Assembly (NCBI RefSeq): GCF_006716785.1
Contig: NZ_VFPQ01000001.1
Span: 2,170,001 to 2,234,000, forward strand
Reading direction: 5' to 3'
Source: Thermopolyspora flexuosa
Lineage (GTDB): Bacteria; Actinomycetota; Actinomycetes; Streptosporangiales; Streptosporangiaceae
Length of the DNA stretch: 64,000 bases
A program made the position numbers and the translations under genes. Under the pieces are notes generated by a model. It did no database searches, was not told the DNA's origin, and saw only the letters and a program-made list of their open reading frames with translations. Below, piece after piece: positions 1 through 64,000 of the stretch (the stretch's first letter is position 1; every line of letters starts with the position of its first letter).

Positions 1-1
1 C

Positions 2-775
2 CGCGGCCTGAAGAAGGTCTACGAGGGGCGCGGCCGGCGCATCGAGGCGGTCCGCGACCTGACGTTCGACGTCGCCGCCGGGGAGCTGGTCTGCATCGTC
101 GGCCCGTCCGGCGCGGGCAAGACCACGCTGCTGCGCTGCGTGGCGGGCCTGCTCGACGCCACCGAGGGCGAGGTGGTGCTCGAGGGCAGGCGGGTGACCG
201 AGCCGCCGCCGGGCATGGCCGTGGTGTTCCAGGAGTACGGCCGCAGCCTGTTCCCGTGGCTGACGGTGTGGCAGAACGTCGAGCTGCCGCTGAAGGAGAA
301 GGGACTGCCCAAGGAGAAGCGGCGGCGGCTGGTGGAGGAGTCGCTGGAGGCGGTGGGGCTGCTCGACGCCCACCGCGCCCACCCGTGGCAGCTGTCCGGC
401 GGCATGCAGCAGCGGGTGGCGATCGCCCGCGCGATCGCCTACGAGCCGCACGTGCTGCTGATGGACGAGCCGTTCGCCGCGGTCGACGCGCAGACCCGCG
501 CCGACCTGGAGGACCTGGTCCGGTCGCTGTGGCGGCGGCTCGGCATCACCGTGCTGTTCGTCACCCACGACATCGACGAGTCGGTCTACCTCGGCCAGCG
601 GGTGATCGTGCTGTCCGGCCCGCCCACGGTCGTGCTCGAGCAGGTGACCATCGACCTGCCGGACGAGCGGGACCAGCTCACCACCCGGTCGCTGCCGCGG
701 TTCGCCGAGCTGCGCTCGCACGTCTACGAGCTCATCCAGCAGGCCAAGCGCGGCCACCGGCCGGCAGGCCGCTGA
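2..775 (+). CDS. ABC transporter ATP-binding protein, nitrate/sulfonate/taurine type (5' truncated by window)
   Basis: Cytoplasmic ATPase of an importer of the SsuB/TauB/NrtD group. The open frame runs from the window edge, so the start codon lies outside. Visible motifs in order are Walker A (GPSGAGKT, around base 100), a Q-loop segment (VFQEYGRSLFPWLTV), the signature LSGGMQQR, Walker B (VLLMDEPF followed by AAVDAQTR) and the switch histidine in FVTHDIDES. The 'MAVVFQEYGRSLFPW' region is typical of the nitrate/sulfonate/taurine group. The partner permease and binding protein are presumably upstream of the window. The 3' end overlaps the convergent rodA gene by about 44 bases. The substrate cannot be told from sequence. 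Confidence 0.9.
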   Translation, partial: RGLKKVYEGRGRRIEAVRDLTFDVAAGELVCIVGPSGAGKTTLLRCVAGLLDATEGEVVLEGRRVTEPPPGMAVVFQEYGRSLFPWLTVWQNVELPLKEKGLPKEKRRRLVEESLEAVGLLDAHRAHPWQLSGGMQQRVAIARAIAYEPHVLLMDEPFAAVDAQTRADLEDLVRSLWRRLGITVLFVTHDIDESVYLGQRVIVLSGPPTVVLEQVTIDLPDERDQLTTRSLPRFAELRSHVYELIQQAKRGHRPAGR

Positions 776-1892
776 CCCCGCCGACCTCGCCGAGCCGGCC
801 CTGCGGCCGCATCGCCATGAGGATGCCCGCGGCGGCGAGGCAGGTGAGCGTGGCCGAGCCGCCGTAGGACAGCAGCGGGAGCGGCACGCCGACGACCGGG
901 GCGAGGCCGAGCACCATGCCCACGTTGATCGCCGACTGGGCGGCGAACCAGCACACGATGCCCCCGGCCACCAGCCGCTCGTACGGCGAGCCGGCCCGCA
1001 TGGCGATCTGCAGCCCGCGCCACATGATCGCCCACAGCAGCACGAGCAGCAGCGCGGCGCCGAGGAAGCCGAGCTCCTCGCCGGCGACCGTGAAGATGAA
1101 GTCGGTGTGCTGCTCGGGGACGAAGTGCCCGCCGGTCTGGTCGCCGCGGAACAGGCCGCGGCCGGTCAGGCCGCCGGAGCCGACCGTCTCCAGCGCCTGC
1201 AGCGCGTTGTAGCCGCTGCCCTGCGGGTCGGCCTGCGGGTCGGCGAAGCTGAGCAGCCGCTCCACCTGGTGCGGCTTGAGCAGCCGGAGCCACCAGGCGA
1301 GCACGCCCGCCCCGGCCGCGCCGACGGCGAGCAGCGTGATCCACCGCCACGGGACGCCGGCGAGCACGAGCATGCCCGCGGTGATCGCGCCGAGGATGAG
1401 CGCGGTGCCGAGGTCGGGCTGGAGCATCACCAGCCCGACCGGCACGGCCGCGATGCCGAGCGCGGCCGGGAGCCGGGCGGCCGGGGAGCGGCCCGGGGCG
1501 TCGGCGGGCGAGCCGAACAGGGCGGCGAGGGCGAGCACGAGCGCGAGCTTCGCCGGCTCGGACGGCTGGAACTGCAGCCCGGCGAGGCCGAGCCAGGACC
1601 GCGACCCGTTCACCGTGACGCCGAGCGGGGTGAGCACCAAGGCGACGCCGAGGCAGGCGACGACGTAGACCGGCACGCTCCAGGCGCGCAGCGACCAGCG
1701 GGAGACGCAGGCGAGCGCGACCATGAGCACCAGCCCCGCCACGCCGTACCCGATCTGGCGGGAGAGGTAGGCGCCGGTGTCCCCGACTTGCCCGCGGGTC
1801 GACGACCACACGAGCACCACCCCGGCCACGTAGAGCACGATCGCCGGGAGGGCGATGCGCCAGTCGAGGGCGCGCAGCACGCGGCGGATCAC
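732..1892 (-). CDS. rodA: RodA, SEDS-family peptidoglycan glycosyltransferase
   Basis: Polytopic membrane protein of 386 residues that polymerises lipid II during lateral wall growth together with the PBP2 encoded just upstream. The SEDS signature is clear: GSRSWLGLAGLQFQPSEPAKLALVLALA in the first half (quoted in pieces: GSRSW, QFQPSEPAKL) and PEQHTDFIFTVAGEELGF in the second half, with about ten hydrophobic segments. It starts with GTG, seven bases after the mrdA stop, so the two are probably co-translated as the last genes of the mre operon. The C-terminus runs into the convergent ABC ATPase gene. Confidence 0.93.
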   Translation of the reverse strand: MIRRVLRALDWRIALPAIVLYVAGVVLVWSSTRGQVGDTGAYLSRQIGYGVAGLVLMVALACVSRWSLRAWSVPVYVVACLGVALVLTPLGVTVNGSRSWLGLAGLQFQPSEPAKLALVLALAALFGSPADAPGRSPAARLPAALGIAAVPVGLVMLQPDLGTALILGAITAGMLVLAGVPWRWITLLAVGAAGAGVLAWWLRLLKPHQVERLLSFADPQADPQGSGYNALQALETVGSGGLTGRGLFRGDQTGGHFVPEQHTDFIFTVAGEELGFLGAALLLVLLWAIMWRGLQIAMRAGSPYERLVAGGIVCWFAAQSAINVGMVLGLAPVVGVPLPLLSYGGSATLTCLAAAGILMAMRPQGRLGEVGGVSGLPAGGRAWPAG

Positions 1893-1899
1893 CGCTTCT

Positions 1900-3702
1900 T
1901 CACCTCGTCTTCTTCACCTCGTCCTTCACCCCGTGGATCGCCGACCAGATCTCCCGCGCGGCCGGGGCCGCGGTCTCACCGCCGGTGCCGCCCTGCGCGA
2001 CCATCACCACGACCGTGTACTTCTTGTCGAACGAGGCGAACCAGGAGGTGTCGCGCTTGCCGACCACCTCGGCGGTGCCGGTCTTGCCGGAGATCGGGTG
2101 CTTATCCAGCGGGTAGCCGGCGAACGCGCCCGCGGCGGTGCCGGACCGGGTCACGTCGGCCAGGCCCTGCCGGATGACCTGGAGCGTGCGGCGGTCGACC
2201 GGCAGCCTCCCCGCCACCGGCGGCTTGATCCGGCGCACCGTCGTGCCGTCCGCGGCCACCACCTTCTTGCCGATCCGCGGGCTGTACAGCGTGCCGCCGT
2301 TGGCGATCGCCGCGTACGCCCGGGCGAGCTGCAGCGGGGTGACCAGCACCTCGCCCTGCCCGATGGAGAAGTTCGCCGCGTACCCGGGCAGGTCCCAGTC
2401 GCCCTTGGGCAGGTAGCCGGCGGCCTCCCCGGGCAGGTCGACGCCGGTCGGGCGGCCGAAGCCGAACGCGCGCGCGGTGCGCACCATCGGGTGCACGCCG
2501 TTCTTCTTCCGCGCGGTCTCCAGCCACATCTCGTGAGCGAACCGGTAGAAGATCGTGTCGCAGGAGACCTCGAGCGCCCGGCGCAGCGTGATCATCCCGT
2601 AGCCGATGCCGCCGAAGTTGCGGAACGGGCGGTCACCGACCCGGTAGGAGCCGGGGCAGCCGTAGACGCCGTTGACCGGGCGGCCCGCGGAGACCGCCGC
2701 CGCGACCGAGGTGACCTTCCAGGTGGAGGCGGGCGCCCACTGGCCGGCGACCGCCCGGGACAGCAGCGGGCTGCCCTGCTTCGGGTCGGTCAGCCGCGCG
2801 TAGTCCTTCGGGCTGATGCCGCCCACCCACACCGTCGGGTCGTAGGTGGGGAGGGCGGCGAGCGCGGTGATCCGGCCGGTGCGCGACTCCATCACCACGG
2901 CGGCGGCCTGGTCGGCGGGCAGGCCCCGCTTGCGCGCCCGCTCGACCGCGCGCTTGAGCGCCCGCTCGGTCGCCTTCTGGATCCGGGAGTCGATGCTGGT
3001 GACCAGCGTCGCCCCGGGCGTGGCCGGGCGCTCGCTCAGCACCCGCACCACGCGCCCGGCGCTGTCCACGACGAGCCGCCGCTCCCCGGGGACGCCGCGC
3101 AGGTCGGAGTCGTACACCGCCTCCAGCCCGTCGCGGCCCACCGGGGACCGGGAGGTGGGGGAGCGGTCGTCGGGCGCGACGTAGCCGAGCACGTGCGCGG
3201 CGAGCTCGCCGTTCGGGTAGTCGCGCACCGGCCGCAGGTCGGCGACGACCCCCGGGTAGCGGTCCGGCCGCTCGGTGATCTGGAACGCGATCCGCTCGTC
3301 GACCGCGTCCTTCACCGGGATCGGCTCGTACGGCGAGCCCGCCCAGCAGTCCTTGCGCGCCGGGCCGTCGCACGGCCGGATGCGGCGCTCGATCTCCTCG
3401 CGCTCCATGCCGAGCAGCCGGGCCAGCCGGTCGAGCACCTCGCGGCCGCCGTCGGGCAGCCGGGTGAGGATCGTCCGGTCGATCGAGACCGTGGTCGCGG
3501 TGCGGTTGCGCACCAGCGGGCGGCCGCGGCTATCGACGATGCGCCCGCGCACCGCGGGCACGACCACGTGGCGCTCGTGATCCGCCGTGGCTGCGCGGGC
3601 GTAGCGTTCCCCGTCGACCACCTGCACCTGCCAGAGGCGCCCGACCAGCACGAAGAACATACAGGTCACGAGCACGTGCACCAGGATGATCCGGGAACGC
3701 AT
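1900..3702 (-). CDS. mrdA: Penicillin-binding protein 2 (class B transpeptidase)
   Basis: Monofunctional transpeptidase of 600 residues that cross-links peptidoglycan on the outer face of the membrane. It has an N-terminal membrane anchor (IILVHVLVTCMFFVLVGRLW), the PBP dimerisation domain, then the transpeptidase domain with the three active-site motifs: STWK (serine near residue 326), SCD (the SxN position, near residue 378) and KTGTAEV (near residue 538). Length and order fit class B PBPs paired with RodA. The start cannot be moved downstream without losing the anchor. The first 173 bases overlap the mreD reading frame as it stands. Confidence 0.93.
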   Translation of the reverse strand: MRSRIILVHVLVTCMFFVLVGRLWQVQVVDGERYARAATADHERHVVVPAVRGRIVDSRGRPLVRNRTATTVSIDRTILTRLPDGGREVLDRLARLLGMEREEIERRIRPCDGPARKDCWAGSPYEPIPVKDAVDERIAFQITERPDRYPGVVADLRPVRDYPNGELAAHVLGYVAPDDRSPTSRSPVGRDGLEAVYDSDLRGVPGERRLVVDSAGRVVRVLSERPATPGATLVTSIDSRIQKATERALKRAVERARKRGLPADQAAAVVMESRTGRITALAALPTYDPTVWVGGISPKDYARLTDPKQGSPLLSRAVAGQWAPASTWKVTSVAAAVSAGRPVNGVYGCPGSYRVGDRPFRNFGGIGYGMITLRRALEVSCDTIFYRFAHEMWLETARKKNGVHPMVRTARAFGFGRPTGVDLPGEAAGYLPKGDWDLPGYAANFSIGQGEVLVTPLQLARAYAAIANGGTLYSPRIGKKVVAADGTTVRRIKPPVAGRLPVDRRTLQVIRQGLADVTRSGTAAGAFAGYPLDKHPISGKTGTAEVVGKRDTSWFASFDKKYTVVVMVAQGGTGGETAAPAAREIWSAIHGVKDEVKKTR

Positions 3703-4219
3703 CGACGGTCCTCCGAGCCGTCAGGCCCCGGCGCCTCCACCGGGCGACGCCGAGCCGCACGAGGTTGTACCGGACGAGAACGAGCCAGGCGAGCAGGGCG
3801 GCGGCGAGCGTGTACGGCACCGCGTACGGCAGCTCGGCCGCCTCGGTGGCCGCGCGCGGGTCGCGCAGCAGCAGGTCGAGGCCGACGAGCGCGAGCGCGC
3901 CGAAGACCACGCCGGCGGCGGCCGCGACCGGCACGGGCACCCGCCGGAGCAGGCCGCACAGGTAGCCGGTGACGGCGAGCACGAGCGCGGACCGCCCGGT
4001 GACCGCGTCGGCCGGCGGCACCAGGTCGGCGACGAGGCCCGCGGCGAACCCGGTGAGCACCCCGGGCACCGGGCCCCGGGCGGCCGCCACGAGCGCCACC
4101 GCCGCGAGCACCAGGTCGGGCACGGCGGCGCCGGGGAGCGGCAGCCGGTTGGCCACGGTCACCTGCAGCAACGGCACCACGAGCGCCGCGATCGCGGGGC
4201 TACCGCGCATCGCCGTCAC
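3530..4219 (-). CDS. mreD: MreD rod-shape protein, with an anomalous C-terminal extension
   Basis: Small polytopic membrane protein of the elongasome (about five hydrophobic helices such as GVVFGALALVGLDLLLR and LAAALLAWLVLVRY). It begins inside the 3' end of mreC. After about residue 168 (VARWRRRG) the reading frame runs for about 60 more residues that are Arg/Gly-rich and unlike MreD; this stretch lies entirely over the start of mrdA. Removing one G from the GGGG run near 3738 would give a TGA stop just before the mrdA ATG. So the tail is probably the product of a one-base insertion, real or a sequencing error. The core identification rests on position and hydrophobicity. Confidence 0.8.
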   Translation of the reverse strand: MTAMRGSPAIAALVVPLLQVTVANRLPLPGAAVPDLVLAAVALVAAARGPVPGVLTGFAAGLVADLVPPADAVTGRSALVLAVTGYLCGLLRRVPVPVAAAAGVVFGALALVGLDLLLRDPRAATEAAELPYAVPYTLAAALLAWLVLVRYNLVRLGVARWRRRGLTARRTVDAFPDHPGARARDLYVLRAGRAPLAGAGGRRGTLRPRSHGGSRAPRGRARGARAHRR

Positions 4220-4967
4220 CCCCTCGCGAGGCGGACACGACGCCGACCACGTCGAGCGTGCCGAACCGGACGGCGGGCCGTACCAGGGCGGTGGTGACGA
4301 GCGGGTCGGCGTCGCGCTCCACCCGGACGATGGTGCCGACGGGCACGCCGGGCAGGTACGGCCCGCCCTTGGCCGAGCCGAGCGTCACCACGCGCTGGCC
4401 GACGCGGGGCCTCGCGTCGGCGGCGAGCAGGCGCAGCCGCAGCAGGCCGTCGCGCATGCCCTGCCCGGTGACGGTGCCGATCTCCCTGGTCCCGGCGACG
4501 CGCACCCCGACGCTGGAGGCGGGGTCGACGGCGAGCCGCACCGTGGAGACAGAGTGCCCGGCCTCGACCACCCGGCCGACCAGGCCGTCGGCGCTGATCA
4601 CCATGTGGTCGGCGCGCACCCCGTCCCGGGTGCCGACGTCGATCGCGACGCTGTCGCCGTGCGTGCCGTACCCGACCACCTGGGCGGTGACCACGGGCGA
4701 GCCGCGGCGCGGCGCCGCCGCGGCGACCCGCTCGGCCTGGCGCTCCCGGTCGGCGGCGGCCTGCTCGGCCCAGCCGGCCGCGGCCAGCCGCAGCTCGCGC
4801 CGCCCGGCCTCGTCGTCGCCGGCGGCGAGGCGCTGCACCGGCCCGGCCACGGAGGCGCCCCACTCCCGGAGCGCGGCGGCGTCCCAGCGCACGTCGTAGG
4901 TGACGAGGGCGGCCGCGGCGGCCGCCACCGTGAGGAAGACGAGACGATGACGGCGGTTCCGGCGCAT
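4200..4967 (-). CDS. mreC: MreC rod-shape protein
   Basis: Bitopic cell-shape protein of 255 residues with one N-terminal transmembrane helix (LVFLTVAAAAAALVTYDV), a short Ala/Arg-rich helical (coiled-coil) region and the beta-rich MreC domain (IDVGTRDGVRADHMVISADGLVGRV; VDPASSVGVRV). It bridges MreB and the outer PBP2/RodA synthases. It starts 13 bases after the mreB stop with a good GGGGGCCG ribosome site, and its end overlaps mreD by 20 bases, so the genes are one operon. Confidence 0.92.
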   Translation of the reverse strand: MRRNRRHRLVFLTVAAAAAALVTYDVRWDAAALREWGASVAGPVQRLAAGDDEAGRRELRLAAAGWAEQAAADRERQAERVAAAAPRRGSPVVTAQVVGYGTHGDSVAIDVGTRDGVRADHMVISADGLVGRVVEAGHSVSTVRLAVDPASSVGVRVAGTREIGTVTGQGMRDGLLRLRLLAADARPRVGQRVVTLGSAKGGPYLPGVPVGTIVRVERDADPLVTTALVRPAVRFGTLDVVGVVSASRGGDGDAR

Positions 4968-4980
4968 CCGGGCGGCCCCC

Positions 4981-6012
4981 CTAGTGGCGCGGTTCCGGAA
5001 CGAGGACCCCCTGGAGGCGGTCGAAGTCCTCCACGCATCTGCCGGTGCCGAGCACCACCGACAGCAGCGGGTTGTCGGCGATCTTGATGGGCATGCCGGT
5101 GGCCTGGGCGAGCCGCCGGTCGAGGCCGTCGAGCAGTGCGCCGCCGCCGGTGAGCATGATCCCGGCGCCGATCAGGTCGCCCGCGAGCTCGGGCGGGCAC
5201 TGGTCGAGGGTGGCCTGCACCGCGTCGACGATCGCGCTGACCGGCTCGTTGATCGCCTCGTACACCTCCTGGTCGGTGATCTCGACCGTGCGCGGGAGCC
5301 CGGTGACCAGGTCACGGCCGCGCACCGGGAAGGTGCGGCCCTCGGTCGGCGGGCACGCCGTACCGATCGCCATCTTGACCTCTTCGGCGGTGCGGGTGCC
5401 GAGCGCGAGCGAGTGCTCCTTCTTGACGTGGGAGATGATGGCCTGGTCGAGCTCGTCGCCGGCGACCCGGATGGAGCGCGAGGTCACGATGCCCCCGAGG
5501 GAGATCACCGCGACCTCGGTGGTGCCGCCGCCGATGTCGACCACCATGCTTCCGCACGGCTCGTTGACCGGCAGCCCGGCGCCGATCGCCGCGGCCATCG
5601 GCTCCTCCATGATGTAGACGCGACGCGCACCGGCCTGGTACCCGGCCTCCTTGACGGCGCGTTGCTCCACATCGGTGATGCCGCTGGGCACGGCGATGAC
5701 GAGCCGGGGCTGGGAGAGGGCATGGCGGCGGTGCACCTTCTTGATGAAGTAGCGCAGCATCTGCTCGGCGACGTCGAGCTCGGTGATGACACCGTCGGCG
5801 AGCGGGCGGATCGCGACGATGTGACCGGGCGTTCTCCCGATCATCTGTTTGGCCTCCGCCCCCACCGCGACGATCTTCCCCGTTCTGGTGTTGACCGCGA
5901 CCACGGACGGCTCGTCGAGGACGATGCCGCGGTCACGGACGTACACGAGGGTGTTCGCCGTGCCGAGGTCGACCGCCATGTCGCGGCCGAGGAACCCAAA
6001 GAAGGACCGCAT
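4981..6012 (-). CDS. mreB: MreB, actin-like rod-shape protein
   Basis: Actin-family ATPase of 343 residues, full length for MreB. It opens with DMAVDLGTANTLVYV (phosphate 1 loop) and contains VDIGGGTTEVAVISLGG (phosphate 2), MEEPMAAAIGAGLPV and the late adenosine motif LTGGGALLDGL. It polymerises under the membrane and organises MreC/MreD/RodA/PBP2, whose genes follow at once. A GGGGGAG ribosome site precedes the ATG. About 70 bases upstream lies a perfect CIRCE operator, suggesting HrcA (heat-shock) control of the whole operon. Confidence 0.96.
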   Translation of the reverse strand: MRSFFGFLGRDMAVDLGTANTLVYVRDRGIVLDEPSVVAVNTRTGKIVAVGAEAKQMIGRTPGHIVAIRPLADGVITELDVAEQMLRYFIKKVHRRHALSQPRLVIAVPSGITDVEQRAVKEAGYQAGARRVYIMEEPMAAAIGAGLPVNEPCGSMVVDIGGGTTEVAVISLGGIVTSRSIRVAGDELDQAIISHVKKEHSLALGTRTAEEVKMAIGTACPPTEGRTFPVRGRDLVTGLPRTVEITDQEVYEAINEPVSAIVDAVQATLDQCPPELAGDLIGAGIMLTGGGALLDGLDRRLAQATGMPIKIADNPLLSVVLGTGRCVEDFDRLQGVLVPEPRH

Positions 6013-6468
6013 GAACCCAGCTCCCCCGGTGAATCAGCGCTGTGTGGGACGAAACGCGGTGGCCGCCTGACCGGTTCAGCGTTAGCACTCAACCGGTCCG
6101 AGTGCTAATACCTAACTAACATCAACAACTGTCCGTGGGCAAACCTCCAGCCGATCTAATGTCCTGACAAAGGTCCGGTTCTACTTCGTAGACGCGGCCC
6201 AAAGGGATGTGGTTGGCCTGCGCGGACCCGCCGGTGACGTGATGTCGGCGACACCGCGGGCGGCGCGGATGCGCGCGGGGTCGCCTGGACCTGACGGGAT
6301 AACGGGGGAGCGGTACGGCGTGCCCGCCGGGCCTGGCCGGGTGCGGGACGCGGCGCGGGGCGGCGCGGCGGCCGCCCCGCCGGGCGTGCGGCTCCGGGCG
6401 GGCCGGAGACCGGGGGAGCGGGCGGGGTCACGGCGCCGGGGTGCGGCGGCCGGCTCCCGGCGCGGCCG
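6013..6468. other. Intergenic region upstream of mreB
   Basis: 456 bases with no supported gene. The part next to mreB holds the CIRCE element and an AT-richer stretch (6100-6190) that is the likely mreB promoter. The remainder is very GC-rich and shows no convincing reading frame or hairpin. Confidence 0.5.
6082..6108. promoter_or_regulatory. CIRCE element (HrcA operator) upstream of mreB
   Basis: A perfect inverted repeat TTAGCACTC - 9 bases - GAGTGCTAA, identical to the consensus CIRCE sequence bound by the heat-shock repressor HrcA. It lies about 70 bases before the mreB start, with no other gene start within range, since the gene on the far side ends facing it. In bacteria CIRCE normally precedes groESL, groEL2 or hrcA-dnaK. 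Control of mreB by HrcA is inferred from position. Confidence 0.9.
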
Positions 6469-7098
6469 TCAGTGGCCGCGGGCGATCCACTCGTCGAGGT
6501 GCGGGGCCTCGGTGCCGATCGTGGTCGACTCGCCGTGGCCGGTGCGCACCACGGTCTCCGGCGGCAGGGTGAGCAGCCGGTTGCGGATCGACTCGATGAT
6601 CGTGGGGAAGTCGGAGAAGGACCGGCCGGTCGCGCCCGGGCCGCCGGAGAACAGGGTGTCGCCGGTGAACACCGTGCCGAGGTCCGGTGCGTACAGGCAC
6701 ACCGCGCCGGGCGCGTGGCCGGGGGTGTGCAGCACGGTCAGCGCGACGCCGCCGACCTCGATCACCTGCCCGTCGGACAGCTCCCGATCGGGCGCGCGCT
6801 CGGCGTGGGTGAGCCGCCACAGCGGCATGTCGTCCGGGTGCAGCAGGATCGGGGCGCCGGTGAGCTCGGCGAGCGCCGGGGCCGCGTTCACATGGTCGTT
6901 GTGCGCGTGCGTGCACACGATCGCGCGCAACGTCCGGTCGCCCACCGTCTTGGCGATGGCGGCGGCGTCGTGCGCGGCGTCGATGACGATCGCCTCGCTG
7001 TCGTCGCCGACGATCCAGACGTTGTTGTCCACGTCCCAGGTGCCACCGTCCAGCGTGAACGTGCCGGAGGTGACCACGTGATCGATACGGGCGGCCAT
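6469..7098 (-). CDS. MBL-fold metallo-hydrolase (glyoxalase II-like)
   Basis: Cytoplasmic metallo-beta-lactamase-fold hydrolase of 209 residues. The dinuclear zinc motif is H64-A-H66-N-D68-H69, with further ligands in HTPGHAPGAVCL and in the TGDTLFSGGPG loop; GHGEST near the end gives the last histidine. The start at MAARIDHV is chosen because the upstream in-frame residues are low-complexity and out of family. It resembles the actinobacterial hydrolase found next to mycothiol-dependent formaldehyde dehydrogenase, but no such dehydrogenase is adjacent here. A mycothiol-thioester role is therefore only a guess. Confidence 0.82.
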   Translation of the reverse strand: MAARIDHVVTSGTFTLDGGTWDVDNNVWIVGDDSEAIVIDAAHDAAAIAKTVGDRTLRAIVCTHAHNDHVNAAPALAELTGAPILLHPDDMPLWRLTHAERAPDRELSDGQVIEVGGVALTVLHTPGHAPGAVCLYAPDLGTVFTGDTLFSGGPGATGRSFSDFPTIIESIRNRLLTLPPETVVRTGHGESTTIGTEAPHLDEWIARGH

Positions 7099-7579
7099 CA
7101 GAGGATCACTGCCTTTCGTGCGACGGAGCCGCGGCGCGCCCGCCCGGCGTCCCCGACGAGGATCTGCGCGGTGCCGCAGGCCCGCGGCCGGTGACGGTCC
7201 GCCGGCGGGCGGCCGGTCGGGGCAGGGCGGTCGTCGCCGCGCATGCGGCCACGGTACCAAGAACGCCGATCACCGCACGCACACCCCCGGTGGCCGCGCC
7301 GCCACGGTCCGCCATCCCGCGCGCCGTGCCGTACCGCGGGCCGGGGCAGGCCGATCCCGGCCGGGGAAATCCGCGGGTCACGGCCATGAACGCGGCCCCG
7401 GTGGGCAGGGGTGACTTCCCGGTTATCGCTCCGAGCCGGTTCGGGCGGGCCGCCGCGGGGCCGGGCGCGCAGGAGCCCGTCGCCCACGCGGCCGCCCGAA
7501 CCGCCACACGCTCGCCGTACTCGGCGTACCGCGCCGGTTCGCGGTACGGCGGGCCGGGCTCGCGACCGAGGGAGGGGAC
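7099..7579. other. Intergenic region between the MBL hydrolase and P450 genes
   Basis: 481 GC-rich bases between divergent genes. I find no reading frame with normal codon use. A GAGGGAGGGG ribosome site lies directly before the P450 ATG. No clear promoter boxes were recognised. Confidence 0.4.
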
Positions 7580-8779
7580 ATGGGCGGCATCGCCGAACGG
7601 TACGACATCCCCGAGCACCACTTCTGGCTGCGCGGGCCGCACCCGGAGCGGCCGGTCGCGTACGACCCGGCCACCGGGATCTGGAACGTGTACGGGCACC
7701 CCGAGGCCGTCGAGATCCTCGGCGACCCCGAGACGTTCTCCTCCCGAACGATGCGCCTCATGCCCCGCACCTCGCCCGAGGAGGACGAGTTCTCGCCCGA
7801 GGGCTTCCTCACCCAGCTCGACCCGCCCGAGCACGGCAGGCTGCGCAAACTGGTGAGCAGCGCGTTCACCCGGAAGGTCGTCGCCGACCTGGAGCCGAGG
7901 ATCGCCGCCCTCACCCGCGGGCTGCTCGACGCGGCACGCGAGCGCGGCCGCCTGGAACTCGTCGCCGACCTCGCCTACCCTCTCCCGGTCACCGTCATCG
8001 CCGAGCTGCTCGGCGTGCCCGCCGCCGACCGCGAGCTGTTCCGCCGCTGGGCCGACGCGCTGCTGTGGCGGGACACCGAGATCTCGCTCACCAAGCCCGC
8101 CGAGCAGCGCCGCGCCGAGCTGCGGGCCACGCTCGGGCCGTGGCGGGAGATGACCGCCTACCTCGCCGCGCACGCCGCCGAGCGCCGCCGCCGGCCGCGG
8201 GCCGACCTGCTCACCCGGCTGGTGGAGGCCGAGGTGGACGGCGAGCGCCTGCCCGACGCGCACGTGGTCGACTTCGCGATCCTCCTCCTGCTCGCCGGGC
8301 ACGTCACCACCACGATGCTGCTCGGCAACACCGTGCTGTGCCTCGACGCGTATCCCGAGCAGCAGGAGAAGGTGCGGGCCGACCGCGCCCTCGTCCCTGC
8401 CGCGATCGAGGAGTCGCTCCGCCTGCTCACCCCGTTCGCCGTGCTCGGCCGGGCCACCACCCGCCCGGCCGAGGTCGGCGGCACGACGATCCCGGCGGAC
8501 GCGCTGGTCCTGGTGTGGCTCGCCGCGGCGAACCGGGATCCCCGGCGGTTCCCGGACCCGGAGGTCTTCGACCCCGCCCGCGACCCGAACCCGCATCTCG
8601 CCTTCGGCCGCGGCGTGCACTTCTGCCTCGGGGCGCCGCTCGCCCGCCTCGAGGGCCGGGTGGCCCTGAACATCCTGCTCGACCGGGTCGGGCCGCTGCG
8701 CGCCGACCCGGACGACCCGGTGCGGTTCCTCCCGGTCCGGACCATGACCGGGGTACGGCGCCTCGCGCTGCTGACCTGA
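7580..8779 (+). CDS. Cytochrome P450
   Basis: Soluble bacterial class P450 of 399 residues. The heme loop FGRGVHFCLGAPLAR places the thiolate ligand at C352; the K-helix ExxR is EESLR. The I-helix reads LLAGHVTTTM: the acidic residue that usually precedes the conserved Thr (AGxE/DT) is Val here, which may alter proton delivery. No ferredoxin or ferredoxin reductase gene is adjacent, and the only close neighbours are a convergent PaaX-type regulator (4-base gap) and a hydrolase, so the substrate is unknown. Confidence 0.92.
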   Translation: MGGIAERYDIPEHHFWLRGPHPERPVAYDPATGIWNVYGHPEAVEILGDPETFSSRTMRLMPRTSPEEDEFSPEGFLTQLDPPEHGRLRKLVSSAFTRKVVADLEPRIAALTRGLLDAARERGRLELVADLAYPLPVTVIAELLGVPAADRELFRRWADALLWRDTEISLTKPAEQRRAELRATLGPWREMTAYLAAHAAERRRRPRADLLTRLVEAEVDGERLPDAHVVDFAILLLLAGHVTTTMLLGNTVLCLDAYPEQQEKVRADRALVPAAIEESLRLLTPFAVLGRATTRPAEVGGTTIPADALVLVWLAAANRDPRRFPDPEVFDPARDPNPHLAFGRGVHFCLGAPLARLEGRVALNILLDRVGPLRADPDDPVRFLPVRTMTGVRRLALLT

Positions 8780-8783
8780 CCGG

Positions 8784-9626
8784 CTAGGCCGGCCGTACCG
8801 GCAACGTGTCGAGGACCGCGGCGGCGATGCCCCCGGCGGTCGGCCCGTACCGGGAGGCGAGGTGGCGGAACACGGTCTCGGCGCGGATCGCCGGCCAGTC
8901 GGGCGGCAGGTGCTCGGCGGGCAGCAGGGGGTCGCGGCGCAGCACCTGGAGCCAGTCGCCGAACAGGAAGAGCTGCCGGGCGAGGTCGTCGACGGCGTCG
9001 GAGAGCGGGTCGGGCCGGTCCCAGCGGTCGAGGAAGGCGCGGTAGCGCTCGGCGATCTGCGCGGTGTCGAACGCCTTGCGCACGATGTCGGCGGACTCGG
9101 TGGGCTTGAGCGCACGGGCCTGCAGCACGGTGACCTCGTCGTCGAGGCCGAGATCCTCGAGCATCGCGACGACGTCCTTGGTGCCGGCGGCGACCCACAG
9201 GCCGCTCTGCAGCGGGCCGAACCCGGCCCAGGTGAGCTGGGAGCGCAGGTCGTGCCGGAGGCTGCGCTCGCTGGCGGGGAGGGAGAACCCGACGAGCGTC
9301 CAGGTGCCGTCCCAGTCGCGGTTGACCGCGCCGGTCTCCCAGATGCGCCGGGAGCCGTCCTCCAGGACCGCCGTCGAGCGGGCGGTGAGCCCGAAGTACG
9401 TCCGGCGCTTGTGGCGGTGCCGGGCGAGCAGATCGCGTTTGACCATGCGGGTCAGGGTGGAGCGCACGGCCTCCTCGGAGACGCCCAGGCGGGCGAAGAC
9501 CTCGATGACGCTGCCGGAGTAGACGGCGATGTCCCGGCCGAGGACGTAGAGCCCGAGGAAGCTGAGGAGCAGGGACTGCGGCCGCATGCCCGGCTGACGC
9601 GGCTGCCCCTGATCTGGGTCTTTCAC
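8784..9626 (-). CDS. PaaX-family transcriptional regulator
   Basis: DNA-binding repressor family (E. coli PaaX controls phenylacetate catabolism). N-terminal winged helix: RPQSLLLSFLGLYVLG, then VSEEAVRSTLTRMVKRDLLARHR; the central PaaX domain includes WDGTWTLVGFSLP and GFGPLQSGLWVA; the C-terminal domain contains YRAFLDRW and LFLFGDWLQVLRRDPLLP. I take GTG 9626 as start (280 residues, family-like); ATG 9587 is an alternative that still keeps the helix-turn-helix. It is divergent from the MHS transporter, with a TGACC-TG-GGTCA dyad between them. No paa catabolic genes are in the window, so the regulon may be the transporter and itself. Confidence 0.85.
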   Translation of the reverse strand: MKDPDQGQPRQPGMRPQSLLLSFLGLYVLGRDIAVYSGSVIEVFARLGVSEEAVRSTLTRMVKRDLLARHRHKRRTYFGLTARSTAVLEDGSRRIWETGAVNRDWDGTWTLVGFSLPASERSLRHDLRSQLTWAGFGPLQSGLWVAAGTKDVVAMLEDLGLDDEVTVLQARALKPTESADIVRKAFDTAQIAERYRAFLDRWDRPDPLSDAVDDLARQLFLFGDWLQVLRRDPLLPAEHLPPDWPAIRAETVFRHLASRYGPTAGGIAAAVLDTLPVRPA

Positions 9627-9666
9627 CCTACGAGGGTAGGGCTCGCGGCGATATTGTGCGAAATCG

Positions 9667-9678
9667 TGACCTGGGTCA
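9667..9678. promoter_or_regulatory. Inverted repeat in the paaX-like/MHS intergenic region
   Basis: Perfect dyad TGACC-TG-GGTCA flanked on both sides by AATCGTG (9662-9668 and 9680-9686). It lies 40 bases before the regulator start and about 190 before the transporter start. It is a candidate operator for the PaaX-type protein; the assignment is inferred from location only. Confidence 0.45.
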
Positions 9679-9865
9679 TAATCGTGCCCTACATCGCCCC
9701 TGTGGGTGCTCGGCACCCCGACGCGTGTGGAGGCAGATCGACCGGAGACGGCGGCAAATCCCCTTCACGACATCCGGCGGACGCGATCGGGGCGTGCCCG
9801 CCGGACGGCCGTAGCGCCCATACCGGGCGACCCAGAACCCCCATGCACTGCAGATGAGGAACGCC

Positions 9866-11230
9866 ATGTCGAACTCATCCGTCGACCCGACGCCGGTTCC
9901 GTCCACCCCGCAATCCGACCCCGTCCAGCTCCGCCGCGCGGTGACGTCGAGCTTCATCGGCAGCGTCATCGAGTACTACGACTTCCTGCTGTACGCCACC
10001 GCGTCAGCGGCGGTGTTCAGCACGGTCTTCTTCAGCAACCTCACCCCGCTGGTGGCGACCGTCGCCAGCCTCGGCACGTTCGCCACCGGCTACCTCGCCC
10101 GGCCCGTCGGCGGGATCATCTTCGGCCACTTCGGTGACCGGCTGGGCCGCAAGCGCATGCTGATCCTCACCATGGGCCTGATGGGTGTGGCGAGCACCCT
10201 CATCGGCCTGCTGCCCACCTACGAGCAGGCCGGCGTGTTCGCGCCGATCGCGCTCGTGGTGCTCCGGCTCATCCAGGGCATCGCCGTCGGCGGCGAGTGG
10301 GGCGGCGCGGTGCTCATCTCGGCCGAGCACGCCAAGGGGCGGCGCGGGCTGTGGGCGAGCTTCACCAACGCCGGCGCGCCGTGCGGCATGGTGCTCTCCA
10401 CCGCCGCGCTCACCGGCACGGCCGCGCTCGTCGGCGAGGAGGCCTTCCTCGCCTGGGGCTGGCGGGTGCCCTTCCTCATCAGCATCGTGCTGCTCGGCGT
10501 CGGCCTGTTCATCCGGCTGCGCGTCGCCGAGACCCCGGTGTTCACCGCCGCGCAGGCCGCCGCCCCCAAGACCCGGCGGGCGCCCCTCATGGAGGTGCTG
10601 CGCAACCACCCCAAGGCGCTGCTGCTCGGCATCGGCGTGGGCCTCTCCGCGTTCGTCGCCCAGGGCACGCTCACCACGTACCTCATCGCGTACGGCGTGC
10701 AGGTCGGCTTCCCGCGGCAGACCGTGCTCAACGGGCTCACCCTGTCGTCCGCGCTCGCCGTGGTCGCCATCCTCGCCTGGTCGGCGTTCTCCGACCGGGT
10801 CGGGCGCCGGCCGGTGGTGGTCGCCGGCGCGGTGGCCATGGCGGTCTTCGCGTTCGCCCTGTTCCCGATGGTGGACAGCCAGAGCGCGCTGCTGCTCACC
10901 ATCGCGCTCGTGCTCGGCCAGTCGGTGATCCACCCGATGATGTACGGCCCGCTCGCCGCGCTGTACAGCGAGCTGTTCGGGACCCGCGCCCGGTACACCG
11001 GTGCCTCGCTCGGCTACCAGATCGCGGGCCTCGGCGCCGGCCTCGCCCCGGTGATCTTCGCCCAGGTGCAGGCGATGACCGGGGGCACCAGCACGCTCGC
11101 GATCTCCGCGGTGATCGCCGCCTTCTGCCTGCTCACCGTGGTGTGCATGCTCGCGCTGGCGGAGACCAGCCGCCGCGACCTCGCCGACGTGTCGGCCGCG
11201 CCGCAGCCGACCGGGACCGCGGCGTCCTGA
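9866..11230 (+). CDS. MHS-family major facilitator transporter
   Basis: Inner-membrane proton symporter of the metabolite:H+ symporter family (relatives carry shikimate, alpha-ketoglutarate, citrate or proline/betaine). 454 residues and about twelve helices; diagnostic segments are SFIGSVIEYYDFLLYATA, FGHFGDRLGRKRML (the loop 2-3 motif), LRLIQGIAVGGEWGGAVL and FSDRVGRRPVVV. ATG 9866 is preferred over 9854 because GAGGAAC lies five bases before it. The gene ends in a strong hairpin. The substrate is not predictable. Confidence 0.9.
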   Translation: MSNSSVDPTPVPSTPQSDPVQLRRAVTSSFIGSVIEYYDFLLYATASAAVFSTVFFSNLTPLVATVASLGTFATGYLARPVGGIIFGHFGDRLGRKRMLILTMGLMGVASTLIGLLPTYEQAGVFAPIALVVLRLIQGIAVGGEWGGAVLISAEHAKGRRGLWASFTNAGAPCGMVLSTAALTGTAALVGEEAFLAWGWRVPFLISIVLLGVGLFIRLRVAETPVFTAAQAAAPKTRRAPLMEVLRNHPKALLLGIGVGLSAFVAQGTLTTYLIAYGVQVGFPRQTVLNGLTLSSALAVVAILAWSAFSDRVGRRPVVVAGAVAMAVFAFALFPMVDSQSALLLTIALVLGQSVIHPMMYGPLAALYSELFGTRARYTGASLGYQIAGLGAGLAPVIFAQVQAMTGGTSTLAISAVIAAFCLLTVVCMLALAETSRRDLADVSAAPQPTGTAAS

Positions 11231-11238
11231 GCCCCGGC

Positions 11239-11280
11239 CACGGTGGTGGGGCGCCCGCCGGGGGCCGCCCCACCACCGTG
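11239..11280 (+). terminator. Hairpin terminator after the MHS transporter
   Basis: Perfect 15-base-pair stem (11239-11253 with 11266-11280) and 12-base loop, beginning eight bases after the stop codon. There is no U tract, as is common in GC-rich actinobacteria. Confidence 0.8.
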
Positions 11281-11684
11281 CCGGTGCCCCTCGTTTCCCC
11301 GGCCGCTTCGCCCGGCCGCGTGGTGCGGGCCGGGCCCGCAGGGCCGCCACAAGAGAAACCACCAGAGAAACACCAGAGAAAGAGGAAAGGCACCGGGTGC
11401 GTGACCGCGGTGGCCCGGCCACCCGCAGCCGAGGAGGAACCGTGCCCCGCTGCGAGCCGCCACCACTCGGTCCGCAGCCGCCTTGGCGGCGGTGCGCACC
11501 CCTACCCTCCGGGTACGAGTACAGGGACGCCCGCGGGCACCCCGGCCTCGCGCGGCGCACACCGTCGCGGCCGGTACGTCACCACCGCTTTCGGCGATGA
11601 CCGGCCGGGGACCGGCGGGCGCTCGGGGACGAAGCCCGCCGTCGTACGGCCCTGCTCCGGCAGGCGAGGACCGGTGCCGGACGC
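11281..11684. other. Intergenic region downstream of the MHS transporter
   Basis: 404 bases between converging genes. A short repetitive stretch (AGAGAAACCACCAGAGAAACACCAGAG, in pieces AGAGAAACCACC and AGAGAAACACC, 11351-11380) is the only notable feature. No reading frame is convincing. Confidence 0.4.
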
Positions 11685-12053
11685 CTACGCCGACACCTCG
11701 CTCGGCACGATCTCCGCCTTGAGCGGCGCGAGGGCGTCGGCGATCGACGCGATCACGTCCTCCGCCACCTTGTGCTTGCGCAGGCTCTCCACGAGGTGAC
11801 CCACCACGGCGTCGAAGTGCTCCGCCTGGATGCCCAACCCCGCGTGCGCCTCGTCCATGGTCTTGCCCCGGTACGTCTGGGGCCCGCCGAGGGCGGCGGC
11901 GACGAAGCTGCGCTGGTGCGCCTTGAGCTTGCCCATGTCGGTGTTCGCGAAGAACCCGCTCAGCAACGGGTCCGCCAGCACGCGGTCGTAGAAGTCGTCG
12001 ACGACCGCGGCGACGGCCTCGGAACCCCCGATCCGCTCGAAAATGGACGCCAT
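11685..12053 (-). CDS. glbN: Group I truncated haemoglobin
   Basis: Small heme protein of 122 residues of the TrHbN type, which binds O2/NO and usually detoxifies nitric oxide. It begins ASIFERIGGSEAVAAVVDDFYDRVLADP: the Phe-Tyr pair gives the B9/B10 distal positions; FFANTDMGKLKAHQRSFVAAALGGP covers CD/E; proximal histidine F8 is in GIQAEHFDAVVGHL. Start MASIF is chosen because the 18 upstream in-frame residues are not family-like. Monocistronic by position. Confidence 0.9.
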   Translation of the reverse strand: MASIFERIGGSEAVAAVVDDFYDRVLADPLLSGFFANTDMGKLKAHQRSFVAAALGGPQTYRGKTMDEAHAGLGIQAEHFDAVVGHLVESLRKHKVAEDVIASIADALAPLKAEIVPSEVSA

Positions 12054-12496
12054 GCTCGGCCCCCTCGTGTCACGCGGTTGACCTGATGTGTCACGAGGAG
12101 TGTCCACCCGGGCGGTTCCCCGATCATTAACGGTGTGAGACGGGGCGATTACGGCCTGCGCACTGCGGCGATTGCGTCGTCATCCGCCCTTCCGAAACCC
12201 GGGCAACGGCCGGTCCGGCCGGGGCGGTGAGCCGGACCTGGGAGGCGGGCGCATTCCCGGGCGAAGCGGCTCCGCGGCACCGAGGCGGCGGGCGCGGCGA
12301 CAACGGGGATCCCGCCGCGCGCGCCCGCCAGGCGGCCACCACCGCGGGAGGGCCACCACGTCAGCGTGGGAGGGAGAGGACCGTTGGCCCGTACCGGGTC
12401 GGTCAGCCGGTGGTCCGGCACGTCCAGGGTGGAGGCCGGGTGCCGCCGGGGCGGCACCCGACGGCGGGCAGCGGCGGGGCGTGAACGGTCGGCGGC
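12054..12496. other. Intergenic region upstream of glbN
   Basis: 443 bases. An AT-richer part at 12080-12200, next to glbN, is the likely promoter region. The remainder is GC-rich without a supported gene. Confidence 0.4.
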
Positions 12497-13745
12497 CTAG
12501 GCGGGTTCGGAGCCCTCACCGAACCGTGCGGCCACCTGCGCCCGCAGCTCGGCCGGAAGCAGCGGCACGGCCTCGGCGATCACCTCGGCGGCCGGGGCGA
12601 AGGCGTCGGCGTGGCGGAGCGCGATGTGCGCGGCGCGCTCCTGCACCTTGTGGGAGGGGTGCCCGAACGCGGCGGCGAGCGCCTTGGCGAGCTCGGCGGC
12701 GGTGCCGGGAGCGTCCCGTACCCGCTCCTCGAGCCAGCCGAGACCGGCGCGGGCCAGGGCGACCTCGGCGCGGACGGCGAGGGCGGCGATCGCCTCGACC
12801 GCGTCGGCGTCGTCGATCGGCCCGGCGGCGCGGATCCACCGCAGCGCCACCTCGGCGACCGGGGGGTGCGCGGCGGGCAGCAGCCGCAGGTAGTCTCGCC
12901 GCCGGGCGGCGATCTCCTGCGGGGTCGGGTCGATCGTCTCGTGCACCCGGAGGAAGAAGCCCAGATCCTGCGCCGACCCGCCGCGAAGGAACCGGCGGAG
13001 GCACGCGTCGAGCAGCCAGTCGCGGGACAGCCGGCCGCTGAAGGCCAGGTAGTGGATGGTGTCGGCCCAGATCCGCGTGAGTACGTCGTCACGCAGCGCG
13101 CGGCCCACGCCCTCGGCCTCGAAGAGCCTGGGCACCATCCTGTCGATCAGCGGATCGTCCATGCCGACGCCGGAGAGCAGCCAGGCCGACACGAGCGGGT
13201 CGTGCGCGGGCGGCTCGGCGCCGGTGGCGCGCAGCAGCTCGATGGCGAGGGGCGCGATCGCATCATGTGGGGTGCGGATCCGCCGGGCGAGCTGGACGGC
13301 GAGGTCGGCCTGCCACTCCCGCGGTCGCGCTGCGATCACCCGCATCAGGTGGCGGGATCCGGTGAGCGGCGGCGTCAACCGGGGGGGTGAGGTCGTCCCG
13401 CGCCAGCCAGTCCGCCGCCTCGGCCGGTTCGGGGATCGTGCCCGCGCCGGCGATGCGCAAGGTCCCCGCCAGCTCCCTCAGGACCCGGTCGGCGTGCTCC
13501 CGGGTGATCTGCCGGGCTCGCTCCCGGGCCCACTCGGGCCACTTGTTCTCGTTCTCGCCGTAGCGAACGGCCATTTCCCGGTGCGCGGCCTCCGCCGCGG
13601 CCTCGTAGATCTCGTCGATGCCGCCCGGTAGGTGCGCGGCCACCTCGGCCCGCTCGGCGGCGTCGAGTGCGATCACCCGGTCGGCGAGCGCCTGCTCGTT
13701 CCGCCCGGCGATGAGGGGGCCGATCTCCTCCATCCAGACGCTCAC
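12497..13745 (-). pseudogene. DUF6493-like protein interrupted by a one-base frameshift
   Basis: The N-terminal part starts at GTG 13745 (SVWMEEIGPLIAGRNEQALADRV...) and reads to about 13385. The C-terminal part continues in another frame (LTPPLTGSRHLMRVIAARP...) to the stop at 12497. The frames meet in a run of seven G at 13381-13387; deleting one base joins them into WLARDDLTP-RLTPPLTGSRHL and a single protein of about 415 residues. The helical, Ala/Arg-rich repeat-like composition suggests the actinobacterial DUF6493 family (moderate confidence); family function is unknown. It is translationally coupled (GTGA) to the SWIM-type fragment upstream. The shift may be decay, slippage or a homopolymer error. 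Confidence 0.6.
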
Positions 13746-14146
13746 CGGACCACCTCCGCCCGGGCGCGGGCATGGGCGTCCTGCGCGCCCGCCCGGACGA
13801 TGGCATCACACATCGGCGGGTTGCAGCCGACGTCGATGGTGCCGGGGTCGAACACCTCACCGTCGAGCGCGTCGCCGAGCAGGTTGAGCCGGGCGTCCCC
13901 GCCGCAGGTCACCACCGGATCGAAGAGCCCGGTCCGGCAGGGCTCGCCGTACCGGTCCATGACGGCGTCGGCGACCGCGAGGAGCGCGGCCGCGGCGGCG
14001 TCCGGCCGGGTCACGACACCGCTGAAGAACCGTGGGGCCACGGCGGGTCCGCTGCGCGTCCGGCCACCGCCGGTGGACGGCCCGAGCCTGCCACTGGCGA
14101 GCGCGGAGGGTGCGGCGTAGCCGAGGATCTGCGTCGCTGCGGTCAT
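13742..14146 (-). pseudogene. Truncated SWIM-zinc-finger-family-like N-terminal fragment
   Basis: 134 residues beginning TAATQILGYAAPSALASGRL and containing APRFFSGVVTRPDAAAAALLAVADAV and later DPVVTCGGDARLNLLGDALDGEVFDPGTIDV. From memory this resembles the N-terminal domain of actinobacterial SWIM-zinc-finger-associated proteins of well over 400 residues, but it lacks their central segment and the whole C-terminal part, including the CxCx(n)CxH finger. It ends overlapping the next gene by GTGA. With the frameshifted gene after it, this looks like a decaying locus. It could instead be a short family member. Confidence 0.4.
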
Positions 14147-14520
14147 GGCGGCAGGTTAGTGGTCAAGAACGACATTTCCGGTCCGTGGCGCCGCAGGCCC
14201 TTCCTCACCTGCGGGTTTCCCGAATAGTGGAAGACCGGGCCGCATGTGGCCCACGGCTCTTTCACGCACTAGGGCGCCCGCACCGGCGGCCGACCCGCTA
14301 CCGTACGGACGGGCGTGCGTCGGTTCCCCGCCGTGACCCGGCGAAACCGGCCGTTGGGCCGGTCGTTCGCCGTGATCACGGCGGCCGTGCGGCGCGCGCC
14401 GCCCGCCTTTTTCGCGGCTCGCCGGCAGGACACGGCGACGTTGCGTGTAGGCGGAAATGTCAACAGAATCGTGTTTGTCAACAGAATCTCTGGCATTATC
14501 GACAGGTAAGCGGCGTCATC
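14147..14520. other. Divergent intergenic region before the GntR gene
   Basis: 374 bases with no supported gene. The 14440-14510 part drops in GC and holds two direct repeats described separately. Confidence 0.4.
14458..14488. promoter_or_regulatory. Direct repeats upstream of the GntR/FCD regulator
   Basis: Two identical 13-base copies of TGTCAACAGAATC (14458-14470 and 14476-14488) with an 18-base period, 33 bases before the ATG of the regulator. Each copy contains an imperfect TGT-CA-ACA dyad. They are a plausible autoregulatory operator; the role is inferred. Confidence 0.5.
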
Positions 14521-15201
14521 ATGACCGGGGCGGTACGCATGGCGGAAGAGAGCGGCGCGCTGGGGCGGGGAGCGCAGGGCAAGGCCATGGCGGTGAACTA
14601 TCTCCGCTCGGCCATCCTGCGCGGAGACGTGGCTCCCGGCCAGCGTCTGGTGGAGGCGGAGCTGGTCGAGACGATCGGCGTGACGCGCGGCAGCGTGCGT
14701 GCCGCGATCGACGAGCTCGTCGCCGAGGGCCTGCTGGAGCGCATCCACAACCGCGGGGCGCGGGTGCGCACCATCACGCTGGACCAGGCGATCGAGATCC
14801 TCGAGTGCCGCAAGGTGCTGGAGGGGCTGATCGCCGCCAAGGCGGCCGAGCGCATCGGCCCGTGGGACGTGACGCGGCTGCGCGAGCTCGGCACCCAGCT
14901 CTCCGACGCGGTGCGCGACGGCGAGCTGATGAAGTACTCGACCCTCAACCAGGAGCTGCACGGCATGCTCGCCGAGATCTCCGGGCAGAGCACCGCGGCG
15001 AACCTCATCGGGCGGCTCAACGCCCAGGTCGTGCGGCACCAGTTCCAGCTCTCCCTGCAGCCGGGCCGCCCGCAGATCTCCCTCCAGCAGCACCTGGCGA
15101 TCATCGACGCCGTCGTGTCCGGCGACCCGGCCGAGGCCGAGCGCGCCATGCACGCCCACCTCGACAGCGTGATCGAGACGCTGCGCGGGCTCTCCTCCTG
15201 A
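14521..15201 (+). CDS. GntR-family regulator with FCD ligand domain
   Basis: Transcription factor of 226 residues. N-terminal winged helix: AVNYLRSAILRGDVAPGQRLVEAELVETIGVTRGSVRAAIDELVAEGLLERIHNRGARVR. The C-terminal all-helical FCD domain, which usually binds a carboxylic acid with a metal, contains ECRKVLEGLIAAKAAERI, NQELHGMLAEIS, QHLAIIDAVVSGDPAEAERAMHAHLDSV with the usual His/Asp ligands. The ATG at 14521 or 14539 may be used. It precedes a Zn alcohol dehydrogenase by about 490 bases and may regulate it. Confidence 0.88.
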   Translation: MTGAVRMAEESGALGRGAQGKAMAVNYLRSAILRGDVAPGQRLVEAELVETIGVTRGSVRAAIDELVAEGLLERIHNRGARVRTITLDQAIEILECRKVLEGLIAAKAAERIGPWDVTRLRELGTQLSDAVRDGELMKYSTLNQELHGMLAEISGQSTAANLIGRLNAQVVRHQFQLSLQPGRPQISLQQHLAIIDAVVSGDPAEAERAMHAHLDSVIETLRGLSS

Positions 15202-15692
15202 CCTTTCCTCCGGTACGTCCTCTCGTACGGCCCGGGCGGGCAGGCCGGCCGGGCCAACGGTCATCGCCCTCGGACGACGGTTCGAGGGCTTCTCGTCTTC
15301 CCGGCGTCCTTCCGGTGCCCGTGGCGTACCCGTGGCCGCCACCGGGCCGATCCCGGGGCGGCCTCGGTACGGCCAGGCCCCGCGAGAGCCCGGGTGCCCC
15401 GGCGGGCCGCGCGATCAAGGCGGCCCGCCGTTCGGATCTCTCGCGCTGCGGCGGCCGAGTTTCGCATCACGCTACGTTTCGGAATGGCAGGCATATACTG
15501 GGCGCGTTCTTGAACCGTTTTTCCGCTGTCCGAAACGGCTCTTGTGGTGACATCGCCGGACTCGTACGGTCGGTCCCGCCTCCCGGAGCCCCGGGCGGCG
15601 GTCGAATCACGAGTACCCCCGCTTCCGGCCGTGTTCCCGCCTCCCTGGCCCACTCCGCGTGGCCAAGCGTCCGTTCTCCAAGGAGGAGATCC
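15202..15692. other. Intergenic region upstream of the alcohol dehydrogenase
   Basis: 491 bases. The middle (15460-15560) is lower in GC and carries a -10-like TATACT (15494-15499) between inverted repeats; the rest is GC-rich with no gene. Confidence 0.45.
15475..15538. promoter_or_regulatory. Promoter-like region with inverted repeats before the alcohol dehydrogenase
   Basis: CGTTTCGGA at 15475-15483 and TCCGAAACG at 15529-15537 form a perfect 9-base inverted repeat 45 bases apart. A nested pair CCGTTT (15515-15520) and AAACGG (15533-15538) also exists. TATACT at 15494-15499 is a good -10. The left arm would overlap the -35 area, so a repressor could loop or block the promoter. This is inferred. 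Confidence 0.5.
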
Positions 15693-16808
15693 ATGAAGGT
15701 GACCGCAGCGGTCGTCGACGAGCTGCATGGACCGTTCCGAATCGAGGAGCTGGAGCTCGACGAGCCCGGCCCCGGTGAGGCGCTGGTCCGCATCGTCGCC
15801 TCGGGCATCTGCCACACCGACGAGATCACCCGGCACGGCGACCTGCCGATGCCGTTCCCCGGCGTGCTCGGCCACGAGGGCGCGGGCGTGGTGGAGGCCG
15901 TGGGCGAGGGGGTCACCTCGGTACGCCCCGGCGACCACGTGGTGATCGGCTGGCCGTACTGCGGCACCTGCCGGAACTGCCGGGACGGCGAGCCGCGGTA
16001 CTGCGCCCGGCTCGGCGAGGCGGTCGCCGGCGGCCACCGGCTGCTCGGCCCGCGGGCGGGCGAGCCCGCGTTCCGCCGGGCCGGCGGGTCGCGGGTGCAC
16101 AGCCACTTCTTCGGCCAGTCGTCGTTCGCCACGTACTCGCTCACCTGGGCGGACGCGCTCGTCACGGTGCCGCAGGACGCCCCGCTCGAGCTGCTCGGCC
16201 CGCTCGCCTGCGGCATCTCCACCGGCGCGGGCGCGGTGATGAACACCTGCCGGCCCGGCCCCGGGGCGAGCATCGTGGTGTACGGCGCGGGCGCGGTCGG
16301 CCTCTCCGCGGTGCTCGCGGCCCGGCTCAGCCCGGCCACGAAGATCATCGCGGTCGACCTGCACGACAACCGGCTCAGGCTCGCCGAGGAGCTCGGCGCC
16401 ACCCACACGATCAACGCCCGGGAGACCGACCCGGTGGCCGAGGTGCACCGCATCTGCGGCGGCCCGGCCGACTTCGCCCTGGAGTGCACCGGCGTGATCT
16501 CCGTGGTACGGCAGGCCGCCGACAGCGTCGGCATGCTCGGCACCTGCGTGCTCATCGGCGGCGCGCCCGCTGGCGCGGAGTTCTCCCTCGACCACACCAC
16601 CACGCTGTGGGGCAAGCGGGTGGTCGGCACCCTCGGCGGCAGCGGCCGCAGCGAGACCCTGATCGGCACCCTGGTCGAGCTGCACCGGCAGGGCCGGTTC
16701 CCGTACGACCGGATGGTGCGGTTCTACGAGCTCGACGAGGTCGAGAAGGCGCTCGAGGACTCCCGCAAGGGCGAGGTGCTCAAGCCCGTGCTGCGCATGA
16801 AGCACTGA
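15693..16808 (+). CDS. Zinc-dependent alcohol dehydrogenase (aryl-alcohol dehydrogenase type)
   Basis: Cytoplasmic medium-chain dehydrogenase of 371 residues. The catalytic zinc site is GICHTDE with GHEGAGVV, and the structural zinc site has four Cys (CGTCRNCRDGEPRYC). The Rossmann motif is YGAGAVGLSAV followed by AVDLHDNRL, whose Asp favours NAD. Overall pattern matches aryl/benzyl-alcohol dehydrogenases rather than the NDMA-dependent, mycofactocin-linked family. A near-ideal AAGGAGGAGA ribosome site precedes the ATG. Substrate unknown; the neighbouring GntR protein may control it. Confidence 0.9.
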   Translation: MKVTAAVVDELHGPFRIEELELDEPGPGEALVRIVASGICHTDEITRHGDLPMPFPGVLGHEGAGVVEAVGEGVTSVRPGDHVVIGWPYCGTCRNCRDGEPRYCARLGEAVAGGHRLLGPRAGEPAFRRAGGSRVHSHFFGQSSFATYSLTWADALVTVPQDAPLELLGPLACGISTGAGAVMNTCRPGPGASIVVYGAGAVGLSAVLAARLSPATKIIAVDLHDNRLRLAEELGATHTINARETDPVAEVHRICGGPADFALECTGVISVVRQAADSVGMLGTCVLIGGAPAGAEFSLDHTTTLWGKRVVGTLGGSGRSETLIGTLVELHRQGRFPYDRMVRFYELDEVEKALEDSRKGEVLKPVLRMKH

Positions 16809-17135
16809 TCCCGCAGGGCGGGCCGCCGTGCGCCCGCCGTCCGGGTACGGCCCGGCCGCCCCGCCGCGCACGCGGCCCCGGGCGGCCGGGCCGTACGCAT
16901 GCCGGCACGAGGCCCGCGATGACGGTCACACCAGGACCGGGGCCGCGAAACCCGCGGGGCCGGGAATGCGCGCCGCGATGCGCGGGTTGGCTGGGAAAGG
17001 GGGTGCCGAAGTGGTTTTCACCCCCGCCGATAAAGTTGGGATGACCGGATGAGCGGACCATTGTCCCGCTCGGTACCGGCCGGTCAGCAGAACGTGCGCG
17101 CTCGCCTGACGCGCTCGATTCACTTGGGGAGTGCT
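16809..17135. other. Intergenic region before the FMN reductase
   Basis: 327 bases. It contains a hairpin GGGGGTG (16999-17005) / CACCCCC (17019-17025) with a 13-base loop and a promoter-like GATAAA at about 17028. No reading frame is supported. Confidence 0.4.
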
Positions 17136-17717
17136 GTGGCCAAGCCCATATTGCAGATCATCGTGGGAAGCACCCGGCCCGGCCGGGTCGGCCTGCCCGT
17201 CGCGGAGTGGTTCCGGGATCGTGCCGTGGCGCACGGTGGCTTCGACGTGGAGCTGATCGACCTCGCCGAGGTCGATCTGCCGTTCATGAACGAGCCGAAC
17301 CACCCGCGGCTGCGGCAGTACGTCCACGCGCACACCAAGGAGTGGAGCGCGACGATCGAGCGGGGCGACGCCTTCGTGTTCGTCACGCCCGAGTACAACC
17401 ACGGCTACAACGCCGTGCTGAAGAACGCCCTCGACTACCTGCACCAGGAGTGGGCGTACAAGCCGGCCGGGTTCGTCGGCTACGGCGGTGTGTCGGCCGG
17501 CACCCGGGCGATCCAGGCGCTCAAGCCCGTCGTGGCCGCGCTGCGGATGACGCCCGTGGTCGAGGCGGTCACCATCCCGTTCGTCTTCAAGCTCATCGAG
17601 GACGGGCGGCTGCGCGCCGACGACCTCCTGAACGGCGCCGCCGACGCGATGCTCGCCGAGCTCGCCCGGCTCGCCGAGGCGGGCCGCAGGCTGCGCGCCG
17701 AGGCCGCCGCGGTCTGA
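17136..17717 (+). CDS. NAD(P)H-dependent FMN reductase (flavodoxin-like fold)
   Basis: 193-residue cytoplasmic flavoprotein. The FMN phosphate loop is GSTRPGRVG near the N-terminus and the second FMN-binding stretch is TPEYNHGYNAVLKNALDYLH, both diagnostic of the chromate/quinone/FMN reductase family. The GTG at 17136 is preferred because GGGGAG lies five bases before it and family proteins begin just ahead of ILQIIVGSTR. The physiological acceptor is not evident. It stands alone between an alcohol dehydrogenase and an alditol-oxidase-like gene. Confidence 0.88.
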   Translation: MAKPILQIIVGSTRPGRVGLPVAEWFRDRAVAHGGFDVELIDLAEVDLPFMNEPNHPRLRQYVHAHTKEWSATIERGDAFVFVTPEYNHGYNAVLKNALDYLHQEWAYKPAGFVGYGGVSAGTRAIQALKPVVAALRMTPVVEAVTIPFVFKLIEDGRLRADDLLNGAADAMLAELARLAEAGRRLRAEAAAV

Positions 17718-17759
17718 GCGCGGCCTGATCGTCGCCTCGACCGGCGGATCCGGCCGTGA

Positions 17760-19286
<1,527 letters not shown>

Positions 19287-19416
19287 TGTATGTGAACTGA
19301 TATCACACTCGATATTGCGGTTATAATGCCCTCAATTCGTTACCTGGTCGTTCTCGTCCGTCGTCTTCGTGTGGCTTGGATGGCCGCAGATCCGACGAGA
19401 TCGGTACGGAGGGCAT

Positions 19417-21588
19417 GTGGAGCCGGAGCCGTTGCTGCCGAGTGATCCGCGGGAGATCGGAGGCTACCGCGTCGTCGGCCGCCTCGGGAACGGCGGCATG
19501 GGCGTGGTGTACGCGGCCGTGGACACCTCCGGACGGCGCGTGGCGGTGAAGCTCGTGCACGACCATCTCGCGGTCGACCTCGAGTTCCGCCGCCGGTTCA
19601 GCCGGGAGGTCCGGGTGCTTCGGGAGGTCGAGGGCGCGTGCCTGGCACGGGTGCTCGACTCCGACCCCGGCGCCGAGCGGCCGTGGCTCGCCACCGAGTT
19701 CATCCCCGGTCTCACGCTCGAGCAGCACGTGCTCCGGCACGGGCCGCTCACCGGCGACCCGCTGTACGGCCTCGCCGCCGGGCTCGCCGAGGCGCTGATG
19801 GCGATGCACGCGGCCGGGGTGGTGCACCGCGACCTCAAGCCGTCGAACGTCATCCTCTCTCCGGAGGGGCCGCGGGTGATCGACTTCGGTATCGCGAAGG
19901 TCGTGGACGGCACCTCGGTCACCCATACCGGAATGCTGATCGGCTCGCCCGGCTGGATCAGCCCGGAGGAGTACGGCGACGGCCCGGTCGGCACCGCGGC
20001 CGACGTGTACGGCTGGGGCCTGCTCGTGCTCTACGCGGCGAGCGGCGAGCCGCCGTACGGGACCGGGCGGCCGGAGGTGCTCGCCGTACGGGTGCTGAAG
20101 GACCGGCCCGACCTGGAGCCCGTTCCCGAGGACCTGCGCGACCTGGTGCGGCGGGCGATCGCCAAGGACCCGGCCGAGCGGCCGCTCGCCGCCGACCTGC
20201 TCGCCGGCGTCGTGGAGTGCCGCCGCGACGCGTGGGACGAGGCGGAGAACGGCGGCGAGCGGCCGGGGGAGGACGACGCGGCCTCCGCCGTCACCGCGCT
20301 CCTGCTCCAGCGCACCTGGGTGCTGCCGCCGGAGGAGGCCCCCGACTGGCCCGGCGCCGGCACGCCGTCTCCCGGGGCCGAGCGATCCGCGGACGGCGAG
20401 GCGGACGCGCCGGAGCACACGCCGGACGCCGCGGAGGAGGCTGCGCCGGACGCGCGGGAGGGCACCGAGCAGGCCAGGGACGCCGAGAAGGAGGTGCCGA
20501 AGGACACGGCGGAGGCGGGCACGCCCGCGGCGACCGATGCGGGCACGGGCGAGCCCGCGGCGACCGGGCCCGCCGCTGCCGAGCGCCCCGGCGCCGAGGG
20601 CTCCGCCGGTAAGGCGCAGGACGGGGACACGGGCGAATCCGCCACGAAGGTCGAACCGTCCGGCGGTGCGGTGGCCCGCCGTCCCGAGTCGGCCGTTCCG
20701 CCGACCGTGCCGGTGGGAACCGTGCCCGCCCAGGCCGGCGCCGCGCGGCCCGGCGGCTCGTGGCTGCACGCGTACGTGGTCACCGTCGCGGCGATCACCG
20801 TGATCGCGGTCACCGCGATCATCGTGGGCGGGATGACGGAACGCTCCACCCCTGCGGCCGGCTCGGCGATCGTCCCGCACGCCGCGCCCACCGGTCCCGC
20901 GCCCGCCACCGCGGCCACCGGCGGCGCATCGGCCGCCCCGGCGACGCCGACGAGCACCCCCAGCGTGACGGCGAGCGCCACCGCGCAGGGGAAGCCCAAG
21001 AAGCGCAAGAAGCGCCGTCCCGCCGGAACGCGCGTCTCGTTCCGCGGCATCACCTTCACCCTGCCCAAGGGGTGGCGCATGGTCCGGATGCACAGCGATC
21101 TCGCCTGCATAGAGTCGCCCGGTGCCCAAAAGAGCGATCGCATCATGGACTATCACTGCCGCGCGAGTGCCATGGCGGTGGCCACCGACTCGCGCGCGGA
21201 CGAGTGGCCGGGCATCGTCATCGACGACAAGGAGGACGGCTGGTACTTCCTCGGGAAGCACTGGGGCTGGTATTTCCTCGACAGCCCCGTTGTGCCATGC
21301 CTGCGGGACGGCCGGGTTTGGGTGGACGGCCAAGACTTCGTCGCCGCCCAGTACGCCACGCTGACCGAGTTCAGCCTGCGGCGGATGGCGGACGGCAGGC
21401 GCGCCGCCTACCGGGAGTGGTCGGTGACCTGCGCGGACTTCGGCTACTCGACGATGAAGATCTGGCACCTGCCCAAGTCGAAGGTCTCCCTCTACGTGCT
21501 GAGCGCGCTCGACGAGGACCTCGACGAGCTCGACCGGATCGCCGCCTCGGCCAACCTGCTCGGCTACAGGTACGCCGCGCCGGTGTGA
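19417..21588 (+). CDS. Membrane Ser/Thr protein kinase with a unique extracellular domain
   Basis: PknB-type (Hanks) kinase of 723 residues. The glycine loop is GNGGMGVVYAAV, then VAVKLV, catalytic HRDLKPSN, DFGIAKV and SPEEY in the activation segment. After the kinase (to about residue 275) comes an acidic Glu/Ala/Pro-rich linker, one transmembrane helix near residues 450-472 (VVTVAAITVIAVTAIIVGG), a Pro/Thr spacer with KKRKKRR, and a 190-residue extracytoplasmic domain of no family I recognise (FRGITFTLPKGWRMVR...). GTG 19417 follows GGAGGG. It converges with the gene for an unidentified 661-residue protein, 12 bases away. Confidence 0.9.
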   Translation: MEPEPLLPSDPREIGGYRVVGRLGNGGMGVVYAAVDTSGRRVAVKLVHDHLAVDLEFRRRFSREVRVLREVEGACLARVLDSDPGAERPWLATEFIPGLTLEQHVLRHGPLTGDPLYGLAAGLAEALMAMHAAGVVHRDLKPSNVILSPEGPRVIDFGIAKVVDGTSVTHTGMLIGSPGWISPEEYGDGPVGTAADVYGWGLLVLYAASGEPPYGTGRPEVLAVRVLKDRPDLEPVPEDLRDLVRRAIAKDPAERPLAADLLAGVVECRRDAWDEAENGGERPGEDDAASAVTALLLQRTWVLPPEEAPDWPGAGTPSPGAERSADGEADAPEHTPDAAEEAAPDAREGTEQARDAEKEVPKDTAEAGTPAATDAGTGEPAATGPAAAERPGAEGSAGKAQDGDTGESATKVEPSGGAVARRPESAVPPTVPVGTVPAQAGAARPGGSWLHAYVVTVAAITVIAVTAIIVGGMTERSTPAAGSAIVPHAAPTGPAPATAATGGASAAPATPTSTPSVTASATAQGKPKKRKKRRPAGTRVSFRGITFTLPKGWRMVRMHSDLACIESPGAQKSDRIMDYHCRASAMAVATDSRADEWPGIVIDDKEDGWYFLGKHWGWYFLDSPVVPCLRDGRVWVDGQDFVAAQYATLTEFSLRRMADGRRAAYREWSVTCADFGYSTMKIWHLPKSKVSLYVLSALDEDLDELDRIAASANLLGYRYAAPV

Positions 21589-21600
21589 CGGCCGACGCGG

Positions 21601-23586
21601 TCAGTTGGTCCGGGTGTTGGGGAGGTGGTCGCCCAGGTAGCCGATCCAGATCTTGCCCGTGGCTCCGGCGGAGTCGTCGTGGAAGTACATGCGCGGCGCC
21701 GGGTACCCGACGGGACGCAGCTTGATGTGCGCCTCCATGAGGATGCGCCCGCTCGGGTCCACCTCCTCGGGGACGCGGAAGGTGCGCGCGCTGCTGAACT
21801 TGGCCCGGCTGGTCACCGACTGCGACTCACGCATCGCGATCATCCGGGCGGGGATGGTGAACCGGTCGTCACAGCCCTCGTTGCACCAGTCGAAGAACCC
21901 GCCGGAGAACTCGCCCGACGACCGGGCCTTGGCGTAGTCGTTGAGCGCGAGCAACGCCGACCAGGCCCGCGCCGCCCACACCCGGCTCCACTGCGGATGC
22001 AGCACGTCGAGCTGCCCGGCCTCCTCGGCCACCCCGTCACACAGGCGCACATGCTGCAGGCGCTCCTTCGCCGCCACCAGCACCGCGGCGATGCTGTCCG
22101 GCTCGAAGGCGTCCTCCTCGTCCCCGCGGCCGTACTCGGGACGGCCCGCGTCGACGAGCCTGCGTTCGAGGTAGCGGATGCGGGCCTTGAGCCTGCTGAC
22201 GGTGTGGATCGTCTCGGAGTGCTCGGCGAGCAGGCGGTCGTGCTCCTCCTGCAGCCGTTTCAGGCGTTCGGCGAGCGAGCCCTGCCCGTCCTGCGGTCTG
22301 GCCTGGGCGTCGGCACCGGACAGCCGGGCGGCGAGCAGCTCGCGGATACCGGCGAGGTGGATGGCGAGGGTCTCCACCTGACGGGCGGCCCGTGCGCCCT
22401 CGTGGGCGGCGAGGGAGAGGGCCGTCTCCAGCTCGGGGCGGAGTTCCTTGACGACGTGCTCGGCCACGGCCTCGGCGAGGCCGGGTACGGCACCCGCGGC
22501 GGCGTCGGCCGGGTCGGCCGGCGGCTCGGTGTCCGTGGTCGCGGACGCGTCGGCGGCCGGCTGCGGTTCGGCGCCCGAGCCGTCGTCGTCCGCGGCCGGC
22601 TCGGGTTCCTGCCGCCGCGTCTCGGCGGCCGCCCGGACCACCTCCATCATGCGCCGGCGCAGGTCCAGCTTCGCCGGGTCGAGGTCGGGCCCGCGCGCGG
22701 CGGCCGCCTCGGCGAGCCGCCGGGGCTCGGCGCGGCCGAGGAGCAGGTTGTGCACCACGGGCAGCGTGCGCGCCACGTCGTCCGGCAGCTCCCGCCACAG
22801 CGTCTGCCCGATGACGCCGTCGACGAGCTGCTGCAGGGCCTGATCGCCCTGGCTGCGCAGCCGCTGGCCGCTCATCACCCGGTGCCGGCCGGCGGTGCGC
22901 CGGTCGGCCGGGTCGAATCCGGCCGCGTAGGTGCGCACGCCACCGCCGTACACGCGCAGATCGTCGGCCACCATCCTGTTGAACAGGTTCTGCGCGCGCA
23001 GGTCGGCGAACCGTGCGACGATCGCCACCCCGGCCGTCGCCTCGAATATGCGGGCCGCCCAGTGCCGGGACGCGTTCGCGTTCTTCGGGTCGATCGAGAC
23101 GACCACGACCGGCACCCGGCGGTTCTGCTCGGTGAGCGTCTGGAGGAACCGCGGCACCTCCTGCTCGTCCACCGTCACCGGGCCGCCCTCCAGGTGCACC
23201 GCGCCGTCGGTGATCCGCGCGGTGTCGAGGTAGGCGGGGAGGAAGCCGGGCGCGTTGGCGGTCACGTGCTCGGGGCCGCCGACCTGCTCGACGTCCACCA
23301 CCACCCAGCCGGTCATGTCGTCGACGGTCTCGGTGTAGGTGACCGTGGTCCGCAGCGTGCCGCCGTCGCACGGCTCCTCCAGGGTGAACCGGCCCGAATC
23401 GTGGCGGCGCTCCACGCGCAGCCGCGCGCCGTCCGCCTCCTGTTCGTCCCGCGGCAGCCCGGCGTTGATCGGCTCGAAGCCCTTGCGGGTCACCCAGTCC
23501 GAGAAGGTACGGCGCAGCCGGATCGAGAGCGGGGGTCGCGCGTCCCGCAGTACGGCCCGATAAAGCCTCGTCGTGCCCGCCGCCAT
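21601..23586 (-). CDS. Unidentified 661-residue multidomain protein
   Basis: I do not recognise this protein. Residues 1-240 form a mixed alpha/beta region with VPVVVVSIDPKNANASRHWAARIF and LFNRMVADDLRVYGGGVRTYAAGF, suggesting an enzyme-like or nucleotide-related fold. Residues about 300-400 are acidic and low-complexity. Residues about 400-490 are helical, including a coiled coil (RLKRLQEEHDRLLAEHSETIHTVSRLKARIRYLERRL). The last 150 residues form a compact domain with two close Cys (FFDWCNEGCDDRF) and end in GKIWIGYLGDHLPNTRTN, a terminus I recall from other uncharacterised actinobacterial proteins. No signal peptide. Standing beside a Ser/Thr kinase and an ADP-ribosylglycohydrolase, it may act in signalling or defence; that is speculative. 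Confidence 0.85.
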   Translation of the reverse strand: MAAGTTRLYRAVLRDARPPLSIRLRRTFSDWVTRKGFEPINAGLPRDEQEADGARLRVERRHDSGRFTLEEPCDGGTLRTTVTYTETVDDMTGWVVVDVEQVGGPEHVTANAPGFLPAYLDTARITDGAVHLEGGPVTVDEQEVPRFLQTLTEQNRRVPVVVVSIDPKNANASRHWAARIFEATAGVAIVARFADLRAQNLFNRMVADDLRVYGGGVRTYAAGFDPADRRTAGRHRVMSGQRLRSQGDQALQQLVDGVIGQTLWRELPDDVARTLPVVHNLLLGRAEPRRLAEAAAARGPDLDPAKLDLRRRMMEVVRAAAETRRQEPEPAADDDGSGAEPQPAADASATTDTEPPADPADAAAGAVPGLAEAVAEHVVKELRPELETALSLAAHEGARAARQVETLAIHLAGIRELLAARLSGADAQARPQDGQGSLAERLKRLQEEHDRLLAEHSETIHTVSRLKARIRYLERRLVDAGRPEYGRGDEEDAFEPDSIAAVLVAAKERLQHVRLCDGVAEEAGQLDVLHPQWSRVWAARAWSALLALNDYAKARSSGEFSGGFFDWCNEGCDDRFTIPARMIAMRESQSVTSRAKFSSARTFRVPEEVDPSGRILMEAHIKLRPVGYPAPRMYFHDDSAGATGKIWIGYLGDHLPNTRTN

Positions 23587-24416
23587 CGTCGCATCACGCC
23601 CGCGCGTGCCCGGAGGCCATCACCCCGCCGGTACGTGCCCGGGAGCGGACCGCGGCGTGTCCGCCGTCCCCGCCCGTGCCCGGGAACGTCGCCGGAAGGG
23701 CGGTGACCTGGCCAGAATCGGGGGAGTAATCCGGGCTCATACCGCTATGCAACGACGTGCTCCTAAACCGGGGGTTGGGCGGTTCTTGCGCTAGATGCGT
23801 GATGATAGTGGCTCTCAATCCGTCGATGGCAGTGATGAAACCTGATCGGCGGTAGTGTCACCATAAATCCGACCGGTGGTTGCGTGGCGTCGTAAAGGGG
23901 CTGGGCTGTGCTCGCGTTCCGCCGTGTGTATGACCGATGCCTCGTAGCCCTCATGAGCCGGCCGTGCCGATCGACGTCGGCCGCAGGATGACCGCACCCT
24001 TGGACAGGAGGCGGCCGTCGAGTGGCTGTGGCTCGCGGACACGCGGGTCAGGGCCGCAACGCGGGCCAGGCCGTGCACGGGCATCGGCGCGGCCGCGTCG
24101 AGCCGGGCCCGCCGTACCGTACCGACGCCGGGCGCGGCCTGGGCGGCACGCGCGGCAGAAGCGGGGTAGGGCGGCTCGGCCGCGTCGAGCCGGGCCCGCC
24201 GGTGCCCGGCTGTCACCGTCGTGGTCTCGACGAACGGGTGGTCCGGGGGCGGGCGGCGGTTGTCCTCCGCCACGTGATCGTTCATCGTGGCACGAGGAGG
24301 CCCACGCGGCGTGCCCGTCGCCTCGGCCCGTTTCGCGCGCCTTCACGCATGGGAACGCGGTGGGTCGGCGGTCGGCCGTGTGCCCGGCCGGCGCGGCATC
24401 TGAGGAGGAGGCCCAC
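23587..24416. other. Long intergenic region with direct repeats
   Basis: 830 bases between divergent genes. 23700-23940 is AT-richer and probably contains the promoters. A 25-base direct repeat occurs at 24090-24114 and 24177-24201 (87-base spacing, a multiple of three). A minus-strand frame (start 24285, 156 residues) reads through it with repeated RRARLDAA, but has no good ribosome site and odd composition, so I do not call it. GAGGAGGCCCACG also occurs twice (about 24295 and 24405), the second copy being the ribosome site of the next gene. Confidence 0.45.
24090..24201. repeat. Pair of 25-base direct repeats
   Basis: Identical copies at 24090-24114 and 24177-24201, GC-rich, beginning CGGCCGCGTCGAG and ending GGGCCCGCCG, in the region upstream of the ADP-ribosylglycohydrolase gene. 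The 87-base period may reflect a duplicated segment of a former coding sequence. Confidence 0.6.
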
Positions 24417-25346
24417 GTGGTGAACCGCACCGATCAGATCGGCGAGGCAGTCGGATCGGCCGCGCGCATCGGCGCCGGGATCATGGCGTTCGCCTGCGGG
24501 GACGCGCTCGGCGTGCCGTGGGAGAACCGGCCCGTCTCCGAGATCGACGCCGGACGCCTGGACGAGCTGCCGCAGCGCCCGGGCTGGCCGCCCGGCGCCA
24601 CCTCGGACGACACCCAGCAGCTGATCATGCTCGCCGAGAACCTGATCGCCACCGGCGGCGACGGCGACCCGCGCGCCTTCCTCACCGCGCTCGCGGCGGC
24701 CCGGGACACGATCCGCGGCATCGGCCCCACCACGCGCCGCGCGATCCTCCGCTTCACCGAGACCGGTGCGTTGCACGCCGGGGACGGATCGTCCAACGGT
24801 GCGGTGATGCGCGTCCTGCCACTGGGCTGGGCCACCCGCCCCGCCGACGCCGAGCGCCGCCGCGCCCTCGTCGAGAGGATGACCGTCACCACGCACGGCG
24901 CGCCCGCCGCCGTCGCCGGGGCGTGCGCGGTCGCCGCGATGGGCTCCTACGCCGTGGCGGGTTATCCGGCCGAGCGGCTCATCGCCGTCGCCCTCGCGGA
25001 GATCGAGCGGTTCGACCTCGGTGCCGCGGCCCGGCCGGTACGGCTCGCCGCCGAGGGCGAGTGGCGTCCCGGCCCCGGCGGTGTCACGCTGGACGTCCTC
25101 GACACGGTGGCCGCCGTGCTGCACACGATCCGCCAGGCCGGCGAGCCCGCGGAGGCGATGCGGCGGGCCGTCCTGCTCGGCGGCGACACCGACACGGTCG
25201 CCGCGATCGTCGGCGGGATCCTCGGCGGCAGGCACGACACCGTCGCGATCCCGTGGGCCGCCCGCGTGGAGCTCCCCGGCGACATCGACGCGCTCGCCAC
25301 CGGCCTGTGGCACATCCGTGCCCGCCCCGCCGAGGCCCCGTCCTGA
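24417..25346 (+). CDS. ADP-ribosylglycohydrolase family protein
   Basis: DraG/ARH-fold hydrolase of 309 residues that would remove ADP-ribose from proteins or nucleic acids using two Mg ions. Metal-binding motifs are FACGDALGVPWE and TSDDTQQ near the N-terminus and GGDTDTVAAIVGGILGG near the C-terminus. Adjacent GTG codons follow AGGAGGAG by six bases, so the start is secure within one codon. No ADP-ribosyltransferase toxin is visible beside it; the unidentified protein divergent from it is the only possible partner. Confidence 0.88.
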   Translation: MVNRTDQIGEAVGSAARIGAGIMAFACGDALGVPWENRPVSEIDAGRLDELPQRPGWPPGATSDDTQQLIMLAENLIATGGDGDPRAFLTALAAARDTIRGIGPTTRRAILRFTETGALHAGDGSSNGAVMRVLPLGWATRPADAERRRALVERMTVTTHGAPAAVAGACAVAAMGSYAVAGYPAERLIAVALAEIERFDLGAAARPVRLAAEGEWRPGPGGVTLDVLDTVAAVLHTIRQAGEPAEAMRRAVLLGGDTDTVAAIVGGILGGRHDTVAIPWAARVELPGDIDALATGLWHIRARPAEAPS

Positions 25347-25366
25347 GTCGCCACCGCGGACTCGGG

Positions 25367-25382
25367 GCCGCCAAAGGGCGGC
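25367..25382. terminator. Short hairpin between convergent genes
   Basis: GCCGCC (25367-25372), AAAG loop, GGCGGC (25377-25382). It lies between the converging ADP-ribosylglycohydrolase and TetR genes and could serve both. The stem is only six pairs. Confidence 0.5.
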
Positions 25383-25383
25383 G

Positions 25384-26049
25384 TCAGTTCGCCCCCTCCC
25401 GCGGCATGCCGTACGAGGCGGGCACGAGCGCGGCGCTGAGCAGCCGGTCCACCGAGCGCACGGTGCGGCGGACCTGCGTCTCTTCCCCGTAGAACCCGAT
25501 GTCCATCGCGAGCCCCCACAGCAGGTCCCCGACCAGCCGGGTGAGCGCCTCGATGTCGACGTCCGGCTCGACGTCGCCGTCCCGCCGGGCCGCCTCGAGG
25601 GTCTCCCGCACGAACCTGCCGGCCGTCTCCAGCGGCAGCAGCGCGTGGTCGCGCAGCTCGGGGTGCCGGGTGGCGTCCACGGTGGCGGTGACGAAGAACC
25701 GCACGAACGTCCGGTCGGTCCAGCCGAAGTCGGTCGCCGACTCCACCAGCGCCATGATCCGCCGGTGCGCGGGCCCCGGCACGGCCGACGCCCGGTTGAT
25801 GATCCGCTCCACCGCGACCTCCTGCACGGAGGCGAGCGCGGCGAGATACAGGTCGATCTTGCTCGGGTAGTAGTTGGCGATCGCGTTACGCGTCAGGCCC
25901 GCGTCCGCGGCGATCTGCTTCAGGCTCGCCTGGTCGAACCCGATGGTGCTGAACACCTGGCGGGCACTCTGCAATATCCGCAGCCGGGTCTCTGCGCTGT
26001 CGGATCCGGGCGGGCGACCGGGGCCACGCCTCCTGGTCGGGCCACTCAC
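25384..26049 (-). CDS. TetR-family regulator at the end of the mycofactocin locus
   Basis: 221-residue repressor. The N-terminal helix-turn-helix is TRLRILQSARQVFSTIGFDQASLKQIAADAGLTRNAIANYYPSKIDLYLAAL; the ligand domain has no assignable specificity. The GTG start lies 48 bases beyond the mftE stop, so it may be the last gene of the mycofactocin operon or have its own promoter in the AT-richer gap (26050-26097). It is distinct from MftR, which is encoded at the other end. Confidence 0.85.
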   Translation of the reverse strand: MSGPTRRRGPGRPPGSDSAETRLRILQSARQVFSTIGFDQASLKQIAADAGLTRNAIANYYPSKIDLYLAALASVQEVAVERIINRASAVPGPAHRRIMALVESATDFGWTDRTFVRFFVTATVDATRHPELRDHALLPLETAGRFVRETLEAARRDGDVEPDVDIEALTRLVGDLLWGLAMDIGFYGEETQVRRTVRSVDRLLSAALVPASYGMPREGAN

Positions 26050-26097
26050 TCACCGTATCGTACCGCATACTCCGCGCTCATATGCGGAGCGCGCAGG

Positions 26098-26781
26098 CTA
26101 GGCCATCTCCGCGATCCAGGCCGCCACCGCCGCCTCCAGGTCGTCGGCGGCGGCCCGGAGCAGCTCCCGGCCCTGCTCCGCGCTCGCCCCCGCCGGGTCG
26201 CCGAGCACGCCGTTCGGGCTCACCGCCCGCACCCCGCGCTCGCGCAGCGCGGGCATGAGCTCGGCGAGATCCCCGGCCGCGCCCGCCTCGGCCCGGTCCG
26301 CGCGCACCCGCTCCGGGCCGAGCGCGAGCTGCACCGACGTCTCGGTACGGCCCGCGTGCCAGTCGCCTCGCCACTTCGGCGACCAGGCGAGTACCCGGCG
26401 GCCCTCGTAGCGCAGCCGCCGCACCGCCCGCGACACCGCGAGCGCGTTGCCGCCGTGGCCCACCACGAGCAGCATCGCCCGGAAGCTGAGCGACGCCGAC
26501 CTGCCCAGCTCGATCAGCACCAGCTCGAGCGCCTCGTGGCCGATCGACAGCGTGCCGGGGAAGTCCGCGTGCTCCCCGCTCGCCCCGTACGGCAGGGCCG
26601 GGGCGACCACCACGTCGGGGCGGCGGCGCGCCAGCTCGGCCGCGAGCGCCGCGGCCACGTCGGTGTCGGTGGACAGCGGCAGGTGCGGCCCGTGCTGCTC
26701 GGTCGAGCCGACCGGGACGGCGAGGGTGCGCCCCGCCATCCCCTCGGCCTCCGGCCAGGTCAGGTCGGCGAGCCGGGTCAT
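26098..26781 (-). CDS. mftE: MftE, creatininase-family peptidase of mycofactocin maturation
   Basis: 227-residue metallo-amidohydrolase. In known systems MftE releases the C-terminal Val-Tyr-derived dipeptide core (AHDP) from the MftC-modified MftA peptide. Metal-site motifs of the creatininase family are present: GSTEQHGPHLPLSTDTDVA, GASGEHADFPGTLS, VGHGGNALA and DWHAGRTETS. The ATG overlaps the etfB-like stop (ATGA, 26778-26781), so it is co-translated with the electron-transfer genes. This places peptide maturation and electron transfer in one transcript. Confidence 0.92.
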   Translation of the reverse strand: MTRLADLTWPEAEGMAGRTLAVPVGSTEQHGPHLPLSTDTDVAAALAAELARRRPDVVVAPALPYGASGEHADFPGTLSIGHEALELVLIELGRSASLSFRAMLLVVGHGGNALAVSRAVRRLRYEGRRVLAWSPKWRGDWHAGRTETSVQLALGPERVRADRAEAGAAGDLAELMPALRERGVRAVSPNGVLGDPAGASAEQGRELLRAAADDLEAAVAAWIAEMA

Positions 26782-27701
26782 CGCGCGGCCGCGTCGGCGG
26801 CGTCCTGCGCCTCGAGGTGCCCGGTGCGCCGCAGGAAGTCGAGCAGCGCGTCGGCCGCCTCGGCCGCGTCCACCGGGCCGATCACCGTGGGCGGCTCGTG
26901 CGTGTCGAGCACGCCGGTGAGCCGCAGCAGCCGCTCCCGCGCGCTCGCCCCGGCCGGCGGCGGCACCACCCGCGCCCGCGGCCGGAACGGCCGGGCCCGG
27001 CCCACGGTCACCTGCGGGCCACCGGCCGGGGCGGCCGCCGCGACCGGCACCTGCGCGGAGGCGGCGGCGAGCAGGCCCGGCAGGCCCGCCCGGCGCAGCC
27101 GTACCCCGGCCGCCTCCACCGAGCACACCGCGGGCCGCGGCACGCGCAGCCGCTCCCGGCGCCCGCCGTCGAGGCGGCGCTCGGCGACGAGGTGATCGCC
27201 TGTGGCCTCCAGGCCGACGAGGCCGAGCGCCTGGGCGGCGCCGAGCTCGTGCGCCAGGTAGGCGGGCAGCGCGCCGGTGCCGCGGTCGGCCGAGCGGTCG
27301 CCGGTCAGCACGAGCGCCGGGCCGTCCGGGCCGGTCGCCTTCCGGATCGCCGCGGCGAGCGCCGCCGCCAGGGCCCGCTCGTCGGCCGCGAGGTCGGCGA
27401 CGTACTCCTCGTCCGCCGCGTGCCACGGCACCCGGAGCACCTCGACGCCGAGCGCGGCGACCTGCCGCAGCACCTCGTCGGCCGACGCGTCGCCCGCGGT
27501 CACCGCCAGCACCCGGCCCGACCAGGCCTCGGCGACGCGCAGGCCGTACTCGAGGGCGGCGGCCTCGGCGGGCGGCAGGCCGAGCATGCCCGGGTCGCGG
27601 TCGACGTGCCCGCTCACCGGGTCGACCCGGGCCGCCGGGTCGGCGGGCCGCAGGCACACCACGATCACGGGCCCCGCCGACCCGGACCCTGCCTTGCTCA
27701 T
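26778..27701 (-). CDS. Mycofactocin-associated electron transfer flavoprotein beta subunit (FixA/EtfB-like)
   Basis: 307 residues, divergent EtfB/FixA: N-terminal VIVVCLRPADPAARVDP, then LPPAEAAALEYGLRVAEAWSGRVLAVTAGDASADEVLRQVAALGVE, LVLTGDRSADRGTGALPAYLAHELG and PRPAVCSVEAAGVRLR, matching the ETF beta order. It would pair with the alpha subunit encoded upstream to accept electrons from a flavin dehydrogenase and pass them to FixCX. The start is 103 bases after fixX, the widest gap in this gene set, and that gap contains a strong hairpin. Confidence 0.85.
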   Translation of the reverse strand: MSKAGSGSAGPVIVVCLRPADPAARVDPVSGHVDRDPGMLGLPPAEAAALEYGLRVAEAWSGRVLAVTAGDASADEVLRQVAALGVEVLRVPWHAADEEYVADLAADERALAAALAAAIRKATGPDGPALVLTGDRSADRGTGALPAYLAHELGAAQALGLVGLEATGDHLVAERRLDGGRRERLRVPRPAVCSVEAAGVRLRRAGLPGLLAAASAQVPVAAAAPAGGPQVTVGRARPFRPRARVVPPPAGASARERLLRLTGVLDTHEPPTVIGPVDAAEAADALLDFLRRTGHLEAQDAADAAAR

Positions 27702-27768
27702 CGGGCACCTCCGAGGGTGACTGTCGCAGTGGAAGATCGGATGCCCCGGCGGGCCGGGGCGGCTCGGT

Positions 27769-27801
27769 CCGGGCCCGCCGCCGTCGCGCGGGCGGGCCCG
27801 G
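27769..27801 (-). terminator. Intercistronic hairpin between the fixX-like and etfB-like genes
   Basis: Perfect 11-pair GC stem: CCGGGCCCGCC (27769-27779) and GGCGGGCCCGG (27791-27801), 11-base loop, starting four bases past the fixX-like stop. No U tract. It may attenuate, process or end the transcript before etfB-mftE. Confidence 0.6.
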
Positions 27802-27804
27802 GGA

Positions 27805-28185
27805 TCAGCCGTGGCGGAAGATGACGCCGTGGCCGCCGTCCGGGTAGGTCCAGGTGATGGCGCCCTCCCGGTTGCAGATCTGGTAGCAGGTGCCGCACTC
27901 GAAGCACTGCTCGTAGTTGAACAGGATGCCGCCGTCCGCGGTGGGGGCGAACAGGTTCGCCGGGCACGCGGTCACGCAGTCCCGGGTGGTGCACGAGCGG
28001 CACACGTCCGAGTCGACGACGATGTGCGGCCGTTCGCTCACCCGGAAGTCGACGGTGGCCATGCGGTCCTCGAACGACACCTCGCCCCACCGCTCGGGCG
28101 TGCCGGGCCGGGCCGGGGCGGTGGCGGCCGCCGGTGCGGCCGGGGCGTCGATGGTCGCGGCGCCGCGCCGCCTGCGCAGGATCAT
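27805..28185 (-). CDS. FixX-like ferredoxin
   Basis: 126-residue iron-sulphur protein. Cluster 1: CRSCTTRDCVTACP (CxxCx4CxxxCP). Cluster 2: CFECGTCYQICN (CxxCxxCxxxC). The C-terminal ITWTYPDGGHGVIFRHG matches FixX / ETF-QO ferredoxin domains. The first 40 residues are an Ala/Pro-rich extension not usual in FixX. The ATG overlaps the fixC-like stop (ATGA, 28182-28185). Known FixCX pairs form the quinone-reducing half of FixABCX; that role is inferred here. Confidence 0.88.
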   Translation of the reverse strand: MILRRRRGAATIDAPAAPAAATAPARPGTPERWGEVSFEDRMATVDFRVSERPHIVVDSDVCRSCTTRDCVTACPANLFAPTADGGILFNYEQCFECGTCYQICNREGAITWTYPDGGHGVIFRHG

Positions 28186-29513
28186 CGGAACACCCGCCCG
28201 CCGCGCAGGCCGTCCGCCAGCAGGTGGCGCAGCTTCACGTCGTTGCGCCGGGCGGCCCGCCTCAGCAGCGCGAGCAGGCCCGGCTTGGGCTTGGGATCGG
28301 TCACGGTGAACATCCCCTCGACCAGGTCGGCGACGAGTCCCGGGTAGCGGCGCTGCACGCGCTCGGAGAGCACGAGGTCCGGTGCGCCGCGCAGCCGCTC
28401 GTGGTTGGCGAGCACGAACCCCTTCTCCAGCTCCCGCTGGTAGACCGAGAGCCCGGAGGCGGACAGGTCCCCGGCGTCGAGCGCCTTGGCGGCGGCCCGG
28501 CCCGCGGCGAGCCCGGACCCGATGGCGAAGTTCACGCCCTCGAGCCAGATGCCCGCGGCGAGGCACATCCCGGCGGCGTCCCCGGCGACGAGCATGCCGT
28601 CGGTGTACAGGGCCGGCATGTGGTTGTAGCCGCCCTCGGGGATCAGGTGCGCGCCGTACTCCTTGAGCGTCGCGCCCCGCAGGTACGGCGCGATCGCCGG
28701 GTGGGCCTTGAGCCCGGCGATCACCTCCTCCGGGCGTTTGCCCGCCTTGCCGAGGTGGGCCAGCGACAGCACCACGCCGACCGAGACCGTGTCGCCGTTG
28801 GTGTAGAGGAAGCCGCCGCCGGGGATGTCGCCGGTGCAGCCGAGGATCTCGATGTCGAGGCCCTCGTCGCCGCGCAGCCCGAACCGCTCGTCGATCACCT
28901 CGCGGGGCAGCGCGAGCACCTCCTTGACGCCGAGCGTGAGGTGCTCGGGGTTGGTGCGCGGCAGCAGCCGGGCCTCCTTCGCCAGGAACGAGTTCACCCC
29001 GTCACAGGCGATCACGATCCTGGCGCGCAGGTCGCCGTCCGGGCGGTCGGTGCGCACCCCGGCGATCCGCCCGGCCTCGTCCCGCAGCAGCCCGGTCGCC
29101 ACCGTGGAGGTGACGAGCGTCGCGCCCGCCTCCACCGCCTTGCCGGCGAGCCACCGGTCGAAGTCCGCCCGGTAGACGGTCATCCCGTTGTACGGCGGCC
29201 GCCCCCACGCCTGGGTGCGGAAGTCGACGGTGAGCGCCTGGGTGGCGGTCATCACCATGGTGGAGCGGCGCACCACCCAGCGCTGGACCGGGACCTCCTC
29301 CCACCAGCGCGGCACGATCTCGTCGAGGATGCGGCCGTACACCACGCCGCCGTAGAGGTTCTTGCTGCCGGGGAAGGGGCCGCGTTCCAGCAGCACCACC
29401 GACTTCCCGGCCCGGGCGAGCGCCCACGCCGCCGCGGACCCGGCCGGCCCGGCCCCGACGACGACCGCGTCGACCTCGGCGGCCGCCCGGCCGTTCACGC
29501 GCGGATCAGCCAT
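28182..29513 (-). CDS. FixC-like flavoprotein dehydrogenase (ETF-quinone oxidoreductase family)
   Basis: 443-residue FAD protein. Dinucleotide fold DAVVVGAGPAGSAAAWALARAGKSVVLLERGPFPGSKNLYGG at the N-terminus (quoted motif GAGPAGSAAA), a substrate/quinone-domain YNGMTVYRADFDRWLAGKA, and LVAGDAAGMCLAAGIWLEGVNFAIGSG near the FAD pyrophosphate. It lacks its own 4Fe-4S cluster, which FixX supplies. AAGGAGG precedes the ATG at a good distance, favouring MADPRV over upstream starts. It would pass ETF electrons to the quinone pool at the membrane. Confidence 0.9.
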   Translation of the reverse strand: MADPRVNGRAAAEVDAVVVGAGPAGSAAAWALARAGKSVVLLERGPFPGSKNLYGGVVYGRILDEIVPRWWEEVPVQRWVVRRSTMVMTATQALTVDFRTQAWGRPPYNGMTVYRADFDRWLAGKAVEAGATLVTSTVATGLLRDEAGRIAGVRTDRPDGDLRARIVIACDGVNSFLAKEARLLPRTNPEHLTLGVKEVLALPREVIDERFGLRGDEGLDIEILGCTGDIPGGGFLYTNGDTVSVGVVLSLAHLGKAGKRPEEVIAGLKAHPAIAPYLRGATLKEYGAHLIPEGGYNHMPALYTDGMLVAGDAAGMCLAAGIWLEGVNFAIGSGLAAGRAAAKALDAGDLSASGLSVYQRELEKGFVLANHERLRGAPDLVLSERVQRRYPGLVADLVEGMFTVTDPKPKPGLLALLRRAARRNDVKLRHLLADGLRGGRVFR

Positions 29514-29603
29514 GCCCCGGCCTCCTTCGTCCCATGCCGGCCGCCGCCGCGGCCGGAGTCGGCCGCCACGGGCCGACGGTCCCTGCACATCGCTCGTCCT
29601 GCC

Positions 29604-30629
29604 TCACGCATCGGCGGCCCTCTTCCCGGCCCCGGCGCCCGCCACGGCCTCCGGTACGGCGACGCCGAGGCGCCGGGCCAGCTCCACCAGGAGCGCGCGG
29701 GCGTCGGTGACGAGGCCGAGGTCGGCCATGGCCGTCATCGGGCAGTGCGGGTCGGTGTTCACGCTCACCACGTGCCGGGGCGAGCCGAGCCCGCCGGTGT
29801 GCTGGCTCGCGCCGGACACCCCGAACGCGATGTAGAGGTCCGGGTCGATCGCCACGCCGGTGGTGCCGATCTGCCGGTCGTGCCCGACCCAGCCCGCGTC
29901 GGTGACCACCCGGGTGGCGCCGGTGGACGCGCCCAGCCGCGCCCCGACCCGGGCGAGCAGGTCGAGCACGGCGCGGGCCTCGGCCTCGTCGCTGCTCGGC
30001 GGCACCAGCCCGGCGCCCGCGCCGAGCACCCGCTTCGCCTCGGCGAGGTCCATCGTCGCCACGTCCGGCTCGAGCACCTCGAGCAGCTCCACGTCGGGCC
30101 GTTCCGGCACCGGCCCCAGCTCGAGCGGGGTCACCCGGCCGTCGGTGACCGGGGTCGCGGTGCGCGAGCCGGGCACCAGGGTCACCACCGCCGGCCCCGC
30201 CACGGTGGCCGGGACGAGCAGCCGGTCGTCGAGCCGGGCCAGCTCGGCCCGCACCTCGGCGCCGGTCCACTCGGCCCGGATCGCCTGGGCGAGCAGGGCC
30301 CGGCCGAGCGCGGCGGCGAGCCGCGGCGCGAGGTCGCGCCCGTCCGGCGAGGCGGGCAGCACCACGAGCGGCGCCTCGGCGAGCACGGGGGCGAGCGCCT
30401 CGGCGAGCGGCCCGAACCGGACCGCGGCCCCGGTGTCGCACCACCAGGCCAGCTCGGCGGCGGTCAGCTCCTTGGCCGCCCGCTCGGCGCCCGAGCCGAC
30501 CACGAGCGCCGCGCCGCCCGCCTCGGCCACCGCCTCGTCCGCCCCGGCCGGCAGCGCGCCGTCCCGGGCCACCACCACGGCCACCGGCCGCCCGGCCGGC
30601 GCCGTACGCGCGCTCATCGTGCCGCTCAC
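29604..30629 (-). CDS. Mycofactocin-associated electron transfer flavoprotein alpha subunit (FixB/EtfA-like)
   Basis: 341 residues. The C-terminal FAD domain shows GASTGATRVVTDAGWVGHDRQIGTTGVAIDPDLYIAFGVSGASQHTGG (key pieces RQIGTTG, GVSGASQH) and VSVNTDPHCPMTAMADLG, the hallmarks of ETF alpha. The N-terminal half is diverged. GTG 30629 overlaps the preceding stop (GTGA); ATG 30617 is an alternative. It pairs with the etfB-like protein. Whether the complex bifurcates, as FixAB does, cannot be decided from these motifs. Confidence 0.88.
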   Translation of the reverse strand: MSGTMSARTAPAGRPVAVVVARDGALPAGADEAVAEAGGAALVVGSGAERAAKELTAAELAWWCDTGAAVRFGPLAEALAPVLAEAPLVVLPASPDGRDLAPRLAAALGRALLAQAIRAEWTGAEVRAELARLDDRLLVPATVAGPAVVTLVPGSRTATPVTDGRVTPLELGPVPERPDVELLEVLEPDVATMDLAEAKRVLGAGAGLVPPSSDEAEARAVLDLLARVGARLGASTGATRVVTDAGWVGHDRQIGTTGVAIDPDLYIAFGVSGASQHTGGLGSPRHVVSVNTDPHCPMTAMADLGLVTDARALLVELARRLGVAVPEAVAGAGAGKRAADA

Positions 30630-32590
30630 AGCGCCACCGCCACTCGGTGGCCCTCGACGACCGCGGCGTGCGCCCGGCGCGGGGCGAGGCAGTCGCCGAC
30701 CCGGTGGACCGGGAACGGCGCGCCGCGCAGCGCGTGCCACAGCTCGTTCTCGGGCTGCTGGTGCACGGCACAGACCACCCAGTCGGCGGTGCGGGTCTGG
30801 TCGGTGCCGGTGGGGTGGTGCTGCAGGGTGAGCGTCACCCGGCCGTCGTCGGTCGCGGCGGCGCCCATCGGCACCAGGTCGGTGCTCTGCCGGATGCCGC
30901 GTTCGTGCGCCTTCACGTTCCACGTCTCCAGGTCGAGGGTGATGCCGAGGTCCTGGCCGACCACCATGCCGGGCGTGACGATCTCCACGTCGCAGCCGCG
31001 GTCGGCGAGCAGCTCGGCGACCGAGGTCGCCTGGTGGAAGCCGAGCTCGTCGACGACCACCACCTGGCCGGTCGGGTTCGCGCGGCCCTCGAGCACGTCC
31101 CGCACGTCGACCACCCGGTCGTGGCCGCCGGCCCACCAGGGCCGGGCCGGGCGGGCGCCGGTGGCGAGGATCACCGCGTCCGGGTTCTCCGCCCGCAGCA
31201 TCGCCGCGTCGGCCTCGACGCCGGTGCGCACGTCCACGCCGAGGTGGCGCACCCGGGCCGCGAGGTTGCGGGTGAGGTCGAGGAACTCGGCCCGGGACGG
31301 CACCGACGCCGCCACCGCCACCTGGCCGCCGAGCGTCGGCGCGCGCTCGTACAGGGTGACGTGGTGGCCGCGCTCGGCCGCGGTGACCGCGGCCTGCAGC
31401 CCGCCGGGGCCGCCGCCGACCACGAGCACCCGCCGGCCGCGGCGGCGCGGCTCGGGCAGCCGGATCGCCTCCCGGCCGGTGCGCGGGTTCTCGATGCAGC
31501 CGAGCCACCGGTTGAGGCCCATGCGGCCGACGCACTCCTGGTTGCACGACAGGCAGGTGCGGATGCGGTCGGCGTGCCCGGAGCGGGCCTTCGCCGTGAA
31601 GTCGGGGTCGGCGATCTGGCCGCGGACCACGCCGATGAGGTCGGCGTGGCCCTCCTGCAGCGCCCGGTCGGCCTGCAGCGGGTCCTTGAACCGGCCCACG
31701 CCGACGACCGGCAGCCGCACCGCGGCGCGGATCGCGCTCGGGATGAACATCGCGTACCCCGGCGGGATCCGCATGCTCGCCTCGATCATGTACAGGGTCG
31801 AGGTGGCGACGCCGATCGAGGTGTTGATGTAGTCGACCTTGCCGCTCGCCTCGACCATCTTCGCCACGGCCACGGCCTCGTCGATCGTGGTGCCGCCCTC
31901 GATCAGCTCGTCGCCGCAGAGCCGTACCCCGAGCACCTTGCGCGGGCCGATCACCTCGCGCACCGCGGCGACGATCTCCAGCAGCAGCCGGGCCCGGTTC
32001 TCCAGCGACCCGCCCCACCGGTCGGTGCGCTTGTTGGTCGCCGGGGAGAGGAAGCCGCGCACGATCGAGGAGTGCGAGCACTGCAGCTCGACGCCGTCGA
32101 AGCCGCCCTCCATGCAGTGCCCGGCGACCTTGGCGTACCCGGCGATGATGTCGCGGATCTCGTGCTCCTCGACCGCCTTCGGCACCTCGCGGAACAGCGG
32201 GTCGGCGACCGGGCTCGGCGCCCACACCGGCAGCCGCGAGTACATGCCCGAGGCCTGGCCGCCGTTGTGGTTGATCTGGGCGAGGATCGGCACCCCGTGC
32301 GCGTGCACCGCCTCGGTGATCCGCCGGTAGCCGGGGATCACCTCCGGGTGGAAGCCGTGGATGAGCTTCTCGTACGGCCAGTCGGTCGGGTGGGTGGAGT
32401 GCTCCTCGGTGATGATCATCCCGGCGCCGCCGGCCGCCCGCGCCGCGTAGTAGGCGGCGTGCTGCTCGCTCGGCAGCCCGTCCTCGGCGTAGTTGGTGAG
32501 GTGCGCCGAGAACACGATCCGGTTCCGCAGCGTCAACGGGCCCAGCCGCAGCGGGCTGAACAGGTACCGGTACCGGCCGGTTCCGCTCAT
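30626..32590 (-). CDS. Mycofactocin-system FadH/OYE-family oxidoreductase 1
   Basis: 654-residue, two-domain flavoenzyme like 2,4-dienoyl-CoA reductase and NADH:flavin oxidoreductases. An N-terminal FMN TIM barrel (SPLRLGPLTLRNRIVFSAHLT; QINHNGGQASG; GVELQCSHSSIVRGFLSPATNKRTDRWGGS) is followed by a 4Fe-4S site (CLSCNQECVGRMGLNRWLGC) and a C-terminal FAD/NAD(P) domain (VLVVGGGPGGLQAA; VILATGARP). It is coupled to its neighbours by ATGA and GTGA overlaps. It resembles, from memory, the family named for occurrence in mycofactocin clusters; its substrate is unknown. Confidence 0.9.
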   Translation of the reverse strand: MSGTGRYRYLFSPLRLGPLTLRNRIVFSAHLTNYAEDGLPSEQHAAYYAARAAGGAGMIITEEHSTHPTDWPYEKLIHGFHPEVIPGYRRITEAVHAHGVPILAQINHNGGQASGMYSRLPVWAPSPVADPLFREVPKAVEEHEIRDIIAGYAKVAGHCMEGGFDGVELQCSHSSIVRGFLSPATNKRTDRWGGSLENRARLLLEIVAAVREVIGPRKVLGVRLCGDELIEGGTTIDEAVAVAKMVEASGKVDYINTSIGVATSTLYMIEASMRIPPGYAMFIPSAIRAAVRLPVVGVGRFKDPLQADRALQEGHADLIGVVRGQIADPDFTAKARSGHADRIRTCLSCNQECVGRMGLNRWLGCIENPRTGREAIRLPEPRRRGRRVLVVGGGPGGLQAAVTAAERGHHVTLYERAPTLGGQVAVAASVPSRAEFLDLTRNLAARVRHLGVDVRTGVEADAAMLRAENPDAVILATGARPARPWWAGGHDRVVDVRDVLEGRANPTGQVVVVDELGFHQATSVAELLADRGCDVEIVTPGMVVGQDLGITLDLETWNVKAHERGIRQSTDLVPMGAAATDDGRVTLTLQHHPTGTDQTRTADWVVCAVHQQPENELWHALRGAPFPVHRVGDCLAPRRAHAAVVEGHRVAVAL

Positions 32591-34557
32591 CGTGCTCCTC
32601 CGGTGGCGAGTTCCACGGCGCGGCGGCGGCCCTCCAGCACGGCCTCCATCACGGTGCGCGGGGCGACGCAGTCCCCGGCGCGCGGCGTGCCGGGCCGGGC
32701 GAGGTAGAGCGACTCCTCGGGGAGCTCGTGGCCGCAGTCCACCAGCACCGCGCAGGGCAGCTGTCGCTTCTCGCCGGTCCACACGTGCTCCACGGTGACG
32801 TGGCCGTCGGCGACCGCGCGCAGCCGGGAGCGCAGCACGCGCTCCACCCCGGCCCGCTGCAGGCGGGCGTTGGCGTCGGCGAGGTCGCCGGTGAGGGCGA
32901 GCTTGTTGCCCGCCGTACCGTCCTGGGTGATCAGCGCGACGGTACGGCCGGCCGCGGCGAGCCACTCCGCGGCGGCGACCGCGATCGGGCCGCCCACCGG
33001 GTCGTCGAGCACGACCGGGCCGTCGGGCAGCGCGGCCGGGCCGCGCTCGCACAGGTCGCGGATGCCGATCACGGCCACCGTGCCGTCCGGGCAGACGGGC
33101 CGCGGCCCGGGGCGGGCGCCGGTGGCGAGCACCACCTCGCCGTCCAGGTCGGCGGCGGTGGCCTCGACCCCGGTGTCGATGCGCACCCCGAGGCGGCGGC
33201 ACTCGGCCTCCAGCCAGTCGGCGAGCCGCGCGAGCCGTTCCCGGGACGGGCCGCCGACCGCGGCGAGCCGCAGCGCCCCGCCGGCGCGGTCGCGGGCCTC
33301 GACCACCCGCACCCTGCGGCCGAGCGTGGCGAGCACCCGGGCGCACTCGAGCCCGGCGGGCCCGGCGCCCACCACCAGCACCTCGCGGTCCGTGGCGGCG
33401 GAGGCGGCCACGGCGGGCGTCTCGCCGGGAAGCGCGTCGAGGTAGGCGTCCTCGGTCTCGTGGCCGCTGCCCGGGTCGCCGATGCAGGTGACGATCGGGT
33501 TGCGGTTGTCACGCACCAGGCAGGTCTGGTTGCACAGCACGCACGGCCGCGCCCGGTCGGCGAGCCCGGCCCGGGCGAGCGCCACCAGCCGCGGCTCGGC
33601 GATCTGCGCCCGGGTCATCTCCACCAGGTCGGCCGCGCCCGCGTCGAGCGCCGCCTGCGCCGCGTCGAGGTCGACGACACTGCCCTGCAGCGCCACCGGC
33701 ACCCGGCCCGCGGCGGCCTTGCGCATCGCGTGGCACAGGTCGAGGTTGAAGTTCGGCGGAGTGTGCCCGTCGGGCCGGTAGGCGGAGGTGGAGAACGGCC
33801 CGCCGCGGACCACGGTCAGCAGGTCGATCGCGTCGGCGAGCGCGTCCACCTGGGCGGCGGCCTGCTCGGGGGTGACCCCGGCCCAGGGGGCGAGCTCGTC
33901 ACAGGACAGCCGCAGCGCGAGCACCCGGTCCGGGCCGATCGCCTCCCGCACGGCGGCGATCACCTCGCGGGTGAGCTTGAGTTTGTCCTCGCCGTAGGCG
34001 TCGCCGCGCAGGTTGGTCAGCCCGGAGTGGAACTGGCGGAGCAGCGAGAACGCGCCCGCGTCGAGCTCCACGCCGTCGAGCCCGGCCTGCACCGCGCGCC
34101 GGGCGCCGTCGGCGAACCCGGCGATCACGGCGTCGATCTGCTCCTGCTCCATCTCGGCCGGCATCTCGCGGCTCGCCGCGTCGGCCACCGGCGAGGGCGC
34201 CCACAGCACCGACTGGGAGTACGCGCTCGACCCCTGGGAGCCGGTGTGCCCGAGCCCGGCGAGCACCACCGTGCCGTACGGCCGGCACGCCTCGGCGATC
34301 GCCGCCCAGCCGGGCTCGCAGTCCGCGGCGAGCGGGGCGCGCTCGTAGGGGTGGTCGTCCGGGGTGACCGAGGCGGTCTCCACCACGATCACCCCGGCGC
34401 CGCCGGCCGCCCGCCGCCGGTAGTAGGCGACGTGGCGGTCGGTGAGCGCGCGGCGGCGGCCCAGGTTGGTCACGTGCGGGCCGAAGATCACACGCGAGGG
34501 GGCGGTACGGCCGGCCAGCCCGATCGGGTCGGTCAGCCTGGGGGATTCTTCGGTCAC
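32587..34557 (-). CDS. Mycofactocin-system FadH/OYE-family oxidoreductase 2
   Basis: 656-residue paralogue of the preceding enzyme with the same layout: FMN barrel (SRVIFGPHVTNLGRRRALTDRHVAYYRRRAAGGAGVIVVE, quoted pieces RVIFGPHVTNLG and AGGAGVIVVE), 4Fe-4S cysteines CVLCNQTCLVRDNRNPIVTC, and FAD/NAD(P) domain with VLVVGAGPAGLECARVLATLG. The barrel is more diverged: the 'RTDRWGG' loop of paralogue 1 is replaced by NLRGDAYGEDKLK. GTG overlaps the mftC stop (GTGA, 34554-34557). The two may form a hetero-complex or act on different carriers; this is inferred. Confidence 0.9.
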   Translation of the reverse strand: MTEESPRLTDPIGLAGRTAPSRVIFGPHVTNLGRRRALTDRHVAYYRRRAAGGAGVIVVETASVTPDDHPYERAPLAADCEPGWAAIAEACRPYGTVVLAGLGHTGSQGSSAYSQSVLWAPSPVADAASREMPAEMEQEQIDAVIAGFADGARRAVQAGLDGVELDAGAFSLLRQFHSGLTNLRGDAYGEDKLKLTREVIAAVREAIGPDRVLALRLSCDELAPWAGVTPEQAAAQVDALADAIDLLTVVRGGPFSTSAYRPDGHTPPNFNLDLCHAMRKAAAGRVPVALQGSVVDLDAAQAALDAGAADLVEMTRAQIAEPRLVALARAGLADRARPCVLCNQTCLVRDNRNPIVTCIGDPGSGHETEDAYLDALPGETPAVAASAATDREVLVVGAGPAGLECARVLATLGRRVRVVEARDRAGGALRLAAVGGPSRERLARLADWLEAECRRLGVRIDTGVEATAADLDGEVVLATGARPGPRPVCPDGTVAVIGIRDLCERGPAALPDGPVVLDDPVGGPIAVAAAEWLAAAGRTVALITQDGTAGNKLALTGDLADANARLQRAGVERVLRSRLRAVADGHVTVEHVWTGEKRQLPCAVLVDCGHELPEESLYLARPGTPRAGDCVAPRTVMEAVLEGRRRAVELATGGAR

Positions 34558-35900
34558 GGCCGCTCCACACCGGACGCTGCGCCGGCCATCGCCGCCTCCT
34601 CGGCGGCGCGCGGCGCGGGCATGCCGCTCAGCGGGTTCTCGTCACACGGCTTGGCCGGGGCGTTCGCGGGCGTGGCCGCGCGGGCGGGCTCGGGCAGCGG
34701 CATGCCGCTGAGCGGGTTCTCGTCGCAGGGCTTCGACGGCATGGCCGCCGGGGTGGCGGGGCGGCGCATGCCGATCGTCACCGGCACCGGCCCGCCGCGG
34801 CGGCGCGGCTTGGCGGTGCGGGAGTGGTCCTGCGACGGCCTGGGCACGCTGTCCGCGGCGACCGTGGCGAGCGCGGCCTGGCCCTCGCCCCGCACGCACT
34901 CGGGGTCGGGGCCGTCGAGCGGCAGCCCGGTGAAGAACTTCGCGGCCATGCAGCCGCCCTGGCAGGCGTCGTAGTGGCCGCACGAGGCGCACGCGCCCGC
35001 GGCCTGCGGCCGGCGCAGCTCGCGGAAGAGCGGCGACTCCCGCCACACCTTGGCGAAGCCGCCCTCGTCGCGCACGTTCCCGGCGAGGAAGGCGTCGTGG
35101 ATGGCGAACGGGCAGGCGTACACGTCACCGATCGGGTCGATGAGGCACACCACGCGGCCCGCGCCGCACAGGTTGAGGCCCGGCAGCTGCTTGCCGTACG
35201 CGGACAGGTGGAAGAACGAGTCGCCGGTGAGCACGTTGTCGCCGTGCACCAGCAGCCACTCATAGAGCCGGCGCTGCTGCTCCGGCAGCGGGTGCAGCTC
35301 GTCCCAGGTGTCGGCGCCGCGGCCCGAGGGGCGCAGCCGGGTGATGCGCAGCTGCGCGCCGTACCGGTCGGCGATCGCCTTGAACTCGTCGAGCTGGGGG
35401 ATGTTGTGGCGGGTGGCGACCACGGAGAGCTTGAAGCCGCGGAAGCCCGCGTTGGCGAGGTTCTCCATCGCCCGGATGGCGGTGGCGTACGAGCCGGGCC
35501 CGCGCACCGCGTCGTTCACCTCGGCGGTGGCGCCGTCGAGCGAGATCTGCACGTCGACGTAGTCGCTCTTGGCGAGCCGCTCGGCGATCCGCGGGGTGAT
35601 GCGCACCCCGTTGGTGGAGAACTTCACCCCGACGTGGTGGGCGGTGGCGTAGTCGACGATCTCCCAGAAGTCGGAGCGCACGGTCGGCTCGCCGCCACCG
35701 ATGTTGACGTAGAAGACCTGCATGCGCTCCAGCTCGTCGATGACGGCCTTGCACTCGTCGGTGGTGAGCTCGCGCGGGTCGCGGCGGCCCGAGCTGGACA
35801 GGCAGTGGACGCAGGCGAGGTTGCAGGCGTAGGTGAGCTCCCAGGTGAGGCAGATCGGCGCGTCCAGACCGGCCTTGAAATGGTCGACCAGGGCGGTCAT
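34554..35900 (-). CDS. mftC: MftC, radical SAM/SPASM mycofactocin maturase, with duplicated tail
   Basis: 448-residue radical SAM enzyme that decarboxylates and cross-links the C-terminal Val-Tyr of MftA. The radical SAM cluster is C26-NLA-C30-VH-C33, followed by NIGGGEPTVRSDF (SAM binding). The SPASM region has two further clusters: LCGAGRVVCLIDPIGDVYACPF and CASCGHYDACQGGCMAAKFFTGLPLDGPDPEC (Cys positions as in the family). After about residue 365 there is a long low-complexity tail in which KPCDENPLSGMP occurs twice, 28 residues apart. ATG overlaps mftB (ATGA, 35897-35900). Confidence 0.96.
   Translation of the reverse strand: MTALVDHFKAGLDAPICLTWELTYACNLACVHCLSSSGRRDPRELTTDECKAVIDELERMQVFYVNIGGGEPTVRSDFWEIVDYATAHHVGVKFSTNGVRITPRIAERLAKSDYVDVQISLDGATAEVNDAVRGPGSYATAIRAMENLANAGFRGFKLSVVATRHNIPQLDEFKAIADRYGAQLRITRLRPSGRGADTWDELHPLPEQQRRLYEWLLVHGDNVLTGDSFFHLSAYGKQLPGLNLCGAGRVVCLIDPIGDVYACPFAIHDAFLAGNVRDEGGFAKVWRESPLFRELRRPQAAGACASCGHYDACQGGCMAAKFFTGLPLDGPDPECVRGEGQAALATVAADSVPRPSQDHSRTAKPRRRGGPVPVTIGMRRPATPAAMPSKPCDENPLSGMPLPEPARAATPANAPAKPCDENPLSGMPAPRAAEEAAMAGAASGVERP
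34620..34740 (-). repeat. Tandem 84-base repeat inside the mftC 3' end
   Basis: Two copies of a unit with period about 84 bases (28 codons), encoding ...P-KPCDENPLSGMP-... each time; cores near 34618-34650 and 34702-34734. The copies differ at third positions (for example CGTCACACGG against CGTCGCAGGG), so the duplication is not very recent or the protein repeat is under selection. Confidence 0.8.
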
Positions 35901-36199
35901 GTGTCCTCCGAATCGGCGGGCCCGCGGCGGCGCTCGACGATCATGTCGGTGCGGGCGAGCACGTCCAGGGCCTTGGCGTAGCGGGCGATCGCGGCGTCGC
36001 CGGTGACCCCGGCGGCGGCGCACGCGGCGCGGGCGGTGGGATGGGATCCCAGCGCCCGCACCACGTCGAGCAGCACCCGGTCCTTCAGAAACGACAGGCG
36101 CCTGGTGCCGAAGTGGTAGAGCAGGGCCCCGAAGGGCTCGGGGCGGACGGACACCTGCGGGTGCAGGTCCCAGGCCCGGTCGAGGTCGAAACCGTTCAT
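35897..36199 (-). CDS. mftB: MftB, peptide chaperone of mycofactocin maturation (RRE domain)
   Basis: 100-residue PqqD-like RiPP recognition element that binds the MftA leader and delivers it to MftC. Visible features: N-terminal FDLDRAWDLHPQVSVRPEPFGALLYHFGTRRLSFLKDRVLLDVVRALGSHPTA (typical pieces SVRPEPFGALLYHFGTRRL and FLKDRVLLDVV), then a C-terminal helical part. The start MNGFDL gives the expected family length. It ends in an ATGA overlap with mftC and lies 38 bases after mftA. Confidence 0.93.
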   Translation of the reverse strand: MNGFDLDRAWDLHPQVSVRPEPFGALLYHFGTRRLSFLKDRVLLDVVRALGSHPTARAACAAAGVTGDAAIARYAKALDVLARTDMIVERRRGPADSEDT

Positions 36200-36237
36200 C
36201 TCATCGGCCCTTCGGGGGCGTGTCGGATGCGGTGGGA

Positions 36238-36336
36238 TCAGTAGACGCCGCACATGCCGTCGATGGACACGTCCTCGACGAGCAGCTCGTCCTCGATCAT
36301 GTCGGTCGTCTCGATGGCCGGAGCGATGTCGGACAT
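36238..36336 (-). CDS. mftA: MftA, mycofactocin precursor peptide
   Basis: 32-residue RiPP precursor. The leader is acidic (ETTDMIEDELLVEDVS) and the C-terminus is IDGMCGVY, the invariant mycofactocin core whose last two residues, Val-Tyr, are turned into the redox cofactor. The ATG has AGGAG six bases upstream. It is the first gene of the minus-strand mft operon, divergent from mftR. The coding stretch is too short for most gene finders but unmistakable by its end. Confidence 0.97.
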   Translation of the reverse strand: MSDIAPAIETTDMIEDELLVEDVSIDGMCGVY

Positions 36337-36411
36337 GGCAGGCTCCTCTGTGTACGTAGGGGCAGGTTGGGTCCCGGGCGTGACGCCGCCCGGAGCGTGT
36401 TGCCCCATATT

Positions 36412-36430
36412 TAACGCACTGAGTGCAAAA
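36412..36430. promoter_or_regulatory. Candidate MftR operator and mftA promoter
   Basis: Perfect dyad GCACT-G-AGTGC (36416-36426), extended by TT...AA at both ends, lies 18 bases before the mftR start and 80 before the mftA start. On the minus strand a TAAATA (-10-like) begins directly beside it. This suggests MftR represses both directions from one site; binding is inferred from location. Confidence 0.6.
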
Positions 36431-36447
36431 AAGGGAAGGGGCAGGTG

Positions 36448-37077
36448 ATGGAGACGTCGCGACCGGTCGCCGTCGACCGGCCGGCGCGGGGCCGCAGGCA
36501 GCGCACGTCGCACGCCGAGCTGGAACGCGTCGCCTTCGGCCTGTTCGCGGAGAAGGGCTTCGACCAGACGACGATCGACGACATCGCCGAGGCGGCGGGG
36601 ATCGGGCGGCGGACGTTCTTCAACTACTACGCGTCCAAGAACGACCTGGTCTGGGGCCGGTTCGAGCACGACGTGGCCCGGCTGCGGCGGCTGCTCGCCG
36701 CCGCCCCGCCGGACGTGCCGATCATGGACGCGCTGCGCGAGGCCGTGGTCGAGTTCAACACCTACGACCCGTCGGTCCTGCCCGAGCACCGCACCCGGAT
36801 GCGCCTGATCCTCAACGTCCCGGCGCTGCAGGCCGACTCCACCCTGCGCTACCACCTGTGGGCCGCGGCGGTCGCCGAGTTCGTCGCGCACCGCACCGGG
36901 CACCCGGTCGACGGGCTCGTGCCCCGGCTGGTCGGCCAGACCGCCCTCGCCGCGGCCATCACCGCCTACCGCCAGTGGCTCGACGACGAGTCGAGCGACC
37001 TCACCGCGCTGATCGCGGAGGCGATGCGGCTGATCGGCACCGGGTTCACCGACGAGGCGCTCACCGCGGATCGGTGA
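36448..37077 (+). CDS. mftR: MftR, TetR-family regulator of the mycofactocin locus
   Basis: 209-residue repressor. The helix-turn-helix region ERVAFGLFAEKGFDQTTIDDIAEAAGIGRRTFFNYYASKNDLVWGRF matches the mycofactocin-associated TetR subfamily (GRRTFFxYxxSKNDxxWG). In mycobacteria MftR is derepressed by long-chain acyl-CoAs. It is divergent from mftA and shares a short promoter region with a dyad. ATG 36448 is chosen; GTG 36445 is directly before it. It converges with the SDR gene 17 bases away. Confidence 0.92.
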   Translation: METSRPVAVDRPARGRRQRTSHAELERVAFGLFAEKGFDQTTIDDIAEAAGIGRRTFFNYYASKNDLVWGRFEHDVARLRRLLAAAPPDVPIMDALREAVVEFNTYDPSVLPEHRTRMRLILNVPALQADSTLRYHLWAAAVAEFVAHRTGHPVDGLVPRLVGQTALAAAITAYRQWLDDESSDLTALIAEAMRLIGTGFTDEALTADR

Positions 37078-37094
37078 GGCCGCCCGCGCCTGCG

Positions 37095-37883
37095 TCAGAC
37101 GGTGAGCCCGCCGTCGACGGGGATGACCGCCCCGGTGCACCCGGAACCGGCGGGGGAGCAGAGCCAGAAGATCGCCTCGGCGATCTCGGCGGGCTCGAGC
37201 AGCCGGCGGGCGAGCTGCTGCTCGGCGAATCTCTCCTGGTCGGGCAGGCCGTAGATGGCGGCGCTCGCCTCGAGCATGGCGCCCCGGGTGGAGCCGGGGC
37301 AGATCGCGTTCGCGGTCACGCCGGTGCCGTCGAGGTCGGCGGCGAGCGCGCGCACGTACCCGATGACCGCGGCCTTCGCGGCCGAGTACGCGCCGAGCTT
37401 GCGCATGCCGCGCAGGCCCGCGGCCGAGGCGACCGCGACGAACCTGCCGGTCCCGGCCGCGATCATCGCGGGCACGGTCGCCTCGGCGAGACGGCGGACG
37501 CCGTGCAGGTTGACGCGGAGCAGCACGTCCCAGGCGTCGTCGCCGGTGGCCCAGGCGTCCGCGCCGTGGATGACCCCGGCGACCGCGATCGCCGCCGCGG
37601 GGGTACGGCCGGCCAGGCCGGCCCGCACCAGGGCGGGCAGGCCGGGGTCGCCGACGTCCGCGATCCGGGTGGCCACCCCGGCGGCGCCCTGCCGCAGGCA
37701 CTCGTCGGCCACGGCCTCGAGGTCGTCCGGGTCCGGCATGCCGTACCCGATCGGCGGCTGCGGGCGGCACGCGTCGATGAGCAGCAGCGCCCAGCCGTCC
37801 CGCGCCAGCCGCAGCGCGGTGGCCGCGCCGATGCCGCGGGCCGCGCCGGTGATCACGGCGATCGGGGCGTCCTCGCCGAACAT
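37095..37883 (-). CDS. Mycofactocin-coupled SDR-family oxidoreductase
   Basis: 262-residue short-chain dehydrogenase. The cofactor motif is TGAARGIGAATALRLARDGW, catalytic residues are in VASAAGLRGMRKLGAYSAAKAAV (Ser, Tyr, Lys), and it ends with GAVIPVDGGLTV. An insertion after the second strand (LLLIDACRPQPPIGYGMPDPDDLEAVADEC) is the hallmark of mycofactocin-coupled SDRs: it seals in the NAD so that electrons must leave through mycofactocin. GGGAGAGG precedes the ATG. The alcohol substrate is unknown. Confidence 0.92.
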   Translation of the reverse strand: MFGEDAPIAVITGAARGIGAATALRLARDGWALLLIDACRPQPPIGYGMPDPDDLEAVADECLRQGAAGVATRIADVGDPGLPALVRAGLAGRTPAAAIAVAGVIHGADAWATGDDAWDVLLRVNLHGVRRLAEATVPAMIAAGTGRFVAVASAAGLRGMRKLGAYSAAKAAVIGYVRALAADLDGTGVTANAICPGSTRGAMLEASAAIYGLPDQERFAEQQLARRLLEPAEIAEAIFWLCSPAGSGCTGAVIPVDGGLTV

Positions 37884-38119
37884 GGATCCTCTCCCTCCCC
37901 GCCGGGCCGGAGCCGCCCGGCACCCGGCCGTCGCCGGTCCTCGTCCAGCGGATGCCCGCCTCGTCGCCTCAGCGGTCGGCGGGTCGAGGCGCCGATCGTC
38001 GGCGCACCCGCCCAAGCGGGCCGCCGACCATGATGGCACCGGCCGGATCCGGGCACGGGAAGCGCCACCTGTTGGCGGAGGCCGAGGGACCAGGGCGGTG
38101 ACACACCCGCCCCGGCGTG
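37884..38119. other. Intergenic region upstream of the mycofactocin-coupled SDR
   Basis: 236 bases between two minus-strand genes; it must contain the SDR promoter. No clear boxes or gene were recognised. Confidence 0.35.
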
Positions 38120-38953
38120 TCAGATCTCGGGCGAGCGGCGCCGGACGAGCTGGGTCGTGACGACGACGTCTTCGTCGAGGTTGACCAGCAGCACCGTACG
38201 GGTTCCGTCCTCCTCCCGGCGGACGAACATGCACCGGTACTCACCGCAGGCGACCTGCCGCAGGTCCGGGTAGCCGTATCGGCAGCCGGATCGGCGGTCC
38301 CTTATCACGGGCACCGGGAGGGCGAGGTTCCGCCCGGCGCACAGCATGACGGGCCGGTTGGTGTCGACCTCTTTGGCGGCCGCGACGCCGCTTTTCTGCG
38401 CGTAGACGCCCATGATCCACAACGCGAAGAATGTGTCGATGAGAATGATGGCGGCAGCGATCGCGCTTGCGGCCAGCGCGCTCATGTTCGGCCAGCGCCG
38501 GCAGAGAAACGCGCCATACGGCACGAGAATGACCGCGGCCGCGATAAGCATGGGCGGGATCGGGTGGCTTGTACTGAATATGTACAGATCGACCACTCCG
38601 ATCAAACCCAGTGCCAGGGCGATGGCGCCCATGACGGCGCATCCCGTCCCGATGGCGAAACGAGCCCTGTGGGAGAGTTTGCGGATGCCGGCGTGCGCGA
38701 GGAACAGCGCAAGACTGATCCCGGCGGTGATGCCCACTGATATCGCGGCCTGCCTGATCCCTCTTTCGAGGTAATCGTCCAGCGACGGGTTGAGGAGGCC
38801 GACGCTCATGCCAAAGTGAGCGGCAAGGGCGCTGTAGCGGTGCAGCCCGAGATAGATCGCGAGAGCGACGAAGGTGGGTGCGGAGACGACCGGGACCAGC
38901 CATCGCGCCGCCCGCGACAGGTGCGTGAGTACCTGGTCAGGGTCGTTCGGCAT
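38120..38953 (-). CDS. Unidentified polytopic membrane protein
   Basis: 277 residues with about five hydrophobic helices (LVPVVSAPTFVALAIYLGLH; AISVGITAGISLALFLAHAG; IGTGCAVMGAIALALGLIGVVDLYIF; PPMLIAAAVILVPYGAFL; SAIAAAIILIDTFFALWIMGVY), then an extramembrane C-terminal region of about 85 residues with three Cys (MLCAGRN, ACGEYRCMF). No family recognised. It starts within the end of the upstream gene (17-base overlap), so the two are co-expressed. Codon use is less GC-biased than in neighbours, hinting at acquisition. Confidence 0.75.
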   Translation of the reverse strand: MPNDPDQVLTHLSRAARWLVPVVSAPTFVALAIYLGLHRYSALAAHFGMSVGLLNPSLDDYLERGIRQAAISVGITAGISLALFLAHAGIRKLSHRARFAIGTGCAVMGAIALALGLIGVVDLYIFSTSHPIPPMLIAAAVILVPYGAFLCRRWPNMSALAASAIAAAIILIDTFFALWIMGVYAQKSGVAAAKEVDTNRPVMLCAGRNLALPVPVIRDRRSGCRYGYPDLRQVACGEYRCMFVRREEDGTRTVLLVNLDEDVVVTTQLVRRRSPEI

Positions 38954-39497
38954 CGTCCGTTATTCCGGGCAGTTCTTCCGTCATTTCCGGCAGTTCTTCG
39001 GGGATTACCATCTCTTCCCAGAAAAGCCTGATTTCGGGAAAACCGGGGTTTCCCGGGTCCGCTTCCTCCATCTCTTCGGCCAGCGGGCCGAACGTGTCGG
39101 TCTCGATGGGCTCGGGAGTGGGATCGTCGGGAGGGAGGGGCTTGGGCGACGGCGCCGTGGAGGGCGGTGGCGTGGCCGTCTTCCGGGACGTCGGCCGGGC
39201 GGGAGGCGGGACCGCCGGAGGCGTGGTCGTGCCCGTCAGCCGCTGCCGGACGGGGACCGCGGACGGCTCGTCCTTTTCGTCCTGAGTGTGGGATCGATCC
39301 TCATCGAATCGGGTTTGTTCGGGATCGGGGAACAGGTATGTGCCCGGAGACGGCGAGACATCCGGTTCGTCCGGACGTCGCTCGCGGGTGTTCGTCAGGG
39401 AAAGGACGTATATCGCTGTCGCCGATATAAAAAGGAACGCACAGCACACCGCCGCGAGCAGGCCGATGCTCACGCGGCGTCGGTTGTTTCTCTCCAT
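38937..39497 (-). CDS. Unidentified single-pass membrane protein with Pro/Thr/Asp-rich exterior
   Basis: 186 residues: short basic N-terminus (ERNNRRRVS), one transmembrane segment (IGLLAAVCCAFLFISATAIYVLSL), then an extracytoplasmic low-complexity region rich in Pro, Thr, Glu and Asp, with repeats such as EEMEEADPG and PEELPEMTEELPG near the end. No domain recognised; it may be a wall-spanning stalk. It overlaps the next membrane protein gene by 17 bases. Ribosome site GGGAGGCGACG precedes the ATG. Confidence 0.7.
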   Translation of the reverse strand: MERNNRRRVSIGLLAAVCCAFLFISATAIYVLSLTNTRERRPDEPDVSPSPGTYLFPDPEQTRFDEDRSHTQDEKDEPSAVPVRQRLTGTTTPPAVPPPARPTSRKTATPPPSTAPSPKPLPPDDPTPEPIETDTFGPLAEEMEEADPGNPGFPEIRLFWEEMVIPEELPEMTEELPGITDDAERP

Positions 39498-40062
39498 TTC
39501 GTCGCCTCCCGCGAAGTCCGGGCGGTCGGCGTCCTTCGCTGGATAAGCGGTCGCCGTCGCCAGAACCGAGTCTCAGGAAGACGGAAACCGCCTTCACGGA
39601 CGGCGATCATACATTACTCCGAGTGTTGGCGGGAAACGCTTATTGGTGCACGGGATGCTCTGCGGGAAAGCGGATCCAGGGCTTTTGAAGGAATCGTGTG
39701 GGACGCTTTTCTGAGCGATTGCGCAGGCTGGGAATGATCTTTGCGCACGCTCGGCCCCGAGGGACCCGGGGCGGGCTGCGCAAGAGGGTCGTGGCCGGTG
39801 CGGGTGCGGGTGAACGGGGACGCCCGCGTTCTCTTTTCGCCTTCCGTTCCGTGTGCGGGCGCGAAATACCTGAATCACTCTCACATGCCGCTGCGTGACC
39901 GAGAAGGCCGATTGCGATCGCGCAAATGTGTTCGCGGCGGAGCGTACGCGTTCTCCCATTCCGCACGCCTCCTGGAGAAAGGTGCGGCGTACACCCCGTC
40001 GCAGGGGAGACGCGAAGCCGTACCGGCGGAGATCACCCGGGAGAACCGGGCGCGGGGAACGC
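39498..40062. other. Intergenic region of reduced GC
   Basis: 565 bases between two minus-strand genes. GC falls in 39540-39960. Several short open frames exist on both strands, but none has a ribosome site together with normal codon use. It probably contains the promoter of the two membrane-protein genes. Confidence 0.4.
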
Positions 40063-40596
40063 TCAGACCCGTCGGCGGCCCCACCGCCACCATCGGCGCC
40101 GCCGGGGAACGGGCTCCTCGCGAACCGGCGGCGGCTCCCTTTCGGCCTCGGCGGCGGCCTCGGCCTCCCGGGCGCGGCGGGCCTCCCGCCACAGCTCCAG
40201 CATCTCGTCGAGGTCCACCAGCCCGACCGGGATGGGCGGCCCGGACGGCGCGCGCCAGTGCTCCCGGATCTGCGCGTTGAGGTCCTCGACCGCGTCCCGG
40301 ACCGCCTGCTCGGACGGCAAATCGCCGACCGTGTCCCGCAGGCGCTGCCGCTCCTTGCGCAGCCGCAGGGCGGGCGGCAGCATCGCGGACGGGTCGAGCC
40401 CTTCGGCGATGGCCTTCTCCCGCGCCCACCACATCGGGTCGCTCGCCCGGTGCAGGTTGCGCAGCGGCTTGCCCGCGCCGGGCAGGTTGTCGAACTTGCC
40501 CTCCTCGATCGCCCGGCGGATCTGTATCTCCACCCAGGTCTCCTGGCTCATGCCGGGCGGCTTGCGCTCGGTGATGGTGCCCTCCTCGACGCCCAC
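40063..40596 (-). CDS. DUF1992 (DnaJ homologue subfamily C member 28-like) protein
   Basis: 177-residue soluble protein. The DUF1992 domain fills the first 75 residues: WVEIQIRRAIEEGKFDNLPGAGKPLRNLHRASDPMWWAREKAIAEGLDPS (diagnostic pieces EGKFDNLPGAGKPL and WWAREKA), followed by a helical region and a Glu/Arg-rich tail ending RRRRWWRWGRRRV. Family function is unknown despite the DnaJ-related name. GTG start. Monocistronic. Confidence 0.9.
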   Translation of the reverse strand: MGVEEGTITERKPPGMSQETWVEIQIRRAIEEGKFDNLPGAGKPLRNLHRASDPMWWAREKAIAEGLDPSAMLPPALRLRKERQRLRDTVGDLPSEQAVRDAVEDLNAQIREHWRAPSGPPIPVGLVDLDEMLELWREARRAREAEAAAEAEREPPPVREEPVPRRRRWWRWGRRRV

Positions 40597-40675
40597 GTCC
40601 CGGACAGGTTCGGCCCGCCTCCCACGTTAGGCCGTGCCGTACGCGGGAGGCGGGCCGGGCGTCGGTGCAGCGGGG

Positions 40676-41323
40676 TCAGCGGCGGGTCAGGGTCCAGGCG
40701 CCGTCCGCCTTGACCGTGACGAGCCGGGTGCCGCTGGGGAGGACGACCTTGCCGCGGTAGCGGCCGATCCTGTTCACCAGGAGGTCGGGGAAGTCACCGA
40801 TCCGGGTGTAGCCGTGGACGATGAAGTTCGACCTGCCGGTGTGGGTGGCGCGCATGGTGCGCAGGCCGCGCGTGGGGGAGAGCCTGAGCACCTGGTCGCC
40901 CCGGCCGCTGATGGTGGCCTTGCACCAGCAGCGGGCCTTGCCGACCGGCATGAACGTGGCGGTCCAGTGGCCGTCGGCCCGGATGCTCACGGCCGCGACC
41001 TCCCGGGAGCGGTGCCCGTTGTAGAGGACGGTGCCGTCGTACCTGCCGATCTCGTTGACGAGGTACTCGCTCACCCGCCCCTTGCGGTCGAGCGTGTGCA
41101 CGATGAAGTTCGAGGCGCCGTCGTGGGTGAACCGGATCAGCCCCGGCTTGCGCGTGGCCCGGATGCGGATGACGTTGTCGCCCACCCCCTGGTGGCGCCG
41201 GTCGGCGGCGGAGTCCGGCCGGGCGGCCTGTTCGGCGGCGGCCGTGGCGGCCGGGGCGGTGACGAACGCGGTGATGAGCACCGTGGCGAGCACGGCCGGT
41301 ACGGCGAGCATGCGGCGCAGCAT
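40676..41323 (-). CDS. Secreted protein with two internal repeats
   Basis: 215 residues. A signal peptide (LRRMLAVPAVLATVLITAFVTAPAATAAA) ends at an AxA site. The mature part contains two related units of about 75 residues: NVIRIRATRKPGLIRFTHDGASNFIVHTLD...LVNEIGRYDGTV and QVLRLSPTRGLRTMRATHTGRSNFIVHGYT...LVNRIGRYRGKV, each ending in a (I/V)xADGxWT motif. The beta-rich repeats suggest an exported binding or surface protein. Two Cys (CWCK) lie between the repeats. No family named. Confidence 0.8.
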   Translation of the reverse strand: MLRRMLAVPAVLATVLITAFVTAPAATAAAEQAARPDSAADRRHQGVGDNVIRIRATRKPGLIRFTHDGASNFIVHTLDRKGRVSEYLVNEIGRYDGTVLYNGHRSREVAAVSIRADGHWTATFMPVGKARCWCKATISGRGDQVLRLSPTRGLRTMRATHTGRSNFIVHGYTRIGDFPDLLVNRIGRYRGKVVLPSGTRLVTVKADGAWTLTRR

Positions 41324-41461
41324 GAGATCTCCTCGACGAGCGGGATGTGCTGGGACTGCTGAGCGGGCGGCCGGGCCCGGGAGACGGGCGCGTGGCGGGT
41401 GCGCACGGGACGCCCGTGATGGCCGGAGGAACGAGGGCCGGCCGCCGGAGGGAGGTGCGGG

Positions 41462-42175
41462 TCAGCGGAGCGCGACGGTGACGCCGCCGGAGAAGGGGGA
41501 GTCGTGCAGCTCGATGGCGGTGAGCACGGCGTCCTTCGGCACGTCGAACAGCAGGATCCCCTTGACGCTGTTCCCGGGGTTGATCTGGTTGAGGAAGGCG
41601 TTGGAGTCCTTCAGGCTGACGGCGGCGGTGCCGGAGGAGGCGTCGAAGCGGCGGCCCTTGGCGTCGATGAGCCGCTGCGACGAGTCGTCGAAGATCTGGG
41701 CTTCGTCGCCGATGTTCTTCACGGTCACGTAGACAAGCACGTACTGGCCCTGGGCGGTGGACGCGGTGAAGCCCTCACCCACCTGGGACAGGCCCTTGCG
41801 CACCTTGGTCACCTTGAACGCGAACTTGCCGTCGCGCACCACGTCCCCGATGCCGGGCTGCGCGGGCTTCCGCCGCTCTCCCGCGTCGTCGCCGCCCCCG
41901 GACGACCTGCGGCCGGATTCGCCCGCCGCCGCGGATCCGGTACGGCCGGCCGCGGTGCCGTCACCGCCGCCGGAGCCGTCGCCGAACAGGGTGCCGACGA
42001 TGCCGAGCACCAGGAGCACGGCGACGCCGGTCAGCGCCGCCGTGAGGCAGCCGCCGCGCCGCCGCTTTCCCGCGGGCTGCGGGTGGTACGGCATCGGCTC
42101 GCGGGGCGGCCGCTGCGCGGGGTGGCCGTACGGGTTCGGATACGGGCCGGGATGACCTGGGTTGTTGCTGTGCAC
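41462..42175 (-). CDS. DUF4352-type membrane-anchored exported protein
   Basis: 237 residues: Pro/Tyr-rich cytoplasmic N-terminus (NPGHPGPYPNPYGHPAQRPP), one transmembrane helix (LTAALTGVAVLLVLGIVGTLF), a Gly/Ser linker, then a beta-sandwich typical of DUF4352: GKFAFKVTKV, QGQYVLVYVTVKNIGDEAQIFDDSSQRLIDAKGRRF and INPGNSVKGILLFDVPKDA. Such domains are extracellular and of unknown function. GTG 42175 with GGAG upstream is preferred over ATG 42205. Confidence 0.85.
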   Translation of the reverse strand: MHSNNPGHPGPYPNPYGHPAQRPPREPMPYHPQPAGKRRRGGCLTAALTGVAVLLVLGIVGTLFGDGSGGGDGTAAGRTGSAAAGESGRRSSGGGDDAGERRKPAQPGIGDVVRDGKFAFKVTKVRKGLSQVGEGFTASTAQGQYVLVYVTVKNIGDEAQIFDDSSQRLIDAKGRRFDASSGTAAVSLKDSNAFLNQINPGNSVKGILLFDVPKDAVLTAIELHDSPFSGGVTVALR

Positions 42176-42721
42176 GTAACTCCAAGCGGTGTGGAGCGGG
42201 GACAAGGACGGAGGACACGGACCCGCCGGGACGCCCGGCGGGCGACTGCGGCGGGTCCCGTCGCCGCGGCCACGGGCGGGTGCGCACGACGAGGCCGAGG
42301 CGACCCCGTCGTGCCCCTCGCCACACCGTCACCCGAACTGGCGACGGCCACCATTAGATCACTTGTGTACTGAAAACACAAGTGAATGAGAGATGTTCCG
42401 ATCCACGCGGGAGAATAAACGGTGAGGCGTCATGAAGGTGCGCGGAGATGCCATCGGGCGACCGGACCACACCCGCCACGGTGATCAGGAGACGCGAAGC
42501 CCGCCGCGAGCCTGCTCTCGTCCGGCGTTCTGACCCCCGCCACCGCGGTGCCCTGGCGTCTTCACGCAATGAACCGGAGGCGAAAGGTCAACGCGGCGTC
42601 GAACCGCCACCCAGGAGATCGCGCCCATCCGGGCGTGGCGTGAGAGCCGGAGATGCTTCGGGTACGGCGGGCACGACCACGGCCGTTCGTCAGGGGCGTG
42701 GCGGAGCCGGCGCGAGCAGGA
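42176..42721. other. Intergenic region upstream of the DUF4352 gene
   Basis: 546 bases, no supported gene. An AT-rich island at 42350-42430 carries the inverted repeat listed separately and likely the promoter. Confidence 0.4.
42359..42385. promoter_or_regulatory. Perfect 10-base inverted repeat
   Basis: TCACTTGTGT (42359-42368), loop ACTGAAA, ACACAAGTGA (42376-42385). It sits in an AT-rich island about 185 bases upstream of the DUF4352 gene. AT-rich arms and lack of a nearby stop codon favour an operator over a terminator. Confidence 0.5.
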
Positions 42722-44956
42722 TCAGGAGCGGCAGGGTTCGGCCCGGCCGTCCGCCGCCGGGAGCCGATGAGCCGGCGGGGAAGCATCGCGAGATGTGCCG
42801 CCCGTGGGGGTACCGAGACCGGCCGCCACCCGCGCGCCGGGCCCGCCGGGCACCTCCCGCGTCGCGCCGCCGGGGTCGGCGCCGGGGAAGGCGATGCCGA
42901 GGACGCGCAGCAGCGGGATCGCCTTGACCGCGGTCTCCTCGTACTCCGCCGCGGGGTCGGAGAGCGCGACGATCGCCCCGCCCACGCCGTACGACAGGCC
43001 GTCGGGCGTGATCACGGCGGTGCGGATCACCATGCTGAGGTCGGCCGCGCCGGTGAGCGAGAAGAAGCCGATCGCGCCGGAGTAGACGCCGCGCGGCCCG
43101 GCCTCCAGCTCGTCGATGATCTGCATCGTGCGGATCTTGGGCGCGCCGGTCATCGAGCCGCCGGGGAACGCGGCCCGCACGCAGTCGACCGCCGAGGCGT
43201 CCGGCCGCAGCCGTGCCCGCACCGTGCTGACGAGCTGGTGCACGGTCGCGTACGTCTCCACGTCGAAGATCTTGGCGACGTGCACCGAGCCGACCTCGGC
43301 GACCCGGCCCAGGTCGTTGCGGACCAGGTCGACGATCATCAGGTTCTCGGCGACGTCCTTCTCGCAGGTGGCGAGCTCCTTGGCGATGAGCGCGTCCTCG
43401 GCGGGGGTACGGCCGCGCGGCCGGGTGCCCTTGATCGGCTTGGACTCCATGGTGCCGTCGGCCGACACCCGCAGGAACCGCTCGGGCGAGGAGCTCAGCA
43501 CCGACACCGGGCCGAGCCGCAGGTACGCGCCGAACGTGGCCGGGCTGATCCGGCGCAGCGCCCGGTAGCACTGCCAGGCGTCGAACGCGCCCGCCACGTG
43601 GAGCATGTTGGTGAGGCACACCTCGTACGTCTCGCCGCGGCGGATCGCCTCCTGGCAGGCGGCGATCAGCTCCAGGTAGCGGGCCCGGTCGTGCCGCAGC
43701 CGGACCGGCCCCGCCGTACCGGGGGAGCCGACCGGGCCGGGGCGGCGGCCGGCGAGAGCGCGCAGCCGCGCCGTGGTCTCCTCGAACCAGGCGAGCGCGG
43801 CGGCCTTGTCACCGTCGACGGCGAGCGCGAGCAGGTACGTGGTCGCGGTGGCGTGGTCGAACACGATCGCCCGGTCGGCGAAGATCATCGCCGCGTCCGG
43901 GGTGGGGGAGCGGTGCGCGTCCGCGCCCCCGCACTCGGCCTTCAGCTCGTAGCCGAGGTAGCCGACCCAGCCGAGCGCGAACTCCAGCGGCAGCGACGGC
44001 ACCCGCGCCCGCCACCGCCGCAGGTCGGCGTCGAGCCAGTCGAGGAAACCGCGCTCCACGGTGCGCGTCCGCCCGCCCTCGGCCACGGTCACCGTGCCGT
44101 GCCGTACGTCGGCGGTCACCACGCGGGCGAGCGGCCCGGAGGCGTCGCCCATCACCGAGAACCGCCCGGCGCCCTCGTGCACCAGGCCGCTGTCGAGCCA
44201 GAAGGCGTGCTCGGCGTCCCCGAACAGCGCCTCGAAGGCCACCTCGTCGTGCCACTCGGTGGGCAGCGAGCGGACCAGCACCTCCGCCTCCACCGGATCC
44301 GGCACCGGCGGCCGCTCCGGCACGGCGGGGGACGCCGGGGCGGGCGCGGCGGAGATCCGGACCGTGGGGCGGGGACGGGGGAGTTCGCGGGTGAGGTCGC
44401 GGAAGTTCGCCAGGATGCGGTGGCCGTACTGGGTGCGGATCGACTCGGGGTGGAACTGCAGGCCCCAGATCGGGCGGGTGCGGTGGCGCAGCGCCATGAG
44501 CACCCCGTCCGGGGTCCACGCGGTCGCCTCCAGCTCCTCCGGCAGCGAGGTCACCGCCAGCGAGTGGTAGCGCACCACCTGGAACGGGGACGGCACCCCG
44601 GCGAACAGGCGGTCGCCGCGGTGCTCCACCGGGGAGAGGCGGCCGTGGCGCGGCTCGGGCGCGGGGCCGACCGTGCCGCCGTGCACGTACGCGACCCCCT
44701 GGTGACCGAGGCAGACGCCGAGCAGCGGGATCTCGGCCCGCTCGATCACCTCACGGCAGACGCCGAAGTCGGCCTCCCGGTACGGCGTGCCCGGGCCGGG
44801 CGAGATGACGACGTTGTCGAAGTGCGCGAGGTCGGACGGCCGCCAGCGCGGGTCGTCGTTGCGGATGACTACCGGCGGGTGGCCGTTGAGCTCCGCGAGG
44901 TAGTGCCAGAGGTTGTAGGTGAACGAGTCGTAGTTGTCTATCAGCAGCGTCCGCAT
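42722..44956 (-). CDS. pabAB: Aminodeoxychorismate synthase, PabA-PabB fusion
   Basis: 744-residue bifunctional enzyme making 4-amino-4-deoxychorismate for p-aminobenzoate. The N-terminal glutamine amidotransferase has LLIDNYDSFTYNL, the catalytic Cys in LGVCLGHQGVAY and the His-x-Glu in GLQFHPES. The C-terminal chorismate-binding half has PIKGTRPRGRTPAED, NLMIVDLVRNDLGR and GGSMTGAPK. The start MRTLLIDN is chosen over an upstream frame of poor composition. Such fusions occur in folate synthesis and in antibiotic clusters; with no cluster nearby, folate or another PABA use is likely. The last 40 residues are low-complexity. Confidence 0.94.
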   Translation of the reverse strand: MRTLLIDNYDSFTYNLWHYLAELNGHPPVVIRNDDPRWRPSDLAHFDNVVISPGPGTPYREADFGVCREVIERAEIPLLGVCLGHQGVAYVHGGTVGPAPEPRHGRLSPVEHRGDRLFAGVPSPFQVVRYHSLAVTSLPEELEATAWTPDGVLMALRHRTRPIWGLQFHPESIRTQYGHRILANFRDLTRELPRPRPTVRISAAPAPASPAVPERPPVPDPVEAEVLVRSLPTEWHDEVAFEALFGDAEHAFWLDSGLVHEGAGRFSVMGDASGPLARVVTADVRHGTVTVAEGGRTRTVERGFLDWLDADLRRWRARVPSLPLEFALGWVGYLGYELKAECGGADAHRSPTPDAAMIFADRAIVFDHATATTYLLALAVDGDKAAALAWFEETTARLRALAGRRPGPVGSPGTAGPVRLRHDRARYLELIAACQEAIRRGETYEVCLTNMLHVAGAFDAWQCYRALRRISPATFGAYLRLGPVSVLSSSPERFLRVSADGTMESKPIKGTRPRGRTPAEDALIAKELATCEKDVAENLMIVDLVRNDLGRVAEVGSVHVAKIFDVETYATVHQLVSTVRARLRPDASAVDCVRAAFPGGSMTGAPKIRTMQIIDELEAGPRGVYSGAIGFFSLTGAADLSMVIRTAVITPDGLSYGVGGAIVALSDPAAEYEETAVKAIPLLRVLGIAFPGADPGGATREVPGGPGARVAAGLGTPTGGTSRDASPPAHRLPAADGRAEPCRS

Positions 44957-45435
44957 GTTCCCCGCCCGCCGCCATCGCACCCGGACGGCGCCCGGCACTC
45001 GATCGGCGTGCCCGCGTCGCTCCCGCCCTGGCGGATGACCGTCCTGTGACCCGGTCATGATCGCGGGGATGACGGGCGGCCGGTAGGCCGACGATCCGGT
45101 CGTCCCTCGCGAGGCACTTCATCCTAGGTCAGCCGGGAGAAAACGGGCACAGTGCAACGTCGCGGCGCCGCTCGGAGCCATGACGCGGCCGCCCACCGTC
45201 ATTTGACGGATGCGCCCGCGCCCCGGCCGAATCCCGCACCGGGTGCGCGGCCGGACCGTCGGCCTCGGGGCGCGCCGGAGCTGCGCGGAGACCGCCGAGG
45301 TGTGCGCGCCATGTGACGTCGTCGCGTGACACGTCCCCTTGACCCGCCGAGGGTCGCGATAGGTCAATTGCGGCAAAACACGCTCCCCGTCTGCGCCAAT
45401 ATGGGCAGGTACCGATCTGACGGGGGAGGAATCAG
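44957..45435. other. Divergent promoter region between pabAB and the permease gene
   Basis: 479 bases. Near the permease, TTGACC (45339-45344) and GGTCAA (45362-45367) form an inverted repeat 17 bases apart; the left arm is also a good -35. No gene supported. Confidence 0.45.
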
Positions 45436-46521
45436 ATGAACGAGGGACGAGCAGAGCAGACGGATGTCACGCTGCCGTCCTGGAAGGAGGTGCTGTCGAC
45501 GCCTCCGCCCCGGCGGGTGCTCGACGACGAACCGCCGCCGGCGGACGAGCCCGAGGTGCGGGACCGCGTCCTGGTGCACGTGATCTGGGAGGTCCTGCTG
45601 GCGGTCGCCGCGGTGGGGCTCGTGCTGGCGAACCTCTCCCAGGCGCCCGCGCAGCACCTCACCGAGCTGTTCGGCTCGGCGGCCGTGGTGGGCCTGCTCG
45701 CGGTGGGCCTGTCGTTCTCGCTGCGCACCGCCACGCCCAACCTCGCCGTCGGGGTGATCGCGGGCGGCACCGGCGCGCTCACCGCCGTCCTGATCCGGGA
45801 CGACTGGCCGGTCCCGGTGGCGATCGCGGCGGGTCTCGGCGCGGCCCTGGGGACCGGCGTGCTGCTCGGCCTGCTCGTCATGCTGCTGTCCGTGCCCGCC
45901 TGGGCGGTGACGCTCGGCGCGGCCGCGGCGCTGCTCGCGGTCGTCTCCGGGCTCACCCGGGGGGCCACGGTACCGGCCGATCTCGGTACGTATCCGGCCG
46001 TTCCGGCGTTCGTCGTGTTCGCCGGGCTGTCCATGGGCGGGGGAGCGGTGTGGCTCATCCCGGGAGTACGGCGGGCGCTCGGCGGCCTGCGGCGGGAGGG
46101 GGAGCCAGCCGAACGGCCCGGGCTGCGCGCCGGGCTCGGCGCGCTCGCCGGGCTGGCCGGGTCGAGCCTGCTCGCGGGGGTGGCCGGGATCGCCGACCTG
46201 CTGCGCCAGCAGGGGGCCGTGGTGCCGGTGGAGGCCGTGCCGGTGACGGCGCTCGCCGCGGTCCTGATCGGGGGCGTGAGCGTCTACGGGCGGCGGGCCG
46301 GCATCTTCGGCACCCTCTTCGGCGTCGTGATCATGGTGAGCGCGGCGTCGCTGCTCGCCCTGAAGGACACGCCCGCGTGGATCGTGCAGGCGTTCGCCGG
46401 GGGCATGGTCGTGGCCGGCCTGCTCGTGACCCGGCTGATCGAGGGCTCGAACGCGGTGCTCAATCGGGACCGCAAGCGGCGGCGGCCGCGCGCTGCCGCC
46501 CTGGATGCCAGAAAAGTATGA
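45436..46521 (+). CDS. Orphan ABC-type sugar permease-like membrane protein
   Basis: 361 residues with an extended charged N-terminus of about 45 residues and then nine or ten hydrophobic helices. The pattern GLLAVGLSFSLRTATPNLAVGVIAG and VTALAAVLIGGVSVYGRRAGIFGTLFGVVIM matches RbsC/LivH-type permeases (BPD_transp_2), including the GG(V/I)S(V/I)xGGxG-like motif. No ATPase or binding protein is adjacent, so it either uses distant partners or has another role. GGGGGAGGAATC precedes the ATG. Confidence 0.78.
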   Translation: MNEGRAEQTDVTLPSWKEVLSTPPPRRVLDDEPPPADEPEVRDRVLVHVIWEVLLAVAAVGLVLANLSQAPAQHLTELFGSAAVVGLLAVGLSFSLRTATPNLAVGVIAGGTGALTAVLIRDDWPVPVAIAAGLGAALGTGVLLGLLVMLLSVPAWAVTLGAAAALLAVVSGLTRGATVPADLGTYPAVPAFVVFAGLSMGGGAVWLIPGVRRALGGLRREGEPAERPGLRAGLGALAGLAGSSLLAGVAGIADLLRQQGAVVPVEAVPVTALAAVLIGGVSVYGRRAGIFGTLFGVVIMVSAASLLALKDTPAWIVQAFAGGMVVAGLLVTRLIEGSNAVLNRDRKRRRPRAAALDARKV

Positions 46522-46870
46522 AACGGCAGGTAGTGGGTGATCTGCCGGTAGCGTGACAAACCGCGCTCGCCGCCGTTCCCCATCCCCACGGCGGCGGCGG
46601 GCGCCCCTTCCGCCCTGCCCACGCCGAAGGCCCGCTTTCCCCGAGGATTCGCACGCCGTCCGCGCTCATCGCGCCGAGGCGGGAGGCGGGCCGACGGGCG
46701 TACGAGTGCCCGGGACACGAGAGGGACGAAGAACGATCCGGCCTGCCCTCGCCCGGACGGTCGGGCGGTGCATGTGCGTGCGCGCAGGAAACGCGTTAGC
46801 ATTGACGCTTGCACGCCAATAACGCATCAAGACGCAATACCTCGCCTTTATTATAGCGGAAGGGTGGCAA
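46522..46870. other. Intergenic region before helD
   Basis: 349 bases. The first part has a terminator hairpin; 46795-46860 is AT-rich and must hold the helD promoter (TATTAT at 46849-46854 is one -10 candidate). Confidence 0.45.
46568..46596 (+). terminator. Hairpin terminator after the permease gene
   Basis: CGCCGCCGT (46568-46576), 11-base loop, ACGGCGGCG (46588-46596): nine perfect pairs, about 45 bases after the stop. No U tract. Confidence 0.55.
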
Positions 46871-49339
46871 TTGGTCAACAGCGAGATCGCGCGCGAGCAG
46901 GCGTACGTCGGGCGGCTCTACCGGCGCGTCGACGAGCTGCGTGACGAGGCCGAACGACGGCTCGCCACGGTGCTGCGCGAGCACGGGGAGACCGAGCAGT
47001 CGCTCGTCGAGCGGGAGGCCGCGTTCGCCGGGTACGCCATGCGGGTGGCGCGGCTGGAGGCGGCCGAGCACGGCCTCTGCTTCGGGCGCCTCGACATGCG
47101 CGACGGCCGCCGTCGCTACATCGGGCGCATCGGCATCTCCGCCGGCCCCGGCGCCGGGGACGACGACGAGCCGTTGCTGCTCGACTGGCGCGCCCCGGCC
47201 GCCCGCCCCTTCTACGTCGCCACCGCCGCCGCCCCCGAGGGCGTACGGCGGCGCCGCCACATCGCCCTGCGCGGCCGCCGCGTGGTCGCCATCGACGACG
47301 AGATCCTCGACCGGGACGCGGTCGACGCCGAGGAGGGCCTGGTCGGCGAGGCCGCGCTGCTCGCCGCGGTGAACGCCGCGCGGACCGGCCGCATGCGCGA
47401 CATCGTCGAGACCATCCAGGCCGAGCAGGACGAGATCATCCGCGCCGACGCGGGCGGCGTGCTCGTCGTGCAGGGCGGCCCCGGCACCGGCAAGACCGCG
47501 GTCGCGCTGCACCGCGCCGCGTACCTGCTCTACACCCACCCGCACCTCGCCGCCCGCGGCGTGCTCGTGGTCGGCCCCAACAGCGCCTTCCTCCGCTACA
47601 TCGCCCAGGTGCTGCCCGGCCTCGGCGAGACGAGCGTGCTGCTCACCACCGTCGGCGCGATGTTCCCCGGGGTCGTCGCCGACCGCGGTGAGCCGCCGGA
47701 GACGGCCGAGATCAAGGGCCGGGCGGTGATGGCCGAGGTGATCGCCGCCGCGGTGCGGGACCGCCAGGCGCCGCCCCGCGGGGACATCGAGATCCCGTAC
47801 GGCGAGGGTGTGCTGCGGCTGGCCGAGCGCGACTACCTGCGGCTCGCCGAGCGGGTCCGCGCCCGCCACGCCACCCACAACGACGCGGGACGGGTCTTCC
47901 AGCGGGCGGTCGTCGACCTGCTCGCCCGGCAGGTCGCCGAGCGGCTCGAGTCCGTGGTGCTCGACGAGAACGGCGAGCCGCTCGACGGCGGCGACCCCGG
48001 CGGCGTGCTCACCGAGGCCGACCGGCGCGCCCTGGTCGCCGCCGGATACCCCACGGCGCTGCTCGACCTCGAGGTCGGCCTGTCCGGCGACCGCGCCACC
48101 GAGAACCAGGGCCCGCTGCTCGACGAGACCGACCTCGCCGAGATCCGCCGGGAGCTCGCCGCCGACCCCGGCGTGCGGGCCGTGCTGCGCGACCTGTGGC
48201 CCATCCTCACCCCGCAGCGGCTGCTGTCGGACCTGTACGCCGACCCCGGCCGGCTCGCCGCCGCCGCGCCCATGCTCACCGAGCGGGAGCGCGGGCTGCT
48301 GCGGCGCGAGCCCGGCGGCGGCTGGAGCACGGCCGACGTGCCGCTGCTCGACGAGGCCGCCGAGCTGCTCGGCGAGGCCCGCCGTACCGGCCGCACCCGG
48401 GAGGAGATCGAGCGCGCCAAGGAGATCGCCTACGCGCAGGGCGTGCTCGACGTGCTCGTCGGCTCCCGGTCGAGCGACCTGAACGAGGGCGAGGAGGCGG
48501 AGATCCTCATCGCGACCGACGTGATCGACGCCCACCGGCTCGCCGACCGGCACCGCATGGCCGACCTGCGCACCCTCGCCGAGCGCGCCGCCGGCGACCG
48601 GACCTGGACGTTCGGGCACGTCGTGGTCGACGAGGCGCAGGAGCTGTCGCAGATGGCCTGGCGCATGCTCATGCGGCGCTGCCCCACCCGGTCGATGACG
48701 ATCGTCGGCGACGTGGCCCAGACCGGCGACGCCGCGGGCACCACGTCCTGGGCCCGGGTGCTCGAGCCGCACGTGGGCGACCGGTGGCGGCTCGCCCGGC
48801 TCACCGTCAACTACCGCACCCCCGCCGAGATCATGACCGCGGCGACGCGGGCGCTGGCCGCCTCGGCCACCGGCGCCGACCCGGACCTCGAGGCGGAGGC
48901 GCCCCGCTCGGTGCGGCGCACCGGCGTGCCCCCGTGGCGGATCTCCACCACGCCGGAGGAGCTGCCGCGCATGCTCGCCTCCTGCGCCGCCTTCGAGCTG
49001 GCCACGCTGGAGGAGGGGCGGCTCGCGGTGATCGTCCCGGACGCCCGGCGCGACGAGCTGGGCAAGGCGGTCGCCGCCGCCGTGCCGGACGCCTCCTACG
49101 GTGACGACCCGGACCTGGAGAGCCCGCTGGTGGTGCTCGGCGTGCGCCAGGCCAAGGGCCTGGAGTTCGACTCGGTGCTCATCGCCGACCCGGCCGGCAT
49201 CCTCGCCGCGAACCCGCGCGGGCGCAACGACCTGTACGTCGCGATGACCCGCGCCACCCAGCGGCTCGGCGTCATCCACGCGGGCCCGGCGCCCGAGCCG
49301 ATCGCGGCCGCCATCCCCGGGCCGGACGAGGAGGGCTGA
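46871..49339 (+). CDS. helD: HelD-like superfamily 1 helicase (RNA polymerase recycling factor)
   Basis: 822 residues. N-terminal coiled coil (EQAYVGRLYRRVDELRDEAERRL), a HelD-specific region (LDWRAPAARPFYVAT), Walker A GGPGTGKTAVALHRAAYLLY, Walker B VVVDEAQELSQMAWRML, then RSMTIVGDVAQTGD, TVNYRTPAEIM and LGVRQAKGLEFDSVLI, VAMTRATQRL. HelD enters the RNA polymerase channels and uses ATP to free stalled enzyme; class II actinobacterial forms can also protect from rifampicin. TTG 46871 follows GGAAGGG at a good distance and no ATG/GTG fits. Confidence 0.93.
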   Translation: MVNSEIAREQAYVGRLYRRVDELRDEAERRLATVLREHGETEQSLVEREAAFAGYAMRVARLEAAEHGLCFGRLDMRDGRRRYIGRIGISAGPGAGDDDEPLLLDWRAPAARPFYVATAAAPEGVRRRRHIALRGRRVVAIDDEILDRDAVDAEEGLVGEAALLAAVNAARTGRMRDIVETIQAEQDEIIRADAGGVLVVQGGPGTGKTAVALHRAAYLLYTHPHLAARGVLVVGPNSAFLRYIAQVLPGLGETSVLLTTVGAMFPGVVADRGEPPETAEIKGRAVMAEVIAAAVRDRQAPPRGDIEIPYGEGVLRLAERDYLRLAERVRARHATHNDAGRVFQRAVVDLLARQVAERLESVVLDENGEPLDGGDPGGVLTEADRRALVAAGYPTALLDLEVGLSGDRATENQGPLLDETDLAEIRRELAADPGVRAVLRDLWPILTPQRLLSDLYADPGRLAAAAPMLTERERGLLRREPGGGWSTADVPLLDEAAELLGEARRTGRTREEIERAKEIAYAQGVLDVLVGSRSSDLNEGEEAEILIATDVIDAHRLADRHRMADLRTLAERAAGDRTWTFGHVVVDEAQELSQMAWRMLMRRCPTRSMTIVGDVAQTGDAAGTTSWARVLEPHVGDRWRLARLTVNYRTPAEIMTAATRALAASATGADPDLEAEAPRSVRRTGVPPWRISTTPEELPRMLASCAAFELATLEEGRLAVIVPDARRDELGKAVAAAVPDASYGDDPDLESPLVVLGVRQAKGLEFDSVLIADPAGILAANPRGRNDLYVAMTRATQRLGVIHAGPAPEPIAAAIPGPDEEG

Positions 49340-49434
49340 TCCGGGGCCGCCGGGCCGTACCGGAACCCGATGACCGAAACCGGCGATCTTCCGGGGACGC
49401 CCGCGGCACGGCGGAATGCGCCCGGGAGGGCGAT

Positions 49435-49919
49435 GTGCGAATACGGCTGCCGTGGCGGGCGTCCCGCCGGCCGCAGCGGCGGACACGGCTCGCGGCGTAC
49501 GTGGTGTGCCTGCGCGACGACGAGGTGCTGCTCGCGCACCGGATCGGCCACGAACGGCCGCGCTGGATACCGCCCGGGGCGGGGTCGACCTGGGGGAGGA
49601 CCCGTACGACGCGGCGATCCGGGAGGTGGCCGAGGAGACCGGCTACCGGGTGGAGATCGAGCGGCTGCTCGGCATCCACACCGTGGTGCTGCCGCCGAGC
49701 GAGGCGGGCTCGGACGCGGTCCACGCGGTGCGGGTCGTCTACGAGGGCCGGGTCGTCGGCGGCGAGCTGCGGCACGAGGTCGGCGGCTCCACCGACCGCG
49801 CCGCCTGGGTTGCGCTCGACCGGGTCCCCGAGCTCGACCGGGTCACCCTGGTGGACGTCGCCCTCGACCTGTACCGGACGCGGCCGCCGGACGGCCGTTC
49901 CCGACTCGCAATCTCCTGA
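49435..49919 (+). pseudogene. NUDIX hydrolase interrupted by a one-base frameshift
   Basis: The first half starts at GTG 49435 (TRLAAYVVCLRDDEVLLAHRIGHERPRWIPPG). The second half, with the Nudix box (GGVDLGEDPYDAAIREVAEETGY) and the rest of the fold to ...RSRLAIS stop, is in a different frame. The frames meet at GGGG-C-GGGG (49576-49584); adding one G would give ...WIPPGGGVDLGED and a normal protein of about 160 residues. Upstream GGAGGG supports the start. So either the gene has just died or a G was lost in the assembly. Confidence 0.75.
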
Positions 49920-50022
49920 GGTGCCGTCCCGTCACCGGTGTTCTGTACGGTGATGGGCGAATTCGTGAACGATCGATCGACCGGTGCCGAGGTCCGGCCC
50001 GGCCGGCTGGAGAGGGACGTCC

Positions 50023-52506
50023 GTGCCAGAACCTCGGCCGCTGAACCCGGGAGACCCCACCCACATCGGCGCCTACCGGATCGTGGGGAGACTGGGGCAG
50101 GGCGGACAGGGCACCGTCTACCTGGGCGAGTCCGAGTCCGGTCCGGTGGCCGTCAAGATCCTGCACGAGCGGCACGCCGCCGACGAGGACGCCCGCGAGC
50201 GGCTGCTGCGCGAGGTCGAGGCGGCGCGCAAGGTGCCCGCGTTCTGCACCGCGCGGGTGCTCGAGGTCGGCCTCTTCGGGGACCTGCCGTACGTGGTGAG
50301 CGAGTACATCGACGGCGAGTCGCTCGACCGGCGGGTGAAGACCCGCGGCCCGCTCGACCCCGGCGCGCTGGAGCGGCTCGCCATCGGCACGGCCACCGCG
50401 CTCGTCGCCATCCACAGCGCGGGCATCGTGCACCGCGACTTCAAGCCCGCCAACGTGCTGCTCTCCTCCGACGGGCCGCGGGTGGTCGACTTCGGCATCG
50501 CCCGCGCCATCGACCTGGTCACCTCGTCGGTGTCCGTGGCGGGCACGCCGCCGTACATGTCGCCCGAGCAGTTCTCCGGCGAGGGGATAGGCACCGCCTC
50601 GGACATCTTCAGCTGGGGCGGGACGATGATCTTCGCGGCGACCGGGAGGCTGCCGTTCGGTGAGGGCTCCATGTTCGCGATCGTGAACCGGGTGCTGCAC
50701 CAGGAGCCCGACCTGTCCGGGCTGCCGGAGAGCCTGCTCCCGATCGTCGCGGCGTGCATGGCGAAGAACCCGGACGACCGCCCCACCGCCCGCGACCTGC
50801 TCATGCGGCTCATCACCGGCTCGGCCGCGGTTCCGGCGGCCCCGGCCTCGGAGAACGAGCTGCTCGAGACCGCGACCGCGCGCATCCGCGGCGCCGCCCC
50901 GCCGCTCGCGCCGGCCCTGCTCGCCCCGCCCTTGGCGGGCGCGGGCGCCCAGGGCACGGCGCCCACCGTGGTGGACCCCTCGGCGGCGCCTCCGGGCGCG
51001 GCCGCCGCGCCGCCCGCCGCCGGGCCGCAGCCTCCGGCGTGGCCGTCGCCCGGCGTCCCGGGCGCGCCGCAGCCGACGGTCGCGAACGCGGCGCCCGCCG
51101 GTACCGCCCCAGGTGCTCCGCCGGGCTGGCCGCAGGCCGGTGTGAGCGGCGGAGCCCCGCCGGTGGCGGCCCCCGGCGCCGCGCCGGGCACTTCGGCCGG
51201 GTGGCCGCCCGCCGGTGGTGCGGGCGGGGGGACGCCGCCCGGCGCCAGGCCCGCGGGCACCGCCCCGCCCGCTGCTCCGCCGGTCACCAGACCGTCGGAC
51301 GGGCTGACGCCGGGGCGCCGCGCGTTCCTCATCGCCGTGGGCCTGCTCGTCCCGGCGGCCGGAGCCGGGGCGATCATGTACGCCGACCGCCTGTTCGGTC
51401 CCGGCACCGCCGACCCCGCCGCCTCCCCGTCCGGGGACGCCGCCTCCCGGGCCGGCGGCGGCACCCCGTCGCCCGCGGGGAGCGCCACGGGAACGGCCGC
51501 GCCGTCCCCGGCGTCGAGCGGCGAGACGGCCGTCGCCGGCGGGGGCGACGGCGCCACCCAGGGGCCCGGCGGATCACCCGAACCCACGCCCTCCACCGGC
51601 GCGACCGGCGGATTCACGCTGGGCAGGCAGCTCCTGCTGCCGCATGACGCGCAGGTGATGAGCGTCGCGATCACGCCGGACGGGAAGACCGTGGTGACCG
51701 GCGACTGGAACGGCCGGATCCACGTCTGGGACACCGTCACCGGCAGGCTGCGGTACCGGCTCAACGACCGTGGGTCCTACATCGACGACCTGGCGATCAG
51801 CCCCGACGGCCGGCTGGTGGTCACCGTCGGCGGCGTGGAGGACACCAAGATCCGGATGTGGGACCTGACCACGCGGAACGCGCGCGGCGGCAGGACGATC
51901 AAGGGCGCGATCTTCGCCGAGTTCAGCCCGGACGGCACGGCGTTCGTCACCGGCAGCGGCTACGAGTGGGCCAACCTGTGGCGCACCTCGGACCGCCGCC
52001 AGGTCGGGTCGTCGATGCGGAACGGCGTGCTCGCCAAGGGGGCGGCGTTCAGCCCGGACGGCCGCGTGCTCGCCGTCGCCTCCTGGGACCGGACCGTGCG
52101 GCTGTGGAAGCCCGCCAACGGCTCCGCCATGGGCACGCTCACCGGCCACCGCGAGGAGGTGAACTCGGTCGTCTTCGTCGGCCCCCGGCTGCTCGCCAGC
52201 GCCGGCTACGACCAGGTGGTGCGGTTCTGGGACGTCGACGCCCGCAAGGCGGACGGCGGCACGCTCAAGGGACCCGTGTCGCAGATCAACAGCATCGCCT
52301 ACTCCCCGGCGGGCGTGCTCGCCGCCGGCGAGGACAAGGGCCTCGTCTGGCTGTGGAACCCGGCCACGCGGCGTCCCCTCGTCGAGGAACCGCTGGTCGC
52401 GCCCGGGCAGGTGCGCAAGGTGCGGTTCAGCCCGGACGGCCGCGTGCTCGCCATCGCGGGCGGCACCGCCGTGCAGGTGTGGGAGATCGCCTCGGCGGGA
52501 GGCTGA
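50023..52506 (+). CDS. Membrane Ser/Thr protein kinase with C-terminal WD40 propeller
   Basis: 827 residues. Kinase domain (residues about 15-270): GQGGQGTVYLGES, VAVKILHE, HRDFKPANVLL, DFGIARAI, GTPPYMSPEQF. It is followed by a long Ala/Pro/Gly-rich linker, one transmembrane helix near residue 432 (AFLIAVGLLVPAAGAGAIMYA), a Ser/Gly/Pro linker and about seven WD40 repeats from residue 537 (for example VMSVAITPDGKTVVTGDWNGRIHVWD, and ...VRLWKP, VRFWDV, VWLWNP, VQVWEI endings). The propeller would be extracytoplasmic and could sense a ligand. GTG follows GGAGAGGGA. Confidence 0.93.
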   Translation: MPEPRPLNPGDPTHIGAYRIVGRLGQGGQGTVYLGESESGPVAVKILHERHAADEDARERLLREVEAARKVPAFCTARVLEVGLFGDLPYVVSEYIDGESLDRRVKTRGPLDPGALERLAIGTATALVAIHSAGIVHRDFKPANVLLSSDGPRVVDFGIARAIDLVTSSVSVAGTPPYMSPEQFSGEGIGTASDIFSWGGTMIFAATGRLPFGEGSMFAIVNRVLHQEPDLSGLPESLLPIVAACMAKNPDDRPTARDLLMRLITGSAAVPAAPASENELLETATARIRGAAPPLAPALLAPPLAGAGAQGTAPTVVDPSAAPPGAAAAPPAAGPQPPAWPSPGVPGAPQPTVANAAPAGTAPGAPPGWPQAGVSGGAPPVAAPGAAPGTSAGWPPAGGAGGGTPPGARPAGTAPPAAPPVTRPSDGLTPGRRAFLIAVGLLVPAAGAGAIMYADRLFGPGTADPAASPSGDAASRAGGGTPSPAGSATGTAAPSPASSGETAVAGGGDGATQGPGGSPEPTPSTGATGGFTLGRQLLLPHDAQVMSVAITPDGKTVVTGDWNGRIHVWDTVTGRLRYRLNDRGSYIDDLAISPDGRLVVTVGGVEDTKIRMWDLTTRNARGGRTIKGAIFAEFSPDGTAFVTGSGYEWANLWRTSDRRQVGSSMRNGVLAKGAAFSPDGRVLAVASWDRTVRLWKPANGSAMGTLTGHREEVNSVVFVGPRLLASAGYDQVVRFWDVDARKADGGTLKGPVSQINSIAYSPAGVLAAGEDKGLVWLWNPATRRPLVEEPLVAPGQVRKVRFSPDGRVLAIAGGTAVQVWEIASAGG

Positions 52507-52535
52507 GGACCCGCGCCCGCCACCCGGCACGCGCC

Positions 52536-52563
52536 CGGGTACGGCACGGCCGCGCCGTACCCG
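52536..52563 (+). terminator. Hairpin terminator after the WD40 kinase gene
   Basis: CGGGTACGGC (52536-52545), 8-base loop, GCCGTACCCG (52554-52563): ten perfect pairs, 30 bases after the stop. Confidence 0.65.
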
Positions 52564-52648
52564 TACGGACACATCCCCGGATCCGCGGATGCCCCGGCCC
52601 TGACGGGGAAGGGACCAGGGACCGCCGGGAGCCGGGAGGTGACGAGCC

Positions 52649-52951
52649 ATGGGGTTCGGACGGAACCGCAGCGGGACCGAGCCGGTCACCGCGCGCAGCC
52701 CGCTGCGGGCGCGCGCCGTGCTGTCGGGGATCGCGCTGCCGGTCGCCCTGATCGCCGCGGTCTACTTCGTGGTCCGCGCGCTGCGCGAGGGCGATGCGGT
52801 CTGGTGGGCCGAGGCGATCATCGCGGGCGCGGTCGCCGTGATCGCGGCGATCGACCTGCTCGTGCTGCGGCGGCGCATGCGCGAGGCCCGCGAGGCGGCC
52901 GCGGCCGGGGATGCCGCCGCGCGGCGCGACGGCGGCGTGTCCCGCATGTGA
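52649..52951 (+). CDS. Small two-helix membrane protein (DUF6343-like)
   Basis: 100 residues. The motif GTEPVTARSPLRAR at the N-terminus is, from memory, characteristic of the actinobacterial DUF6343 family. Two hydrophobic helices follow (AVLSGIALPVALIAAVYFVV and AIIAGAVAVIAAIDLLVL) and a basic/acidic helical tail. Function unknown. GGGAGGTGACG before the ATG is a good ribosome site. It converges with ackA. Confidence 0.75.
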   Translation: MGFGRNRSGTEPVTARSPLRARAVLSGIALPVALIAAVYFVVRALREGDAVWWAEAIIAGAVAVIAAIDLLVLRRRMREAREAAAAGDAAARRDGGVSRM

Positions 52952-52955
52952 CGGC

Positions 52956-54167
52956 TCAGCCGGCCGCGCGCACGAGCGCGAGGGACTGCGCCGCGATCTC
53001 GAGCTCCTCGTCGGTGGGGACGACGATGACGGCCACCTCGGCGTCCGGCGGGGAGATGAACCGCTCGGCCGGGGACCTGGCGAAGTTCCGCTCGGGGTCG
53101 ACGGCGATGCCCAGCCGGGTGAGCCCGGACAGCGAGTCGGCCCGGGTGTACGGGTCGTTCTCGCCCACCCCGCCGGTGAACACCACCGCGTCCACCCGGC
53201 CCAGCACCGCGTAGTACGCGCCGACGTACTTGCGGATGCGGTAGCAGTACACCCCCAGGGCGAGCCGGGCGCCCTCGTCACCGGCCTCGGCCTTGGCGCG
53301 CACCGTGCGCATGTCGCTCGCCCCGGCGAGGGCGAGCAGGCCGCTCCGCCGGGTCAGCGCGTCGTCGACCTGCTGCAGCGTGAGGCCCGCCGTACGGGCG
53401 AGGTGGGCGGGCAGGGCCGGGTCCACGTCGCCGGAGCGGGTGCCCATCACCAGGCCCTCCAGCGGCGTCAGCCCCATCGAGGTGTCCACGCTGCGCCCGC
53501 CCTCGATCGCCGCCGCGCTCGCCCCGTTGCCGAGGTGCAGCACGATCAGGTTCACCTCGGACGGGTCCCTGCCGAGCAGCTCGGCCGCGCGCCGCGACAC
53601 GTAGGCGTAGGAGGTGCCGTGGAAGCCGTAGCGGCGCACCCCGTGCTCGGCGGCCCACTCGACCGGCACCGCGTAGGTGTAGGCGACCGGCGGGAGCGTC
53701 TGGTGGAACGCGGTGTCGAACACCGCGACCTGCGGGATGCCCGGGAAGATGCGCAGCGCCGCCCGGATGCCGATGAGGTTGCCGGGGTTGTGCAGCGGCG
53801 CGAGCACCGACAGGTCCTCGATGGTGCGCAGCACCTCGTCGTCGATGAGCACGGGGTCGCGGAACCGGGCGCCGCCGTGCACCACCCGGTGCCCGACCGC
53901 GCGCAGGCTGAGCCGCTCCAGCGCCAGCCCGGTCTCGGCGAACGCCCGCACCACCGCGGCCATCCCGGCCTCGTGGTCGGGGTACGGCTCGTGCCGCACG
54001 TACGGCTCGGCGTCCGCGGGCCGGTGGGTGAGCGTGCCCTCCTCCTGGCCGATGCGCTCCACCAGCCCGGTGGCGAGCCGGTGGCGCCCGGTCATGTCGA
54101 GCAGCTCGTACTTGATCGAGGAGGAGCCGATGTTGAGCACCAGGACGTGTTCGGGCGTCTCCGTCAC
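52956..54167 (-). CDS. ackA: Acetate kinase
   Basis: 403 residues. ASKHA-fold kinase interconverting acetate plus ATP and acetyl phosphate. Motifs: VLVLNIGSSSIKYELLD at the N-terminus, VGHRVVHGGARF, LAPLHNPGNL, VAVFDTAFHQTLPP, RRYGFHGTSYAYVS and VFTGGVGEND, all family signatures with the catalytic Arg/His/Asp in place. GTG 54167 with GAGGAAG upstream is preferred to a start 11 codons earlier. The usual partner pta is not in the window. Confidence 0.95.
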   Translation of the reverse strand: MTETPEHVLVLNIGSSSIKYELLDMTGRHRLATGLVERIGQEEGTLTHRPADAEPYVRHEPYPDHEAGMAAVVRAFAETGLALERLSLRAVGHRVVHGGARFRDPVLIDDEVLRTIEDLSVLAPLHNPGNLIGIRAALRIFPGIPQVAVFDTAFHQTLPPVAYTYAVPVEWAAEHGVRRYGFHGTSYAYVSRRAAELLGRDPSEVNLIVLHLGNGASAAAIEGGRSVDTSMGLTPLEGLVMGTRSGDVDPALPAHLARTAGLTLQQVDDALTRRSGLLALAGASDMRTVRAKAEAGDEGARLALGVYCYRIRKYVGAYYAVLGRVDAVVFTGGVGENDPYTRADSLSGLTRLGIAVDPERNFARSPAERFISPPDAEVAVIVVPTDEELEIAAQSLALVRAAG

Positions 54168-54384
54168 CGCTTCCTCACCGTCTCCCGCAACCCCCAGCAC
54201 CGTCGTCGGCGCCCTGCCGGCGCCGCCCCGTCACGGCCGCGTCCGGACCCCGAGCCTGGCCTCCCGGACGCGCGGGCGGGGCTCCGCCGCCGGCGTCCGG
54301 TTTCCGCGCGTCTCCACCCTATCCAGATCTTTCTCCGTCCCTGGTCCGGGGTGCTCGGCAGGGTGGCGGGGCCGGAGAGACACA

Positions 54385-54421
54385 CCGGCCGGCCCCCGGC
54401 GTACCATCGGGGACCGGCCGG
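54385..54421 (-). terminator. Hairpin terminator after the binding-lipoprotein genes
   Basis: CCGGCCGG-C-CCCCG (54385-54398) pairs with CGGGG-A-CCGGCCGG (54408-54421), 13 pairs with one mismatch, 9-base loop, starting 20 bases past the last stop codon of the minus-strand pair. Confidence 0.75.
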
Positions 54422-54441
54422 CGCGTGTGCGGGTCACCGGA

Positions 54442-55431
54442 TCACCTGGGAATCCAGTCCTGCCACACGATCTTGTTGGCGTCGACCCACTTCTTCGCCG
54501 CCTGCTCCGGCTTGAGGCCGTTGTTCACGATGTCGTTGGCGACCTGGTTCTGGTCGTCGTTGGTCCACTGGAAGTTGCGGACCAGCTCGTACGCCTTCCC
54601 GCCCTTCTCCGCGAACTCCTTCGACACGATCTTGTCGAGCAGGTAGGGCGGGTAGTCGCAGGCCACCTTCTTGGGGTCGGCGTCGCAGCCGATCGCGTAC
54701 GGCGGCAGGTTGACCTTCACGAGCTTGAGCTGGGTGAACAGCCACTGCGGCTCGTAGAAGTACATCAGCAGCGGGGTCTTGTTCCGGGTGGCGCGCTTCG
54801 CGGCCGCGATGAGCGCGTTCTCCGAGCCGCCGTAGACCACCTTGTAGTCCAGCTTCAGGTTCCGCACCAGCGCCTCGTCGTTGGTGACGTAGGTCGGGTC
54901 GCCGTCGAGGAGCTGGCCCTTGTCGCCGGACTTGGCGGTGCGGAACAGGCTCGCGTACTTGTTGAGGTTCCGCCAGTCGGTGATGTCGGGGTACTTCTCG
55001 GCCATCCACTGGGGCACGTACCAACCGATCACCCCGATGTTGCCGTTGACCCCGGCGTTCACCGCGAGCTTCTTCCGCTCGATGTACTCCTTCTTCTCGG
55101 CCTCGCGGCCCCAGTTCTCGATGATGATGTCGACCGAGCCGTCCTCGAACCCCTTCCACGACTCGGGCTCGGTCAGCTCCCTGGTCTCGACCTTGTAGCC
55201 GAGCTCGTGCTCGAGCAGGTACTTCACCACGGCGGCGCTGGCGTGGTAGCCCACCCAGGGGTTGATCGCGAGGCGGATCGGGCGGTCGAGGCGGCCCTCG
55301 GCCGCGCCACCGCCCGTCTCCGTCTCCCCGTCGCCGCTGCACGCGGCGAGCGGGAGGATGACCGATAATGCCGCGATCACCGCGAGGGCCCGGCGGCCGG
55401 ACCGCCGTCCGGCGGAGCCGACGCCGATCAT
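54442..55431 (-). CDS. Glycine betaine-type ABC substrate-binding lipoprotein (downstream copy)
   Basis: 329 residues. Signal peptide with lipobox (ALSVILPLAACSG), then an OpuAC-type binding domain: RLAINPWVGYHASAAVVKYLLEHELGYKVETRELTEPESWKGFEDGSVDIIIENWG, quoted in key pieces INPWVGYHASA and DIIIENWG; aromatic residues of the betaine cage are plausible. It is a close paralogue of the upstream gene, overlapping it by ATGA (55428-55431). No permease or ATPase is adjacent. MIGVGSAG is the start. Confidence 0.88.
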   Translation of the reverse strand: MIGVGSAGRRSGRRALAVIAALSVILPLAACSGDGETETGGGAAEGRLDRPIRLAINPWVGYHASAAVVKYLLEHELGYKVETRELTEPESWKGFEDGSVDIIIENWGREAEKKEYIERKKLAVNAGVNGNIGVIGWYVPQWMAEKYPDITDWRNLNKYASLFRTAKSGDKGQLLDGDPTYVTNDEALVRNLKLDYKVVYGGSENALIAAAKRATRNKTPLLMYFYEPQWLFTQLKLVKVNLPPYAIGCDADPKKVACDYPPYLLDKIVSKEFAEKGGKAYELVRNFQWTNDDQNQVANDIVNNGLKPEQAAKKWVDANKIVWQDWIPR

Positions 55432-56411
55432 TGCGGGATCCACGCCTTCCACTTGTCCGGATTCGCGTCGACCCACTTCTTCGCCGCCTGCTCCGGCGTC
55501 ATCCCGTTGTTGACCATGTCGTTGGCGACCTGGTTCTGGTCGTCGTTGGTCCACTGGAAGTTCTTCACGAGCTGGTACGCCTTGCCACCGGTCTCGGCGA
55601 ACCGCTTTGACACAATCTTGTCAAGGTCGTACTGCGGATAGTCACAGGCGACCTTCTTCGGGTCGGCGTCGCAGCCCTCGGTGTATTCCGGCAGCTTCAC
55701 CCGCACCAGTTCGATCTGGGAGAACAGCCACTGGGGTTCGTAGAAATACATCAGCAGCGGCTTGCGCTGGGCGGTGGCCTGCTGCGCCGCCTTGATGAGC
55801 GCCGGCTCGCTGCCCGCGTACACCACCTTGAAGTTCAGCTTCAGATTCTTGACCAGCGCCTCGTCGTTGGTGACGAATGACGGGTCGCCGTCGAGCAGCT
55901 GTCCCTTATCGCCGGATTCGGACGTCTTAAATAGGTCGGCATACTTGTTGAGATTCCGCCAGTCGGTGATGTCGGGGTACTTCTCGACCATCCATTTCGG
56001 GACATACCACCCGATAACCCCCTTGTTGCCGGTCGGGCCGGCCTCCACGGCGACCTTGTCCTGCTCGATGTACTTTTTCTTCAGGTCCTCGTGGCCCCAG
56101 TTCTCAAGGATGACGTCGACCTCACCGTTGGCGAACCCCTGCCAGGAGATCTCCTCCTTGAGCTCCTTCTTCTCGACCTTGTAGCCCAGCTCATGCTCGA
56201 GCAGGTAGGCGACGACCGCCGCGTTCGCCTCGTATCCGACCCACGGGTTGATGGCGATCTTCACGGTGCCGGCGGGCGACGCCGCTCCGGAGGCCCCCGC
56301 CGACGGAGCCGCCGAACCGGAGGACGTTCCGCCGTCCACCGTCGCGCCACCGCAGCTCGTCGAGGCGAGGGCGAGCAGGAGTGCCCCGGTGATGAGCCGA
56401 ATTCGTCGCAT
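55428..56411 (-). CDS. Glycine betaine-type ABC substrate-binding lipoprotein (upstream copy)
   Basis: 327 residues with lipobox LALASTSCGG, a Gly/Ser/Ala linker and the same OpuAC-type domain: KIAINPWVGYEANAAVVAYLLEHELGYKVEK, GVIGWYVPKWMVEKYPDITDWRNLNKYADLF (key pieces INPWVGYEANA, WYVPKW, DITDWRNLNKYA) and a near-identical end (NFQWTNDDQNQVANDMVNNGMTPEQAAKKWVDAN). By eye more than half of positions match the downstream copy. Its third codon positions are less GC-rich than those of the other copy, so the two have different histories. It is probably the first gene of the pair. Confidence 0.88.
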   Translation of the reverse strand: MRRIRLITGALLLALASTSCGGATVDGGTSSGSAAPSAGASGAASPAGTVKIAINPWVGYEANAAVVAYLLEHELGYKVEKKELKEEISWQGFANGEVDVILENWGHEDLKKKYIEQDKVAVEAGPTGNKGVIGWYVPKWMVEKYPDITDWRNLNKYADLFKTSESGDKGQLLDGDPSFVTNDEALVKNLKLNFKVVYAGSEPALIKAAQQATAQRKPLLMYFYEPQWLFSQIELVRVKLPEYTEGCDADPKKVACDYPQYDLDKIVSKRFAETGGKAYQLVKNFQWTNDDQNQVANDMVNNGMTPEQAAKKWVDANPDKWKAWIPQ

Positions 56412-56946
56412 ATCCGTGTCCTCCAGAGGCGTTGACCCGGCGTCGGGAGTCGCCGGTGACGACGCACGTTACGGTCCAGTTGCCATTTGTGGCCGACGAC
56501 TCCGGCGGCCAATCCGTCGACCGGTTATACCGGCATGGGCTCCGTAGGGATCCCGCCGGGACCGTGGAACGCTTCCGCGGCGTATCTGAGCCTACGAGCA
56601 CTTCGCGGGAGGATAGGGCAAAACGCCGGGAATCTGGGTGCCGTGATCCTATGGAGATGGCGTGACGTCCATTCCGTAACCTAACTCACTGCTCCGGATG
56701 TTGCGCTTGATGTCCGGTTCTACCCATGATGTGCGCATTTGCGCAAGCCTGCGGCAAGTTGGGACTCCAGCTTTCTGGTAATGAGGGGTGTCAGATCCCT
56801 TTTTTCATGACTACGTTCAACTTGGTGCGCCTGGTATTGGTGTGCTCAAATTGCTGCTCCCCCAACTGGCTTCTTCAGGGGTCGCTTGGCTCACCTAGGC
56901 CGGGCGTCCTGCTGTGGGCCGAGGTCGGCGAGAGGTCGGACCTGGC
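56412..56946. other. Lower-GC divergent intergenic region
   Basis: 535 bases between the lipoprotein and conservon genes, with clearly reduced GC in 56600-56880. It contains the palindrome listed separately and must hold both promoters. No reading frame looks coding. Confidence 0.45.
56732..56745. promoter_or_regulatory. TGCGCA-TT-TGCGCA palindrome
   Basis: Perfect 6-2-6 dyad at 56732-56745, about 200 bases upstream of the sensor kinase gene and 320 upstream of the lipoprotein pair. Candidate operator; regulator unknown. Confidence 0.4.
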
Positions 56947-59900
56947 GTGAGTACGACATATGTGCCCCACACCGGAGGGGAACCCGGTGCCGCGCCCGCC
57001 AAGGGCGCACCGCAGGCGAGCGCTCCCGCCGCGGCCAAGGCGCGGCCGGCGCTGCCGGGCGGTCTGCTGAGCTATCTCGACGTGCGCAACTGGCGGGTGC
57101 GCACCCGGCTGGTCGCCCTCATCCTGGTGCCCACCGTCGCGGTGGTGCTGATCGGCGGCTACCAGATCACCTCCGCGATGAGCGCCGCCGACGAGTTCCA
57201 GCGCGTCAACCAGCTCGCCAAGCTGGTGCAGAGCGTCGCGGAGCTCGGGCACGAGCTCGCCGCGGAACGTGACATGACCGCCATGCACATCGCGCGCGGC
57301 CACCCCGACGCGGAGAAGGCCGGCCTGGACGGCCAGATGGCGCGGGTGGACGCCGCGGCGGCCGCGGTGCGCACGCAGGCGGCGGTGGTGCAGAACGAGG
57401 TCACCGGTCGCACCGCGGACGAGGTGGCGACCGTGATCAACCGGATCGGCAACCTGCCCACGCTGCGTCGGCAGGCCGCGAGCAGGCAGCTGCTGCCGGA
57501 CGCCGCGTTCGGGCAGTACTCGTTGATCATCGAGGACCTGCTCTCCCTCTACGACGAGCTGGGCAAGGGCAGCAACGACGACGCCCTGTTCGGCGGCGCG
57601 GTGACGCTGGAGTCCCTCACCAAGGCGAAGGAGGCGCTCTCCCGGCAGCGCGGCCTCGTCGCCATCGTGGTCACCGCCGGGCGCTTCGAGCAGCAGCAGA
57701 TGCAGGACTTCCTCGGCGCGATCTCCCAGGAGGAGGCCCACCGCCGGGCCTTCCTCGCCGAGGTGAGCCGGGCCGACCGGCGGTTCTACGACGAGACGGT
57801 CAACAGCACCGTCACCGAGCGGGCGTTCTTCCTGCGCCGGCTGGTGCTGATCCGCGCCACCGTGGGCGCGAGCCTCAAGGGCCTCGACCTCACCCGGGGC
57901 AGGCAGGACGACGCGCAGGAGTGGTTCAAGGCCTCCACCGCCGTGATCGACGCGATGCACCGGGTCGAGCAGCGGCAGATGCAGGCGATCCTCAACCGCA
58001 GCGCCGACCTGGAGAGCTCCGAGCGCGGCTCGGCCTTCCTGCTCGCCGGTGTGATCGCGGGCATCGTGATCGTGGTCCTCCTCGTCACCACCGGCGTCGC
58101 CCAGTCCCTGGTACGGCCGCTGCGGCGGCTGCGCAGCGACGCGCTCGACGTGGCCCTGCGCCGCCTGCCGGAGGTGGTGCAGAAGCTCCGGGAGAGCACC
58201 TCGGACGCGCCCCCGCCGGAGGTCGCCCCGATCGGCATCCACACCAAGGACGAGATCGGCGAGGTCGCCCGGGCGTTCGACGAGGTCCACCGCGAGGCGG
58301 TGCGCCTGGCGAGCGAGGAGGCGCGGCTGCGCAGCAACATCAACGCGATCTTCGTCAACCTGTCGCGGCGCAGCCAGACGCTGGTCGAGCGCCAGCTCGC
58401 CCTGATCGAGCGGCTGGAGCAGGGCGAGGAGAACGAGCGGCGGCTCGCCGACCTGTTCACCCTCGACCACCTCGCCACCCGCATGCGCCGCAACAGCGAG
58501 AACCTGCTGGTCCTCGCGGGCCAGGACGCGGTGCGGCGGCACAGCGAGCCGGTCGAGCTGATGGACGTGGTGCGCGCCGCGCTGTCGGAGGTGGAGAACT
58601 ACGAGCGCGCCGTGCTGCGCCTGCAGTCGGAGGTCGCGATCGCCGGGCAGGCGGTCAACGACGTGGTCCACCTGCTCGCCGAGCTGATCGAGAACGCGCT
58701 GTGGTTCTCCCCGGCCGACACCAAGGTCTTCATCTCCAGCAACCGCATCGACGGCAGCGGCGTGATGATCTCGGTGACCGACCAGGGCATCGGCATGTCG
58801 CCGGAGGAGCTCGCCCAGGTCAACTGGCGGCTCGCCGACCCGCCGGTGGTGGACGTGGCCGCCTCCCGGCGCATGGGCCTGTACGTGGTCGGCCGCCTGG
58901 CGATGCGGCACGGCATCCGGGTGCAGCTCCGCTCCCAGGACTCCGGTGGCCTCACCGCGATGGTGCTGCTCCCGGAGAACCTCATCGTGCCGATCCCCGG
59001 CGCGCTCCCCGGCATGCCGCTCGGGCACGGCGCGGCGCCGATGCCCCCGGCGGGCGGAGGGTTCGGGCCCCCGCCGCAGCCCGCCGCCGCGTCGTTCGGC
59101 GCGCCCCCGGTCCCGCCGCAGGCCGGTCCCGGCCCGCTGTCCGGCCCCACGGAGGTCGGCCCGTTCGCCGGGACGGCCCCGTCCGGCGGCCCGGCCGCGC
59201 GGACCGGCGAGACGTTCAGCATGGACCGGCTCCGGCCGTTCACGCCCCCGGAGCCACCGCACCTGAACGCGCCCTGGCCGGGCGCGGAGACGCTCGACGC
59301 CCCGGCCGAGCAGGCCGGGGGCACCGGCCCGTCCTGGCCGGAGCTGCCCCCCGTGCAGTCCGGCGGCTTCCCCGAGCCCCCGGCGTTCCGCCCCGTCACG
59401 GGCGGCCCGAAGGCCGATCCCCCGGCCGAGACGCGGACCGGTTGGGGCGCCCCGCCGCCCGCGACCGGCGACCAGGGCAACACCCCCGGCGGCGAGTGGG
59501 GCGTCGGCTCCGAGCAGCCCGCCGCGCCGGAGCCCGGGCAGGCCGCCAAGGAGCAGGCCGACGAGTACCTGCCCATCTACGCCGAGGTCGAGTCGAACTG
59601 GTTCCGGCGCTCCACCCCCGGCTCCGGTGACCGGAAGCAGGGCGAGTCCTCCGGCTGGTCCTCGCCCGCCGACGAGGGCTGGCGCGCGGCCCAGTCCGTG
59701 GCCCAGCCCACCAAGGGCGGCGTCACCGCGGGCGGCCTGCCGAAGCGGGTGCCGAAGGCGAACCTCGTCCCCGGCCGGGCGGGCCCCGCCGCCCCGTCGG
59801 GCCCCGCCCCGCGGCCGCAGCTCTCGCCCGACCGCATGCGCAGCCGGCTGTCCAGCTACCAGTCCGGCCTGCGGCGGGGGCGGGACGCGATCCGCCGGGA

Positions 59901-59958
59901 GAGCGCGGGCGCCGCGGCCGACGGCGCGACCGGAACCACCGAGGAGAAAGGCGAGTGA
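56947..59958 (+). CDS. Conservon-type membrane sensor histidine kinase with nitrate/nitrite-sensing (NIT) domain
   Basis: 1003 residues, CvnA-like. First transmembrane helix (LVALILVPTVAVVLIGGY), NIT sensing domain outside (LVQSVAELGHELAAERDMTAMHIA), second helix (AFLLAGVIAGIVIVVLLVTTGVA), HAMP-like linker (KDEIGEVARAFDEVHREAVRL), a DHp-like region (NLSRRSQTLVERQLALIERLE; LDHLATRMRRNSENLLVLAG) and HATPase (ELIENALWFSP; VTDQGIGMS; GLYVVGRLAMRHGIRVQLRSQDSGGLTAMVLLP). The last 350 residues are Pro/Gly-rich and disordered. GTG follows GAGAGG. In conservons CvnA interacts with a roadblock protein, a DUF742 protein and a GTPase. Confidence 0.92.
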   Translation: MSTTYVPHTGGEPGAAPAKGAPQASAPAAAKARPALPGGLLSYLDVRNWRVRTRLVALILVPTVAVVLIGGYQITSAMSAADEFQRVNQLAKLVQSVAELGHELAAERDMTAMHIARGHPDAEKAGLDGQMARVDAAAAAVRTQAAVVQNEVTGRTADEVATVINRIGNLPTLRRQAASRQLLPDAAFGQYSLIIEDLLSLYDELGKGSNDDALFGGAVTLESLTKAKEALSRQRGLVAIVVTAGRFEQQQMQDFLGAISQEEAHRRAFLAEVSRADRRFYDETVNSTVTERAFFLRRLVLIRATVGASLKGLDLTRGRQDDAQEWFKASTAVIDAMHRVEQRQMQAILNRSADLESSERGSAFLLAGVIAGIVIVVLLVTTGVAQSLVRPLRRLRSDALDVALRRLPEVVQKLRESTSDAPPPEVAPIGIHTKDEIGEVARAFDEVHREAVRLASEEARLRSNINAIFVNLSRRSQTLVERQLALIERLEQGEENERRLADLFTLDHLATRMRRNSENLLVLAGQDAVRRHSEPVELMDVVRAALSEVENYERAVLRLQSEVAIAGQAVNDVVHLLAELIENALWFSPADTKVFISSNRIDGSGVMISVTDQGIGMSPEELAQVNWRLADPPVVDVAASRRMGLYVVGRLAMRHGIRVQLRSQDSGGLTAMVLLPENLIVPIPGALPGMPLGHGAAPMPPAGGGFGPPPQPAAASFGAPPVPPQAGPGPLSGPTEVGPFAGTAPSGGPAARTGETFSMDRLRPFTPPEPPHLNAPWPGAETLDAPAEQAGGTGPSWPELPPVQSGGFPEPPAFRPVTGGPKADPPAETRTGWGAPPPATGDQGNTPGGEWGVGSEQPAAPEPGQAAKEQADEYLPIYAEVESNWFRRSTPGSGDRKQGESSGWSSPADEGWRAAQSVAQPTKGGVTAGGLPKRVPKANLVPGRAGPAAPSGPAPRPQLSPDRMRSRLSSYQSGLRRGRDAIRRESAGAAADGATGTTEEKGE

Positions 59959-60024
59959 GACGGATGGTCAGCGCGCTTCGCGTGAGTCGTTTATTCCGCC
60001 ACGAGATGTGACAGGAGAGACGCG

Positions 60025-60435
60025 TTGTCAGGTGGATCCTGGAACCCCCCGGAACGCCCGCACTACGGCGGCGCCTACCGGCAGGAGCCGCAGGAGCCGA
60101 GACCGTCCCTGGTGCGGATGTACACCGTCACCGGCGGGCGGACCGCCCCGCGCATGCACCTCGCGCTCGAGGCGCTGGTCTCCTCGGCCACGTCGATGCA
60201 GCTCGGCCTCAACTACTCCCGCGAATACCGGGCGATCAGCCAGCTCTGCCTCCAGGTACGGTCGGTGGCGGAGATCTCCGCACTGCTCAACATCCCGCTC
60301 GGCGTGACCCGCGTGCTGGTCGCGGACATGGCCAACGAGGGCCTGGTGCGCGTCTACCAGCCGCAGCTCGAGTCGAGCGGCGCCCCCGACCGGAACCTGC
60401 TGGAACGCGTCCTCACCGGCCTGCGCAGGCTCTGA
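60025..60435 (+). CDS. DUF742 protein (CvnC-type conservon component)
   Basis: 136 residues: disordered N-terminus, then RPSLVRMYTVTGGRTAPRMHLALEALVSSA (RPYxxTGGRT motif), QLCLQVRSVAEISALLNIPLGVTRVLVADMANEGLVRVYQP, which contains a winged-helix-like DNA-binding region, the DUF742 hallmark. TTG start after AGGAGAG. It follows the CvnA-type kinase by 66 bases; the roadblock/LC7 gene that normally separates them and the GTPase that follows are absent. Confidence 0.92.
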   Translation: MSGGSWNPPERPHYGGAYRQEPQEPRPSLVRMYTVTGGRTAPRMHLALEALVSSATSMQLGLNYSREYRAISQLCLQVRSVAEISALLNIPLGVTRVLVADMANEGLVRVYQPQLESSGAPDRNLLERVLTGLRRL

Positions 60436-60637
60436 CGGCCGGCCGCCGCCGACGGGGGACGCGTGCCCTCACCGGGCCTCCGCCGTACCGCACCGCGGCG
60501 GGGCCGAGGGCGGCCCTCGCGGGGAGCGCGCCGGCACCCGCTCCCGCCGACGACCGAATGGCACCCCGGCCAGGGGTGACGCCCGGCCCGCATGCTGCGC
60601 GTGAACCGGCCCCGGACGGCGCGCCGGAGCCGCGGGC

Positions 60638-62128
60638 TCACGAGCGCGTTGCGCCGCCTGTCGTGCCCGGCCCGGAGGACGCGCCCCGGCCCGCCGCCGC
60701 GGCGGACGGCTCCTCGTGGAACAGCCGCTCGGCGACCCGGGCGGCGGTGCGGTACGCCCGGCGGCCGGTCGTGGCGAGGCCCAGGGCGAGCACGAGCGCG
60801 CCGTACCCGGCGACCATCCACCACACCGCCTCGCTCGCGTGGGCGAACTCCGGCCCCCGCGGTACGGCGAGCGAGGAGGCGACGATCGAGCCGGCGATCG
60901 CCACGCCGAGCAGCTGGCCCACCTGACGGCCGGTGGACGACACCGCGGCGGCCACCCCCGCCTGGGCGCGCGGCATGCCGGACACCGCGGTGTTGGTCAG
61001 CGGCGCGTTCACCAGCCCGAACCCGGCGCCGAACACCACGTACACCACGAGCAGCGGGAGCACCGGCGTGTCCGCGGTCACCCGGGTGAGGAGCAGCCCG
61101 GCGAGCGTGATCAGCACCCCGGCGACGGTCAGCGGCGGGCGCGCCCCGCGCGCGGCGACCAGGCGGCCCGACACCGGGGAGAGCACGAGCGTGGCCAGGG
61201 CCATCGGCAGCGTGTAGATCCCGGCCTCGAGCGGCGTGAGGCCGCGCACGTTCTGCAGGTAGATCGTGTTGATGAACAGGAAGCCGCCCAGCGCCGCGAA
61301 CGAGCACACCGCGATCGCCACCGCGCCGGAGAACGGCGCGCTGCGGAAGAACCGCAGGTCGATCAGCGGGTCGTCGCGCCGCGGCTCGTACCACAGCAGG
61401 GCGGCCAGGCAGAGCGCGGCGACCGCGAAGCAGCCGAGCACCGGGGCCGCGCTCCACCCCAGGTTGGGGCCCTCGATGATGCCGAAGCACAGCGTCGTCA
61501 GCGTCGCCATGACGAGCAGCTGGCCGAGCGGGTCGAGGCGGCGCGGGCGCGGCGCCCGCGACTCGGGCACGAGCAGCGCGGTGAGCACGATCGTCGCGAC
61601 GCCGATCGGCACGTTGATCCAGAAGATGCCCGGCCAGCCCAGCGTCTCCACGATGAGCCCGCCGACCGGCGGTCCCGCCGCCAGGCTGATGCCGCCGATG
61701 CCGCCCCACACCCCGATCGCCCGGGCGCGCTCCCGCGGGTCGGTGAATACGTTCGCGATGATCGACATCGCCACCGGGTTGAGCATCGAGCCGCCGGTTG
61801 CCTGCAGCATGCGGAACGCGATCAGCCAGCCCAGGCTCGGGGCGACGCTGCACAGCAGCGAGCCGAGCGAGAACAGCGCGAGGCCGATCTGGAACACCCG
61901 GCGCCGGCCGACCCGGTCGGCGGTGGAGCCGGAGAGCATGAGCAGGCCGCCTACCACGAGCACGTAGGCGTCGACCACCCACTGCATGCCGGAGATCGGG
62001 GCGTGCAGGTCCCGGGCGATCACCGGCAGCGCGATGTTCACGATGGTCGCGTCCAGCGACACGATGAACAGGCTCGTGCAGCACAGCAGCAGGACCGCGA
62101 TCCGCCGGCGGCGGCTGAGCTCGGTCAC
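60638..62128 (-). CDS. DHA2-family (EmrB/QacA type) drug exporter
   Basis: About 496 residues with 14 predicted helices. Family motifs: LFIVSLDATIVNIALPVI in helix 1, WVVDAYVLVVGGLLMLSGSTADRVGRRRVFQIGL (motif A), FRMLQATGGSMLNPVAMSII (motif C-like) and VGGLIVETLGWPGIFWINVPIG. It expels hydrophobic compounds by proton antiport. I use GTG 62128, just before TELSRRRR; upstream in-frame codons are out of family. No regulator is adjacent. Confidence 0.9.
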   Translation of the reverse strand: MTELSRRRRIAVLLLCCTSLFIVSLDATIVNIALPVIARDLHAPISGMQWVVDAYVLVVGGLLMLSGSTADRVGRRRVFQIGLALFSLGSLLCSVAPSLGWLIAFRMLQATGGSMLNPVAMSIIANVFTDPRERARAIGVWGGIGGISLAAGPPVGGLIVETLGWPGIFWINVPIGVATIVLTALLVPESRAPRPRRLDPLGQLLVMATLTTLCFGIIEGPNLGWSAAPVLGCFAVAALCLAALLWYEPRRDDPLIDLRFFRSAPFSGAVAIAVCSFAALGGFLFINTIYLQNVRGLTPLEAGIYTLPMALATLVLSPVSGRLVAARGARPPLTVAGVLITLAGLLLTRVTADTPVLPLLVVYVVFGAGFGLVNAPLTNTAVSGMPRAQAGVAAAVSSTGRQVGQLLGVAIAGSIVASSLAVPRGPEFAHASEAVWWMVAGYGALVLALGLATTGRRAYRTAARVAERLFHEEPSAAAAGRGASSGPGTTGGATRS

Positions 62129-62532
62129 GGTGACACCATTTCGTTGAACCCCGGTGCAGACGACGACGGTTGCGAGCCTATTCGGGGGCCTCAGCTGCGC
62201 CGACGCCGCCCTCCGGCGAGCGCCGGACGCCCGCGCACCCCGCCGGGAGCGGCGGCGTCGCGCCACGGGGCCGGACCGCTCCGCGGCGGCCGGCCGCGTC
62301 CCGTGCCGTTTTCTCCCCGTTCCGGGCGGCCGTCACGCCCTCCCCGAGGAGGCGTGGCCCGCCCGCCGCGCCGGCCCGGCGCCCCATGGTCACCCCGGCT
62401 GGGGTTGAGTGCACCGTACGCGAAGAGCGACATATTAATTACGGAGAGCAATCTCTTGCCCGATTTCGTGGGCTTTCGCGGTTAGGATCGCAGTAATTGA
62501 TCTTTTTGGCGAACCGTTCACGGGGGGATCGC
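62129..62532. other. Divergent intergenic region between the exporter and the GH25 gene
   Basis: 404 bases; an AT-richer part at 62425-62520 directly before the GH25 gene probably contains its promoter. No gene supported. Confidence 0.4.
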
Positions 62533-63195
62533 GTGCTGAAGGGCATCGACGTCTCGAACTGGCAGCGCCGCGTCGACTGGCGGGCGCATGCCGAGCGCGG
62601 TGTCGCCTTCGCCTTCGCCAAGGCCACCGAGGGCGACACGTTCGTCGACCCGTGGTTCGAACGCAACTGGGAGGGCATGCGGGAGAACTGGATCGTCCGC
62701 GGCGCCTACCACTTCGCCCGGCCGGGCGGCAAGAACCCCGAGGAGCAGGCGATGCACTTCCTCAAGGCGGTACGGCGGGCCTGCGCCGCCTCCGGGCGCC
62801 CCGGGCTGCGCCACGGCGACCTGCTCGCCCTCGACCTGGAGACGAACGACCGCCGCAGGCCGCACGAGGTGGCCCGGTTCGCCCGCCGCTGGTGCGCCGC
62901 GGTGATCGAGCGCACCGGCGTGCGGCCGTTCGTCTACACCCACTACACCTTCGCCATGCAGGGCCACTGCGACGGGCTCGAGGTGCTGCCGCTGTGGATC
63001 GCCGCGCCCAGCTACCCCAAGGGCGATCCGGTCGTGCCCGAGCCGTGGGAGACCTGGACGATCCACCAGTACGCCAACAGCCCCATCGACCGGAACGTCT
63101 TCGACGGCACCCGGGGCGAGCTCGTCCGGTACGGCAAGCGGCGCCGCAGGCCCGCCGCCCGGCGCCGCGCCCGCGACCGCCGCGCCGACCGGTGA
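62533..63195 (+). CDS. GH25 muramidase-like protein without signal peptide
   Basis: 220 residues. The GH25 lysozyme fold starts at once: KGIDVSNWQRRVDW, FAFAKATEGDTFVDPWFERNW, RGAYHFARP, the catalytic Asp-x-Glu in LLALDLETND, PFVYTHYTFA, LPLWIAAP and WTIHQYA. Family members cleave peptidoglycan. No signal peptide or membrane segment is present and the C-terminus is Arg-rich (KRRRRPAARRRARDRRADR), so export route or cytoplasmic role is unclear. GTG after GGGGGG; starts further upstream would not add a signal sequence. Confidence 0.87.
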   Translation: MLKGIDVSNWQRRVDWRAHAERGVAFAFAKATEGDTFVDPWFERNWEGMRENWIVRGAYHFARPGGKNPEEQAMHFLKAVRRACAASGRPGLRHGDLLALDLETNDRRRPHEVARFARRWCAAVIERTGVRPFVYTHYTFAMQGHCDGLEVLPLWIAAPSYPKGDPVVPEPWETWTIHQYANSPIDRNVFDGTRGELVRYGKRRRRPAARRRARDRRADR

Positions 63196-63283
63196 CCCGG
63201 GCCGCCGCCGCGGCCGGGGCGGTCACGGGCCGGGTCCGCGCGGCCGGGCGTGCGCGCGCCGCGGCGGGCGTATCATGGGGGAC

Positions 63284-63352
63284 ATGGCGGCCGCGGTCGA
63301 GTTCCTGACGACCACGCCGGGCCCGGCCCGGCGGTGCGGTCGCGTGCACTGA
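63284..63352 (+). CDS. Threonine leader peptide of thrS
   Basis: 22-codon open frame starting ATG with GGGGG directly upstream. It contains three consecutive Thr codons (ACG ACC ACG, peptide FLTTTPGP) and ends TGA, 20 bases before a terminator hairpin in front of threonyl-tRNA synthetase. This is the classic layout of ribosome-mediated transcription attenuation: shortage of charged Thr-tRNA would stall the ribosome on the Thr run and prevent the terminator. Assignment rests on gene context and codon content. Confidence 0.75.
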   Translation: MAAAVEFLTTTPGPARRCGRVH

Positions 63353-63372
63353 GGAAGTGGCGTAGCCAGCAG

Positions 63373-63396
63373 CCCCGGGAGCGGTCCCGGGGTTTT
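63373..63396 (+). terminator. Attenuator (Rho-independent terminator) in the thrS leader
   Basis: CCCCGGGA (63373-63380), GCGG loop, TCCCGGGG (63385-63392), followed by TTTTGTTCTT. This is the only terminator in the window with a true U tract. A small hairpin TGGC-GTA-GCCA (63358-63368) precedes it. It lies between the Thr leader peptide and thrS. Confidence 0.88.
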
Positions 63397-63529
63397 GTTC
63401 TTCCTCGGCCCGCTCCCCTCGACGGTGGAAGGAGAGGAGCGCATGGCGCCGCCGGTACCCGGTGACGGCCGTGACTCGGTAGCATCTGACCCCAGCGAAT
63501 CAGCCTCATCGACCAGTCAAGGAGTCCGT

Positions 63530-64000
63530 GTGTCCACCGTGTCCCAGATCCGCATCACCCTCGACGGAACCGAGCGTGCGGTGGCGGCGGGCACCACGGC
63601 CGGTGAGGCGCTCTCCGCCGACGGCCGCACCGTGATCGCGGCCAGGGTGAACGGCCAGGCCCGCGACCTTTCCCACGTGCTCGCCGAGGGCGACGTGGTC
63701 GAGCCGATCACCATCGACTCGGAGGAGGGCCGGGCGATCATGCGGCACTCCACCGCGCACGTGCTCGCCCAGGCCGTGCAGGACCTGTTCCCCGAGGCGA
63801 AGCTCGGCATCGGCCCGCCGGTGGAGAACGGCTTCTACTACGACTTCGACGTCGCCCAGCCGTTCACCCCGGAGGATCTCAAGCGCATCGAGAAGCGCAT
63901 GCGCGAGATCGTCAAGCAGGGGCAGGAGTTCCGGCGGCGCCGGGTCAGCGACGAGGAGGCACGGCAGGAGCTCGCGGCCGAGCCGTACAAGCTGGAGCTG
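63530..64000 (+). CDS. thrS: Threonyl-tRNA synthetase (3' truncated by window)
   Basis: First 157 codons of ThrRS, which charges tRNA-Thr. An N-terminal TGS domain ([24 protein letters not shown]) is followed by the editing domain with [18 protein letters not shown] (HxxxH zinc/catalytic motif), [24 protein letters not shown] and further. GTG 63530 after CAAGGA gives the usual family N-terminus. An in-frame ATG at 63443 has an even better ribosome site (GGAGAGGAG) and would add 29 Ser/Asp-rich residues. Expression is probably controlled by the upstream attenuator. Confidence 0.94.

Follow-up and report, generated by a model that had tools for sequence, protein, structure and literature searches.

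The mycofactocin locus of Thermopolyspora flexuosa (GCF_006716785.1, NZ_VFPQ01000001.1) raises the question of what takes the place of MftD, the enzyme whose step creates the redox centre of mycofactocin. The genome, which is 99.99% complete, lacks mftD, yet mftA, mftB, mftC, mftE, mftF, mftR and a gene for the partner short-chain dehydrogenase/reductase (SDR) are all present. In Mycobacterium smegmatis, deletion of mftD leads to the loss of mycofactocin and the build-up of AHDP (PMC7491314), so that any producer of the cofactor that lacks mftD must rely on a different enzyme. The candidates are six genes that lie between mftC and mftE, in the cluster at positions 26098-37883 of the window, the 64,000-nt stretch of DNA that was analysed.

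All genes of the cluster are on the reverse strand except mftR (36445..37077, forward), which encodes a TetR-type regulator (TIGR03968, 267.9 bits against a cut-off of 224.9) and is divergent from mftA. The mycofactocin-coupled SDR oxidoreductase (37095..37883; TIGR04504, 293 bits, cut-off 250) is followed by the precursor gene mftA (36238..36336), whose 32-residue product ends in IDGMCGVY (TIGR03969, 46.8 bits, cut-off 25), the chaperone gene mftB (35897..36199; TIGR03967, 112 bits, cut-off 33), and mftC (34554..35900) for the radical SAM maturase (TIGR03962, 657 bits, cut-off 265), the C-terminal tail of which contains KPCDENPLSGMP twice. Next come two FadH/OYE-type Fe-S flavoproteins, OYE1 (32587..34557; TIGR03996, 923 bits, cut-off 628) and OYE2 (30626..32590; TIGR03997, 1024 bits, cut-off 793), the mycofactocin-associated ETF alpha subunit EtfA (29604..30617; NF038209, 450 bits, cut-off 240), a FixC-like ETF:quinone oxidoreductase (28182..29513), a FixX-like ferredoxin partner (27805..28185), and the mycofactocin-associated ETF beta subunit EtfB (26778..27701; TIGR04503, 337 bits, cut-off 200), with mftE (26098..26781), a peptidase gene of the creatininase family (TIGR03964, 290 bits, cut-off 172), closing the row. 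Every cluster protein exceeds its curated NCBIfam cut-off except FixC and FixX, for which the models are the general ones: FixC matches that of 7koe at E 1.7e-74 and scores 325 bits with NF007450 (below the cut-off of 466), and FixX scores 57 bits with NF011993 (below 166). The initial annotation, made from the letters of the window, had named these same mft genes, the coupled SDR and the six intervening genes, and both the identities and the order OYE1-OYE2-EtfA-FixC-FixX-EtfB hold. It had also joined the genes by stop/start overlaps, which is correct for mftB/mftC, mftC/OYE1, OYE1/OYE2, FixC/FixX and EtfB/mftE; with the starts chosen, gaps of ~8 nt, ~90 nt and ~103 nt separate OYE2 from EtfA, EtfA from FixC and FixX from EtfB, respectively. 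Another TetR gene, at 25384-26049, scores 33 bits as a candidate MftR and was rejected as such, being a separate regulator.

The absence of mftD, the glycosyltransferase gene mftF and mftG had been noted for the window, and the set had been proposed to stand in place of both mftD and mftF. At the level of the whole genome, these genes part ways. For mftD, all 12 first-look candidates of a profile search were scored, and the best of them reached 34 bits where the cut-off is 471. A gene for MftF was recovered with 431.5 bits (cut-off 280) at G000:C1:4038217-4039572, ~1.8 Mb from the cluster and unlinked to it, and mftF is also above the cut-off in 13 of the 16 genomes that combine mftC with the EtfA of the set; the proposed replacement of mftF is therefore wrong, whereas that of mftD stands. 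No match to TIGR03970, one of three MftG models, was found in the genome at E<=1e-80, in agreement with the missing mftG. As counter-evidence, the initial annotation had named a second operon with mftD and mftF, along with dispensability of the OYE/ETF genes; mftF was found elsewhere, and mftD was not. Compared with the canonical mftRABCDEF(G) cluster of mycobacteria, the locus shares mftA, mftB, mftC, mftE, mftR and the coupled SDR, with mftF elsewhere in the genome, and differs in that mftD is absent from the genome, mftG is not detected by TIGR03970, and six other genes occupy the space between mftC and mftE. That the mftD family occurs in most, although not all, mycofactocin species is stated in the available portion of an earlier survey (Haft 2011, PMC3023750), in which TIGR03996 and TIGR03997 are not mentioned.

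That the set takes over from mftD is supported by the distribution of the two across genomes. We sampled 345 genomes of the class, 104 of them with mftC, and tracked the set by its EtfA (per genome, the best 5 first-look candidates for mftC, 5 for mftD, 6 for EtfA and 4 for mftG were scored; OYE1, mftF and mftA were searched in chosen subsets of 80, 53 and 23 genomes, respectively). In this phyletic profile, which the initial annotation had suggested as a check, EtfA is present in 16 of the 104 mftC genomes, none with mftD above the cut-off, and mftD is present in 87, none with EtfA (Fisher p 6e-18). The 87 comprise 86 above the cut-off and G140, where the match, clipped by a contig end, reaches 470.3 against 470.85; under strict cut-offs, p is 6e-17. 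The sole mftC genome without either gene, G308, has a contig that stops 13 nt past the mftC match, so that a true absence of mftD was rejected in this case. The exclusion also holds within families: in f17, 12 genomes have EtfA without mftD and 16 mftD without EtfA, in addition to G308 (p 2.5e-7), and in the window's own family, the numbers are 2 and 5 (p 0.048). In a sample of 227 genomes from the phylum, taken irrespective of mftC, EtfA was found in 4 (3 new), mftD in 19 (14 new), and both in none.

Several genomes depart from the simple pattern. G206, which is 100% complete in 40 contigs, has the six genes, and none of mftA, mftC and mftF above the cut-off; G152, assembled in 850 contigs, has EtfA without mftC. 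In G324, the set coexists with an MftD-like protein that falls below the cut-off (420 of 471 bits) and shares 47% identity with an MftD; 8 other MftDs match the latter at 71-80%. In G428 and G517, the ETF genes have no adjoining OYE gene, and 4 mftD-carrying genomes of one genus (g51) have OYE1 too.

The position of the set next to mftC recurs as well, in part of the genomes. The six genes directly follow mftC in 7 of the 16 genomes with mftC and EtfA and are apart from it in the other 9; among the best 80 named loci of a capped OYE2 search, they directly follow mftC in 39, 34 of which also have mftE, and a tblastn search with one MftD found mftD within none of the 80. The arrangement reappears in records from Pseudonocardiaceae, Frankiales and Acidimicrobiia. 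On the MftC tree, in which named loci were labelled as variant by locus content alone, the duplicate loci L024, L026, L040 and L041 were left out and L090 (G308) was kept unlabelled, the labels change 8 times over 121 labelled rows, or 5 times when only the 75 rows with known mftD status are counted, and the starred branches force only 2 changes. A single clade for the variant was rejected (AU p 0.016, on a quick MftC tree with several long branches). The set and mftD have thus been exchanged more than once in the history of MftC.

What kind of chemistry could the set contribute? Both OYE2 and OYE1 match 3k30, 6de6, 6l6j and trimethylamine dehydrogenase over nearly their full length, by sequence or by model, with the FMN barrel, the 4Fe-4S cluster and two nucleotide-binding-fold domains of the amine dehydrogenase type, and the four 4Fe-4S cysteines of OYE1 are invariant among 13 sequences. 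The third domain of OYE2, searched alone, matches 6l6j, which is HisD, an amine oxidase according to the title of the PDB entry (E 1.1e-8), histamine dehydrogenase (5.6e-8), and then 2-naphthoyl-CoA reductase (2.9e-4); trimethylamine dehydrogenase follows with E 0.43, and dienoyl-CoA reductase does not appear at E<=10. This domain lacks the GxGxxG motif of the 2,4-dienoyl-CoA reductase type (as in 1ps9), which we take to be the NAD(P)H site, and has VVVVDELGFHQATS aligned to VVVYDDDHYYL of histamine dehydrogenase. When the full-length OYE2 is compared, 2-naphthoyl-CoA and 2,4-dienoyl-CoA reductases score above the amine-oxidising relatives. Its Leu31 aligns with a cysteine of the histamine dehydrogenases 3k30 and 6de6, presumably the covalent FMN binder, and this position is not decisive because the amine oxidase HisD has alanine there. 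The HLTN motif is invariant in a 35-row alignment (A3). Where OYE2 and these enzymes keep a histidine that we take to be an active-site residue, OYE1 has glycine. The structure predicted for OYE1, from an alignment that omitted L150 on account of a stop codon, has pLDDT 86 and pTM 0.87; that of OYE2 is of middling quality (pLDDT 77, pTM 0.65, with residues 346-375, which include the Fe-S cysteines, below 50).

ETF is the electron acceptor of trimethylamine dehydrogenase, and PDB entries 1o94 and 1o95 contain this enzyme together with ETF chains. EtfB has matches among various kinds of solved ETF beta chains (best E 8.1e-13). The set shares ETF alpha and beta as well as FixC and FixX homologues with the FixABCX/EtfABCX systems and differs from them in that its ETF subunits belong to mycofactocin families of their own. 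With trimethylamine and histamine dehydrogenases and HisD, it has in common the domain order, the four 4Fe-4S cysteines, the third domain without GxGxxG (in OYE2) and an adjoining ETF gene pair; it departs from these dehydrogenases in the lack of the covalent-FMN cysteine in OYE2, as in HisD, and in a whole-length likeness that ranks below that to CoA-ester reductases.

On balance, we consider it rather probable that MftD has been replaced by a non-orthologous system, namely the six genes between mftC and mftE. Once MftC has cyclised the terminal Val-Tyr of MftA and AHDP has been freed by MftE, the step of MftD would fall to OYE2, alone or paired with OYE1: its FMN may oxidise the C-NH2 group of AHDP, and the resulting imine would hydrolyse to the keto-amide PMFT. 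The electrons would pass from FMN to the 4Fe-4S cluster, to EtfA/EtfB, to FixC/FixX and to the quinone pool, rather than via the flavin of MftD. In this scheme, we infer the chemistry by likeness to trimethylamine dehydrogenase feeding ETF, along with the substrate, the direction of electron flow, the quinone acceptor and the division of labour between OYE1 and OYE2. A wider version, which we put forward tentatively, is that there are two interchangeable finishing routes, the second of which employs the OYE pair, ETF and the quinone oxidoreductase for the steps of both MftD (formation of the keto-amide) and MftG (re-oxidation of the reduced cofactor), which act on the same carbon; if so, maturation and recharging would use the same wire to the quinone pool.

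Alternatively, the set might only recharge the cofactor, with an OYE enzyme re-oxidising reduced mycofactocin and ETF with FixCX delivering the electrons to quinone, that is, doing the job of MftG and not that of MftD. A passage of mycofactocin electrons through ETF and FixCX to quinone was the first of the two options given in the initial annotation. The set and MftG would have in common a proposed link of the mycofactocin system to the respiratory chain, the ETF:quinone path fits such a role, and 14 of the 16 genomes in which mftC and the set co-occur lack mftG (TIGR03970). A 2025 study (PMC11778925) describes MftG as a GMC oxidoreductase, unlike the proteins of the set, and leaves open what substitutes for it in the ~25% of mftC genomes without mftG. 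However, 2 of the 16 set genomes (G086 and G232) have mftG above the cut-off, 48 of the 87 mftD genomes also lack mftG and none of these has EtfA, and the association of the set with the absence of mftG (p 0.024) is weak next to that with the absence of mftD (~1e-17), which recharging leaves unexplained; as the main explanation, replacement of MftG seems unlikely.

We give little credence to a different cofactor, in which the deamination of AHDP is not permanent and an amine/imine pair or another derivative would be the redox centre turned over by OYE and ETF. Such a product would agree with the absence of mftD and the retention of MftF and the SDR partner, and we know of no other AHDP deaminase; nevertheless, the cluster has the precursor C-terminus and partner SDR family of standard ones, and the cluster types interchange between related genomes, which favours one product. 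Very improbable is an unrelated catabolic oxidation or ene-reduction placed in the cluster by chance, with mftD lost otherwise, which could draw on G206, on the loci where the set is apart from mftC and on the likeness of the whole OYE2 protein to CoA-ester reductases, but is opposed by the distribution of EtfA, found in 16 of the 17 mftC genomes that lack mftD as against none of the 87 with it, and by the recurrence of the slot between mftC and mftE across families.

Replacement of MftD, the reading that we prefer, gives new content to what was already on record. The tie of OYE1, OYE2, EtfA and EtfB to mycofactocin is known, because the NCBIfam families of which they are members above the cut-off (TIGR03996, TIGR03997, NF038209 and TIGR04503) carry mycofactocin names; the names record the association, and the entry lines seen give neither a function nor a link to the absence of mftD. 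The new finding is that mftD is the only gene whose place the set appears to take. Among the PMC papers searched, which do not establish absence from print, none joins mycofactocin with an electron transfer flavoprotein, a single one, on coumarin degradation, came up with both old yellow enzyme and dienoyl-CoA reductase, no title found with FixA or amine dehydrogenase is on this topic, and the available part of PMC8406134 contains nothing on an OYE/ETF role in mycofactocin.

Since 16 of 104 mftC genomes lack mftD and have the EtfA of the set, curated families without a stated function gain a testable role. Taken together, these comparisons of sequences and genomes point to a putative second route to make, and perhaps also to recharge, mycofactocin in a number of actinobacteria. 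If this is the case, an ETF-coupled amine dehydrogenase would join the maturation of a RiPP cofactor, and mycofactocin would be tied to respiration in organisms without MftG.

The anatomy of the mycofactocin locus was correctly described in the initial annotation: on the minus strand, from 37883 to 26098, lie genes for an SDR, mftA, mftB, mftC, OYE1, OYE2, EtfA (mft_etfA), FixC, FixX, EtfB and mftE, with mftR (36445-37077, plus strand) between the SDR gene and mftA and divergent from mftA. All cluster proteins except FixC and FixX exceed the curated NCBIfam cut-offs, and the nearest named relative among the matches listed is the MAG Actinobacteria bacterium ZC4RG28 (OYE2 identity 96%). A second TetR-type regulator (25384-26049, minus strand), not MftR (33 bits), is located directly downstream of mftE; TetR matches occur in 2 of 80 named loci (the best 80 of at least 312 OYE2 relatives). 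Upstream of the cluster is a fused glutamine amidotransferase/anthranilate synthase-type chorismate-binding protein (42722-45058, minus strand). The MftC tail (34554-34760) carries KPCDENPLSGMP two times; among tails with a visible end, a single C-x-x-x-P-L motif appears in 35 of 60 rows from variant loci, those with the six-gene set rather than mftD, and in 21 of 26 mftD rows, and two motifs were seen in the tail scan only in one close relative (L092), the window's own copy being incomplete there.

Across the 5.77-Mb genome, a 99.99% complete assembly in 3 contigs, mftD was not found (top score 34 bits vs a cut-off of 471), nor was mftG (TIGR03970, E<=1e-80), as the initial annotation had it for the window; mftF is present, about 1.8 Mb from the cluster, and the idea that the six genes stand in place of mftF is therefore wrong.

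In a phyletic profile, a check proposed in the initial annotation, the distribution of the set is complementary to that of mftD. In a class sample of 345 genomes, all searched for the same four families, mftC was over cut-off in 104, mftD in 89, mft_etfA in 18 and mftG in 42. Sixteen of the 104 mftC genomes encode EtfA, none of them with mftD over cut-off; 87 have mftD (86 over cut-off plus G140, a truncated match at 470.3 vs 470.85), none of them with EtfA; and the contig of G308, with neither, stops 13 nt past its mftC match. The Fisher p-values (for EtfA vs mftD, 6e-17 under strict cut-offs or 6e-18 once G140 is included, n=104; 0.024 for EtfA vs mftG) should not be read literally because shared ancestry reduces the effective numbers, and an MftC tree was therefore made. 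MftG occurs in 2 of the 16 EtfA genomes with mftC, and 48 of the 87 mftD genomes lack mftG, none of these having EtfA. Across a phylum sample (227 genomes), EtfA was found in 4 (3 new), mftD in 19 (14 new) and both in none. Of the 16 genomes, mftA is over cut-off in 15 (in G006 the contig stops within mftB) and mftF in 13, with G111 slightly below (277 vs 280) and no match in G260 and G172 at E<=1e-60. Eighty chosen genomes were searched for OYE1, and 22 of them have it over cut-off: every one of the 18 with EtfA, plus 4 of the 62 others, these four belonging to one genus (g51) with mftD.

The position of the set points the same way. Seven of the 16 genomes (the window genome G000, plus G006, G086, G232, G260, G300 and G316) have the six genes immediately after mftC, and in the other 9 they are on a different contig or farther from mftC; mftD is immediately next to mftC in 9 of 26 mftD loci (taken with about 1.5 kb on either side). 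G086 has the complete run mftA-B-C-[six]-E-F, G383 has mftF-A-B-C-[six]-E, and G006 has B-C-[six]-E-SDR-F. Among the 80 named loci, with record titles including Amycolatopsis, Saccharopolyspora, Kutzneria, Prauserella, Labedaea, Frankia, Pseudofrankia, Solirubrobacter and many Acidimicrobiia MAGs, the six are in order in 50 and immediately follow mftC in 39 (34 of these with mftE, 31 with mftE and mftF), and mftD is in none. Eight have EtfA but no OYE1 match and 13 OYE2 but no EtfA, some because the contig ends. EtfA-FixC-FixX-EtfB with mftE and mftF, and no adjoining OYE gene, occur in G428 and G517, with ABC transporters upstream of the ETF genes and, in G517, also a molybdopterin oxidoreductase. 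OYE2 homologues in loci lacking ETF genes (L145, L155, L156, L164, L165 and L167, all but L167 with an SDR match and L156 also with TetR) suggest that the family possibly has another role.

The MftC tree (122 proteins: 63 variant, 58 with mftD, 1 unlabelled) requires 8 label changes, an exact number that is soft because the tree is quick and has long branches; at least 2 are forced by strongly supported branches, and 5 are required among genomes of known mftD status (75 rows, 17 variant). A single clade for the variant is rejected (AU p 0.016).

Several genomes depart from the pattern. G152, in 850 contigs, and G206, 100% complete in 40 contigs, have EtfA without mftC; the latter has none of mftA, mftC and mftF over cut-off, yet carries the six-gene set (L084, G206:C24:122000-141000), with genes for an ABC transporter permease and a PhoX phosphatase close by. 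MftD without mftC occurs in G022, G110 and G171; in the last two, from the window's family, MftD scores 687 and 667 bits, and no match to mftA, mftC or mftF exceeded its cut-off. G324, which has the set, encodes a sub-cut-off MftD-like protein (420 bits vs 471; L089 4263-5399, G324:C277), intermediate in score between the MftD and lactate dehydrogenase families and adjoining an SDR match.

The mycofactocin association of OYE1, OYE2, EtfA and EtfB is already on record, since they belong to the mycofactocin-named families TIGR03996, TIGR03997, NF038209 and TIGR04503. According to Haft 2011 (PMC3023750), mftD is present in most, not all, mycofactocin species; a literature search with incomplete coverage of the central mycofactocin papers found none connecting the set with mftD absence. 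AHDP is deaminated to PMFT by MftD, and an M. smegmatis strain deleted for mftD makes no mycofactocin and accumulates AHDP (PMC7491314).

The relatives of known structure that align with OYE1 and OYE2 over nearly their whole length are two CoA-ester reductases (2-naphthoyl-CoA and 2,4-dienoyl-CoA reductase) and, on the amine-oxidising side, trimethylamine dehydrogenase, histamine dehydrogenase and the amine oxidase HisD (6l6j). All four 4Fe-4S cysteines are conserved without exception across 14 sequences of OYE2 and 13 of OYE1; in a wider OYE1 set (30), one of the four is at 90% or more. The third domain of OYE2, taken alone, best matches HisD and histamine dehydrogenase, and lacks the GxGxxG present in dienoyl-CoA reductase. 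The ETF pair and FixC, which matches a solved ETF:quinone oxidoreductase, are in the same gene run as OYE1 and OYE2. Trimethylamine dehydrogenase passes electrons to ETF, and the two are found together in PDB entries. Against a chain of amine oxidation, whole-length scores are higher with the reductases, and a His retained in OYE2 is replaced by Gly in OYE1; for these reasons, and because the covalent-FMN cysteine is absent from OYE2, as it is from HisD, we do not class the system as an amine dehydrogenase. It may nevertheless work like one, the simplest electron chain being AHDP to FMN, 4Fe-4S, ETF, FixCX and quinone. Distribution, position and repeated exchange support the idea that this set performs the reaction of MftD, by a chemistry that would follow this putative route.
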